Positions 1-40,692 of a stretch of DNA of 40,692 nt are shown one piece after another. The stretch comes from Lachnospiraceae bacterium V9D3004. GTDB lineage: Bacteria; Bacillota; Clostridia; Lachnospirales; Lachnospiraceae. The notes below the pieces were generated by a model. That model saw nothing but the letters and a program-made list of their open reading frames with translations. It was not told the origin of the DNA and ran no database searches. A program made the position numbers and the translations under genes. The DNA is taken from positions 1-40,692 of the forward strand of contig JHWW01000020.1 in NCBI GenBank assembly GCA_000621985.1, written 5' to 3'. Within the stretch, counting starts at the first letter, position 1. Each line of letters opens with the position of its first letter.

Positions 1-68
<68 letters not shown>

Positions 69-374
69 AATGTTCATCCTTTTTGCTCATACATACTTTC
101 ACAGATCGCTCTGCGCTGGCTGTATTCGCTTGATTCCTCTTGGAATCTTACGAGGTCGTTCAATTCGAACCATTGGTTATGGTTCTCTTTGGTTTCCTCT
201 GAAAATTCTTCTTATTATTCTTGAATTTTCAGGGTTGCCTGATTATCCAGTTTTCAAAGTTCGACTGTGCTGTTCGCACTTACTTCTCATGCCGATGTTC
301 GGCATCTTATCTTGTGTTAATTGCCTGCCCGCATCCGGTAATTATCATTGCCGTTTTGCGGGTCAGCAAAAAAC
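69..374 (-). promoter_or_regulatory. 16S rRNA leader
   Basis: About 300 bases without a credible gene lie between the rRNA promoter and the 16S start. On the minus strand it holds a boxA-like element (250-264) and small hairpins, for example a perfect 6-bp stem GATTCC/GGAATC at 132-147. This is the expected layout of a bacterial rRNA leader with antitermination and RNase III processing signals. The exact processing sites cannot be seen. Short ORFs on either strand here have no ribosome site or recognisable product. Confidence 0.75.
250..264 (-). promoter_or_regulatory. boxA-like rRNA antitermination element
   Basis: The minus strand reads CGAACTTTGAAAACTGG, close to the boxA-type motif (TGTTCTTTGAAAACT) found in the 16S leaders of many Firmicutes. 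In the established model NusB/NusE bind this RNA to stop premature termination of rRNA transcription. Its place between the promoter and 16S fits. The call rests on motif similarity only. Confidence 0.6.
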
Positions 375-426
375 ATGATATCAAAAGTTCTGACCGTTGT
401 CAACACTTTTTTTAAAAAATTTTTCA
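375..426 (-). promoter_or_regulatory. rRNA operon promoter with UP-like element
   Basis: On the minus strand there is a consensus -35 TTGACA (398-403) and a -10 TATCAT (375-380) with a 17-base spacer. Just upstream of the -35 (about 407-426) is a run of A and T tracts, as expected of an UP element contacted by the RNA polymerase alpha subunit. Transcription would start near 368 and run through the leader into 16S. The -35 lies only ~45 bases past the stop codon of the preceding ligase gene. Confidence 0.85.
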
Positions 427-447
427 ATGCCGCAAATAAGCCGCCAT

Positions 448-1755
448 TTAGCCCTTGTAAAGATTCCTCTTATCTATTACTCTTACTGCTTTACCTTCAC
501 TTCTCTCAATTGATTTTGCATCCACGAATCTTACCTCGGCAAGTATTCCAAGCATTCCTTTGAGCGCAGATACCAGCTGTCTGTTCTTTGCCGCAAGAAC
601 TTCATCGCTGCAATTTGCCATATCGGGAGTCTTCTCAACAAGTACTTCAAGATTATCACTGTGCTTTGATCTTGTTGCAATGATCTGGTAATTCGGAGTA
701 TATCCCTTATTAAGAAGTACAGTCTCGATCTGTGACGGGAATACATTTACTCCCTTGACAATAAGCATATCGTCACTTCTTCCGAGAGGTTTGGTCATCT
801 TGACATGCGTTCTTCCGCAGGAACATTTCTTCCTGTTGAGAATGCATATATCTCTTGTACGATATCTGAGAAGAGGGAATGCTTCCTTGGTTATACTCGT
901 GAACACGAGCTCACCCTTCTCACCGTCAGGAAGCACTTCACCGGTGTTGGGATCGATTATCTCAGCTATAAAATGATCTTCATTAATATGCATTCCTGTC
1001 TGCTCTTCACATTCAAAAGATACTCCGGGTCCGGATATCTCTGTAAGACCGTATATATCGAAAGCTTTGATACCAAGCTTATCTTCAATATCATGTCTCA
1101 TCTCTTCGGTCCATGCCTCTGCACCGAATATTCCCGACTTCAGTTTAAGTTTGTCAGCCATTCCTCTTTCTTCAATGGCTTCAGCAAGAAATGCTGCATA
1201 TGAAGGTGTACAACAAAGTATCGTTGATCCGAGATCCGCCATGAACTGTATCTGTCTTTCGGTATTACCCGAAGACATCGGAAGCGTCATGGAACCAAGT
1301 TTATGTGAACCACCGTTTAGTCCTGCACCTCCTGTAAACAAACCGTAACCGTAACATACATGTACCACATCTTCTTTTGAACCACCTGCAGCCACAAGAG
1401 CTCTTGCGCAGCATTCATCCCAAAGATCTATATCATGTTGTGTGTAAAATGCAACCACACGTCTTCCCGTAGTTCCACTTGTTGAATGGATTCTTACAAC
1501 ATCTTCCTTCGGAACAGCAAGAAGACCATACGGATACTGCTCTCTAAGATCGTCCTTTGTTGTAAAAGGAAGCTTTTTAAGATCATCCACTGATTTGATA
1601 TCTTCCGGTTTGATCCCCATTTCATCCATTCTGTCACGATACATCTTTACATTATCGTATACGTGTTTAACCTGTTTTACCAGACGTTCATCCTGCATAG
1701 CTCTGATTTCTTCTGCTGATGCACATTCGATTTCCGGTTGAAAATAGTTCGCCAT
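448..1755 (-). CDS. paaK: Phenylacetate-CoA ligase (PaaK family)
   Basis: 435 residues, the usual length for an AMP-forming phenylacetate-CoA ligase. It activates an aryl acid with ATP to an acyl-adenylate and then forms the CoA thioester in the cytoplasm. Visible signatures are the phosphate-binding STSGTTG (about residues 91-97), an IYGLTE motif in the middle and a C-terminal lobe with a GRSDDMLIVKG motif. A Cys-rich stretch (CILNRKKCSCGRTH) precedes it, as is common in this family. The start ATG at 1755 follows a GGAGGAAG ribosome site. It stands alone, with no indolepyruvate oxidoreductase or phenylacetate pathway gene beside it, so the true substrate may be another aromatic acid from fermentation of amino acids. 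In Clostridia such ligases often act on phenylacetate or indoleacetate; this is inferred. Confidence 0.9.
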   Translation of the reverse strand: MANYFQPEIECASAEEIRAMQDERLVKQVKHVYDNVKMYRDRMDEMGIKPEDIKSVDDLKKLPFTTKDDLREQYPYGLLAVPKEDVVRIHSTSGTTGRRVVAFYTQHDIDLWDECCARALVAAGGSKEDVVHVCYGYGLFTGGAGLNGGSHKLGSMTLPMSSGNTERQIQFMADLGSTILCCTPSYAAFLAEAIEERGMADKLKLKSGIFGAEAWTEEMRHDIEDKLGIKAFDIYGLTEISGPGVSFECEEQTGMHINEDHFIAEIIDPNTGEVLPDGEKGELVFTSITKEAFPLLRYRTRDICILNRKKCSCGRTHVKMTKPLGRSDDMLIVKGVNVFPSQIETVLLNKGYTPNYQIIATRSKHSDNLEVLVEKTPDMANCSDEVLAAKNRQLVSALKGMLGILAEVRFVDAKSIERSEGKAVRVIDKRNLYKG

Positions 1756-1863
1756 TTTTCTTCCTCCGTTAATTTCAAGATTAGCTACCCATCAAGTATA
1801 CTATAAGATTCTGAATAAGAACATACCCAAATTCATTTTTTTGCCAACTTATGTGTCCGGCCC

Positions 1864-1896
1864 CCGGTTCCTTGTCGCTTTGCGCCAAGAAACCGG
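1864..1896. repeat. Imperfect palindrome between divergent genes
   Basis: The 364 bases between paaK (starts 1755) and the transpeptidase (starts 2120) hold no gene. At 1864-1896 two 14-base arms (CCGGTTCCTTGTCG and CGCCAAGAAACCGG) pair with 12 matches and two mismatches around a 5-base loop. It is much more GC-rich than its surroundings. A second, smaller stem GCCCTC/GAGGGC lies at 1967-1990. Neither has a T tract, and both genes point away, so they are not terminators. They could be protein-binding sites or 5' untranslated-region structures; no family was recognised. Confidence 0.6.
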
Positions 1897-1929
1897 ATAC
1901 TTACCATAATACTATAATTAAAATTTTAT

Positions 1930-1956
1930 TTGACTATCATCGACTTCTATAATAAT
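1930..1956 (+). promoter_or_regulatory. Possible promoter of the L,D-transpeptidase
   Basis: A TTGACT at 1930-1935 is followed by an A/T-rich stretch with AATAAT at 1951-1956 (spacer 15) or TAATGT two bases on (spacer 17). It is the best sigma-A-like pair upstream of the plus-strand gene, which starts 164 bases later. The spacing or -10 match is imperfect in either reading. Confidence 0.35.
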
Positions 1957-2119
1957 GTATATGTTAGCCCTCTAAAAAATCCCCGAGGGCAAGACATTAT
2001 TTTATGTATTGCAATAATAACCATAACTGTTCACAGACACCGGACTGACTGAGAACCAAGGGGTGCCGAACGGTTACCATAAATCAATGACATATTCGTA
2101 TGAAAGGAAGGTCAAACTC

Positions 2120-4024
2120 ATGAGAAAAGGATTGTCAGGGTTACTTGCGATATCATTATCCTGCCTTACCCTCATCATAATAATAGTACTGTCTGTTAAT
2201 CATCTTACATCAGAAGGAGGTCTTACGGCATCGGGCAACACAAAGCAAACCGCCTCTACCACAACTGATGCGAAGATATCAGAAAGCCCCGCATCCGACG
2301 AAAGTGAAATAATACCAGAGGCCGGTTCGATGAATGAAGAGCCTGAGGCTGATCAGTTAAATCCAGATTCATTAAATGATGATTTGACTAATGCAGATTT
2401 AGCTACCGCTTCACCGGATCCTGCCGCAGTATCAGATCAGGCTTTAACTGTAGAAGAATCTGCCGATGAAGAACCGGCGCTCGCCGAAGTAACTCCCGAG
2501 CCGGATATGGATCCCGATTCATGGGACTACATTCGCGGCGGAGATTACAATATGATATATACGGATGAGAAAACTCCCAAGAAGATGCCTTACGAGATCC
2601 GTGTCAACAAGCTCATGAACTGTGTAACCGTTTACAAAGCAGATAAGAAAGGAAAGTATACCAAACCGGTAAAAGCAATTGTATGTTCTGCAGGAAGCGC
2701 AACTCCTCTCGGAACATTTAAGACAAGTGATAAGTATTATTGGAAAGCAATGATCCACGGTGTATGGGCACAGTATGCCACCAGAATAACAGGAAAATTC
2801 CTGTTCCATTCAGTACCGTATGATGATCATGAAAAGAACACTCTGATCCCAAGTTACTACAACAGACTCGGAAGCACCGCTTCCGCAGGCTGCGTAAGAA
2901 TGTCGGTAAAAGATGCAAAATGGATCATCGAAAACTGTCCGGCAGGCACAACCGTAAAAGTATACAATGACTACGAACCGGGACCGCTCGGCAAACCCGA
3001 ACCGATCAGAATCCCATATAACTGCAGATGGGATCCTACAGACCCGGATGTAAGGAATCCATGGAACAGTAAAAAATCAACCATCACCGGCGTTAAAGAC
3101 CGCACTGTTGAACGCTGTTCGGGAATCAATCTTCTCAATGGAATTCTTGCGTATGACATCCACACCAAAAAGATGTCTTCCGACAAGATAAAAATTAAAG
3201 GCGGAGTTAACGCCGCAGTTTCGGGAAAATATGAGGTTAAATATTCATTTAAGGATTCAAAGAAGAAAAAGATCAATAAAAGTTGCACATTTACAGTTGT
3301 AGATACGAAGGCACCTGTTATATCCGGTCTTCCTTCTTCAATGACAGTAACTGATGCTTCAACGATCACTTCAGACTATATATATGGAAGCGTAACCCTT
3401 ACCGATAACGGTATGCCTCTCACCAAAGAAGATCATCTTACAATTACTGCTTCCGGAAGCAAATATACTGTGACCGCACACGATGATTACGGACATCACA
3501 CTTCATTTACATTGAAGATAATCGAAGACAGCAAAGCACCGGTCATCAAATTAAAGAAAAATATCAAATCAGAGTATCCTGTCACACAGAAGATCGACAA
3601 AGCCTGGGCCGCAAAACGAATCACAAAGGTATCCGACAACAAAACCAAGCTTTCCAAATCAGACGTGAAGATATCGTTCAAACCTAACGGTTGGGGAATG
3701 TCCATAACCTATTCCGCTAAAGATGACGCCGGAAACAAGACCACAGTAACGGAAAATATTGCTTATGAGACGGCACAGATTGCTCTGACATCGGACAGCA
3801 TTATTGTCAAAGACATTAAAAACGAAAAATCTCTTGCCAAATATGTCAAAGTCACTTCAACCAAGACAGGTAAGAAAGTTCCATACAAATTAAGCATAAC
3901 TCGTGAGAAAGCCGGTTCAGACGATCAATACAAGATATATAATGTCACATATACGGCAACCGTTAAGTCTTCCGCGGGAAGCAGCAAGACGAGCGTACCT
4001 GCTGTAGTGTACGTGAAGAAGTAA
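2120..4024 (+). CDS. Membrane-anchored L,D-transpeptidase (YkuD) with Ig-like repeats
   Basis: 634 residues from ATG 2120, which I prefer to the upstream GTG 2063 because AAAGGAAGG sits 8 bases before it. Layout: an N-terminal hydrophobic segment (about residues 4-26) acting as signal anchor; a long Asp/Glu/Ser/Pro-rich linker to about residue 140; a YkuD catalytic domain (about 155-280) with the conserved His in FHSV (about 230) and the catalytic Cys in SAGCVRM (about 258); then Lys/Thr/Ser-rich beta-sandwich repeats, each opening with a K/T-APVI motif. YkuD enzymes form 3-3 crosslinks in peptidoglycan or attach proteins to it, outside the membrane. The linker probably spans the wall. It is the only clear plus-strand gene and is transcribed divergently from paaK. 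Substrate and partners are not visible. Confidence 0.88.
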   Translation: MRKGLSGLLAISLSCLTLIIIIVLSVNHLTSEGGLTASGNTKQTASTTTDAKISESPASDESEIIPEAGSMNEEPEADQLNPDSLNDDLTNADLATASPDPAAVSDQALTVEESADEEPALAEVTPEPDMDPDSWDYIRGGDYNMIYTDEKTPKKMPYEIRVNKLMNCVTVYKADKKGKYTKPVKAIVCSAGSATPLGTFKTSDKYYWKAMIHGVWAQYATRITGKFLFHSVPYDDHEKNTLIPSYYNRLGSTASAGCVRMSVKDAKWIIENCPAGTTVKVYNDYEPGPLGKPEPIRIPYNCRWDPTDPDVRNPWNSKKSTITGVKDRTVERCSGINLLNGILAYDIHTKKMSSDKIKIKGGVNAAVSGKYEVKYSFKDSKKKKINKSCTFTVVDTKAPVISGLPSSMTVTDASTITSDYIYGSVTLTDNGMPLTKEDHLTITASGSKYTVTAHDDYGHHTSFTLKIIEDSKAPVIKLKKNIKSEYPVTQKIDKAWAAKRITKVSDNKTKLSKSDVKISFKPNGWGMSITYSAKDDAGNKTTVTENIAYETAQIALTSDSIIVKDIKNEKSLAKYVKVTSTKTGKKVPYKLSITREKAGSDDQYKIYNVTYTATVKSSAGSSKTSVPAVVYVKK

Positions 4025-4073
4025 ATATCTGTTCGTGCCGGCACGGCAGCTGCTTACCGAGTGGTGCTACGAT

Positions 4074-4111
4074 AAAAAAGACATCCCGATTCAATTCAGG
4101 ATGTCTTTTTT
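4074..4111. terminator. Bidirectional intrinsic terminator
   Basis: Arms AAAAAAGACATCC (4074-4086) and GGATGTCTTTTTT (4099-4111) are perfect inverted repeats around a 12-base loop. The A-run on one side and T-run on the other make it work in both directions. It lies 50 bases past the transpeptidase stop and 130 bases past the rplT stop, so it should end both convergent transcripts. Confidence 0.9.
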
Positions 4112-4241
4112 AAATCATTATCTTAGCTTTTTCATCGCTCAGGTTCATGTTTCGTTGACTCATAACCACACGAGCGATCTCTTACTATCAAGTGTCCGCA
4201 GATGATCGATCCGTCATCTACGATCATGATCTCACAGGCGA

Positions 4242-4598
4242 TTAAGCAACCTTAGACTTAGCAAGCTCAGCAAGTGTTGCAAATCCTTCAGGATCGCTTA
4301 TAGCCATCTCAGCTAACATCTTTCTGTTGATGTCTACGCCTGCAACTTTAAGTCCGTGCATCATCTGGCTGTATGAGATACCATTGATCCTTGCAGCCGC
4401 ATTGATACGTGCAATCCACAATCTGCGGAACTGTCTCTTTCTCTGCTTTCTTCCTTCATATGCTGATGTCAAAGCTCTCATTACGGACTGCTTTGCAACT
4501 CTGTACTGCTTGGATCTTGCTCCGCGATATCCTTTAGCGAGCTTAAGAACTCTCTTATGCTTCTTCTTGGCATTCATTCCACCTTTAACTCTTGCCAT
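4242..4598 (-). CDS. rplT: 50S ribosomal protein L20
   Basis: 118 residues, the standard length, opening [24 protein letters not shown] as L20 does (quoted here only in part: residues 1-8 are MARVKGGM). The N-terminal half is a long basic helix that threads into 23S rRNA during early 50S assembly; the globular C-terminal half holds the conserved GISYSQ and [12 protein letters not shown] motifs. In bacteria L20 also represses its own operon by binding the leader or operator RNA. It is the third gene of infC-rpmI-rplT, 57 bases after rpmI. GGAGGGAATTGT precedes the ATG. Confidence 0.98.
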
Positions 4599-4655
4599 TA
4601 CAATTCCCTCCTAAAAAAATATTTCACAAAATGCATTGTGGGATGTACATATATC

Positions 4656-4853
4656 TTACAGATACGGCATACATCTTCTCATCTGTCTCTCGTTCGTAAC
4701 ATCAAGTTCTGTCTGCTTTCTGAGATTTCTCTTTCTCTTTCTTGTCTTCTTGTTAAGAATGTGGCTCTTATTAGCTTTCATACGCATGAGCTTGCCTGAG
4801 CCTGTCTGCTTGAAACGCTTTGCAGCAGCGCTTCTTGTCTTCATTTTAGGCAT
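4656..4853 (-). CDS. rpmI: 50S ribosomal protein L35
   Basis: 65 residues, the normal size. It starts [15 protein letters not shown] and ends RRCMPYL, both standard for bacterial L35, and is very rich in Lys and Arg. A GGAGGAATCAT ribosome site precedes the ATG. It sits between infC (41 bases upstream) and rplT (57 bases downstream) in the conserved translation operon. Confidence 0.98.
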
Positions 4854-4894
4854 AATATGATTCCTCCTTAATATTTGTATGTCAAATAATTCAT

Positions 4895-5401
4895 TTATCT
4901 TTTCTCAGATATGAACATGACCATACTTCTTCCTTCCAGCTTAGCCGGTTTATCTACAACAGCTATATCTGCAAGCTTCTCATAGAAGTCGTCAAGTATC
5001 TGCTTTCCAACCTGAACATGAGCCATCTCACGTCCGCGGAAACGAAGCGATACCTTAACCTTATCACCTTTCGTAAGAAACTTTCTTGCCTGATTAGCTT
5101 TTGTATTCAAATCATTAACATCTATGTTCGGTGAAAGACGGATCTCCTTAACATCAGTAACCTTCTGCTTCTTTCTGGCTTCCTTGTCTTTACGCATCTG
5201 TTCATAACGGAACTTTCCGTAATCAACGATCTTACATACAGGCGGCTTCGCATTAGGCGCGATCTTAACAAGGTCAAGGTCTGCTTCCCTTGCAAGCTTC
5301 ATAGCCTCCTTAGTGGGCATAACTCCCAACTGGTCTCCGTTTTCTCCAATGAGACGTATCTCCTTGTCTCTGATCTGTTCGTTAATCATGAAATCGCTAA
5401 T
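4895..5401 (-). CDS. infC: Translation initiation factor IF-3, apparent AUU start
   Basis: 168 residues if started at ATT 5401. The body (from [14 protein letters not shown]) matches IF-3: an N-terminal domain, a Lys-rich linker, and a C-terminal domain with the SLRFRGREM motif. IF-3 binds the 30S subunit, prevents early 50S joining and rejects wrong start codons. Start choice: a strong GGAGGTG at 5409-5415 is 7 bases before ATT 5401-5399 (protein ISDFMINEQ...), while the first nearby ATG (5389) is 19 bases away. A reading from ATG 5506 would translate through the attenuator hairpin and gives an unrelated N-terminus. An AUU start with autoregulation is known for E. coli infC; here it is inferred from spacing. 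Confidence 0.93.
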
Positions 5402-5415
5402 AGTCTTGCACCTCC
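5399..5415 (-). promoter_or_regulatory. Ribosome site setting an AUU start for infC
   Basis: The minus strand reads GGAGGTG, CAAGACT, ATT. The spacing of 7 is ideal for initiation on the ATT codon, and no ATG or GTG lies at a workable distance. IF-3 discriminates against non-AUG starts, so this would give negative autoregulation as in E. coli. Confidence 0.75.
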
Positions 5416-5426
5416 ATAAATAGAAT

Positions 5427-5457
5427 AAAAAAGTGGGCGAAGCATTCTTCGTCCACT
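5427..5457 (-). terminator. Leader attenuator of infC-rpmI-rplT
   Basis: On the minus strand AGTGGACGAAG pairs with CTTCGCCCACT (one mismatch, 4-base loop) and is followed at once by T-rich sequence (TTTTTTTA). This is an intrinsic terminator lying inside the 5' leader, 26 bases before the infC start codon. A premature terminator upstream of this operon is the known arrangement for Firmicutes L20-leader regulation, where L20 binding favours termination. The competing antiterminator should lie upstream (about 5460-5640), but I could not assign its arms. Confidence 0.75.
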
Positions 5458-5655
5458 GATAATTCATCCCGACAAATATTATATCTGTCTTAAATCCGCA
5501 TTCCATAATGGATTAAATGATAACTTAACTTATCATTCTATCATTAAAGATTCTAAAGATAAATATTAACCCGTGTCACATGTCTGTGCAAGGGTGAGAG
5601 TGGACACACTCTGCTTCATTATTCGTCTGCAATATCTGCAGCAATTGATATAATA

Positions 5656-6396
5656 TCATTTATATGCAGCCTTGTCAATAGTGTTTCTGACAAATTCCAT
5701 ATCACCCGGAGTTGTGATCTTGATATTATCATAATCTCCCATGACAAGTCTTATCTTTCTGTCGTCAAACCGCTCCCACATCATAGCGTCATCCGTTATA
5801 TGAACATCTGTCATATTCCCGGTTTTTACTTCACGGTAATAATCATTATATGCCTTATATATTCCTTCATACTCAAACACCTGCGGTGTCTGTATATTCC
5901 ACACCGTGCTCCTGTCAGGTGTCATGGTAACATAACCTTCCCTGTCGGCAAGTCTTACGGTATCCTTACTCGGCACTGCAGGTACGCTGGCTTTGTCCTT
6001 AACAACGCTCTCACACAATCTGTCAAGTATATCTGTATTGATACACGGTCTCGCGCCGTCATGCACCATAATATAATCTATATCCGAAAAATGCTTCATG
6101 GCATTATATACGGAATCATACCGCTCAGCTCCACCGGCCACCACATCGGTAACCTTACCGATACCGTATCTTTCCACAATATCTTCCTTAACCATATCGA
6201 CATCATCCGGTGAAGTCGCGATCACAATATTTTTTACCGCAGGATAATCATTGAATACCTTAAGCGAATAATACAATACGGGGAAACCGTCAATATCCAT
6301 ATATTGTTTTGGTATATCACTGTTCATTCTGCTGCCTCTTCCGGCAGCAAGAACAATTACGCCATATTTATAATTCAAATCATAACCCTCTCTCAT
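5656..6396 (-). CDS. ispD: 2-C-methyl-D-erythritol 4-phosphate cytidylyltransferase
   Basis: 246 residues. The N-terminal VIVLAAGRGSRM nucleotide-binding loop, DGFPVLYYSL, HDGARP and the late TDDAMMWE motif are those of IspD, the CTP-dependent third step of the methylerythritol phosphate route to isoprenoids. A TarI-type ribitol-phosphate cytidylyltransferase is the main alternative; the TDDA motif and the absence of tar genes favour IspD. Start is uncertain: ATG 6396 has only AAGG 11 bases upstream, while TTG 6378 (protein LNYKYGVIV) has GAGAGGG 7 bases upstream and fits better. It lies upstream of infC, with about 250 bases of leader between them. Confidence 0.88.
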   Translation of the reverse strand: MREGYDLNYKYGVIVLAAGRGSRMNSDIPKQYMDIDGFPVLYYSLKVFNDYPAVKNIVIATSPDDVDMVKEDIVERYGIGKVTDVVAGGAERYDSVYNAMKHFSDIDYIMVHDGARPCINTDILDRLCESVVKDKASVPAVPSKDTVRLADREGYVTMTPDRSTVWNIQTPQVFEYEGIYKAYNDYYREVKTGNMTDVHITDDAMMWERFDDRKIRLVMGDYDNIKITTPGDMEFVRNTIDKAAYK

Positions 6397-6597
6397 ATAT
6401 TCATAACCTTACAGCAATCTGTTCGAAGCCCTCACACGTTAACTGAACATTGTCGATTGAGGGTGAAGCAGCATATGCATAATCAGGCAAGTGAATGTGT
6501 CAGATGATTTATTTACGATGTACAATCATCATCATGTCCCTTGCCTTGAAGTGCAGATCTCTGACATATCAGGTTTCTCGGGCAACAGACTTCTTAA

Positions 6598-7668
6598 TCA
6601 AAAGCTCAGATTGGCGACAGCATTAAGATCAAGTCCGTGCCTTACACCACGCATGTATTCATGATATCCGGCAACACCGATCATTGCTGCATTATCCGTA
6701 CATAATACAGGTGATGGATAATATAGGTTGAATCCTTCATTTTCACAGCTTCTCTTCATGGCTTCACGAAGTGCCGAGTTGCAGGCGACTCCGCCTGACA
6801 TCGCAACTTTTGTATATCCGTATTCCTTAGCGGCCATTATCGTTCTGCCCACAAGCACATCAATGACCGCCTCCTGAAATGATGCCGCCACATCCGCACG
6901 ATCATACGGCTCATTTTTCATATTACAGCTGTTAACATAATTAAGTACTGCTGACTTGATGCCGCTGAAACTAAAGTCATAAGGCGCTCCTTCAATATGT
7001 CCTCTCGGAAATGCAATGGCATCCTTATTGCCTTCCTTCGCAAGCTTGTCTATCTTAGGTCCGCCCGGATATCCAAGACCTATGGTACGGGCAACTTTGT
7101 CAAACGCTTCTCCTGCCGCATCGTCCCTGGTTCTTCCTATAATATTATATACTCCGTAATCTTTCACTTCGACAATATTCGTATGACCACCGGATACAAC
7201 AAGGCACATATAAGGCGGCTTAAGATCCGGATGTTCTATATAATTGGCGGATATATGACCTCCTATGTGATGAACTCCCACAAGAGGGATATTCTTTACA
7301 TATGCGATCGCCTTGGCCGCGCACGTACCCACAAGCAGAGAACCCACAAGACCGGGGCCGTATGTAACACATACCGCGGTTATATCATCAAGAGTAACCT
7401 CCGCTTCATCAAGCGCCTGTCTGATCACCGGATTGATGCACTCTATATGCTTTCTTGAAGCGATCTCAGGCACGACTCCACCGTATTCCTTATGAATAGC
7501 GATCTGCGAAGCGATCACATTCGACAATACATTTTTACCGTCACTGACAACAGCCGCAGAAGTCTCATCACATGAGCTTTCTACGGCCAAAATACATACA
7601 TTTCCTTTATCTTTGCCCTTGATCTTATTACTGTCTACGGCATTAATAACACTTATATTATCGTTCAC
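6598..7668 (-). CDS. tsaD: tRNA t6A37 threonylcarbamoyltransferase TsaD
   Basis: 356 residues. [16 protein letters not shown] opens the ASKHA-fold domain and HHIGGH (about 133-138) carries the metal-binding His pair; [12 protein letters not shown] near the C-terminus is also diagnostic. TsaD transfers the threonylcarbamoyl group to A37 of ANN-decoding tRNAs, working with TsaB and TsaE, which are encoded 3 kb upstream on the same strand. The start is a GTG at 7668, 12 bases after AGGA; about 20 extra residues precede the conserved core, so a later start is possible. The 200 bases after it (6397-6597) hold no gene that I recognise. Confidence 0.97.
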
Positions 7669-7743
7669 TATATACGTTGATCCTTTCCATCTGTCTTAGT
7701 TTTCTGACATTCACCAAATTACTGTGTGATACATGCGACACAT

Positions 7744-8370
7744 TTACTCTTCCGTCTCTGAAGAAGAACTGTCGGAACCGTTATCACCCTCGGTATCCAT
7801 CGCTTCATAATATAATATCTTCCACTTGCCCTCTTCCTGCAGGAAGTAATACTTGAGATATATCTTATAAGTGGTCTTCTTCTCAGAATACAGATAAGAA
7901 CTTGTGAGTGTCTTACCTTTGACACCGTCGGGAGTCACAAAATCGCCTGCCGATGTGCTGTCATCCACAACATAATTGGATATAACTTTGCCGGCTTCTA
8001 TAAAATCCTTAACTTCCTTTTTATAATTGGCAATATGCTCTTCACGATCATTGAGATCAAGCCACTCTTTTGCCCACATCATACGCATCTTGTCAACGAG
8101 AGCATCGAACTGATCATCATCAAGAGGATTGTTATGAATATATTGAATATATTTATCGTATAATTTTAATACTTCCGATACGGTTGACGGATAAGAATTG
8201 TCGAGATCCTTCATTGCCAGTATATCATACATGGACGTAGGAACTTCCTCGCTCAATGCTTTCTCCTCACTCATCTCAACACCTTTTGAAAATATTAATG
8301 TAATTCCCACTGCAATAAACAGGAAAAATACAATGCATTTCAGAAAAAAATTACTTTTAGTCCCCTTCAT
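7744..8370 (-). CDS. Small signal-anchored hypothetical protein
   Basis: 208 residues from ATG 8370, chosen because GGAGG lies 8 bases upstream (the GTG at 8379 overlaps that site). Residues about 7-26 form one hydrophobic segment (FFLKCIVFFLFIAVGITLIF), followed by an acidic, extracytoplasmic domain of mixed helix and strand containing several WxxxW/Y motifs and ending in a Ser/Glu tail. The C-terminal half (KTTYKIYLKYYFLQEEGKWKI) looks like a small beta domain of the NTF2 or cystatin type. I do not recognise a function; uncharacterised Lachnospiraceae families of this form exist. It is 24 bases after rnz and probably cotranscribed with rnz and tsaD. Confidence 0.7.
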   Translation of the reverse strand: MKGTKSNFFLKCIVFFLFIAVGITLIFSKGVEMSEEKALSEEVPTSMYDILAMKDLDNSYPSTVSEVLKLYDKYIQYIHNNPLDDDQFDALVDKMRMMWAKEWLDLNDREEHIANYKKEVKDFIEAGKVISNYVVDDSTSAGDFVTPDGVKGKTLTSSYLYSEKKTTYKIYLKYYFLQEEGKWKILYYEAMDTEGDNGSDSSSSETEE

Positions 8371-8394
8371 ACAGTTCACCTCCCTCGTATTCCG

Positions 8395-9306
8395 TCATTC
8401 ATCATCAAAGCCAAGCGTCACACTCATACGGTCTTTGCCGGGATAAGCTTCCCCAAATACGGCTCTTACTTCATCCATATATTGCTCCGGCCTCACAAGC
8501 GACGGGCTGTAATGGGTGAGCCACATCTTCGACACGCCCGCCTTCTTCGCAAGCTCGGCAGCCTCTGTAAACATCATATGCTTATTCTCTTTTGCCTTGT
8601 TTGCCTTGTCTTCCTCTCCATACATTCCCTCACATATGAACAGGTCCGCACCTTCTGCCTTCTTACTTATTATATCGGCAGGTCTTGTATCGGTACAATA
8701 GGTCACTTTGATCCCTTTTCTCGCGGGTCCGAGAACCATATCAGGCGTATATTCCTTTCCCTCATATATAACTTTCTCGCCCTTTTGTAATATCCCCCAG
8801 AGATTCACTGGAATTCCAAGTGCTTTGGCATTATCAACGGAGAACCGGCCTATTCTCGGTATCACTATGCTATATCCGAAACAAGGCACACTGTGATCCA
8901 CTCTGAATGCTTCAAGCTCATATCCGGCCATTGTAAATGACTGTTCATTTGCCTCGATCTCCCTGTATATTATATCAAAAGGAAGCCCCGGAGCTATTAT
9001 CCTCAGAGAGTCAACAACTTTCCTCAGTCCCTTCGGTCCTATCATTGTCAAAGGCTCTGTTCTGTCAGCATTGCCCATCGACAACAAAAGTCCCGGAAGT
9101 CCGCTTATATGATCACCATGATAGTGTGTAAAACATATTATATCTATCGGATTGACACTCCAGCCCTTCTCTCTTATGGCAACCTGGGTTCCCTCTCCGC
9201 AATCGATAAGAAGGCTGCTGCCGTTAAACCTGGTCATAAGAGCCGTGAGTGCACGTCTGGGAAGTGGCATCATCCCACCTGTTCCCAGCAAACATACATC
9301 TAACAT
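8395..9306 (-). CDS. rnz: Ribonuclease Z
   Basis: 303 residues, the length of a short-form tRNase Z. The metallo-beta-lactamase signature FTHYHGDHISGL (about 59-70) gives the zinc ligands, and the later TDTRP, GMYGEED and LTHYSP motifs match the family. It trims the 3' trailer from tRNA precursors, mainly those lacking an encoded CCA. ATG 9306 has GAGG 7 bases upstream. It is inserted between rimI and tsaD, so tRNA maturation and tRNA modification genes are linked here. Confidence 0.96.
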   Translation of the reverse strand: MLDVCLLGTGGMMPLPRRALTALMTRFNGSSLLIDCGEGTQVAIREKGWSVNPIDIICFTHYHGDHISGLPGLLLSMGNADRTEPLTMIGPKGLRKVVDSLRIIAPGLPFDIIYREIEANEQSFTMAGYELEAFRVDHSVPCFGYSIVIPRIGRFSVDNAKALGIPVNLWGILQKGEKVIYEGKEYTPDMVLGPARKGIKVTYCTDTRPADIISKKAEGADLFICEGMYGEEDKANKAKENKHMMFTEAAELAKKAGVSKMWLTHYSPSLVRPEQYMDEVRAVFGEAYPGKDRMSVTLGFDDE

Positions 9307-9439
9307 CCGTAAACCTCACTTATAAAGTAATCACATTATATTTTACCATATATTAGAGTATTTAACAACTTAGTATGTTCCATTATTTTAAACTCATATT
9401 CTTATAAGTTATTCACAGTTTCCCGCGCCCTTACCCCCC

Positions 9440-9488
9440 TAGCCCATCTGCTTCACATCTATTGCAGCTTCGCCACTTATGGCTATGG
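9440..9488. repeat. 49-base dispersed repeat, copy 1
   Basis: This intergenic stretch (between rimI and rnz) aligns without gaps to 11369-11417: both start TAGCCCATCTG and end TTATGG-TATGG. I count 33 of 49 identical bases, with identity concentrated at the two ends. It lacks an ORF. Its nature is unknown; a decayed small repeat family is one possibility. Confidence 0.45.
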
Positions 9489-9507
9489 AGAATTACGTAT
9501 CGTAGTA

Positions 9508-10050
9508 TCAGTTAGTTCTGCTCATCACAAGTGCATCTTCAACAGGCGAAGAATAATAGTTCTTCCTTGTTGCTATAACAGAAAAGCCTGTTTTTTTATA
9601 AAATGATATCGCAGGAGCATTACCTGCGCGAACCTCAAGAATATAAGTATTCACACCCATTCTGCCACCGGTATCGAATGCCGAAGATATAAGAAGAGTG
9701 GCAATTCCTTTATTTCTGTAATCCGGGTCTGTAGCTATATATATAATATCTGCCGTATCAAATGAAACCGTCATTATGCAAAAGCCCACGACTTTATTGT
9801 CATAAACTGCAACAAACCCATGATCGTATTCACTCTCTGCAGAATGCAAAAAATCTTCCCCACTCCATGGAACAGGGAAGCTTCTTATTGCAATCGCTGT
9901 TAATGCATCAATATCATCAGAAGACATATTCCGTACGATCACGGAATTATTCTTGGTATTATTCTCGATATTATTCATAGTTTTATCAGTACTTTTATGT
10001 GTGGTTTTGTTCGTTATAGCCTTCAATGGATCTTTCGATATATTGTTCAT
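9508..10050 (-). CDS. rimI: Ribosomal protein S18 alanine N-acetyltransferase (RimI-like)
   Basis: 180 residues from ATG 10050 (AGGA 9 bases upstream; ATG 10056 is too close to it). A GNAT domain covers about residues 38-178, with the acetyl-CoA loop in DPDYRNKGIATLLI and the late AISFYKKTGF motif typical of RimI. Its place between tsaB and tsaD is the conserved genomic setting of RimI in Firmicutes. The first ~37 residues are a Lys/Asn/Thr-rich tail outside the GNAT fold. RimI acetylates the N-terminus of S18; substrate is inferred from family and context. Confidence 0.87.
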   Translation of the reverse strand: MNNISKDPLKAITNKTTHKSTDKTMNNIENNTKNNSVIVRNMSSDDIDALTAIAIRSFPVPWSGEDFLHSAESEYDHGFVAVYDNKVVGFCIMTVSFDTADIIYIATDPDYRNKGIATLLISSAFDTGGRMGVNTYILEVRAGNAPAISFYKKTGFSVIATRKNYYSSPVEDALVMSRTN

Positions 10051-10140
10051 AATCATATGTCCTATATATATTCATGGAGCTATACCTGACATTCGTCACG
10101 TTCAAGAGCCCCATAGTCTTGTCACCCGGCTATCAAGCCC

Positions 10141-10860
10141 TTATTGCCCGACCTTATGCTCGCGTTCAAGCTTTTCGCGCTCGGCCTGTGACAATCTTAA
10201 GTATACGGGTTCGAATTCATCAGCAGATATCATAAGCCCCTGCTCTGCCTTTCCCGCTGCCAGTACTGCGATCGATGCGCTGTTCTGATACATGAGATGA
10301 GGTGGTGCAAAATGAGCACGTTCACCAAGTCTCTCCGATATATATTCTCTGTGAACAGGGATACCATCGCCAACAAACGTTACGGATTCACCACAGGATA
10401 ACCCTTCAAGTTTATCAAGCAACTCTTCGATAGCAACCGCCCTGCCTGATAAACATTCATTCAAATGACCATCCTCGTATATATATGCCGCCGTGTACAC
10501 CTGCCTCCTGCGGGCATCCATTATCGGGCATACAATACTTTTCGAACCTGCCATATTATATGCGAGTCCTTTAAGTGTTGAAACCGGTATGACCGGTTTG
10601 TCTATAGCAAGACACAATCCCTTGACAGTCGCAGCACCTATTCTCAATCCGGTAAATGACCCCGGTCCTTCTGCCACAGCAACCGCATCGAGATCATCCG
10701 GAGTAATGTCCGCCTGCTCTATCACATCATTTATCATAGGAAGAAGTGTCTGTGAATGAGTCTTCTTATTATTAACAGACTGACATGCCACAATAACACC
10801 ATCAATATATACCGCAGCCGTTGCTGTCAGCCCCGAACTGTCAATAGCAAGTATCTTCAC
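10141..10860 (-). CDS. tsaB: tRNA t6A biosynthesis protein TsaB
   Basis: 239 residues, beginning MKILAIDSSGLTATAAV, with the VAEGPGSFTGLRIG motif (about 64-77) that marks TsaB. It is a catalytically inactive ASKHA paralogue that dimerises with TsaD and supports threonylcarbamoyl transfer. The start is GTG 10860, which overlaps the tsaE stop by 4 bases (GTGA), with GGAGG 9 bases upstream inside tsaE. This points to translational coupling with tsaE. Confidence 0.96.
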   Translation of the reverse strand: MKILAIDSSGLTATAAVYIDGVIVACQSVNNKKTHSQTLLPMINDVIEQADITPDDLDAVAVAEGPGSFTGLRIGAATVKGLCLAIDKPVIPVSTLKGLAYNMAGSKSIVCPIMDARRRQVYTAAYIYEDGHLNECLSGRAVAIEELLDKLEGLSCGESVTFVGDGIPVHREYISERLGERAHFAPPHLMYQNSASIAVLAAGKAEQGLMISADEFEPVYLRLSQAEREKLEREHKVGQ

Positions 10861-11348
10861 AGGTTAATTCCTCCTTTAACTTTTATCTCCCTGTAATCAA
10901 AGCCCTTTTCAGTATCTTTTTGAATCGTTACTTTTATTACATCATCATTTAATAATCCATCGATCAACTCTGCCCACTCTATAAGGCATACTCCGTCACC
11001 ATAGAGATACTCCTCATAATCAAGATCATACATCTCTTCCGGAGACCCTATTCTGTATACATCAAAATGATGCAAAGTAAGCCTTCCCGTATCATAAGTC
11101 TTCATTATTGTAAATGTCGGACTGTTAACATAATCTTCTATTCCAAGCCCGGCTGCAAATCCCTGGGCAAACACAGTCTTTCCCGTTCCGAGATCACCGT
11201 AGAGCAGGAATATATCTCCCGCCGAAGCTTTCCCGGCAATCTTCTTAGCAAGCCCAAATGTATCCCCGGGCGACTGCGACTCAAATATGTATTCATTATT
11301 ATTCATGCGATCACCGTTCGAAATTTTAATTCCTGATTTTTTATTCAC
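10857..11348 (-). CDS. tsaE: tRNA t6A biosynthesis ATPase TsaE
   Basis: 163 residues. Walker A GDLGTGKT is at about 51-58, followed by SPTFTIMKTY and HHFDVYR, all standard for TsaE. This P-loop ATPase resets the TsaB-TsaD complex between catalytic cycles. Start options are GTG 11348 (AAGGG 9 bases upstream) or ATG 11306, which removes 14 residues that lie outside the family core and has only GGTGA nearby; I keep 11348. It heads the tsaE-tsaB-rimI-rnz-tsaD group. Confidence 0.95.
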   Translation of the reverse strand: MNKKSGIKISNGDRMNNNEYIFESQSPGDTFGLAKKIAGKASAGDIFLLYGDLGTGKTVFAQGFAAGLGIEDYVNSPTFTIMKTYDTGRLTLHHFDVYRIGSPEEMYDLDYEEYLYGDGVCLIEWAELIDGLLNDDVIKVTIQKDTEKGFDYREIKVKGGINL

Positions 11349-11368
11349 TGATCCATACCCTTAACCTA

Positions 11369-11417
11369 TAGCCCATCTGTGTAATATCTGTCAAGACTTC
11401 ATTGTTTATGGTTATGG
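11369..11417. repeat. 49-base dispersed repeat, copy 2
   Basis: This is the partner of 9440-9488 (33 of 49 positions identical, no gaps). It lies just upstream of tsaE and runs into the hexanucleotide array at 11404. Both copies are between genes of the same putative operon. Confidence 0.45.
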
Positions 11418-11500
11418 TCATTGTTTATGCTTATGCTTATGTTTACGTTTATATTTACGGTTATGGTCATGGTCATGGTTATGCTTATGATTATGGTTAC
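11404..11500. repeat. Degenerate hexanucleotide tandem array
   Basis: On the plus strand sixteen 6-base units follow each other in register apart from one extra base after the third (97 = 16 x 6 + 1). The units are of the form GNTTAT, GNTCAT or GNTTAC (a few start with A), e.g. GGTTAT, GCTTAT, GGTCAT. The array fills most of the gap between the YcxB-like gene and tsaE and encodes no credible protein. Such arrays can expand or shrink by slippage. A role in transcription of tsaE is possible but unproven. Confidence 0.85.
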
Positions 11501-11537
11501 GGGCAAAAAGTCATTTTATTAAATCATGATTATATTA

Positions 11538-12374
11538 TTATATCTTCTTGCCTGTCTTCTCCTTGATAACTCGCTTAACTTTGTCAGCATCCCCGAGCTG
11601 ATCATATGGGAAGATGAATGCTCTTACCGAAGATGTGTATACGAATATTGCTTTGGATGTATATACAACTTTGCCAATCGAATCCCATGGAATATTAACA
11701 TGCATGTCAGCCTGTCTTACAAGCAGACCCTCTTTGCAAAGATTATAAGTCAGAGTATCATGAAACATATCCTGATTCTTGATCTGAGCTCTTGCACGAA
11801 GAACGATCTGTATCGGCTGAACCACAGTAAACATCAGCGCAAGAACTATAAGAACGATCTTCTGTATTGTATCATACATGTTATATCCGACTATAACCAT
11901 TACAAGCGCGATAATACTGATAAGTATTCCAAACCATCCCGATATACTGGTATAGTTGTGACGGAACATGAAATGCTGCATGTCTTTTGCTCTTAATAAT
12001 ACTTTGCATTCAACGCTTCCCGTTGTGTCAAAGGGTGGCTCTATATCTTCTTCGGGAGAATCATCCTCAGAATTTCCATCAGCTGATATTCCATTCTCCG
12101 AAGCTCCTTCAACCGTCGCTCCGTTATCAACCTGATCGTCATCATATACTTCTTCTCTGATCAGCTCTTTCTCAGACTTCCATGAGTCATCACTCTGTCC
12201 ATCTTCATCAATGCCTATTTCCGTATTTTGGTCGTCTCCTTTTCCGTGACCAACTTTTCCGTTACCACCACCTACCGGGGCATCCACCACATTTCCTTCT
12301 TCATCTATCTCGTTACCGAACTCATCGTAACCGGCAAGTTCTCTGAGCTTATCCATATAACTGTTCTTCTTCAT
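11538..12374 (-). CDS. YcxB-like membrane protein with acidic N-terminal region
   Basis: 278 residues from ATG 12374, chosen because GGAGG lies 7 bases before it and because it avoids overlap with the upstream gene. The first ~125 residues are low-complexity and strongly acidic with many Gly, Ser and Asn. Two transmembrane helices follow (about 155-205, WFGILISIIALVMVIVGY and VLIVLALMFTVVQPI), then a soluble domain ending in SSVRAFIFPYDQL, which matches the YcxB-like fold found at the C-terminus of many Firmicutes membrane proteins. Function of that family is unknown. It follows the GT-C-like gene by 16 bases and is the last gene of the glycosylation island, but may be a separate passenger. 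Confidence 0.75.
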   Translation of the reverse strand: MKKNSYMDKLRELAGYDEFGNEIDEEGNVVDAPVGGGNGKVGHGKGDDQNTEIGIDEDGQSDDSWKSEKELIREEVYDDDQVDNGATVEGASENGISADGNSEDDSPEEDIEPPFDTTGSVECKVLLRAKDMQHFMFRHNYTSISGWFGILISIIALVMVIVGYNMYDTIQKIVLIVLALMFTVVQPIQIVLRARAQIKNQDMFHDTLTYNLCKEGLLVRQADMHVNIPWDSIGKVVYTSKAIFVYTSSVRAFIFPYDQLGDADKVKRVIKEKTGKKI

Positions 12375-12390
12375 TACCTTACCTCCAAAA

Positions 12391-14757
12391 TCATCCCTTA
12401 ACACTGTATATTCTTACATTTCCCTGTGAATATATGCATGGGAACATTGAATATATCTCACTCTCATTAAGATCCTGATAAGTTCCGTATTCGGTATCAC
12501 TTACAAGAATATAATCAACGCTGTATTTTTTGAATAACTGCTCATATTCCTTTGGACTGCTATACATTACAGACAGATTCGATTCTCTCTCATAATAATC
12601 CAGACCATGATAGAACAGGAACGAAGATGTTCCGCATACGATATTACGTCCCGTCAGGGATGAGACCGCATTATTATGATTATTGGCAGTAAGGAATACG
12701 GAATGAGGATCTGTATTTCCCTCGATGAATCTGCATGCATCAAGCAGATCTTTGCTGTACAGCTGATAGCTTTGACCTTCTGTTCCGCTGTAATATTCTC
12801 TCGCCATGGTAAGGACTCCCGAGATACAGAAAACTACGGCAAGTATAGTCACTATCACTCCATTTACCACTCTGGAGACGATAACCTGCCCTGTCTTTGC
12901 GGCAACAGTCTTGGCCAGTATTCCAAGCCAGGTGATAATAGCATCTGCAACGAAACAACATATAAGCATATAAGCTACGAGAAGCAGCTTGTTATTATCA
13001 TAGTTATTCGGCTGGAATACGACAAGCTCGCTTATGAACCATATGATAAGTGCAGGCATAACCCGTGCAATGTCCTTCTTTTTGCCGAGAATCCATGCAG
13101 GAATGAACAGTATTCCCGTCATGCCAATATTCTTCAGATAAAATAATATATAAGGATCCGCAACTTCTCCCTCATTGGACCAATTGAAATGTCCGTGAAG
13201 CATGGTACCGCCCGATACCTGTTTGAACGTCCAGAACATGAGCTGTGGAAGTGCAAGCACAAGGACGATCACAAGAAATACTCCCCAGCCTTTCAATATG
13301 AGCATTCTCGTATCTTTTGACGACTTGTAAAAGAAGAATACAAGAAACATAAAGAGAATTGCAAGGAATCCCACACATAATCCTATATACAGCATTCCGC
13401 CCTTTTCGTCGCCAAGGTTCATATATGACAATACCGAGAACAATATCAGTCCTGCTGCCACTATACAGGCAAGCACGATACGCATGATCTTCTCATTATC
13501 TGATCTTTCGATCTCATCCGACCATACAAGCACTCCTGAACGTCTCGCCATATCAGCAAGAAGCCATCCAAAGCATATAATGCCGAGAGCAAGGAACGAA
13601 TGCGTATGAACCATCGGGATCGCACCGGCTATAACCGCGGCGATTATGTAATACTTCTTTTTATTTTTCGTCCATGCCTTATGAATAAGACACATCACAG
13701 GAAACAGCAGTGCCCATCCGAACAGCGTTGCACGCTGCGGAAGAAGCATGTCAACAATAGTATTGGTCCATCTGACATTAACATCCACAAGATTGGTCGG
13801 GGTGTTGTAAAAACCGTTCATCAGATCATCAAATGTATAACTTCCATTGAAGAAGTATATAATCCCAAAGCCGCCGTTGAAGAAGAATAATACAAATGCA
13901 AGGAATGCTTTCCATTTATTCTTAAGCCATTCAGATGCAAATGCGTACATTCCAAGCATTACCTGAAGAATTGCCACCCACATAGGAAGCATATATGCGT
14001 ATCTTAATGTTGCTCCCCATATATACACACTTGACGATATCGCATCCGAAAGGAACGGATACGCAAGCTTTGCATCGGGAAGGATCGAATAATACGGCGG
14101 GAATGTCTGCTGATCGGTAATACTTGTTATAAAACCAAGATGCATGTTCATATCACCATAGGTACACTGTCCCGTGTATATTGCACCGTCATCATATTCA
14201 ACGATCGTATGATTCCATAACATAATACAGAAGAAAATGAATAAAGGAATCCCTATGAGAAGGAACGGATAATCTTTGATGGAGGATAATGAGAACCTGA
14301 TTCCTTCATTTTGAGTTGAACCGTTATTTGTATTCTTACCGGCAGAAGAATTAGCGGAAGCATTGTTGCCGCTCTTACGTAAAGTACTGTCTTTACCCTT
14401 ATTTTGTTGCATGGTTTTATTACGCTGAGCTCCTTTTTTGCCGCTGTTTTGTCTTGAATTAATCCCTGAAGCTCCTGTCGCTTTAGCCTTCATGGGAGTG
14501 GTGAGCATCAGAACAAGCACTGTTATAAATGTAAAGAAGACAAGTCCGCTTATATGAGAAGTCACCGTAAAATCAAACATAAACGAGAACAGAACCGGAC
14601 ACCAGTGAACACCCACGCTTCCAAGTACCGATCCCATAAGGAGCTTAAAACTTAGCTTCTCATTTCTAAGCAGCCTCAAAGCTATAATAATTCCGCAAAC
14701 ATGAAATGCAAGAAAATATAATGTACCAACGATATTGCCGGTAATTGAACCAAACAT
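12391..14757 (-). CDS. Large polytopic membrane protein, GT-C glycosyltransferase-like
   Basis: 788 residues with more than ten predicted membrane segments spread from residue 5 to about 640, and a soluble C-terminal region (about 640-788). An acidic first large loop (VEYDDGAIYTGQ... GDMNMHLGF, about 190-210) precedes further helices, as in GT-C enzymes where acidic residues of the first external loop act in catalysis with polyprenyl-phosphate sugars. The C-terminal pattern VDYILVSDTEY is seen in many uncharacterised bacterial GT-C proteins. A cytoplasmic loop at about 95-155 is low-complexity, rich in Lys, Asn, Ser and Gly. It lies 24 bases after a second GT-C-like gene. Donor and acceptor are unknown, and it could also be a non-enzymatic membrane protein. 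Confidence 0.65.
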   Translation of the reverse strand: MFGSITGNIVGTLYFLAFHVCGIIIALRLLRNEKLSFKLLMGSVLGSVGVHWCPVLFSFMFDFTVTSHISGLVFFTFITVLVLMLTTPMKAKATGASGINSRQNSGKKGAQRNKTMQQNKGKDSTLRKSGNNASANSSAGKNTNNGSTQNEGIRFSLSSIKDYPFLLIGIPLFIFFCIMLWNHTIVEYDDGAIYTGQCTYGDMNMHLGFITSITDQQTFPPYYSILPDAKLAYPFLSDAISSSVYIWGATLRYAYMLPMWVAILQVMLGMYAFASEWLKNKWKAFLAFVLFFFNGGFGIIYFFNGSYTFDDLMNGFYNTPTNLVDVNVRWTNTIVDMLLPQRATLFGWALLFPVMCLIHKAWTKNKKKYYIIAAVIAGAIPMVHTHSFLALGIICFGWLLADMARRSGVLVWSDEIERSDNEKIMRIVLACIVAAGLILFSVLSYMNLGDEKGGMLYIGLCVGFLAILFMFLVFFFYKSSKDTRMLILKGWGVFLVIVLVLALPQLMFWTFKQVSGGTMLHGHFNWSNEGEVADPYILFYLKNIGMTGILFIPAWILGKKKDIARVMPALIIWFISELVVFQPNNYDNNKLLLVAYMLICCFVADAIITWLGILAKTVAAKTGQVIVSRVVNGVIVTILAVVFCISGVLTMAREYYSGTEGQSYQLYSKDLLDACRFIEGNTDPHSVFLTANNHNNAVSSLTGRNIVCGTSSFLFYHGLDYYERESNLSVMYSSPKEYEQLFKKYSVDYILVSDTEYGTYQDLNESEIYSMFPCIYSQGNVRIYSVKG

Positions 14758-14781
14758 AATAATTTTCCTTTCTAATAAAAA

Positions 14782-16302
14782 TTATATCCAATAATTATAT
14801 GCCGCGATCGTGCCCACAAGGTTAAGCGCAAATCCAAATATGAATATAAGTCTCGGCAAAACCATGAACTTATCACTCTTCGGCATACTGAGCAATATTC
14901 CTACGAGCACCGACGGAAGCATATCGCAGGTGTATCTGTTTCCAAAGTGCCACCCGCCTAGGGTCCTGTGCATACAGAGAATCACTATATGAACACATGC
15001 AAGCACAAATATAAGTATAGTCGTATACGTATCCATGTCCCTGACTTTGATGATCCTGTATATCAATGTAATGATAAGCAGGATAAATATCGGATTAACA
15101 AGCCATATTGCAATACCGTCCGCATTCAGGAAATTCAGCCTGTTACCTCCCTCATCTCCGGTCATGACCGGAAGTCTGAACATATGACCAAGGTTACTCA
15201 TCAGATATTCGATGCTGAACTGACCATTCTTCTCTCTCGTGAATTCCGGAAGATAATTGTGACCGAATTCGATAATACTTCCAAACCTTGCATAATTAAG
15301 CATACAATACGATACTGCGATCGCAAGACACGGAATACCTTTGTACCATTCTGTCTTAAGCTTTTTAACGAAAGAAAATCCTTTTTCATTTTTATCCCAT
15401 GTTCTTATCATCAGTATAAGAAGCACCGGAAGGAATAATATCTGGAACGGTCTGCAGCCTACTGCCATAGCCCAGAATGCAAGTGACCAACCCGGCTTAG
15501 CCTTGGCCGAATAGAAAAATGCCAGGATCGTGAATGTAAATGACATTGTCTGCGCCATGAACCATACCCAGCTTGACATTGTAAAGAACAACGTATTACT
15601 TCCAAGATATATGAGCATTGCAAGAAGAAATGATGATTCCTTTCTGTCCTCACCAAGAAATTCCTTGCACAGTCTGTAAGCATACAATGCCCCTATCATC
15701 GCAAAGGCCATTACAATGAATCCATCCGGAGTATTCAGTCCGCAAAAAAACGCAAACGGCAATAATACATATGACGGGAACGGCGGAAAACTCACAAAAT
15801 AGTCCCCTTCAAATATTGCCAGTTCAAGATATGCATAATTCTCACCATCGGGAAGATTAAGCGTCCCGTGCAGCCATGCATTTGCCTGAAGAGTAAATGA
15901 ATTATAAGGATTGGCTTTCCATGGCCAATATCCCGTAAATGCCGAATAAACAAAGAACAAAACGAGAATGCATGCCGGAGCAAGCAGATAATAGTAATCA
16001 AAATCCTTAAGGAAAGCAATCACTTTCTTCAAGGTGTCATTCTTCTTCACTGAATTGCTTTCGGCTGTTGATTGTGCGGAAGCATCATATGCCTCTACAC
16101 TACTGCTACCATCCTCACCGGTTTTGTTACCTGTTTGCGCGGATCTATTTCCTGCTTTAACGGATCTATTCCCTGCTTGTGAAGATTCTTTGCCTGCTTT
16201 AGCAGATTTATTCCCTACTTGGGCGGCTACGTTGCCTGTTTTTGCAGATTTATTATCAATTTGGACGTTTTTCTTGCTAACGTCGTCTGAAACTCGACTC
16301 AT
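14782..16302 (-). CDS. Polytopic membrane protein, GT-C/mannosyltransferase-like, with repetitive N-terminus
   Basis: 506 residues. The first ~95 are hydrophilic and include seven 7-residue repeats (see 16111-16257). About ten membrane helices follow (from LLAPACILVLFFVYSAF, about 95, to the C-terminus). The first external loop carries YNSFTLQANAWLHGTLNL and FEGDYFVSFPPFPSY, a pattern common in bacterial GT-C-like proteins with catalytic acids there. Such enzymes use polyprenyl-phosphate-linked sugars outside the membrane. A GGAGG lies 13 bases before the ATG. It is 25 bases after the PseG homologue, so it probably belongs to the same transcript. The specific sugar is unknown. Confidence 0.68.
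   Translation of the reverse strand: MSRVSDDVSKKNVQIDNKSAKTGNVAAQVGNKSAKAGKESSQAGNRSVKAGNRSAQTGNKTGEDGSSSVEAYDASAQSTAESNSVKKNDTLKKVIAFLKDFDYYYLLAPACILVLFFVYSAFTGYWPWKANPYNSFTLQANAWLHGTLNLPDGENYAYLELAIFEGDYFVSFPPFPSYVLLPFAFFCGLNTPDGFIVMAFAMIGALYAYRLCKEFLGEDRKESSFLLAMLIYLGSNTLFFTMSSWVWFMAQTMSFTFTILAFFYSAKAKPGWSLAFWAMAVGCRPFQILFLPVLLILMIRTWDKNEKGFSFVKKLKTEWYKGIPCLAIAVSYCMLNYARFGSIIEFGHNYLPEFTREKNGQFSIEYLMSNLGHMFRLPVMTGDEGGNRLNFLNADGIAIWLVNPIFILLIITLIYRIIKVRDMDTYTTILIFVLACVHIVILCMHRTLGGWHFGNRYTCDMLPSVLVGILLSMPKSDKFMVLPRLIFIFGFALNLVGTIAAYNYWI
16111..16257 (-). repeat. Seven 21-base in-frame repeats in the GT-C-like gene
   Basis: Residues 16-64 of the 506-residue protein are seven 7-residue units of the form G-N-(K/R)-S-(A/V)-(K/Q)-(A/T), e.g. 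GNKSAKA, GNRSVKA, GNRSAQT. The DNA units are 21 bases each. The segment is hydrophilic, positively charged and lies before the first membrane helix, so it is probably cytoplasmic. Confidence 0.85.
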
Positions 16303-16327
16303 ACTTTTATAATAACCTCCTCTATCG

Positions 16328-17353
16328 TTAACTCTCTATTATACCCTTTGCTATCCTGATGGCGCCTTTTCCATCAACAAGAGTTCTCATATGATTAGAC
16401 ATACCGAAACGCTTATCATAATCCTTACTTAATTCAATAATATAATCCTTAATCGCTTTTAATTTGTAATCGAGAGATATCCTTATATCCCCGACACCAA
16501 CCATATATTTATAATTGATCATCTGTCTTACCGATTCATTCTGATCATCCGTGAATGCAAAGGCAACCGTCGGCGTTCCGCAGGCACACAACTCAAGAAG
16601 CGTGGTGCCTCCTGCCGATACGGCAATATCAGAATCACACATTACATCCGACATCAAAAAGTCGTTTTGATACAACACAATATTATCATACTGCGAAGCC
16701 AGTCGGTTATATGCCTCAACATTGTCATACATATATCCAACCACCACATTGATCTTAACACCCGCCAATTCTTCAGACTGAGCAAGCAATTCCGTAAGCT
16801 TGTACGACACGGACATCGGATCCGTTCCGCCGGTAGCGATCATAATACCGTCAACAGACTTCTTAACGCTTCTCTCAACTTCCGAAAATTCCGGCCTTAA
16901 CGGTGCATACGCCGAGCCTATGAATATGCCTGTCGAAGTACCGCAATAACTCTGCAGATACTCTCCCCAATCCGCAAATGGCGAATACTGGATCACACAC
17001 GCAAGCCCTTTATACATTCTGTTCGAATCATCAAAATAAGACAACTTAACATGTTTCCCCACTGAATTGATATATTGTTGGTCGATCCTGTTGGAATCAA
17101 GCAACATCCTCTCAATACCATGCTCCTTAAGAACCGTAAGCAGAGCCTCTATCTCAGAGTGCGGCTTGGAATAATCCGTCCCAAGCGAAATGTATGTATA
17201 CCCGCTCTTCTTCAGAATATCACCGGCATAGTCGTCAGCAGTAATAAACAGTACATCCTCACCTTCGGCTTTGATTGCATCCGCAACCGTAATACATCTG
17301 ATGAGATGTCCTGTGGATATTATGTTATTGGCATCAACTCTGATCGCGATCAT
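16328..17353 (-). CDS. pseG: PseG-like UDP-sugar hydrolase, copy A
   Basis: 341 residues from ATG 17353 (GGAGG 7 bases upstream; the longer ORF would begin within pseF). It opens MIAIRVDANNIISTGHLIRC, the signature of PseG, in which the His after the Gly removes UDP from UDP-2,4-diacetamido-2,4,6-trideoxy-altrose to free the sugar for PseI. The GT-B-like C-terminal lobe has VSAGGTTLLELCACGTPT. PseG falls in the MurG-type superfamily. A second homologue lies at 18329-19360, and the two are clearly paralogous but diverged. This copy follows pseF and precedes the GT-C-like genes. Either could act on a different UDP-sugar. Confidence 0.83.
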   Translation of the reverse strand: MIAIRVDANNIISTGHLIRCITVADAIKAEGEDVLFITADDYAGDILKKSGYTYISLGTDYSKPHSEIEALLTVLKEHGIERMLLDSNRIDQQYINSVGKHVKLSYFDDSNRMYKGLACVIQYSPFADWGEYLQSYCGTSTGIFIGSAYAPLRPEFSEVERSVKKSVDGIMIATGGTDPMSVSYKLTELLAQSEELAGVKINVVVGYMYDNVEAYNRLASQYDNIVLYQNDFLMSDVMCDSDIAVSAGGTTLLELCACGTPTVAFAFTDDQNESVRQMINYKYMVGVGDIRISLDYKLKAIKDYIIELSKDYDKRFGMSNHMRTLVDGKGAIRIAKGIIES

Positions 17354-17405
17354 GTAAGGCCTCCGTTGTTTTGGGGTGTTTGGGAAATAGTAAACATTTC
17401 CTCTT

Positions 17406-18104
17406 TTAATCAAATTTCATATTATTCAATATCTTATATTTTAGCTCTGCCATATTCCAGTCTTCTATTGTATCAATATCCTGAACTTCCATATCCGTTA
17501 ACACTAAAGGAACTGTTTTTTTACATAACAGAGACTTTTTTGAACAATACTCTTTGGTTTTGAGAAAATAGAACTGTCCGCTGTCATGATAGATCGGTTC
17601 AAGATCCTGACTTCTTTTATATTCATTTTCCGGGTATTGAAAAACAATATTACCATCTCTTATAACAAATGAACGTTGTGGTGGATAGTCATATTTTACA
17701 ACAGGAATAACTTCATCTGCACCCTGATCAATAAGACTATAGGCTTCCTTTAATCTATCTGCACTTATAAACGGTGCTGTTGGATAAATGCAGCAAAACG
17801 ATTCAAACTGCTTACCCATGTTCTCGTACCTTTCAATAACTTCATGCAATACATCATCTGTTGATGCAAAGTCATTACTTGTCTCTTCTGAACGATAGAA
17901 AGGTATGACAGCTCCATATCTCCGCGCTACATCTGCAATCTCCTCGCTGTCTGTCGAAACCATTACTTCATCAAAAACTCCGGACTCCATCGCTGCTTCA
18001 ATACTATACGCAATGATCGGTTTACCACAGAATTCTTTTATATTCTTCTTAGGTATTCTCTTCGAGCCACCTCGCGCGGTAATAATTGCAATACATTTAT
18101 ACAT
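17406..18104 (-). CDS. pseF: Pseudaminic acid cytidylyltransferase (PseF/NeuA family)
   Basis: 232 residues, the normal length. The N-terminal IITARGGSKRIPKKNIKEFCGKPII is the CTP-binding start of CMP-nonulosonate synthetases (motif ARGGSKRIPKKN). TDSEEIA and YHDSGQFYF follow; the last is typical of the PseF branch rather than NeuA. It couples CTP to a nonulosonic acid and releases pyrophosphate, making the donor for Maf. GGAGG lies 6 bases before the ATG. It follows a 224-base gap that holds a strong hairpin and a possible promoter, so it may head its own transcript with PseG copy A. Confidence 0.9.
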   Translation of the reverse strand: MYKCIAIITARGGSKRIPKKNIKEFCGKPIIAYSIEAAMESGVFDEVMVSTDSEEIADVARRYGAVIPFYRSEETSNDFASTDDVLHEVIERYENMGKQFESFCCIYPTAPFISADRLKEAYSLIDQGADEVIPVVKYDYPPQRSFVIRDGNIVFQYPENEYKRSQDLEPIYHDSGQFYFLKTKEYCSKKSLLCKKTVPLVLTDMEVQDIDTIEDWNMAELKYKILNNMKFD

Positions 18105-18147
18105 TATACTCCTCCAAATGTTTTTATATCAATTAAATATGATAACT

Positions 18148-18176
18148 CTGATATACTATTAGCAGCTTCCAGTCAA
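18148..18176 (-). promoter_or_regulatory. Possible promoter upstream of pseF
   Basis: The minus strand reads TTGACT (18171-18176), then 17 bases, then TATCAG (18148-18153; TATATC at 18150-18155 is an alternative). It lies about 45 bases before the pseF start. The pair is reasonable for sigma-A but not strong. Confidence 0.4.
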
Positions 18177-18278
18177 TATTGGCTTTTTGCAGCCTTACAT
18201 TGTCCAAGTGAATAAAATACACACTCCTAACTATATTATCACCTAATGCGTTAAAAATCAATCAACTATTTGTAATAT

Positions 18279-18308
18279 CCCCCTGTGCATACACCGATGT
18301 ACAGGGGG
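18279..18308. terminator. GC-capped 12-bp hairpin without T tract
   Basis: Arms CCCCCTGTGCAT (18279-18290) and ATGTACAGGGGG (18297-18308) pair over all 12 positions (one G-U in RNA) around a 6-base loop. It lies 20 bases past the stop of PseG copy B and well before pseF. No T run follows on either strand. It could be a factor-assisted terminator, a transcript-end stabiliser or an attenuator separating the upstream genes from pseF. Confidence 0.55.
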
Positions 18309-18328
18309 AGTTAACTAACAACGAATAA

Positions 18329-19360
18329 TTATATTAATCCAACAATTTTCTCAGCTATTCTCGCTGCGCCATTACCATCATACAATTCTTTTCCGATATT
18401 TGAATAATGCTCATAATCCAGCTCTCCGTCAATAAATGCACGTACCCTGTCAACTGCTTTAGATACGGTATCATCCGGATCATTACGCATATCCCCGGCA
18501 TATACAATCGCATCATGTTTTAACAATGCATTAACACCGTTTATCTGGTTATCGGCTATTATATAATTAATTACCGGTATTCCCATTGAGCACAGCTCCG
18601 CAACAGTAGTCCCACTCGCAGATACTGCCAGATATGACTCAGCCATAACATTCCAGATATCAGGAACATTGATATAAACCTTCATCCTATCAATATTAGC
18701 ATCTGCCAGTTTTTGCAACTTGTCTATATTATTGCAAAACCTTCCGGCAATAACGTTAATACATACATCTTTACCGATACAAGAAGAATTCAGTAATCCT
18801 TCTGAAATACGGATAAGCGCATTATATGGATCAGACCCACCTGAAGTAACCATTATCTTTTTTTGATCATTTATCCCACGTTTTGTCATTCTGAATTCTC
18901 GTCTTAACGGAGTATACCTGCTTCCCAGAAGATAACTGTCACATGCACATCCCTGATAATTGTCTGAAGATGCATCAATCGAATAATTGATTATTACCGA
19001 TGCAGAATAATCGAAATTCATAATATCATCTATATATACAACCGGAATCATTTTCATTAATTCCTTCATATATACCGGTGTCACCTCATATGAATCGAGC
19101 AACATACATTTAATATCTTTTTCAATTATTATATCTTTTAATAAGCATGTTTCAGAATCTTTATCTGTATAATCATTATTCAGACATATATTTTCATATC
19201 CACGCCCGGTTATAAACTCTTTCGTTTCCGGATCAGATATAATGAAAATGACATCCTCACCTTTATCCTTTAATGCGTCAGCGATTGTCATACATCTCAT
19301 TACATGTCCCATAGATATATGTTCGTTAGCATCTGCTCTGATACCTATCATAGTTCTCAC
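18329..19360 (-). CDS. pseG: PseG-like UDP-sugar hydrolase, copy B
   Basis: 343 residues from GTG 19360, which overlaps the pseH stop (GTGA); ATG 19351, three codons on, is also possible. It opens with GIRADANEHISMGHVMRC, keeping the catalytic His and the PseG N-terminal pattern, and has VSASGTTVAELCSMGIPV in the second lobe. Directly after pseI and pseH, it is the better candidate for the true PseG of this operon. Compared with copy A it differs in the TSGGSDP and LGSRYTPLR stretches, so the two are old paralogues rather than a recent duplication. Confidence 0.85.
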   Translation of the reverse strand: MRTMIGIRADANEHISMGHVMRCMTIADALKDKGEDVIFIISDPETKEFITGRGYENICLNNDYTDKDSETCLLKDIIIEKDIKCMLLDSYEVTPVYMKELMKMIPVVYIDDIMNFDYSASVIINYSIDASSDNYQGCACDSYLLGSRYTPLRREFRMTKRGINDQKKIMVTSGGSDPYNALIRISEGLLNSSCIGKDVCINVIAGRFCNNIDKLQKLADANIDRMKVYINVPDIWNVMAESYLAVSASGTTVAELCSMGIPVINYIIADNQINGVNALLKHDAIVYAGDMRNDPDDTVSKAVDRVRAFIDGELDYEHYSNIGKELYDGNGAARIAEKIVGLI

Positions 19361-19911
19361 TCAATTTCATATTTATTAAAATGATTCTTATTACGGATTA
19401 AATCCCATTCCTCTTTTAAAATACTCATAAGATACAAGTCATAATATTCGCCGTTTTTTCTGATAGCCTGCCTTGCTATGCCTTCAACAGTTGCTCCAAT
19501 TCTTTTCATCCATCGAACCTGGTTCATATTATTACTCATGATCTCAAATGCACTCTTATTTACATTTAATACACTGAAAGCGTAATCGTACAGATTCATA
19601 TTTACGTCAACAATATTCTGAAGGCTGCGTCCCTCTTTTTCCGCTATATATCCTCCCGAGTGAATAATACTGTTTTCCTTATCCCAATCCACCAGACATA
19701 TAAGACCAACAGGCATTCCGTCAAGATCGATGATTCGATAAAATGAATCCTTATCTTTACTGATCTTTTCAAACCATTTTTTCTGTTCCTCAATAGTCAG
19801 CTTCGGATCTGTATACATGAATTTAGTGATATCGGGTCTCATACGCCATTCCATTATTGTTTCAAGATCAGATTCCCTAATTTTACGAAAACATCTTTTT
19901 ACATTTTCCAT
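19357..19911 (-). CDS. pseH: UDP-amino-sugar N-acetyltransferase PseH
   Basis: 184 residues from ATG 19911 (AAAGG 10 bases upstream; the TTG at 19929 has no better site). GNAT fold of the RimJ/RimL type, with MEWRMRPDITKFMYTD near the start, which is very close to known PseH proteins, and IHSGGYIAEKEGRS at the acetyl-CoA loop. PseH acetylates the 4-amino group of UDP-4-amino-4,6-dideoxy-N-acetyl-altrosamine. It lies between pseI and PseG copy B in a tight run. The acyl donor may not be acetyl-CoA here, given the acyl-processing genes next door; that is inference. Confidence 0.87.
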   Translation of the reverse strand: MENVKRCFRKIRESDLETIMEWRMRPDITKFMYTDPKLTIEEQKKWFEKISKDKDSFYRIIDLDGMPVGLICLVDWDKENSIIHSGGYIAEKEGRSLQNIVDVNMNLYDYAFSVLNVNKSAFEIMSNNMNQVRWMKRIGATVEGIARQAIRKNGEYYDLYLMSILKEEWDLIRNKNHFNKYEIE

Positions 19912-19940
19912 AGTTCCTGAACCTTTCAATAGGTAATATA

Positions 19941-20972
19941 TTACATGATTTCTTCCGGTCTTATAGGATCCCCAAACTCATAATCACACTTTGCTTTTTC
20001 ACCAATCAGCTGATAATAATACTTGGGCTTTATACCTATTGCCGGCCTGACACTTTTGATATTATCAACGCTGAACACATCTCCTTTTTTTATACTGCTT
20101 ACCGCAACAAGGGATCTGCGTCCGTTTAATCCGCTCTTCTCGTTTTCCGTAAGGTCATATGTCGGCCTTCCAACAGCCTTTACAGCGTTATGAACATCTT
20201 CAACCATCTGTGCAAATTCAGTCATTTCCATTGAAAAACCTGAATCAGCACTTTCCATATCTCTACTCAGACATACATGCTTTTCAATTACTTTAGCCCC
20301 ATATCCCACTGCAAGAACCGGAGCTACCGAGCCAAATGAATGATCCGACAACCCAATCACTTTGTTGAATCTCTTTTCCATGTCTGAAATAACGGAAAGA
20401 TTAAGATCTTCATATTTTGCGGGATATTGACTGCAGCACTTTAAAAGTATTACATCTTCATTGCCATTCCTCGAACATGCAGCCAAAGCCTCATTAATCT
20501 CTTCAATATTTCCCATACCACATGACATGATAATAGGTTTATGCTTACTTGCAACATACTCAATAAGCGGAATATCAACCAGTTCAAAAGAGGCGATCTT
20601 ATAGAAACCAACGTCTAAATTTTCCAGGAAATCAACAGCCGTCCTGTCAAATGGCGTTGAAAGAAAATCAACTCCTACAGAAAGGCATTTATCTCTCAAC
20701 TTGTCCTGCCATTCCCATGGAGTGAATGCTTCTTTATATAAATTATAAAATGTATATCCATCCCACAATCCACCTTTAATCCTGTAAGGTTCCTTATCAC
20801 AATCAATTGTAAGGGTATCAGCCGTATATGTCTGAATCTTAACGCAATCAGCTCCGGCTTTTGCCGCCTCTTCAATGATCTTATATGCATTTTCAATTTT
20901 ACCGGCATGATTTGCTGACATTTCAGCTATAACATACACATCATTTTTAATCTTTTCAAATAAACTAATCAT
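19941..20972 (-). CDS. pseI: Pseudaminic acid synthase
   Basis: 343 residues from ATG 20972 (AAGGGG 9 bases upstream). NeuB-type TIM barrel: VIAEMSANHAG near the N-terminus, ADCVKIQTYTADT, FLSTPFD, GLSDHSFG and VIEKHVCLSRDMES. A C-terminal SAF (antifreeze-like) domain begins near RRSLVAVSSIKKGD. The KGGLWDGYTFYNLYKEA stretch is characteristic of PseI rather than NeuB or LegI. It condenses the 6-deoxy-altrose derivative with phosphoenolpyruvate to a nonulosonic acid. It begins within a few bases of the stop of the acyl ligase gene, which places the two on one transcript. Confidence 0.93.
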   Translation of the reverse strand: MISLFEKIKNDVYVIAEMSANHAGKIENAYKIIEEAAKAGADCVKIQTYTADTLTIDCDKEPYRIKGGLWDGYTFYNLYKEAFTPWEWQDKLRDKCLSVGVDFLSTPFDRTAVDFLENLDVGFYKIASFELVDIPLIEYVASKHKPIIMSCGMGNIEEINEALAACSRNGNEDVILLKCCSQYPAKYEDLNLSVISDMEKRFNKVIGLSDHSFGSVAPVLAVGYGAKVIEKHVCLSRDMESADSGFSMEMTEFAQMVEDVHNAVKAVGRPTYDLTENEKSGLNGRRSLVAVSSIKKGDVFSVDNIKSVRPAIGIKPKYYYQLIGEKAKCDYEFGDPIRPEEIM

Positions 20973-20989
20973 TAACATGTTCCCCTTAT

Positions 20990-22399
20990 TCAAAGATTCT
21001 TATACAACTTCTTTCCTGATTCATTCTTTGGGATAAACTCAATATAGTTAACTTCAAACGCTTTCCTGTTAAGCCCGGTTTTTTCCGATATATAATTCAA
21101 TACAGAATCTTCAATACCTTTTGATGTAACAAATATTCTCATATGATCATCCTCGCCAACACAGGCACACTCCACATCTTCATATTCACTCTGGATTAAA
21201 CGTTCACATTCATCAAGATTCACACGATTACCGTATATTTTTAAGAAACGTTTTTTCCTTCCCACAATATAATAATATCCTTCAGCATCGCGCTTTGCCA
21301 TATCTCCTGTTACAAGCGTACCATGGCGCTCATCACCTTTAGCCAGATCTGCCTTGCACTCTGCATAACCAAGCGTTACATTAGGTCCCTTATACACCAA
21401 TTCTCCAATTGTGTCCGCTTCATCAATCTCATTCCCCTCAACATCAATCAAAGAGAATTCACCCCCGGGAATAGCAATCCCCATGCTACCATATTTTTCC
21501 AATGATTTTTCATACGGAAGATATGACATCCTTGCAGTTGCTTCTGTCTGACCATACATAACATAAAATCTCACATTGTTTTCCAAAGCATACTCAGCAA
21601 ACTCCTTATGAAGCTCAGGTAGCAGTTTTCCTCCTGCCTGCGTCATATACCTTAACGAAGGCAACTTCATCCTGAAGAATCTGAGTTTCTTCAATATCTC
21701 ATAAGTATACGGAACCCCGACAATAGATGTTGCCTGTTTCTCCCTGAAAAAATTCCAGAACGGTCTCTGAGTATAACCGCTTTCTGTCATAAGAATTGTT
21801 GCGCCACATAATAGATGACTATTGATCACCGACAATCCATATGTATAATTCATCGGGAGCATGGTGATGGGGCGTTCTGAACTATCGATCTCCAAATACT
21901 CAACTATAGATTTTGCATTGGCAATGATATTATTATAACTCTGACGAACGAGCTTCGGACTTCCGGTAGAACCGGAAGTAGTCAACAGTAAAGCAAGATC
22001 ATCAAACAATTTGGCCTTTTCTTCAGAATAACGCAACAACGAATAATCATCAAAACTGTAAAGACTGATATTATTATTCTTTAACTCTCCGAATCGGTCA
22101 TTGATACCCTCAGGACACCATATATAATTGGGTTTATATGTCTCCAGAAGATATCCAAGCAATTCCTCATCCAGTTCAGCAGACAACAACAACGGAACAT
22201 TTTCGGAGCCAAGCATACTTACATATCCGACAAGAGATGCAATAACGTTACGACACAATATGAATACAAGATTTCTGGTGCCAATAACATTTTTTATATC
22301 ATTTACTGTCTGTATTAATTCACCATAAGTTATTGTTTTCCCGTCATCAGATATTGCCGCCAATCGATCTGCATCTTTTTTTTCAATATTAAAAAACAC
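20990..22399 (-). CDS. AMP-forming acyl-CoA synthetase/acyl-ACP ligase (ANL family)
   Basis: 469 residues, short for the family. P-loop-like LLTTSGSTGSPK (about 138-149), YGQTEA (282-287), TGD (364-366), GRKKRFLKIYG hinge and a C-terminal catalytic Lys in NESGKKLYKNL are all present, so it should be active. ANL enzymes make an acyl-adenylate and pass the acyl group to CoA or a carrier protein. It sits in a run with LuxE, LuxC and an acyl carrier protein, directly before pseI. I infer that it loads a short or hydroxylated acid on the nearby carrier protein or CoA for use in glycan building. The acid cannot be read from the sequence. Confidence 0.82.
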   Translation of the reverse strand: MFFNIEKKDADRLAAISDDGKTITYGELIQTVNDIKNVIGTRNLVFILCRNVIASLVGYVSMLGSENVPLLLSAELDEELLGYLLETYKPNYIWCPEGINDRFGELKNNNISLYSFDDYSLLRYSEEKAKLFDDLALLLTTSGSTGSPKLVRQSYNNIIANAKSIVEYLEIDSSERPITMLPMNYTYGLSVINSHLLCGATILMTESGYTQRPFWNFFREKQATSIVGVPYTYEILKKLRFFRMKLPSLRYMTQAGGKLLPELHKEFAEYALENNVRFYVMYGQTEATARMSYLPYEKSLEKYGSMGIAIPGGEFSLIDVEGNEIDEADTIGELVYKGPNVTLGYAECKADLAKGDERHGTLVTGDMAKRDAEGYYYIVGRKKRFLKIYGNRVNLDECERLIQSEYEDVECACVGEDDHMRIFVTSKGIEDSVLNYISEKTGLNRKAFEVNYIEFIPKNESGKKLYKNL

Positions 22400-22415
22400 T
22401 GATCATACCTTCTTT

Positions 22416-23492
22416 CTATTTCTTTTCAAACGTGTCACTGCAACCCCTTACTTCAGCATTCTTCATTCGTCCATATATCTCAATATACTTTCCTTTTCTT
22501 CCACATGGGCAATCATCTTCACCTAATACACAGCCCATATCTTCCGTCAATATTGAATGCCCCGGATATGACCATGGAAGTGAAGATAATACCTGAACTG
22601 CCCCTCTTTTGCCATTCTCACATACCGAGAAATCCTTCATATCTCTTATTATAACATCCGAAAAAACACTCGCATGCAAATGACCGCATTCGCATTCCAT
22701 ATATATACAACCGGTCTGTTCAACCATTCCGTAATAATCGTGGACGCTTTTTATTCCACACACTTCATTAAGCCCTGACTTGAATTCTTCTTTTGATACA
22801 GCTTCATTGATCAGCTTCTTCCAGCCGCCTCCATGTATCATTACACCATTTTCCAAAGGAAGATATTCACCGATATCTTTTAACTTTTTATAAAAATACT
22901 GCCATATCATATATGTAAAACCAAACAAGAATATGGTCTGTCCAGAATACTTCTCAAGAAACTGTCTGATCTCATCAATATTAAGTTCCATATCATCTGT
23001 AAATGCATATATTTTCTTAGAACCAAATAAAGAGAAACCGAGAATTCCCGCTCCTCTTGCCGAGAACATATTACGATTCTTAAGAACCGACGGACAGTCC
23101 AGTATTATCATCGGCATCCTTGAATTGCCTGTATATTCAGACACGATCCTTGTAAGAACTTTTTGCTGCATACCGGCAGTCTGCCTATCAAGAAATATCT
23201 TAGAAACCTGCTGTCCTGTAGTTCCTGAAGAAGTCATTGTCTTAAAAATATCTTCATCCGGCACACATTTCAGTTCCATTTGCTTAAATATCTTAACCGG
23301 CAAGAAAGGAATATCATCCAAAGAGTCATATTTTGTTCTGCCATTATGAAGTACGTCAATGAAACGCCTGTATTCCGAACAATCATTATAATAATGATCA
23401 GTAAGCTCATTAAGTCTTTCAAGAAGCAGGCTGTTCTTCTCAGTATGAGCATCAGTGTATGGATTTCTGTCAAGCATGGTATCTAATATCAT
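22416..23492 (-). CDS. LuxE-type acyl-protein synthetase, copy A
   Basis: About 358 residues from ATG 23492; TTG 23504 is an alternative, directly after GGGGAG. LuxE domain: adenylate-binding TSSGTTGQQVSK near residue 90, GGGWKK in the middle, YGMVEQTGCIY, a Cys pair ECECGH and DDCPCGRKGKY, and a conserved RGCSDT at the C-terminus. In bacterial luciferase systems LuxE activates a fatty acid with ATP, holds it on a C-terminal Cys and hands it to LuxC. The Cys in RGCSDT, shared with copy B, is the likely acceptor. No luxA, luxB or luxD is present, so light production is not its role. Confidence 0.87.
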   Translation of the reverse strand: MILDTMLDRNPYTDAHTEKNSLLLERLNELTDHYYNDCSEYRRFIDVLHNGRTKYDSLDDIPFLPVKIFKQMELKCVPDEDIFKTMTSSGTTGQQVSKIFLDRQTAGMQQKVLTRIVSEYTGNSRMPMIILDCPSVLKNRNMFSARGAGILGFSLFGSKKIYAFTDDMELNIDEIRQFLEKYSGQTIFLFGFTYMIWQYFYKKLKDIGEYLPLENGVMIHGGGWKKLINEAVSKEEFKSGLNEVCGIKSVHDYYGMVEQTGCIYMECECGHLHASVFSDVIIRDMKDFSVCENGKRGAVQVLSSLPWSYPGHSILTEDMGCVLGEDDCPCGRKGKYIEIYGRMKNAEVRGCSDTFEKK

Positions 23493-23576
23493 TCCGGACC
23501 ACAACTCCCCTATTTACTTACATTTTTGAAATGTACATATCTTCACTTTACCTACATTCTAATAAAGAATTAATTT

Positions 23577-24845
23577 TCAATTAACAATCCTGCTCATAGA
23601 TCCTATCAAATCGTATCCATCCCATATCACATCTATGTCCAGTGTTTTTCCGAAATCAACAACCCTGTCAATTCCTCTGAAACTATTATTAATTACATAA
23701 TCCCTGACTTTATCTTCCGATATGCCACATACAGCACATGTCTGAACCTTAGTATCAGATAAAACTGCTATATCTTCAAGCGAATTAATTGTACAATCGT
23801 AAAACAATCCATATCTTCCACGGCAGCTGTTTACCACATCCGAAGGGATCGTATCAAGCTTACAAACGTATAGTAGATTATCATACCTTTTTACTTCTGA
23901 TATTATACAATTCCTTGAAGAGTTATCGTCACTCATTATCATCTCACACAAGTCGGCATACTTCCCGCTCACCTTGATATCTGCCAGATCATACTTAACA
24001 GCAGTCTTGGCAACGCTTGTCCAGAATCTCTCCCTGGCATAATCTGTTTGGTCACACTCTGTACTGACCGCTTCCGCATTTACACAATCTGTTGCATCCT
24101 CGCATGTCTTATTCCCAGATTTAATAAAACATATCAAATGTGGTGTAGAACATGCATTCTGATCCATAAGATATGTATCATTATAGAAGCCTTCAGCCAG
24201 TTTATCCAACTCCTCGTCTGACATCTCAAGAATAGTATCTGCATCAACAATTCCAAACGAATACCTGTCTGCAAAAGTAATCTCCGTACTTCTTACCGGC
24301 AGTTCTATACTTCTGATATCACGAATCGTGTTGTCGCCGCCCCATATTACCCTGACATCACACATTGAAGAGAATTCTTCAGTACATGCCCTCTCAGACC
24401 GATCATATCTTACAAATGAAGTCATATTATATATATCCTTATATTCCTCTTCCTTAATGACATCATTCATTATTCTAAGCATACAGTTGATCTGTGGAAA
24501 TTCCTTAGAAGGTATACGCACTATATTAGAATTCCCTGCAAGAAGTCCGAAGGCATAGGTAAACATACAGTTTACAGGCACATTAGACGGAGCTATGTGA
24601 AATACAAGTCCTCTGCCCATGTGTATCTGATTATCAAACCTGCTTATGTAATCCTCTTTTTTCTTCCGTATGTTTGACTTCCTGGCCCAGAATGCAAATG
24701 TCACAACATCCGGGTAAGTTTTTGCCTCAGAGTCGCGAAGAATAGCAGTGGAATATGAATTTAAAAAATCACATACCTGTTCAGAATATACAGGCAACAC
24801 TTTCTTATATAGCTGTCTATTATCGTTTCCACACAAATACTCCAT
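23577..24845 (-). CDS. LuxC-type acyl-CoA/acyl-enzyme reductase, copy A
   Basis: 422 residues from ATG 24845 (GGAGAGG 5 bases upstream). Aldehyde-dehydrogenase-like fold: HIAPSNVPVN (about 83-92) in the nucleotide-binding part, RVIWGGDNTIR, and DQNACSTP with the catalytic Cys at about 232. LuxC reduces a Cys-bound acyl group to the aldehyde with NADPH. Against copy B it carries an extra ~20-residue insert (about 246-268) with three Cys and several acidic residues just after the active site. It is followed by its LuxE partner in the order LuxC-LuxE, the reverse of the other pair. The product aldehyde is unknown. Confidence 0.86.
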   Translation of the reverse strand: MEYLCGNDNRQLYKKVLPVYSEQVCDFLNSYSTAILRDSEAKTYPDVVTFAFWARKSNIRKKKEDYISRFDNQIHMGRGLVFHIAPSNVPVNCMFTYAFGLLAGNSNIVRIPSKEFPQINCMLRIMNDVIKEEEYKDIYNMTSFVRYDRSERACTEEFSSMCDVRVIWGGDNTIRDIRSIELPVRSTEITFADRYSFGIVDADTILEMSDEELDKLAEGFYNDTYLMDQNACSTPHLICFIKSGNKTCEDATDCVNAEAVSTECDQTDYARERFWTSVAKTAVKYDLADIKVSGKYADLCEMIMSDDNSSRNCIISEVKRYDNLLYVCKLDTIPSDVVNSCRGRYGLFYDCTINSLEDIAVLSDTKVQTCAVCGISEDKVRDYVINNSFRGIDRVVDFGKTLDIDVIWDGYDLIGSMSRIVN

Positions 24846-24851
24846 AAACAC

Positions 24852-24884
24852 CTCTCCATTCTCCCCTGTTTCAAGTAAGGAGAG
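24852..24884 (-). promoter_or_regulatory. Hairpin that could mask the LuxC copy A ribosome site
   Basis: On the minus strand CTCTCC (24879-24884) is complementary to GGAGAG (24852-24857), which is the ribosome site of the LuxC gene starting at 24845. The loop is 21 bases. A short GC stem lies just upstream (TCCC-GGA-GGGA). Pairing would hide the ribosome site; the stem is only 6 bp, so significance is uncertain. Confidence 0.35.
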
Positions 24885-24950
24885 TATAATAATCCCTCCG
24901 GGATATAATAACCAAAGCGTGTTTGAAAAAAGCTTTATTCAAGATTGTGA

Positions 24951-25190
24951 TTAAAACTCGATATCATAATTAGCAGAAAGTATTTCCTTTCCCTTTTCAT
25001 AGGAACTCAAATCAATAATATCGTCAGTATCCATCATAATATCAAATGCATCTTCAATCGCAGCTATCAAAGTCATATGTCCTACTGAATCCCAATTTGC
25101 TATCTGCTGATATTCAAGTCCTTCCAACTGCTCTTTGGCTACCTCCAAAGTTTCAATAAATGCCTGATTATACTTTTCCAAATTTGTCAT
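24951..25190 (-). CDS. Acyl carrier protein
   Basis: 79 residues from ATG 25190, set by GGAGG 8 bases upstream. It is acidic, helical and carries NWDSVGHMTLIAAIED, where the Ser (about residue 35) is the phosphopantetheine site (DSV in place of the usual DSL). The C-terminal half (DIIDLSSYEKGKEIL) is as in other carrier proteins of glycosylation clusters. It is unlikely to be the housekeeping AcpP, since no fatty-acid synthesis genes are near. It probably carries the acyl or ketoacyl intermediate handled by the LuxC, SDR and ligase genes around it. The SDR gene upstream ends at 25213, 22 bases before this start. Confidence 0.87.
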   Translation of the reverse strand: MTNLEKYNQAFIETLEVAKEQLEGLEYQQIANWDSVGHMTLIAAIEDAFDIMMDTDDIIDLSSYEKGKEILSANYDIEF

Positions 25191-25212
25191 TTTCATGTCC
25201 TCCATTATATGA

Positions 25213-25962
25213 TTATTTATGACCGCCATTTATAGTTATAACAGTCCCATTTATTATATTCATATCATCTGATAGCATATTAATAACAACATCTGCTATT
25301 TCAGATGGTTCAATCTTCCTTCCTAATGCTGTATGCCTGATCGGCTCCTTGGGATCGCTTCCTTCAAAAACCTTACTCATATCAGTATTAATAAGCCCCG
25401 GCGCAATGGCATTAACTGTTACACCATACTTCATAGTCTCTGCTGCAAATGATTTTGTGAAAGCAACCAGTGCAGCTTTTGATGAACCATATACAGCATT
25501 TCCCTCGTATACCTCTTCTGCTGCAGTCGAGGCAACATTAACGATTCTCCCTGATTGCTGCCTGCTCATATTGCGCATTACAAGTTGAGAGAAAATCATA
25601 GGCGCAATAACATTAACCATGTACAGCTGTTTAACAAATTCCATTTTTGTAAGCTGGAATAATCCCATATGTGCAATACCGGCATTATTAATTAATATAT
25701 CGATAGATTTCTTTTGAGAATTAATATGTTTATAAGCATTCTTTATACTATCTTCAGACGCAAGATCTGCAATAACATTCTCTATTGTTATATCGTATTC
25801 TTCTTCCAGTCCGGTAATATATTCCCTAAACTCTTCCCGGTCAGATCTGGTTATCGCCCATATACTGCATCCCTCCATTGCAAAGGCTTTTACAAAAGCT
25901 TTTCCAAGCCCTCTGCCTGCTCCGGTAATAATCGCGTTCTTCCCTTCTAATCTTCTCATCAT
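25213..25962 (-). CDS. Short-chain dehydrogenase/reductase, copy A
   Basis: 249 residues. Cofactor loop TGAGRGLG (about 13-20), NNAG (92-95), catalytic Ser about 145, Tyr 158 and Lys 162 in the YGSSK motif, and GLINTDM near the C-terminus. It is FabG-like in layout, and the position directly before the carrier protein gene fits reduction of a 3-ketoacyl or hydroxyketone intermediate with NAD(P)H. Its start overlaps the end of LuxC copy B by 4 bases. A related SDR (30029-30775) lies 4 kb upstream; the two share the early WA-TR and GRGLGK/NRGIGR patterns and may be paralogues. Confidence 0.88.
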   Translation of the reverse strand: MMRRLEGKNAIITGAGRGLGKAFVKAFAMEGCSIWAITRSDREEFREYITGLEEEYDITIENVIADLASEDSIKNAYKHINSQKKSIDILINNAGIAHMGLFQLTKMEFVKQLYMVNVIAPMIFSQLVMRNMSRQQSGRIVNVASTAAEEVYEGNAVYGSSKAALVAFTKSFAAETMKYGVTVNAIAPGLINTDMSKVFEGSDPKEPIRHTALGRKIEPSEIADVVINMLSDDMNIINGTVITINGGHK

Positions 25963-27170
25963 TCATATTCTCCTATATACACAAATCTGGACATATTTTC
26001 TATCATCTTATAACCATCCCATATGAATTCAAGTCCCATTGTCTGTCCAAGCAGAACTATTCGGTCTACCCCCCTGACTCCGTATTTATATACTATATCC
26101 CTAATATCTTTTTTGTCTATTCCAAGCACGGAAACGGTCTGACATTGCTTTGTCAGAACCGGCACAATATCGTCAAGTTCCCCGGCATAATATTCAAAAA
26201 AATAACCTCCACTGTTTTTATACTCCATAAGTTCAGGATACAGATTGTCTACCTCAATCCTTACAACATAATTATCATCTGAAACCAGCTTCATACCTTT
26301 ATGACCCATCCCAAGCGTACAAAAAGACGTATACTTATCAACAGCCTGTATAGGTTTCATGTCATAATCTTTAACTGCTAATTCACCTAATTTACTCCAA
26401 AAGAGTTTTCTGGCCTCTTCGACTTTATTACCTGTCCAGACAACAAGTCTCGGAGAACTGCAGGCATTCTGATCGGTATAATATGTATCTGTATAAAATC
26501 CTTTTGCCACCTCATCCGCATCTTGAAGAAGATAATAATCAGAATCAATAACCGCAATGGAATGTCTGTCTGCAAATGTCATTTCTATAGCTCTTGGCGG
26601 AAGCACAGCTTTTCTTATTTCCCTTATCGTTCTGTTTCCACCCCAGACAATTCGTACATCACATATGTCAGACAACTCCTGTGTAATGATATCACTGTGA
26701 TCATATCTGATAACGCATATATAACCTGCAAGATAATTGAATTCATCCTCTAACAACTTATTCATTGCATCACATATTATATCAACCTGTTCAAATTTCT
26801 TATTAGATACCCTTATTAACGTAATATTCCCCGCCAACATAGACGAAGTCATAGAAACGGCAAAATTAACCGGAACATTAGAAGGCGCAACATGAAATGC
26901 AACACCTCTTCCGATACGACACTTCCTGTCAATATGTTTATCTCTGTTTTTTTCTATGGAAGCTTTTCTGATCCAATATGCATATGAAATAACATCAACA
27001 AATTTTTTACTTCTTTTATCATTTAATAATTCACGTGACAAAGCCCCCAAAAAAGCTACAATCTTATCTGAAAACATCGGCAGGACGGAAATCTGCGGCA
27101 TTTCACACAAAATATCATGATTACCTACAAGGAATTCAAGTTCTTCTGTATTTATCTGCATATGTATCAC
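25959..27170 (-). CDS. LuxC-type acyl-CoA/acyl-enzyme reductase, copy B
   Basis: 403 residues from GTG 27170, which has AAGGGGG a few bases upstream; ATG 27161 is the alternative. The reading overlaps the end of LuxE copy B by about 35 bases in another frame. HVAPSNVPVN (about 93-102), RIVWGGNRTIR and DQNACSSP (catalytic Cys about 237) match copy A, without its Cys-rich insert. It should reduce an acyl thioester to an aldehyde with NADPH. Order here is LuxE then LuxC, then SDR and carrier protein. The two LuxC proteins are clearly related but diverged throughout, so they may serve different acids. Confidence 0.86.
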   Translation of the reverse strand: MIHMQINTEELEFLVGNHDILCEMPQISVLPMFSDKIVAFLGALSRELLNDKRSKKFVDVISYAYWIRKASIEKNRDKHIDRKCRIGRGVAFHVAPSNVPVNFAVSMTSSMLAGNITLIRVSNKKFEQVDIICDAMNKLLEDEFNYLAGYICVIRYDHSDIITQELSDICDVRIVWGGNRTIREIRKAVLPPRAIEMTFADRHSIAVIDSDYYLLQDADEVAKGFYTDTYYTDQNACSSPRLVVWTGNKVEEARKLFWSKLGELAVKDYDMKPIQAVDKYTSFCTLGMGHKGMKLVSDDNYVVRIEVDNLYPELMEYKNSGGYFFEYYAGELDDIVPVLTKQCQTVSVLGIDKKDIRDIVYKYGVRGVDRIVLLGQTMGLEFIWDGYKMIENMSRFVYIGEYE

Positions 27171-28221
27171 TACACCCCCTTAACTCAGCATTCTGCATTC
27201 TTCCGATAATTTTAACATACTTTCCTTTACGTCCGCACGGACAGTCATCTTCACCAAGAACAATACCCTCATCTTCCGTAAGCAAAGAATGTCCCGGATA
27301 AGAATGCGGAAGCGCGGAAACAACCTGAATAATTCCTTGTCTGCCATGAGAACAAACAGAAAAATCCTTAAAATCACGAATAATAACATCCGAAAAAATA
27401 CTTGCGTGCAAATGACCATATTCACATTCTGCGTATATACATCCGGTCTGTTCAACCATTCCATAATGATCAATAAAATGTTTTATTCCACAGATTTCAT
27501 TGATATCATTTTTAAATTTTTCTCTGGAAACCGCATCAGCCTCTAGTTTTTTCCAGCCTCCGCCTGTCATAAGCCATGCCTTATTCATATCATATTTATG
27601 ATTATTTCTTTTTAATTCCTGATAAAAATGCTTCCACACCATAAATGTGAAACCAAAAATTATAAATGGCTGATCCGGATATTTTTCAAAGAAAGCATCC
27701 AATTTTTCATTATTTAAGCTCATATCATCATTTAAAACATAGACCATCTCTCTGGCAGCCACCTGAAGACCAAGTATTGCAGCACCACGCGCAGTAAACA
27801 TCTGTCTGTCTTTTAATACCGCAGGAGTATCAACAATGATCATCGGCAGTCTTTTTTTTCCCCAATAATCACTCAATATTCGTATCATGACTTTCTGTTG
27901 AATCATAGCAGTCTCTTTATCAACATATATCTTGGAAACACTCTGTCCTGTGGTTCCGGATGAAGTCATTACTTTGAAAATATCTTCTCTTTTAACGCTG
28001 AGCAAATCATATTCCTTGAACAGTCTTACCGGGAAAAAAGGAATATCTTCCACAGAATTTACGCTGTTTTTTTTATAATTCACAGCTTCAAGAAAATTAG
28101 CATACTCGGGGCACCTATTATTATGAAATTCTGTAAGTTCAACCAATTCATTGGTCAGCAATTGATTTTTATCCGATCTGTCCAACTCATATGGATTATA
28201 TTTATAAAAATCATCAATCAT
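27136..28221 (-). CDS. LuxE-type acyl-protein synthetase, copy B
   Basis: 361 residues, start ATG 28221 with GGAG 9 bases upstream. It has TSSGTTGQSVSK (about 86-97), GGGWKK, YGMVEQTGCIY, ECEYGHLH, DDCPCGRKGKY and the C-terminal RGCSDT with its likely acyl-accepting Cys (about 350). Similarity with copy A runs over the full length, so they are paralogues. One Cys of copy A's first CEC pair is replaced by Tyr here. It lies 4 bases after the transketolase C-terminal subunit gene and is followed by LuxC copy B. The role is to activate a carboxylic acid for reduction; which acid is unknown. Confidence 0.87.
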   Translation of the reverse strand: MIDDFYKYNPYELDRSDKNQLLTNELVELTEFHNNRCPEYANFLEAVNYKKNSVNSVEDIPFFPVRLFKEYDLLSVKREDIFKVMTSSGTTGQSVSKIYVDKETAMIQQKVMIRILSDYWGKKRLPMIIVDTPAVLKDRQMFTARGAAILGLQVAAREMVYVLNDDMSLNNEKLDAFFEKYPDQPFIIFGFTFMVWKHFYQELKRNNHKYDMNKAWLMTGGGWKKLEADAVSREKFKNDINEICGIKHFIDHYGMVEQTGCIYAECEYGHLHASIFSDVIIRDFKDFSVCSHGRQGIIQVVSALPHSYPGHSLLTEDEGIVLGEDDCPCGRKGKYVKIIGRMQNAELRGCSDTYADKYRRT

Positions 28222-28225
28222 ATAT

Positions 28226-29206
28226 CTATGCTCCTATATTCTTCAGAATTTTTGTGTATATCTCATCTGCAAGCAACCCTACTTGTCCAAGCATATAGTT
28301 TCTTCCGCCCATTTTGCAGTTTGCATCGTTGATTCCAATAAAAAGCTGCCTGCAGTTCCAACCATTTCCGGCTAATACTTCAGAAACAGCTGAACCCATA
28401 CCACCGATTATATTATGCTCCTCGACCGTAACTATAAGTTCATGATTTTTCGCCAATTGTCCAATACATTCTTTATCAAGCGGCTTAATCGTATGCATAT
28501 TTACAACTGTAGGTTTTATACCCTTTTCTTCTTCAAGCATTTTTGACGCTTTTAACGCCTCAGTAACCATATCAATTCCCGTGGCAATCAATGCGATTCT
28601 TTCTCCGTTCTGTAATTGAACGGCTTTTCCTATTTCAAATGCATAATCATCGCTGTAAACCATCGGGATAGACGTGGTTCCGCATAAACGCATATATACA
28701 GGTCCTTTAATAGATGAGATTGCTGACATCATCTTCACCGCTTCCGTACAATCTGCCGGCGATACTACGGTCATATTAGGAATACTTCTCATAAATGCAA
28801 TGTCATTCAACGACAAAAGAGCAGTTCCTGACCAGCCTGATGTAAGTCCTGCCGATGAACCTATTGCTTTTATATCAAGATTCATATTTCCCATAAGGTG
28901 TCTTACCTGATCAGCACACCTGAATGTTACAAATGGAGCATATGTTGTAACATAAACCTGTAATCCCTCCATTGCCATCCCCGCAGCAATTCCAAGCATA
29001 TTTTGTTCAGCAATTCCGACATTGTAAAATATATCCGGATACTTTCCTGTCATTCTTTCAAGTCCTGAGAATCTTGACAAATCTGCTGTAATAACAGAGA
29101 TATCATCCCTTGATTCCGCCACTTGATCAAATCCAATACTCCATACCGAAGGATTAATGCCCATAATAGACCATGAGCGCATGTTTCTCCTATTATACTC
29201 TATCAT
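28226..29206 (-). CDS. Transketolase, C-terminal subunit
   Basis: 326 residues: pyrimidine-binding domain plus C-terminal domain of a split transketolase. The NVGIAEQNM motif (about 62-70) provides the Glu that activates thiamine diphosphate. TYAPFVTFR, GLTSGWSGTA and VEEHNIIGGMGSAVSE follow as in split transketolases of secondary-metabolite and glycan clusters. It pairs with the gene just upstream (overlap 14 bases) to form one active enzyme. GGAGG is 6 bases before the ATG. It moves a two-carbon ketol group to an aldehyde acceptor. Central-metabolism transketolase is usually a single ~660-residue protein, so a dedicated role in this cluster is more likely. Confidence 0.9.
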   Translation of the reverse strand: MIEYNRRNMRSWSIMGINPSVWSIGFDQVAESRDDISVITADLSRFSGLERMTGKYPDIFYNVGIAEQNMLGIAAGMAMEGLQVYVTTYAPFVTFRCADQVRHLMGNMNLDIKAIGSSAGLTSGWSGTALLSLNDIAFMRSIPNMTVVSPADCTEAVKMMSAISSIKGPVYMRLCGTTSIPMVYSDDYAFEIGKAVQLQNGERIALIATGIDMVTEALKASKMLEEEKGIKPTVVNMHTIKPLDKECIGQLAKNHELIVTVEEHNIIGGMGSAVSEVLAGNGWNCRQLFIGINDANCKMGGRNYMLGQVGLLADEIYTKILKNIGA

Positions 29207-30032
29207 ATATGCCCTCCTCTATCCTTCGAATCATATATTCGCTATCCTGCTCATTCAATCTTGCATGATGCGATTCAGGTCTATTCTCAATACTTGGGAG
29301 ACCATATCCTTTAATTGTCTCAGCGACAATAGCTAACGGCTTCCCCGGATGCTGCATATTGAAAGCCTCGTATAATTCTTCTATTGAATGTCCATTGACA
29401 CCGATTGATGCAAATCCAAATGCCTCAAGTTTCTCTTTCAATGACCCCATAGGCATAATATCTTCTTCCCGACCATCAAACTGCATATGATTATTATCAA
29501 TTATAACAATAAGATTATCTAACGAATACTTGGCGGCAGACATAAAACCTTCCCAATTCGATCCCTCGTTACATTCACCATCTCCCAAAAGAACATATAC
29601 CTTATAATTCATGCCTCTTCTTCTTGCCGCAAGAGCCATACCAATACCAACAGACAGTCCCATTCCCAGACTTCCTCCAGAATAATCCAAACCAACATCG
29701 GTATTCCATGGATATCCGGCAAGCAGACCACCATCAGTGTGAAAGCTCATCAACTGTTCATTATTGATCATTCCAATTATTTCAAGAACGGAGTAACTTG
29801 CAAGATAACAATGTCTTTTGCTTGTAATAAACCTGTCTCTGCCATCCCAGTCAGGCTCATCCTTATGATAATTCATTATTCCACCATACAATGTAGCAAT
29901 TATATCCATTGAAGAAAAACTTCCACCAAGATGTGTTCCGGCTTTTCCTGTTGTCTGTGCCATCTCGAGAGCTTTAATACGCATTAACTTTGCAAGTTTA
30001 TAACAATCATCTATAATATTTTCATTCATCAT
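29193..30032 (-). CDS. Transketolase, N-terminal subunit
   Basis: 279 residues: the diphosphate-binding domain of thiamine-dependent transketolase. The GDGECNEGSNWEG motif (about 150-162) with the later IDNNHMQFDG binds Mg and thiamine diphosphate; GTHLGGSFSS near the start contacts the substrate, as in transketolase. It is split from the C-terminal half encoded immediately downstream. The start ATG overlaps the SDR copy B stop (ATGA). Split transketolases often supply two-carbon units in antibiotic and polysaccharide pathways. I cannot tell from sequence which ketose or keto acid is the donor. Confidence 0.9.
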   Translation of the reverse strand: MMNENIIDDCYKLAKLMRIKALEMAQTTGKAGTHLGGSFSSMDIIATLYGGIMNYHKDEPDWDGRDRFITSKRHCYLASYSVLEIIGMINNEQLMSFHTDGGLLAGYPWNTDVGLDYSGGSLGMGLSVGIGMALAARRRGMNYKVYVLLGDGECNEGSNWEGFMSAAKYSLDNLIVIIDNNHMQFDGREEDIMPMGSLKEKLEAFGFASIGVNGHSIEELYEAFNMQHPGKPLAIVAETIKGYGLPSIENRPESHHARLNEQDSEYMIRRIEEGIYDRV

Positions 30033-30775
30033 ACTCGTCCCCCGTCAAGTATCATTATCTGTCCTGTCATGTATTCTGCATCTTCCGAAGCAATATACAA
30101 TGCAGCCTTTGCAACTTCTTCCGGTCTTCCCATTCTGTGTATGCTCATTCTGTCCAAAACCTTATTCAATTCCTTTTCCGACTTATAATTACCCATGTCA
30201 GTATCTATGAGTCCGGGCGCTATACCATTAACTCTGATATTGTACGGACCAAGCTCTCTTGATACTGACTTTGTAATCCATATCAATGCCGCTTTACTAG
30301 AACCATAAGCCAGATAACCGGGACTGGTTTCAATACCGCCTACTGAACACATATTAATGATACAGCCTGATCTCTGCCTCATCATCTGTCTGGAAACAAG
30401 TTGCATTATTTGAACCTGTGCAAACACATTTATATCATATACTTCTCTCATTTTTGACATTGAAGTCATTGCAAACGATCCCCCATAAGGAATTCCGGCA
30501 TTATTTATCAACACATCTATATTGTTCTTATCAGAAAGTATCTGTTTTATCCCTGTCTTGATTTCATTTTCATCCGCCAAATCAAAACATATATTCTTTA
30601 TCCAGACATTGCATTTTAACGCAATATCTTCAAGCTCTGCCTCAAATGACTCGTCTTTTTTTCGTGTACACGCCCATATGTTATAACCGTTTTTAGCAAA
30701 GGCATTAACAAGCTCTCTCCCAATACCACGATTTGTTCCTGTAATGATTGCATTTTTATTATTTGAAGATACCAT
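30029..30775 (-). CDS. Short-chain dehydrogenase/reductase, copy B
   Basis: 248 residues with TGTNRGIG (about 12-19), NNAG (91-94), Ser 144, Tyr 157, Lys 161 (YGSSK) and GLIDTDM. Classical SDR of the FabG type. ATG 30775 follows GGAG at 11 bases. It heads the transketolase, LuxE, LuxC block, overlapping the transketolase N-subunit by 4 bases. A reductase that acts on the keto product of the transketolase is a reasonable guess. It is related to copy A at 25213-25962. Confidence 0.87.
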   Translation of the reverse strand: MVSSNNKNAIITGTNRGIGRELVNAFAKNGYNIWACTRKKDESFEAELEDIALKCNVWIKNICFDLADENEIKTGIKQILSDKNNIDVLINNAGIPYGGSFAMTSMSKMREVYDINVFAQVQIMQLVSRQMMRQRSGCIINMCSVGGIETSPGYLAYGSSKAALIWITKSVSRELGPYNIRVNGIAPGLIDTDMGNYKSEKELNKVLDRMSIHRMGRPEEVAKAALYIASEDAEYMTGQIMILDGGRV

Positions 30776-30797
30776 AATTTACTATAGCTCCTAGATA

Positions 30798-31457
30798 TTA
30801 TTTAAATACTCTTCTATCTTTATTTTCTGCGATTTCACGTGCGGGGTTACCCATAACAATTTTATAATCCCTTACATCTTTTAAAACTATTGCCCCCATT
30901 GATATGATAGTATCATGCCCTATCTGTATATTTTCCCGTATTGCAGCAGCAGCACCTATATAAGTATTTTCGTCTACTCGGGTTCTCCCTCCAATAAAAG
31001 CGAAGGAAGAGATTTGGCAATTATTTCCAATTCGCACATCATGCCCGATTATTGCATTTGCATTAACCCATACATTATCACCAATATGTGCATCCTCAGA
31101 AACAAGTACATTTTTTTCAATTATAATAACACCTTCACCCAAATATGCGCTTTTACTTATTTTTGCCAGTGGACAAACTACTGTTGCAAGTTTATATCCT
31201 GAATTTTTTACTTTATTTAACAATAGCTCTCTCGAGGCCGGTTCTCCGACGGCAATAGCAATTTCAAGCGATTCAGGTGAATACAGTTCAACAATCCTCT
31301 CATAAGGCATAACCTGATAACCTCTGAAAGTACCCTGTTCCTTTGTATCATCTATAAAAATGATATCATCCCATAAACCTCTCAGTTCCGGATAAGAAAC
31401 AAGCATTTCCTCCAGTTCTCTTCCGGAACCTCCTGCTCCGTAGATCGCTATATCCAT
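30798..31457 (-). CDS. NeuD/PglD-type hexapeptide-repeat acyltransferase
   Basis: 219 residues. An N-terminal Rossmann-like sugar-nucleotide domain (MDIAIYGAGGSGRELEEM; about 1-90) is joined to a left-handed beta-helix of hexapeptide repeats (about 95-205, e.g. LGEGVIIIEKNV, IGDNVWVNANAIIGHDV). This is the design of NeuD and PglD, which acetylate amino sugars or nonulosonic acids with acetyl-CoA. PseH already covers the standard pseudaminate step, so this enzyme may add an acetyl or other acyl group to a second amino sugar or to the finished nonulosonate. It lies 20 bases after the aminotransferase gene, which may provide its substrate. Confidence 0.85.
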   Translation of the reverse strand: MDIAIYGAGGSGRELEEMLVSYPELRGLWDDIIFIDDTKEQGTFRGYQVMPYERIVELYSPESLEIAIAVGEPASRELLLNKVKNSGYKLATVVCPLAKISKSAYLGEGVIIIEKNVLVSEDAHIGDNVWVNANAIIGHDVRIGNNCQISSFAFIGGRTRVDENTYIGAAAAIRENIQIGHDTIISMGAIVLKDVRDYKIVMGNPAREIAENKDRRVFK

Positions 31458-31477
31458 ACAATTTCCTTTCCCTTATC

Positions 31478-32611
31478 TCACTCCAATGACTCTTTAACAC
31501 ATTTAGCAATAGTACTTACATCTTTTACACTCAATCCACTATATATAGGCAAACACAATATTGCATCCGACATGCTGCGTGCAACTTTCAGATCTGCATC
31601 TCTGTATTGATTTCTAAAGCAGGCCTGATCTGCAGTAATTGGCCAGAAATATTTTCTTGCATGTACACCGATTTCTTTCAAATTATCATATATCTTATCC
31701 CTGATATGCATACTGTTATTACATGTAACCACAATAGGGAAATAAGCATAATTTCTATTTTGTTCTTTAGTATTCAATAAGATTCTAATACCTTCTTCAT
31801 CTTCAAATTCAGATACATATTTATCATGACACTTTTTTCTGTTTTCAATTTCATCGGTAATGTGCTTTAGATTACATAATCCCATGACAGCTGAGAACTC
31901 ATTCATCTTTGCATTTGCCCCTACAGAAACTGTCAGACTTTCGCCTCTTATCCCAAAATTCTTAAGATTATATAATCGTTCATAACGTTCATGATCTTTA
32001 CAAATCACTGCCCCGCCTTCTATTGTATTGAACACCTTGGTTGCATGGAAGCTGAAAACAGATGCATCACCGTAATCACCTATTCCCCTCTCCTTATATC
32101 TTATACCAAAAGCATGAGCAGCATCATATATCACTTTTAAACCATATTTGTATGCAATCTGTTCTATGTAATCAACATTACATACATTACCAAATACATG
32201 AACAGGCATAATTGCCACTGTTTTTGGAGTGATCAGGTTCTCTATCTTTGTCTCATCTATTGTTCCATCAGATTCTTTAATATCACAAAAAACAGGCTTA
32301 AGACGGTTCCTGACTATCGCATGAGTAGTTGAAATAAATGTGAACGGAGTTGTAATTATCTCTCCTCCATCCGGAAAACCAAACGATTGAATAGCTAATT
32401 CCAAAGCCATATGTCCATTAACCGTCAGAGATAACTCCGGCACTTTAAGAAATACTGCCAACTCCTTTTCTAATTGTCTATGATATAAACCCATATTGGT
32501 AATAAAATGACTGTCCCACAGAGGCTTTATAGCCTCTATATATTCTTCATATGACGGCATAGAAGATCTGGTAACATATATATCCTGTTGATCCATTTCA
32601 TTTTTCAGCAT
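31478..32611 (-). CDS. DegT/DnrJ/EryC1-family sugar aminotransferase
   Basis: 377 residues; a pyridoxal-phosphate enzyme that transaminates nucleotide-linked 4-keto (or 3-keto) sugars using glutamate. The Lys of FHATKVFNTIEGG forms the cofactor aldimine, and YDAAHAFG holds the Asp and His that contact the ring. The N-terminal pattern IYVTRSSMPSYEEYIEAI followed by HFITNMGLYHRQLE resembles VioA/QdtB-type enzymes that act on dTDP-sugars more than canonical PseC. Since pseB is directly upstream and there is no other aminotransferase in the window, it probably fills the PseC role, but a separate dideoxy-amino sugar is possible. GGGGAG lies 12 bases before the ATG. Confidence 0.87.
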   Translation of the reverse strand: MLKNEMDQQDIYVTRSSMPSYEEYIEAIKPLWDSHFITNMGLYHRQLEKELAVFLKVPELSLTVNGHMALELAIQSFGFPDGGEIITTPFTFISTTHAIVRNRLKPVFCDIKESDGTIDETKIENLITPKTVAIMPVHVFGNVCNVDYIEQIAYKYGLKVIYDAAHAFGIRYKERGIGDYGDASVFSFHATKVFNTIEGGAVICKDHERYERLYNLKNFGIRGESLTVSVGANAKMNEFSAVMGLCNLKHITDEIENRKKCHDKYVSEFEDEEGIRILLNTKEQNRNYAYFPIVVTCNNSMHIRDKIYDNLKEIGVHARKYFWPITADQACFRNQYRDADLKVARSMSDAILCLPIYSGLSVKDVSTIAKCVKESLE

Positions 32612-32613
32612 AA

Positions 32614-32715
32614 TTAACTAATACTCCCCTGTTTTTCATAATAGTCTTCATCTCTTGCTGATATCGGAATCACTTTTTGTTCCTCTTAAGACAACTCTTT
32701 TTCTTCATCCGACAT
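32614..32715 (-). pseudogene. Small ORF interrupted by a stop, between pseB and the aminotransferase
   Basis: From ATG 32715 (GAGGAG 12 bases upstream) the frame reads MSDEEKELS, then TAA at 32686-32688, then EEQKVIPISARDEDYYEKQ and GSIS to a second stop at 32614-32616. Both parts are hydrophilic and acidic, in one frame, and stop directly before the aminotransferase ATG at 32611. An alternative is that GTG 32673, with AAGAGG upstream, starts a 19-residue peptide. I do not recognise the sequence. It may be a decayed gene end, a leader peptide or noncoding. Confidence 0.35.
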
Positions 32716-32753
32716 ACTATTAATTATCTCCTCTTACAATCCTGGGTAACATA

Positions 32754-33749
32754 TCAATGTTCATCCAAATCTGTCAAAAGCTTTGCCTTAATATCTTCAA
32801 TACTCATCCATTCCTTATTGGTTCCTGAACTATATATGAAGCCGGGTTCAACCAATTCACCACCCGGTATTAATTTGTCCGGATTCCACCAGTTATAATT
32901 GGGATATATAATATAATGTTTATCATACTCGTAAGTTCTCATAGAATCTTCAGCGGGTACCATTACCTCATGTAATTTCTCGCCTTCACGTATACCCACT
33001 TCCGGCATCTCACATCCCGGAAGCATTGCCTGTGCCAGATCAGTTATCTTGAAACTCGGGATCTTTGAAATGAACACCTCACCTCCACGAGCCTCCTCAA
33101 GAGCCTTTACAACAAGCTTAACGCCCTCTTCAAGACTGATCCAGAATCTTGTCATACGATAATCTGTAATCGGAAGTTCTTTCCCCCCATTATCGATAAT
33201 GTTCTGGAAAAACGGAATAACAGATCCTCTACTTCCGGCAACATTGCCATATCTTACAACGGCAAAGCTTGTCCCGTCAGATCCCGAATATGCATTAGCT
33301 GCTGCAAACAATTTATCTGAAACCATCTTCGTAGATCCGTACAGATTTATAGGACTTACTGATTTGTCGGTACTGAGAGCAACTACCTTCTTAACACCGG
33401 TATCAAGACATGCATCAATTACGTTACATGCACCGTTAATGTTTGTCTTTATAGCTTCAATAGGATTATACTCGCACGCCGGAACCTGCTTCAATGCCGC
33501 CGCATGAATAACATAATCAACCCCTTTAAGCGCCCTCTCAAGTCGATCCTTATCCCTGACATCACCAATAAAGAAGCGCAAGATATCACTGTGTTCTTTA
33601 TATTTATTTTGCATATTGAATTGTTTGAATTCGTCACGAGAATATATAATGATCTTTTTGGGCTTATAGTTTTTTAGAACGTATTCCACAAAATGATGAC
33701 CAAACGAACCCGTACCACCGGTTATAAGAATTGTTTTGTTGTTTAACAT
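32754..33749 (-). CDS. pseB: UDP-N-acetylglucosamine 4,6-dehydratase (inverting)
   Basis: 331 residues from ATG 33749, chosen for GGAGG 8 bases upstream (a TTG at 33764 overlaps that site). Extended SDR: TGGTGSFG (about 10-17), then STDKSVSPINLYGSTK (about 126-141) with the Asp, Lys and Tyr of the dehydratase active site. PseB dehydrates UDP-GlcNAc and inverts C5, giving the 4-keto-6-deoxy-altrose that starts pseudaminic acid synthesis. It heads the biosynthetic part of the island behind its own good promoter (33796-33824), about 200 bases after the glycosyltransferase genes. Confidence 0.95.
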   Translation of the reverse strand: MLNNKTILITGGTGSFGHHFVEYVLKNYKPKKIIIYSRDEFKQFNMQNKYKEHSDILRFFIGDVRDKDRLERALKGVDYVIHAAALKQVPACEYNPIEAIKTNINGACNVIDACLDTGVKKVVALSTDKSVSPINLYGSTKMVSDKLFAAANAYSGSDGTSFAVVRYGNVAGSRGSVIPFFQNIIDNGGKELPITDYRMTRFWISLEEGVKLVVKALEEARGGEVFISKIPSFKITDLAQAMLPGCEMPEVGIREGEKLHEVMVPAEDSMRTYEYDKHYIIYPNYNWWNPDKLIPGGELVEPGFIYSSGTNKEWMSIEDIKAKLLTDLDEH

Positions 33750-33795
33750 CTTTTTATCCTCCAATACCCTATCATTGATAGTTCATATATTATGT

Positions 33796-33824
33796 AGAAT
33801 ATCATCTCATAACATAAGAGTCAA
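33796..33824 (-). promoter_or_regulatory. Promoter of the pseB operon
   Basis: The minus strand has TTGACT (33819-33824), a 17-base spacer and TATTCT (33796-33801), 47 bases before the pseB start. It looks like a sigma-A site, not the sigma-28 type of flagellin genes. The 200-base gap around it is A/T-rich and holds no gene. This would let sugar synthesis be expressed apart from flagellin. Confidence 0.6.
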
Positions 33825-33962
33825 CATTCTACTAAATCTCTGATATATCAATCTCACAATCATAGATTAAATATACATATTTAATTTGACACAAGATACA
33901 CATTTATAGCTATATTTTTTTAATTCAAGATCACTAACGAACAAAGCGAGCATCACAGTTTC

Positions 33963-35525
33963 CTAGCTGGTATAAATATATTTTCTTATTTCACCATCTA
34001 CACGTTGAATTTCTTTCTCCATATTAAAATTATTATGAAATTCAATTACTTTATTACATTCTCTTACCTGTTCCATATAGAACTCCTTATTACTCACATA
34101 CTTTTCTATCAACGGAACGTATTCATCATAAGAATCAACTATGAATTTGTCACTTCTAACTGCTGACGCAACATCACAATTACCAAGTGTAATAACTGGT
34201 TTTTGCAGGCGAATTGCTATTTCTCCACCTGTTCCACCACCTAATCTTTTGGGATTAACAAATAAATCAATAACACTAATCACATCAACAAAATCTGATC
34301 TGAATCCAAGTCTAATTACCTTGTCATCAATTCCCCACTTATTTAAATCACAAGTATATTCTCCAATAAAAACAAAAAACACTTCCGACATATTGTTAAT
34401 TATTTCAACCATAATATCAATAAAATCATCATTAATCTCTGTATCAAGTCTATTTCCCATAACCGCAATCAAAAATGCGTCATCAGGCAATCCAAATTCA
34501 CTCCTGCTTTTTTTGGTTATTTTATTCATGTTAAAATTCATATTCATGTCTATTACATACTGACTCTTGATTATTTCCGATACGTCTTCGTCATTATTCA
34601 TGTATCGGATCAATAATTCTGCTTCTGACACTGCAACTCCCGCCGAACATGGCATTGATACTAAAGTTGTATACATTCCGAATATTTCATTTATAGGCGA
34701 ATTCCCTCCAACATTCCAAACATATAAAGGTTTGCGCTCTAAAATAGTATAAATAAAATATTGCGCTTCTTTTGTATGATCAGAATCAACAGGAAGTTGA
34801 ATCAAGTGAAAATCCATGTATCCGTCACAGTCTATTATATGTTCTCCCCAATACTTATCAGTATAATTATATGAATATTGATCAAACCATAGGTTATAAC
34901 ATGACAATAATGAATACTTTAATTCTGAGCATATCATTACAATTACTTCGTAACCTTTTTTTTGCAATGCATTACATATCTCCAAAACAATTCTTGAAGG
35001 AGCATGTTGATCACTTAAAAGAGTTTCCGAAGTAACAATAACTAAATTTTCATTTCTATCCGAAACCGGAAGCATTTCAGATTCAATATTAAGAATACTT
35101 GCAAATCTATTTTTTAAATTCTCTAACACTTGTCTTTTTTTTGAATATTTATATGATTTTAATGCATGGGCAAAAATATAAATGTATATGTTTTGTATTA
35201 ATCCTACACTAATAGTATACTCCAGTTCATTTAACATAACTTTTTCGAATATTCTATCAATACATTCATTGTCCATTGATACATTAAATATAATAGAATA
35301 CAACAGTACATATAATTCTGCATCATCTTTTGATATCTCTTCTATATAATGATATAAACTCTCTTTTTCTCCTGAAGACATATTTTTTATAATCTCGCAC
35401 AATTTTCTTTCATTTGTCAGGAGCTCTTGAGATTTTATAGCCTCGAATTTACTATATTCTTTAGCAATCTCATTTATATTACTTAATATTTCATTATAAT
35501 ATTTTATAGAATTGGTGTTTAGCAA
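33963..35525 (-). CDS. Glycosyltransferase, GT-B fold (GT4-like C-terminal domain)
   Basis: 520 residues from a TTG start at 35525 with GGAGG exactly 8 bases upstream. The first ~150 residues are helical and rich in Lys and Glu without a family I recognise. The remainder looks like a GT-B fold: NLVIVTSETLLSDQHAPSRIVLE starts the first Rossmann lobe (about 160; motif LLSDQHAPSR), LIAVMGNRLDTEIND starts the second, and NPKRLGGGTGGEIAIRLQKPVI is the donor-binding region. Its codons are more A/T-rich than those of its neighbours. It has its own promoter (35582-35610). Downstream of Maf and the fused glycosyltransferase, it probably acts in glycan assembly on flagellin. Sugar specificity is unknown. 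Confidence 0.72.
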   Translation of the reverse strand: MLNTNSIKYYNEILSNINEIAKEYSKFEAIKSQELLTNERKLCEIIKNMSSGEKESLYHYIEEISKDDAELYVLLYSIIFNVSMDNECIDRIFEKVMLNELEYTISVGLIQNIYIYIFAHALKSYKYSKKRQVLENLKNRFASILNIESEMLPVSDRNENLVIVTSETLLSDQHAPSRIVLEICNALQKKGYEVIVMICSELKYSLLSCYNLWFDQYSYNYTDKYWGEHIIDCDGYMDFHLIQLPVDSDHTKEAQYFIYTILERKPLYVWNVGGNSPINEIFGMYTTLVSMPCSAGVAVSEAELLIRYMNNDEDVSEIIKSQYVIDMNMNFNMNKITKKSRSEFGLPDDAFLIAVMGNRLDTEINDDFIDIMVEIINNMSEVFFVFIGEYTCDLNKWGIDDKVIRLGFRSDFVDVISVIDLFVNPKRLGGGTGGEIAIRLQKPVITLGNCDVASAVRSDKFIVDSYDEYVPLIEKYVSNKEFYMEQVRECNKVIEFHNNFNMEKEIQRVDGEIRKYIYTS

Positions 35526-35581
35526 AATATTAACCTCCTCTACATTATTCCACTATCTTTTCGATCTTATCATTTATGTTA

Positions 35582-35610
35582 ATTATAAATAAATCATTTC
35601 TTAAAATCAA
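35582..35610 (-). promoter_or_regulatory. Promoter of the 33963-35525 glycosyltransferase
   Basis: The minus strand has TTGATT (35605-35610), a 17-base spacer and a perfect TATAAT (35582-35587). It is 57 bases upstream of the TTG start of the downstream glycosyltransferase, in the 163-base gap after the fused glycosyltransferase gene. Confidence 0.65.
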
Positions 35611-35688
35611 CAAAAACCTTTTTGCATTAGCGTCAACCATTCTGAAAAGATATCTTGTACTGTTTCTTGTACATCGTTACAAAATTTT

Positions 35689-37548
35689 TTAGTCAAAAGT
35701 CTTTGTTGCCGAGCTTTGATTATTCTTGAATACATACAGTAATTCCTTTACAACACCTATTGATTTGGCCTTTGCATACATATATATGATAAAATCATTA
35801 TATTCAAGAATACAATTCTCTCTGAATGGCTTTTCCATTCCTTCTAATAATTCTGCACGATAGATCTTTGACCACAAATAACCGCCACCGTCTGCTATTA
35901 ATCTATTCCTTTTTATATCATCCAATTCACCTGTACATTCATCTGTTGTATATAATATTACAAGGTCTCTCTCTTCCATATAATATCCTGTATCAACTAT
36001 GTCATAGTTCCCGGAAACAGCTTCATTATAAAGTTTTTCATACATCGTTACATCTGCTACATCATCACTGTCTGTAAAGCCGATATATTCGCCTCTTGCA
36101 TATTTAAGTCCGGTATTTCTTGCTCCGCCTGGTCCCCCGTTTGTTTCCCTAAAAACAACCTTGACTCTGTCAGGGTATTGTTTTCTGCAATCTTCAATTA
36201 TTTTTCTGCTGTTATCTGTTGAACAATCATCAACTATAATAATCTCAATATCATCAAGTGTCTGATTCACCAGATTTCCCAGACAGTTGCCGAGTGTTTT
36301 TTCAGAATTATATACCGGTACTATAACGGATACCTTTGGTCTTTTTCCCTCTATACCATTTTCCCTGATAGTTTTATATAAACTTTCAAGCCATTCGATC
36401 GAATCATCTATTATATCCATTATTTCTTTTGCTCTGTGGCTCCATGTATGGCCATTAACAGCCTTTTCATATCCTTTTTGAGCGATCTTTTCCGCTTTTT
36501 CCGGATTATCAAGAAGATCTCTGATAATATTTGGAATATCTGCAATATTTTTTCGATCATATAATACTATATCCTGTCCATTAACGAATTCTTCCTCTAT
36601 GTAAGTGCTGGAATCTGTTAATGCAATCGATCCACTAAGCATCGCAGTCGCAATCCTCTCCTGAAATCCACCTCTAAACCATGGCATAACATTCAAAGAT
36701 ATCCTTGAATCGGCAACTGCTGATAACGCCTCTTTCCAATCATTTCCCATCCGTATTATATTCTCCGGATGTTCACATTCGAATCTATCCCATTCATCAC
36801 CATATACGTTAAGCTTTATCCTTGAATCTACAATACTTCTTATAACTTGCTCTCTGAGCCATGCCCGCATGTAGTTCTCTACGCCAAGCATTCTTTTAAC
36901 CATAACATGAAAATGTCTGTCTGTTATCTGAAGTTTGTCTTCATTTACAACATCAGAATATGCATCCTGTATCATAAGATCGGGATTGTACTTCATTATG
37001 TCTATAACTCTGTCTGCTGTTTTCTTATCTTCAGGTGATAATCCGGACACTTCCTTCTCATATATCTTATCGGAGCTGTTATTGGTCCCGGTAAATACAA
37101 CGTCATATTTTCGTTCTTTATAAGGTATACGTGGTTCTATATATTTCCCTGACAATGGCACAAAGCCAACGCTTCCTACATTCGGAAAATATTTTGCTAT
37201 ATATTCTGCACCTCTCAAATCACAATGAATCACGATCACTCTTTCATCAGCAATATCCAGTCTATCAGACAAATAGGCTGGATGATCAAACATAAGACAA
37301 CATAGAACAGAATTCTTTATCACCAATGAAGATAAGCCTGTAAGTATCGCATTACAGGCAAATATCGCTTTATATTCATATTCACTTGTTTTATTATATA
37401 AGTTTTCATCAAAATCCGGTTCTCTTCCATCCAGATAGTCAACAAGGTAACCCATTTTAACAAATGAGTTACCCAGTTCTCTTAAATAATTATTCATTGA
37501 ATCATAGCGTGTTCTTCCAAACAGCATTAAAAGTCTGTTATTTTTCAT
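35689..37548 (-). CDS. Fused glycosyltransferase: CgeB/GT4-like N-terminus plus GT2 C-terminus
   Basis: 619 residues from ATG 37548 (AAAGGAAG 6 bases upstream). The N-terminal ~390 residues form a GT-B-like unit of the CgeB/GT4 sort, with a donor-site motif ATAMLSGSIALTDSSTYIEE and a C-terminal helix set. A GT2 domain follows from about residue 395: VSVIVPVYNSEKTL, IIIVDDCSTD and FTDSDD give the nucleotide and metal sites. Two transferase units in one chain suggests addition of two sugars in sequence. It overlaps the Maf gene by 11 bases, so it is cotranslated with it. Fusions of this kind are common in flagellar glycosylation loci of Firmicutes; sugars are unknown. Confidence 0.83.
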   Translation of the reverse strand: MKNNRLLMLFGRTRYDSMNNYLRELGNSFVKMGYLVDYLDGREPDFDENLYNKTSEYEYKAIFACNAILTGLSSLVIKNSVLCCLMFDHPAYLSDRLDIADERVIVIHCDLRGAEYIAKYFPNVGSVGFVPLSGKYIEPRIPYKERKYDVVFTGTNNSSDKIYEKEVSGLSPEDKKTADRVIDIMKYNPDLMIQDAYSDVVNEDKLQITDRHFHVMVKRMLGVENYMRAWLREQVIRSIVDSRIKLNVYGDEWDRFECEHPENIIRMGNDWKEALSAVADSRISLNVMPWFRGGFQERIATAMLSGSIALTDSSTYIEEEFVNGQDIVLYDRKNIADIPNIIRDLLDNPEKAEKIAQKGYEKAVNGHTWSHRAKEIMDIIDDSIEWLESLYKTIRENGIEGKRPKVSVIVPVYNSEKTLGNCLGNLVNQTLDDIEIIIVDDCSTDNSRKIIEDCRKQYPDRVKVVFRETNGGPGGARNTGLKYARGEYIGFTDSDDVADVTMYEKLYNEAVSGNYDIVDTGYYMEERDLVILYTTDECTGELDDIKRNRLIADGGGYLWSKIYRAELLEGMEKPFRENCILEYNDFIIYMYAKAKSIGVVKELLYVFKNNQSSATKTFD

Positions 37549-39385
37549 CAATTACTTCCTTTACTGCATTAGAATAATCATCGTATATCTCTTCCAACGA
37601 TTCCAGACCAAGCTCATATATATGTTTCGTATTTCTTATCATATTGATATTATTCATATATTCGCTGTCTTCGTTGTTAATGTATATTTCCTTCAACGCT
37701 TCCGAATCCTTGTGTTTTATCTTATTGTCTACAAGATCATATATAGGCATATTACCTATTCTTGTCGTAATCTTGCCTATTTCACTCATACAATTTGATA
37801 CTTCAGCATCAATTGTCCTTGTTTTTGAATATTTTCTTTCGAATCTGTTACATACTGTAATTCCTTTTAAGAAACTCTTTTTCATTACATTCAAATCTTT
37901 AAGTGAATCACTCAGGAATTCCTTTATTTTTCTATCTGCTTCTTCATCAGTACGTTGTAATACTTCAGTTATCAAATTACTAACACCTTGATCTTTTGTA
38001 CAACATTCATCTATAGCCTTACGAAAAGTCATTACTTCCGTACCATCAATATATGCTCCGCCCTCAGTTGCATTAATAACACGAACATCATACTCAAATC
38101 CATATTTTACAAATCTCTCATACCATTTCAGAAATATATACCAATCACTTCTTGTACGTACTTTTTCCTCATAATTGCCTTTCACATAGAGTTCCAGTTT
38201 TTCTTCTCTGTTATCATCAAATCCTCCAAAATGAGTCAGACCTTCAGAAGAATATGCCAGATCCTGCCCGATTATTATCAAAGTTTTAAATCCTATCTGT
38301 TTGCAAATGGACACTGCTGCTGTTGCTACCGAACCACCTGAAGTAATAAGTTCATACGGTATACCGGCATATTTCATAATAGACTCATGATATTCACCCG
38401 GATTAAAGAATAATTTCGGAGCCTTATGTCTACCCATAATCCTGGGATTACATTCCAAGCCGCAAAACATCGGTATATCTTCATAATCGGTATCATCAAA
38501 GTAATAATCAGGCTTGCGAGGATCAAATGTCACAGTAAAATCTGCCTTTATTCCTTCTTTTTTCAATCGTCTTAAAGCAGTATCAACACATATCACTACT
38601 GCTTTGTCTTTTACTTCTTTCAATAAACTAATATTCTTATCCAAAGATGGTCCGGCTGCCACTAATATAGCTGCCGTATCATCAGAAAAAATATTTTTAA
38701 AATCTTCTATATATGAACTGCCAACCACAAATTTTAAATTATGAATAATATTATATGTTATATCATCCCCAAATTCTGCAGTGGTCACTCCTATCGCTTC
38801 AATCGCAAGCTTCGCATCTTCTATTGCACCAACAAATTCATTATATGCTTCTTTATTGAATTCCTTATATCCCGGATGTTCAGTTTCAACCAAATAATCA
38901 ATATTTGACCAGTTAAGGGCAACAACAAGATGATTATACAATACTTTATTTAAATCTCTTCCCGTTAGAATGATCAGATTAGAATTCATCAGGAATTCCG
39001 TAATATCTATACTTCTTAATATATTAACAAACACTTTTATATCCGGCTCACATACAATAACAAAATCATTTTCTGCTATTCTGTTAAGCAGTGCTTTTAC
39101 AAATACACCTGTTCCAAAACCATACATTACAGTTATTGTGTTATAATTCCTATATTCATACTGCTCAGCCCATTTTTCAGCTTCTCTGTCAGGATTATAA
39201 TTACTGTTTAATCTCATGATATTGCCATCACGTGTATACGTCATATACACTGAACCGTTACGTGCATTATCAAACCCACACACTGAATCATCATAATCAT
39301 ATTCTTCAAGTTCTTCAGCAATATGTTCATATAACTTATCTCTGTATTGTTTCAGAATTGCAACATTGTTGTCGTATATTTCCAT
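37538..39385 (-). CDS. Motility-associated factor (Maf/DUF115) nonulosonate glycosyltransferase
   Basis: 615 residues. The central DUF115 domain (about 195-430) carries ILVAAGPSLDKN, VICVDTALRRL, TSGGSVATAA and IIGQDLAYS, all typical of Maf proteins; the N-terminal part (VMYGFGTGVFVKALL) is also as in Maf. Maf enzymes transfer CMP-pseudaminic or CMP-legionaminic acid to Ser/Thr of flagellin in the cytoplasm before export. It lies between the flagellin and the fused glycosyltransferase, which supports the same role here, with the pse products as donor. AAAGGTGAT precedes the ATG. Confidence 0.9.
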   Translation of the reverse strand: MEIYDNNVAILKQYRDKLYEHIAEELEEYDYDDSVCGFDNARNGSVYMTYTRDGNIMRLNSNYNPDREAEKWAEQYEYRNYNTITVMYGFGTGVFVKALLNRIAENDFVIVCEPDIKVFVNILRSIDITEFLMNSNLIILTGRDLNKVLYNHLVVALNWSNIDYLVETEHPGYKEFNKEAYNEFVGAIEDAKLAIEAIGVTTAEFGDDITYNIIHNLKFVVGSSYIEDFKNIFSDDTAAILVAAGPSLDKNISLLKEVKDKAVVICVDTALRRLKKEGIKADFTVTFDPRKPDYYFDDTDYEDIPMFCGLECNPRIMGRHKAPKLFFNPGEYHESIMKYAGIPYELITSGGSVATAAVSICKQIGFKTLIIIGQDLAYSSEGLTHFGGFDDNREEKLELYVKGNYEEKVRTRSDWYIFLKWYERFVKYGFEYDVRVINATEGGAYIDGTEVMTFRKAIDECCTKDQGVSNLITEVLQRTDEEADRKIKEFLSDSLKDLNVMKKSFLKGITVCNRFERKYSKTRTIDAEVSNCMSEIGKITTRIGNMPIYDLVDNKIKHKDSEALKEIYINNEDSEYMNNINMIRNTKHIYELGLESLEEIYDDYSNAVKEVIDEK

Positions 39386-39409
39386 GATCTATATCACCTT
39401 TCCGGATAT

Positions 39410-39715
39410 TTATTCTAATTTTGTGCTATATTCATCCAATAATTCAATCATATCATATTGCAGAACATCTGCCAGAAGAGTATAGTCCTTATTCTCCATG
39501 GCAGAAAGAGAATCTCTCATAATTTCAACACATTTTTGTATCTCTTCTTCCGAAAATAAATCTGAATGCGAAACTTCATCAACCAAATCTGTTATATTAT
39601 TTAAAAAATCATTCATACCGGCTATTGCTTCATTTATTTTTTGTTGGTAAATGTTTTCTGATATTACATTAATGTTGCCTTTAACAGAATCAATTAGATT
39701 AGTAATATTATTCAT
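39410..39715 (-). CDS. Small acidic helical protein between flagellin and Maf
   Basis: 101 residues from ATG 39715 (GGAGG 11 bases upstream; the ATG at 39742 precedes the ribosome site and is not favoured). It is predicted to be nearly all helix, with hydrophobic heptads (NNITNLIDSVKGNINVISEN, then MIELLDEYSTKLE at the C-terminus) and a net negative charge. I do not recognise the family. Size, helicity and the place next to flagellin recall flagellar chaperones of the FliS or FliT sort, or small partners of Maf. It ends 24 bases before Maf, so it is cotranscribed with it. Confidence 0.7.
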   Translation of the reverse strand: MNNITNLIDSVKGNINVISENIYQQKINEAIAGMNDFLNNITDLVDEVSHSDLFSEEEIQKCVEIMRDSLSAMENKDYTLLADVLQYDMIELLDEYSTKLE

Positions 39716-39747
39716 ACCCTTTATAACCTCCTTATTCTTCATCCAAA

Positions 39748-39780
39748 TTGAGACCAACCATTATATAAGGTTGGTCTCAA
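39748..39780 (-). terminator. Perfect 12-bp hairpin after flagellin
   Basis: TTGAGACCAACC (39748-39759) and GGTTGGTCTCAA (39769-39780) are perfect inverted repeats around a 9-base loop, 34 bases past the flagellin stop. The run after it on the minus strand is only ATTTGG, so termination would be partial. This is expected where flagellin must be made in far larger amounts than the genes that follow, and such a stem can also protect the mRNA 3' end. Confidence 0.7.
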
Positions 39781-39814
39781 CTCATTAATCAATGTTTAGT
39801 TATTCAACTGATAA

Positions 39815-40645
39815 TTATCCGAGAAGTGATAATACACCCTGTGTAGCCTGATTTGCCTGTGCAAGCATTGACTGTCCAGCCTGCTGAAGGATGTTATTCT
39901 TTGAGAATTTAACCATCTCTTCTGCCATATCTACGTCACGGATACGAGATTCAGCTGCCTGAGTATTCTCTGCTACGTTATCTGCATTAGCTATTGTATG
40001 CTCAAGTCTGTTCTGAATTGCTCCAAGTGCTGAACGCTGTGTTGATACCTTAGTAAGTGCTGCATCTATCACGGTAATAAGCGGAGAAATAGTTGATGCT
40101 TTTCCAGTTGATACTTTCTTTGATATTGTATCTGATGCAATACCAAGTCCAGTTGAACTCATGTTTGATATAGAAATTCCCATGAGCTGATCCTTATTAG
40201 CTCCTACCTGAAGACATTTGTTTGTAAATCCACCGCTGAGAAGTTTCATCGTATTGAACTCTGTCTGGCTTGTTATACGATCGATCTCACTTGTCAGTGC
40301 GTGAAGTTCGGAAGCAATCGCAGCCCTGTCCGCAGTAACATTAGTATCGTTAGCAGCCTGCACGGTAAGTTCTCTCATTCTCTGTACTACACTGTGGATC
40401 TCATTAAGAGCTCCTTCAGCTGTCTGAATAAGAGATACGCCATCCTGTGCGTTCTTGGATGCTCTCTGAAGACCTCTGATCTGTCCTCTCATCTTCTCTG
40501 AGATTGAAAGTCCTGCTGCATCATCGCCTGCTCTGTTAACTCTGTAACCGGATGATAACTTCTCTGTTGACTTTGCTACATCGTTTACTGTGATACCTAA
40601 CTGTCTGTTTGCGTTTAACGCTGTCATGTTGTGCTGTACTCTCAT
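39815..40645 (-). CDS. fliC: Flagellin
   Basis: 276 residues, a short flagellin made of the D0 and D1 helical domains only, with almost no variable D2/D3. N-terminus MRVQHNMTALNANRQLG, LSSGYRVNRAGDDAAGLSISEKMR and the C-terminal NRLEHTIANADNVAENTQAAES and MLAQANQATQGVLSLL are standard. The middle (about 160-190, SISNMSSTGLGIASDT and STGKASTISP) is Ser/Thr-rich and surface-exposed in this fold, so it is the likely glycosylation region. GGAGG lies 8 bases before the ATG. It is the first gene of the island and is followed by a 12-bp hairpin. Hag is the name used in Bacillus. Confidence 0.98.
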   Translation of the reverse strand: MRVQHNMTALNANRQLGITVNDVAKSTEKLSSGYRVNRAGDDAAGLSISEKMRGQIRGLQRASKNAQDGVSLIQTAEGALNEIHSVVQRMRELTVQAANDTNVTADRAAIASELHALTSEIDRITSQTEFNTMKLLSGGFTNKCLQVGANKDQLMGISISNMSSTGLGIASDTISKKVSTGKASTISPLITVIDAALTKVSTQRSALGAIQNRLEHTIANADNVAENTQAAESRIRDVDMAEEMVKFSKNNILQQAGQSMLAQANQATQGVLSLLG

Positions 40646-40669
40646 AATTAATTCCTCCTTGAATTATCC

Positions 40670-40687
40670 GGCGAACTCCGTTCCGCC
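40670..40687 (-). promoter_or_regulatory. Stem-loop in the flagellin 5' region
   Basis: The minus strand reads GGCGGA, a 6-base loop, then TTCGCC (one G-U pair). It is GC-rich and ends about 24 bases before the flagellin ATG, at the edge of the window. A 5' stem of this kind could stabilise the flagellin mRNA. The promoter lies off the window. Confidence 0.4.
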
Positions 40688-40692
40688 TATTT

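Follow-up and report, generated by a model that had tools for sequence, protein, structure and literature searches.

A block of LuxE- and LuxC-related genes in a flagellin glycosylation island of Lachnospiraceae bacterium V9D3004 appears, on balance, to make short acyl chains that bear hydroxyl groups (C4, and probably also C6) and to attach them as N-acyl groups to amino sugars in the glycan of flagellin. The proposal is based on the genes present, their undamaged active-site motifs, the separate conservation of two cassettes and the linkage of one of these, cassette A, to PseH and other pse genes elsewhere. The two LuxE/LuxC pairs in the window, which is the whole stretch of 40,692 nucleotides analysed, are two distinct cassettes rather than tandem copies. 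Cassette A comprised an AMP-ligase, LuxE1, LuxC1, an acyl carrier protein (ACP) and SDR1, and cassette B comprised SDR2, the two halves of a transketolase, LuxE2 and LuxC2.

Gene content of the island

The island runs on the minus strand with the Lux genes (22416-28221) amid pse, Maf and flagellin genes (Table 1). The Lux block separates PseI, PseH, two PseG and PseF from a second group made up of PseB, a PseC-like aminotransferase, a Maf/PseD-like protein and flagellin. The GC content was 29-39% from about 18 to 40 kb against 40.5-43.1% before 18 kb of the window, and the low values resemble those of an imported block. The initial annotation overlooked the split transketolase (28226-30032), SDR2, the NeuD-type acyltransferase and the AMP-ligase in the same run.

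Table 1. Features of the flagellin glycosylation island with the profile matches that identify them
Feature	Coordinates	Strand	Evidence
PseG, second copy	16328..17413	-	TIGR03590 158.9 bits, cut-off 153.55
PseF	17406..18104	-	TIGR03584 300.7 bits, cut-off 205.7
PseG, first copy	18329..19360	-	TIGR03590 179.0 bits, cut-off 153.55
PseH-like N-acyltransferase, candidate hydroxyacyl-ACP user	19357..19929	-	TIGR03585 91.0 bits, just below cut-off 93.1
PseI	19941..20993	-	TIGR03586 441.6 bits, cut-off 340.25
AMP-forming ligase, 469 aa, candidate acyl-ACP loader	20990..22399	-	PF00501 148.3 bits
LuxE1, acyl-protein synthetase-like, cassette A	22416..23504	-	PF04443 206.2 bits
LuxC1, acyl reductase-like, cassette A	23577..24851	-	PF05893 102.4 bits; DQNAC
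Acyl carrier protein, DSVGHM site	24951..25229	-	Site and relatives; no Pfam match
SDR1, 3-oxoacyl-ACP-reductase-like	25213..25962	-	PF00106 172.7 bits; best NCBIfam TIGR01830, below its cut-off
LuxC2, cassette B	25959..27170	-	PF05893 99.7 bits; aligned with 7xc6_A
LuxE2, cassette B	27136..28221	-	PF04443 191.1 bits; aligned with 7xc6_E
Transketolase C-terminal half	28226..29206	-	PF02779/PF02780; top solved match split transketolase 6yaj
Transketolase N-terminal (ThDP) half	29193..30032	-	PF00456 117.3 bits; top solved match split transketolase 6yak
SDR2	30029..30775	-	PF00106 173 bits
NeuD/PglB/VioB-type hexapeptide acyltransferase, candidate N-acyltransferase	30798..31457	-	TIGR03570 188.2 bits, cut-off 160.8
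DegT sugar aminotransferase	31478..32611	-	DesI model 275.1 bits (cut-off 650); PseC 205.3 (cut-off 423.5)
PseB	32754..33764	-	TIGR03589 539.7 bits, cut-off 407.75
Two-domain glycosyltransferase	35689..37551	-	PF00535 133.6 bits and PF13524 71.7 bits
Maf/PseD-like flagellin nonulosonate transferase	37538..39385	-	PF01973 148.6 bits; NF050051 PseD 145.5 bits, below cut-off 670
Flagellin	39815..40645	-	PF00669 and PF00700

The two LuxE and two LuxC homologues first annotated as full length were confirmed as open, full-length reading frames above the Pfam cut-offs (PF04443 for LuxE, 24.9 bits; PF05893 for LuxC, 21 bits), and the motifs claimed for them were present, TSSGTTG and RGCSDT in both LuxE and DQNAC in both LuxC. 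By these Pfam families and the catalytic cysteine motifs all four belong to the LuxE and LuxC families in the wide sense. RGCSDT including Cys355, and TSSGT, were invariant among the LuxE in a six-sequence alignment, the RGCS cysteine of LuxE2 aligned with that of LuxE 7xc6_E and the DQNAC of LuxC2 with the DQQAC of the solved lux reductase 7xc6_A. The LuxC2 and LuxE2 genes overlapped by 35 bases. Genome-wide, PF05893 matched twice, both times in this island, and a third PF04443 match (772-1104) fell within a 435-aa protein (448-1755) that looks like a phenylacetate-CoA ligase. The Pfam families, cysteine motifs and expected acid-to-aldehyde chemistry are shared with the luminescence reductase, and homology supports this chemistry as first put forward for LuxE with LuxC. 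The island differs from a luminescence system, however, as no luxA, luxB or LuxD thioesterase family turned up in a Pfam scan of 30 window proteins, in agreement with the earlier claim, and scores were far under the long-chain luminous NCBIfam models (LuxE 85.6 and 90.8 vs 550 bits, LuxC 30.6 and 52.8 vs 750 bits).

LuxE2 fell in a clade of its own in the LuxE tree (8 rows, SH-aLRT 100), where a transketolase adjoined seven of the eight rows and the eighth ended at a contig end, while LuxE1 was located elsewhere in a set of 14 rows, AMP-ligase-adjacent in 11 (SH-aLRT 94). The transketolase is of the split type, with a separate ThDP N-terminal half and a C-terminal half carrying the pyrimidine-binding and C-terminal domains. 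Six of the best seven SDR2 matches (60-70% identical) lay beside transketolase genes, and the best seven matches of the AMP-ligase (59-60% identical) were all from LuxE loci. The ACP was called from its site and relatives because it had no Pfam match, and it shared 74% and 76% identity with ACP-like ORFs at loci L040 and L047. In the DNA stretches examined no PseI was found beside LuxE2-clade loci other than that of the window, and a PseI-like gene (407 and 391 bits with our own model) was present at L084 and L141, transketolase loci whose LuxE is of other types.

The ACP and SDR had been placed amid pse genes, and the flanking pse genes were indeed found, with PseB, PseF, both PseG and PseI of the PseBCFGHI set over cut-off and PseH narrowly under it, but the gene taken as pseC was not a recognisable PseC. 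In a profile search neither the window nor the whole genome yielded a PseC above cut-off, and the pseudaminate pathway therefore has a gap, a point against the hydroxyacyl proposal. By profile scores the DegT aminotransferase was nearer DesI than PseC; it shared 38-40% identity with the DegT of L139 and L159 and 29% with the genuine PseC of L047. The best three matches of the window PseH (34-40% identity) were in pse loci that lacked LuxE but encoded FkbH (251-312 bits against a cut-off of 146.65), with an ORF between FkbH and PseH matching the ACP model in two of the three. FkbH is the maker of glyceryl-ACP, and this arrangement suggests that PseH-type enzymes use hydroxyacyl-ACP as substrate.

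Linkage to pse genes and related flagellar islands

In a survey of 394 genomes of the Vibrio order (GTDB), 42 of them with a strong LuxE, PseI was located within 15 kb of LuxE at 28 of the 42 strong loci and was present in 39/42 LuxE genomes compared with 101/352 others. PseH directly adjoined the ACP or SDR in 32 of these loci, AMP-ligase and ACP each occurred in 41, and the 31 PseH rows from them formed a single group in the PseH tree (93/72). Cassette A is the common type next to pse genes in other bacteria, and this conserved linkage supports the surface glycan role first suggested. The predicted co-occurrence of LuxCE with pse genes held in the Vibrio order but was mixed nearer the window's own lineage. 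A full-length LuxE match was found in none of nine other genomes of the genus (weak partial matches in two), so the cassettes would be recent or dispensable, and PseI was near LuxE in two of the eight other family genomes with this LuxE type, in the stretches examined.

The low PseI count within the family and the imported character of the GC content would also fit cassettes that serve another surface polymer, such as a capsule or wall polysaccharide, and lie in a flagellar island by chance, as would cassette A within an exopolysaccharide-like locus of a Deinococcus plasmid and the cluster of transketolase, LuxE and LuxC carried by a Rhizobium plasmid. This is unlikely given that the cassettes form part of a single run from the flagellin gene in which they abut or overlap pse genes at either end, and that the scan of 30 proteins named no family of polymerases or flippases (two membrane proteins, 12391-16302, matched no family).

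The initial view of the doubled LuxCE set as an uncharacterised kind was too strong. LuxC, LuxE, ACP, FabG and AMP-ligase genes have been printed for flagellar islands of Aeromonas (PMC7874193) and enterobacteria (PMC4875605), in both cases with the cassette A gene kinds as "fatty acid" genes, and along with transketolase for Dickeya (PMC4522980, PMC6206727). In the Group II polar flagella island of A. piscicola AH-3, ACP, SDR, AMP-ligase, LuxE and LuxC lie between pse genes downstream of pseH (PMC7874193). The window has this content among its pse genes, but its AMP-ligase abuts PseI and its ACP is apart from PseH, whereas the Aeromonas island is described with one LuxE, one LuxC, no transketolase named and five genes whose product was not assayed (PMC7874193). 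The Dickeya locus is alike in LuxC, LuxE, AMP-ligase, two transketolase genes, two SDRs, ACP and acetyltransferase, but has one LuxE/LuxC pair and no pse genes in its published list. Enterobacterial islands feature LuxE (73 strains), LuxC1-4 (LuxC in 80 strains), ACP, CaiC and FabG, but the account mentions no transketolase and only suggests a "liposugar" as product (PMC4875605). The acyl-chain reading gives these "fatty acid" and "liposugar" genes a concrete chemical proposal with exact masses.

Proposed acyl chains and alternative products

LuxE would adenylate a small hydroxy-acid, with malate the best candidate, and transfer the acyl group to its own cysteine, where LuxC would reduce it to an aldehyde such as malate semialdehyde. 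In cassette A the SDR would reduce this aldehyde to dihydroxybutanoate, the AMP-ligase would load the product on the ACP and PseH would move the acyl onto the amino group that later becomes N7 of pseudaminic acid. In cassette B the split transketolase is predicted to extend the aldehyde from LuxE2 and LuxC2 by a C2 ketol unit and SDR2 to reduce the ketone to a 4,5,6-hydroxylated hexanoyl chain, which may be destined for the same sugar or, via the DesI-like aminotransferase and NeuD-type acyltransferase, for a 4-amino-4,6-dideoxyhexose. The initial annotation had the aldehyde itself ending up in the glycan, while the presence of an ACP, an AMP-ligase, SDRs and acyltransferases speaks for an N-acyl group as the product, with the aldehyde as an intermediate. 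Two LuxC/LuxE pairs with one transketolase are more than a single C6 chain needs, which counts against the proposal.

Cassette B may, tentatively, represent a two-carbon homologation in which a LuxE/LuxC aldehyde, a transketolase-borne C2 unit from central sugar phosphates and SDR ketone reduction would build 3-deoxy-aldonoyl-type chains on demand (C4, C6, perhaps C8 as in L033, a locus with two transketolase pairs) for N-acylation onto flagellar or surface amino sugars. No use of transketolase in glycan N-acyl biosynthesis was found in the literature searched. If true, the enzyme would be put to a new use there, and the homologation would account for the 450 Da Treponema sugar, the unassigned "102 Da" and similar glycan masses.

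The V. cholerae O1 conversion of malate to tetronate may serve, by analogy, as a model for this chemistry. Its genes VC0248-VC0252 presumably include one with LuxE-LuxC homology, and are not known to include a transketolase. Likened by description, the set (ACP, AMP-ligase, alcohol-forming dehydrogenase, LuxE and LuxC, acyltransferase) would have the same enzyme roles, with an SDR in the window in place of the ADH, but serves O antigen rather than flagellin. The expected product of a cassette of that type is a 2,4-dihydroxybutanoyl group. A 471-aa protein with an ATP-binding domain is among these genes, O antigen is lost without the 471-aa WbeL, and tetronate, a C4 dihydroxy-acyl derived from malate, acylates perosamine, a 4-amino-4,6-dideoxyhexose (PMC3441752, PMC10746206). 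In the near-identical loci L175 and L176 a fused LuxE-LuxC protein (825 aa) is encoded contiguously with ACP, AMP-ligase (473 aa) and Fe-ADH, which makes these loci look-alikes of a V. cholerae-type cassette.

Published glycan masses were consistent with such chains. Kurniyati reportedly described in 2017 the T. denticola glycan as a sugar of the Pse type bearing a single acetyl and a 2-methoxy-4,5,6-trihydroxyhexanoyl group, and a hydroxylated C6 acyl of this structure would be the predicted cassette B product plus O-methylation. The scan of 30 window proteins named no methyltransferase family. The T. denticola FlaB glycan of 450.2 Da (PMC9481697) fits core plus acetyl plus C7H12O5 (450.185), as one of 11 fitting short-list combinations, seven of which share one mass. 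The Pse derivative on AH-3 flagellin has a mass of 376.14 Da (PMC7874193), which fits core plus acetyl plus C4H6O3 (376.148), as one of nine combinations with eight sharing one mass. The AH-3 lateral-flagellin sugar was called "probably phosphorylated" in a review, and no luxC or luxE deletion in AH-3 was found in the literature. The single-sugar strain A. caviae Sch3N carries plain Pse5Ac7Ac in an account that does not state its luxCE content. In S. oneidensis, sfmABCDE are associated with a nonulosonate bearing one acetyl and a large nitrogen-free O-methylated moiety that requires a ThDP enzyme and an SDR (PMC3765264). These five genes differ in lacking LuxE/LuxC and in an IlvB-like ThDP enzyme rather than a split transketolase, so an oxygen-rich chain is possible without LuxCE. 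If the hydroxyacyl proposal is true, the origin of odd acyl chains on flagellar pseudaminic acid becomes a testable question.

Transketolases normally use sugar-like aldehydes, and a DesI-like aminotransferase, PseB and NeuD adjoin the cassette. The LuxE and LuxC could accordingly reduce a sugar-acid carboxylate, with transketolase lengthening the sugar itself to a higher-carbon or branched product. We give this little credence, as the AMP-ligase and ACP at 41/42 Vibrio-order loci indicate acyl chemistry and no dehydrogenase forming sugar acids was named among the window proteins scanned.

A lipid-bearing sugar built from fatty aldehydes or fatty acyls was suggested with the fatty-acid annotation of these genes (PMC4875605, PMC7874193) and would suit the ACP and FabG-like SDRs of the block. 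A KAS III-like gene near a related cluster in L141 and a FabZ gene near the Rhizobium plasmid cluster leave some room for fatty-type chain building. Pfam and NCBIfam-type profile scans named no ketosynthase, malonyl transferase or dehydratase family in the block, however, so the lipid decoration raised initially is improbable, and the low scores against luminous long-chain models, the AH-3 sugar mass with little room for a fatty acyl and the sugar-type transketolase argue against it as well. A reading of the cassettes as decayed or silent leftovers of an imported cluster could be drawn from the lack of a full-length LuxE match in the nine other genus genomes, but is very improbable for intact ORFs with active-site motifs and retained gene overlaps.

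Gene order and motifs of the island

The window, bases 1-40692 of contig 18 in a 3.4 Mb genome, carries genes in the order flagellin, a small ORF, a Maf/PseD-like protein, two large proteins, PseB, a DegT aminotransferase, a NeuD-type acyltransferase, SDR2, the transketolase N and C halves (TK-N, TK-C), LuxE2, LuxC2, SDR1, ACP, LuxC1, LuxE1, an AMP-ligase, PseI, PseH, PseG, PseF and a second PseG. The AMP-ligase, LuxE1, LuxC1, ACP and SDR1 are termed cassette A, and SDR2, both transketolase halves, LuxE2 and LuxC2 cassette B. We lean towards a function in which this block would make hydroxylated short acyl chains that are N-acylated onto amino sugars of the flagellin glycan.

GC content was 29-39% at about 18-40 kb compared with 40.5-43.1% in the first 18 kb. 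Neighbouring genes overlapped by 4 bases (SDR2/TK-N, LuxC2/SDR1 and AMP-ligase/PseI), 14 bases (TK-N/TK-C), 17 bases (SDR1/ACP) and 35 bases (LuxE2/LuxC2), lengths taken from ORF coordinates with mechanically set start codons. Motifs intact in the translations included TSSGTTG and RGCSDT in both LuxE proteins, DQNAC in both LuxC proteins, DSVGHM in the ACP, YGSSK in both SDRs and the ThDP stretch GDGECNEG in TK-N. A CPCGR motif was also present at the C-termini of LuxE1 and LuxE2 and absent from the solved lux LuxE 7xc6_E in its alignment with LuxE2; motifs of this type are known from PaaK-type ligases. The two PseG-like hydrolases, both over the cut-off, were 35% identical to each other; each was 28-35% identical to its own seven best matches, and the copies did not pair with cassettes A and B.

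Coordinates of features in the window and in comparison loci from other genomes (L-numbers)
Feature	Record	Coordinates	Strand
Main genes, flagellin (from 40645) down to PseG (16328)	window	16328-40645	minus
Two-domain glycosyltransferase	window	35689-37551	minus
Large protein without family match	window	33963-35525	minus
DegT aminotransferase	window	31478-32611	
LuxE/LuxC region	window	22416-28221	
PseG-like hydrolase	window	18329-19360	
PseG-like hydrolase	window	16328-17413	
Two large proteins of membrane type (788 and 506 aa) at the island's downstream end, zero Pfam matches	window	12391-16302	
Two transketolase pairs and two LuxE/LuxC pairs in one run	L033	8143-15022	
ACP, AMP-ligase, alcohol dehydrogenase, LuxE-LuxC fusion	L175	6791-12115	
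ACP, AMP-ligase, alcohol dehydrogenase, LuxE-LuxC fusion	L176	8273-13536	
FkbH near PseH, LuxE-free pse locus of the window's family	L191	2556-4987	
FkbH near PseH, LuxE-free pse locus of the window's family	L192	7243-9661	
FkbH near PseH, LuxE-free pse locus of the window's family	L197	2517-4955	

Two cassettes with different relatives

Tandem duplication as the source of the two LuxE/LuxC pairs was rejected on the pairwise identities (LuxE1/LuxE2 56%, LuxC1/LuxC2 35%, SDR1/SDR2 41%) together with separate, differently linked groups in the LuxE tree. This was a quick tree of 80 rows without bootstrap, and it omitted L034, whose match was split in filtering, the low-scoring L055 and L056, and a 435-aa protein of the window. 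LuxE2 fell in an 8-row clade (SH-aLRT 100), in seven rows of which the transketolase C half adjoined LuxE, while the eighth (L035) starts at a contig end. LuxE1 lay outside this clade in a 14-row set (SH-aLRT 94) that was AMP-ligase-adjacent in 11 of 14 rows. A second LuxE from outside the LuxE2 clade was found at the loci of six of the eight clade rows, namely the window, L033, L036, L040 and the genomes G216 (L080/L081) and G293 (L082/L083), and the remaining two were pieces truncated at contig ends. The doubling is therefore frequent, not constant, since L034 had a LuxE2-like gene (64% identical) beside a transketolase C half with no second LuxE or AMP-ligase within 17.9 kb. Records carrying the names Lachnospiraceae and Oscillospiraceae contained doubled sets, as did two genomes outside the window's family, a related arrangement was seen in Succinivibrio (L043), and LuxE2 had matches at E 1e-40 in 15 of 391 genomes of the class. 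The double run of L033 would perhaps make a longer chain.

Runs of SDR, TK-N, TK-C, LuxE and LuxC, or a transketolase with one LuxE/LuxC pair, were located in L033, L036, L037, L040, L043, L050, L081, L083, L084, L085, L087 and L139-L141, among others. The order in L087 and L139 was NeuD, ACP, two SDRs, TK-N, TK-C, AMP-ligase, LuxE and LuxC, with a methyltransferase between NeuD and ACP in L139; the flagellar genes of Dickeya zeae EC1 have this order with another acetyltransferase at the end (PMC4522980, excerpts). A Rhizobium plasmid carried TK-N, TK-C, a hexapeptide-type acyltransferase, an unnamed small protein, AMP-ligase, glycosyltransferase, DegT, LuxE, LuxC and SDR. Beside transketolase-LuxE clusters there were also acetolactate-synthase-like ThDP enzymes (L034, L040, L140 and L141), a KAS III-like gene (L141) and an HpcH/HpaI aldolase (L040), a setting that would fit additional carbon-carbon steps.

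With one transketolase pair and two LuxE/LuxC pairs in the window, a single chain does not explain the set, which may reflect either two products or two reductions in one pathway. The window looks like two systems, one of pse type that includes cassette A and one for an acylated 4-amino sugar that includes cassette B, because its DegT was 38-40% identical to the DegT of L139 and L159, DesI was the best model for the DegT of both the window and L139, and RmlB was present in the genome (503 bits). With RmlB encoded, dTDP-4-keto-6-deoxyglucose should be available to a DesI-like aminotransferase. No PseC over the curated cut-off was found in the whole genome of the window (G000), although PseB, PseF, PseG and PseI were clear. 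The pse locus L047, which belongs to the window's family and has cassette A but not cassette B, encoded a true PseC (524.7 bits) that was 29% identical to the window's DegT. Three better but sub-threshold PseC-like genes were located on contig C2 of G000.

Cassette A beside pse operons in other genomes

The GTDB order of the Vibrio tapetis genome, presumably Enterobacterales in that scheme and including Succinivibrio, was sampled with 394 genomes (hereafter the Vibrio order). LuxE1 had matches in 49 of these; seven were excluded as weak, with best E values from 8e-20 to 7e-18, which left 42, around which up to 21 kb was read, some stretches being short (L177 4.4 kb, L158 13.5 kb). By our own models these 42 loci contained LuxC (42), ACP (41), AMP-ligase (41), SDR (35), PseI-like (32), PseH (32) and transketolase (4) genes, and PseH directly adjoined ACP or SDR in 32 of them. 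With the curated model, PseI was present anywhere in the genome in 39 of the 42 compared with 101 of the remaining 352 (Fisher's test ignoring relatedness, odds ratio 32, p 2.6e-16). These 101 PseI genomes without a strong LuxE make cassette A an optional companion and not a part of the pathway.

The initial annotation had linked LuxC-LuxE pairs to neighbouring pse genes, and in the Vibrio order this was borne out, with PseI (curated model) within 15 kb of LuxE in 28 of 42 loci. The linkage held in part within the window's family, where PseI lay in the fetched stretch for two of eight loci and was absent from that of the other six. The family sample comprised 150 genomes, 20 of them, including the window's own, with a near-full-length LuxE match; surroundings were fetched for 14 of the 19 others, and the eight loci are those whose LuxE shares 45% identity or more with that of the window. 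None of the nine other genomes of the genus had a full-length LuxE match, and none of the LuxE2-clade loci other than the window's showed PseI in the stretches covered. L053 and L055-L058 of the same family carried a distant LuxE-LuxC type, 24-28% identical to the window's LuxE, with no nearby match to the AMP-ligase or ACP model. A plasmid search gave 34 records, 21 of these below 28% identity, and a glycan locus on a Deinococcus plasmid had cassette A with an acetyltransferase after it. The LuxC-LuxE-ligase DNA of L139 matched zero E. coli records.

In the PseH tree, 31 rows from Vibrio-order LuxE loci formed one group, separate from LuxE-free rows, with support of 93/72, which is short of what usually counts as strong. 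Controls were 20 LuxE-negative pse loci, chosen non-randomly among high-scoring PseI matches, that yielded 12 PseH rows, five of them PseG-fused domains; a second L142 match was omitted, and L091 among the 34 LuxE-positive rows is long and probably false. The window's PseH lay outside the 31-row group and clustered (84/74) with four rows from its own family, of which L191, L192 and L197 are LuxE-free. The pse loci of these three each encode an FkbH protein (271.7, 251.3 and 311.5 bits, respectively, cut-off 146.65), and an ORF between FkbH and PseH (81 aa in L191, 75 aa in L197) matched the ACP model in the E 1e-6 map, which showed no such match in L192; at E 1e-8 the model matched L192 and L197. 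FkbH proteins make glyceryl-ACP. We read this neighbourhood as PseH-type enzymes taking hydroxyacyl groups from a carrier protein, and it suggests that the three loci use glycerate bound to a carrier to make a pseudaminic acid of N-glyceroyl type. The tree position of the window's PseH supports the carrier-protein idea and not a tie between its own PseH and LuxE.

Proposed acyl chains and flagellin glycan masses

Two near-identical loci of the Vibrio order, L175 and L176, contained, in this order, ACP, AMP-ligase (473 aa), an iron-type alcohol dehydrogenase and, last, a LuxE-LuxC fusion (825 aa; LuxE 37-38% identical to LuxE1), beside NeuB/NeuD-like genes. The order corresponds to that in V. 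cholerae, where older literature places a LuxE-LuxC-like protein in the tetronate set. V. cholerae tetronate is made from malate (PMC10746206, excerpts), and WbeL, 471 aa with a putative ATP-binding domain, is required in the O1 tetronate system (PMC3441752, PMC10746206, excerpts). This malate-derived C4 acyl group is the best model for the cassettes. LuxE and LuxC of cassette A would convert malate to malate semialdehyde, from which the SDR would yield the alcohol and thus a C4H6O3 acyl. In cassette B a transketolase step on the semialdehyde would give 4-hydroxy-5-oxo-6-hydroxy hexanoate, and reduction of the ketone would lead to a 2,4,5,6-tetrahydroxyhexanoyl chain. We infer both the acid used and the match of the two acyltransferases to the chains. 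On this model the computed residue masses would be 376.148 for Pse with acetyl and C4H6O3, 436.169 with acetyl and C6H10O5 (450.185 when O-methylated) and 496.190 with both chains, compared with 316.127 for the plain sugar; a 4-amino-4,6-dideoxyhexose would reach 247.106 with C4H6O3 or 307.127 with C6H10O5.

An aldehyde as the final glycan decoration, as initially proposed, was rejected as the main reading, and a liposugar was likewise rejected. A fatty chain is unlikely because the block, in which an AMP-ligase and ACP accompany LuxE and LuxC, lacks any ketosynthase or dehydratase family. Flagellar islands in which LuxC/LuxE accompany ACP, SDR and AMP-ligase are already in print (PMC4875605, PMC7874193, excerpts), as is a set with transketolase in Dickeya (PMC4522980, PMC6206727, excerpts), with no functional test given in any of these excerpts. 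The novelty first claimed for the doubled LuxCE set accordingly narrows to a pse island in which the cassette is doubled and includes transketolase, together with the new and testable chemical proposal made for it. Literature searches on LuxE/LuxC, pseudaminic acid and flagellin glycosylation led again to PMC4875605 and PMC7874193; the excerpts contained no proposal of hydroxyacyl N-acylation by LuxE/LuxC-type genes, and the terms lux, transketolase, acyl carrier and ACP were all absent from the text of a Clostridium pseudaminate paper (PMC13317340).

The island of Aeromonas AH-3 has cassette A downstream of pseH, and its flagellin is modified with a 376.14 Da derivative of Pse and with a terminal moiety of 102 Da that is unassigned (PMC7874193, excerpts). 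The computed sum of a Pse core, acetyl and C4H6O3 (102.03) was 376.148, one of nine fitting combinations from a short list, eight of identical mass. The 376 Da sugar is retained in an fgi-1 mutant (PMC7874193, excerpts), so that the extra 60 Da over Pse5Ac7Ac is independent of fgi-1. The lateral flagellin of AH-3 bears a single Pse-type sugar that is described as 'probably phosphorylated', and A. caviae Sch3N is listed with plain Pse5Ac7Ac (review PMC3958885, excerpts). Sch3N is a single-sugar strain whose luxCE content was not stated in the literature searched.

We take the flagellin glycan of T. denticola to be a monoacetylated nonulosonate with a 2-methoxy-4,5,6-trihydroxyhexanoyl group, a composition with a computed sum of 450.185 that was one of 11 fitting combinations from the short list. 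Extension of malate semialdehyde by the transketolase would lead to exactly this pattern, a C6 chain with hydroxyls at positions 4, 5 and 6. The reported mass is 450.2 Da (PMC9481697, excerpts), and no confirmation of the acyl structure was found in the literature searched. S. oneidensis flagellin bears a 274 Da monoacetylated nonulosonate with a nitrogen-free, O-methyl moiety of 236, 250 or 264 Da, made by other genes including one for a ThDP enzyme (PMC3765264, excerpts), which points to a class of chains with more than one route.
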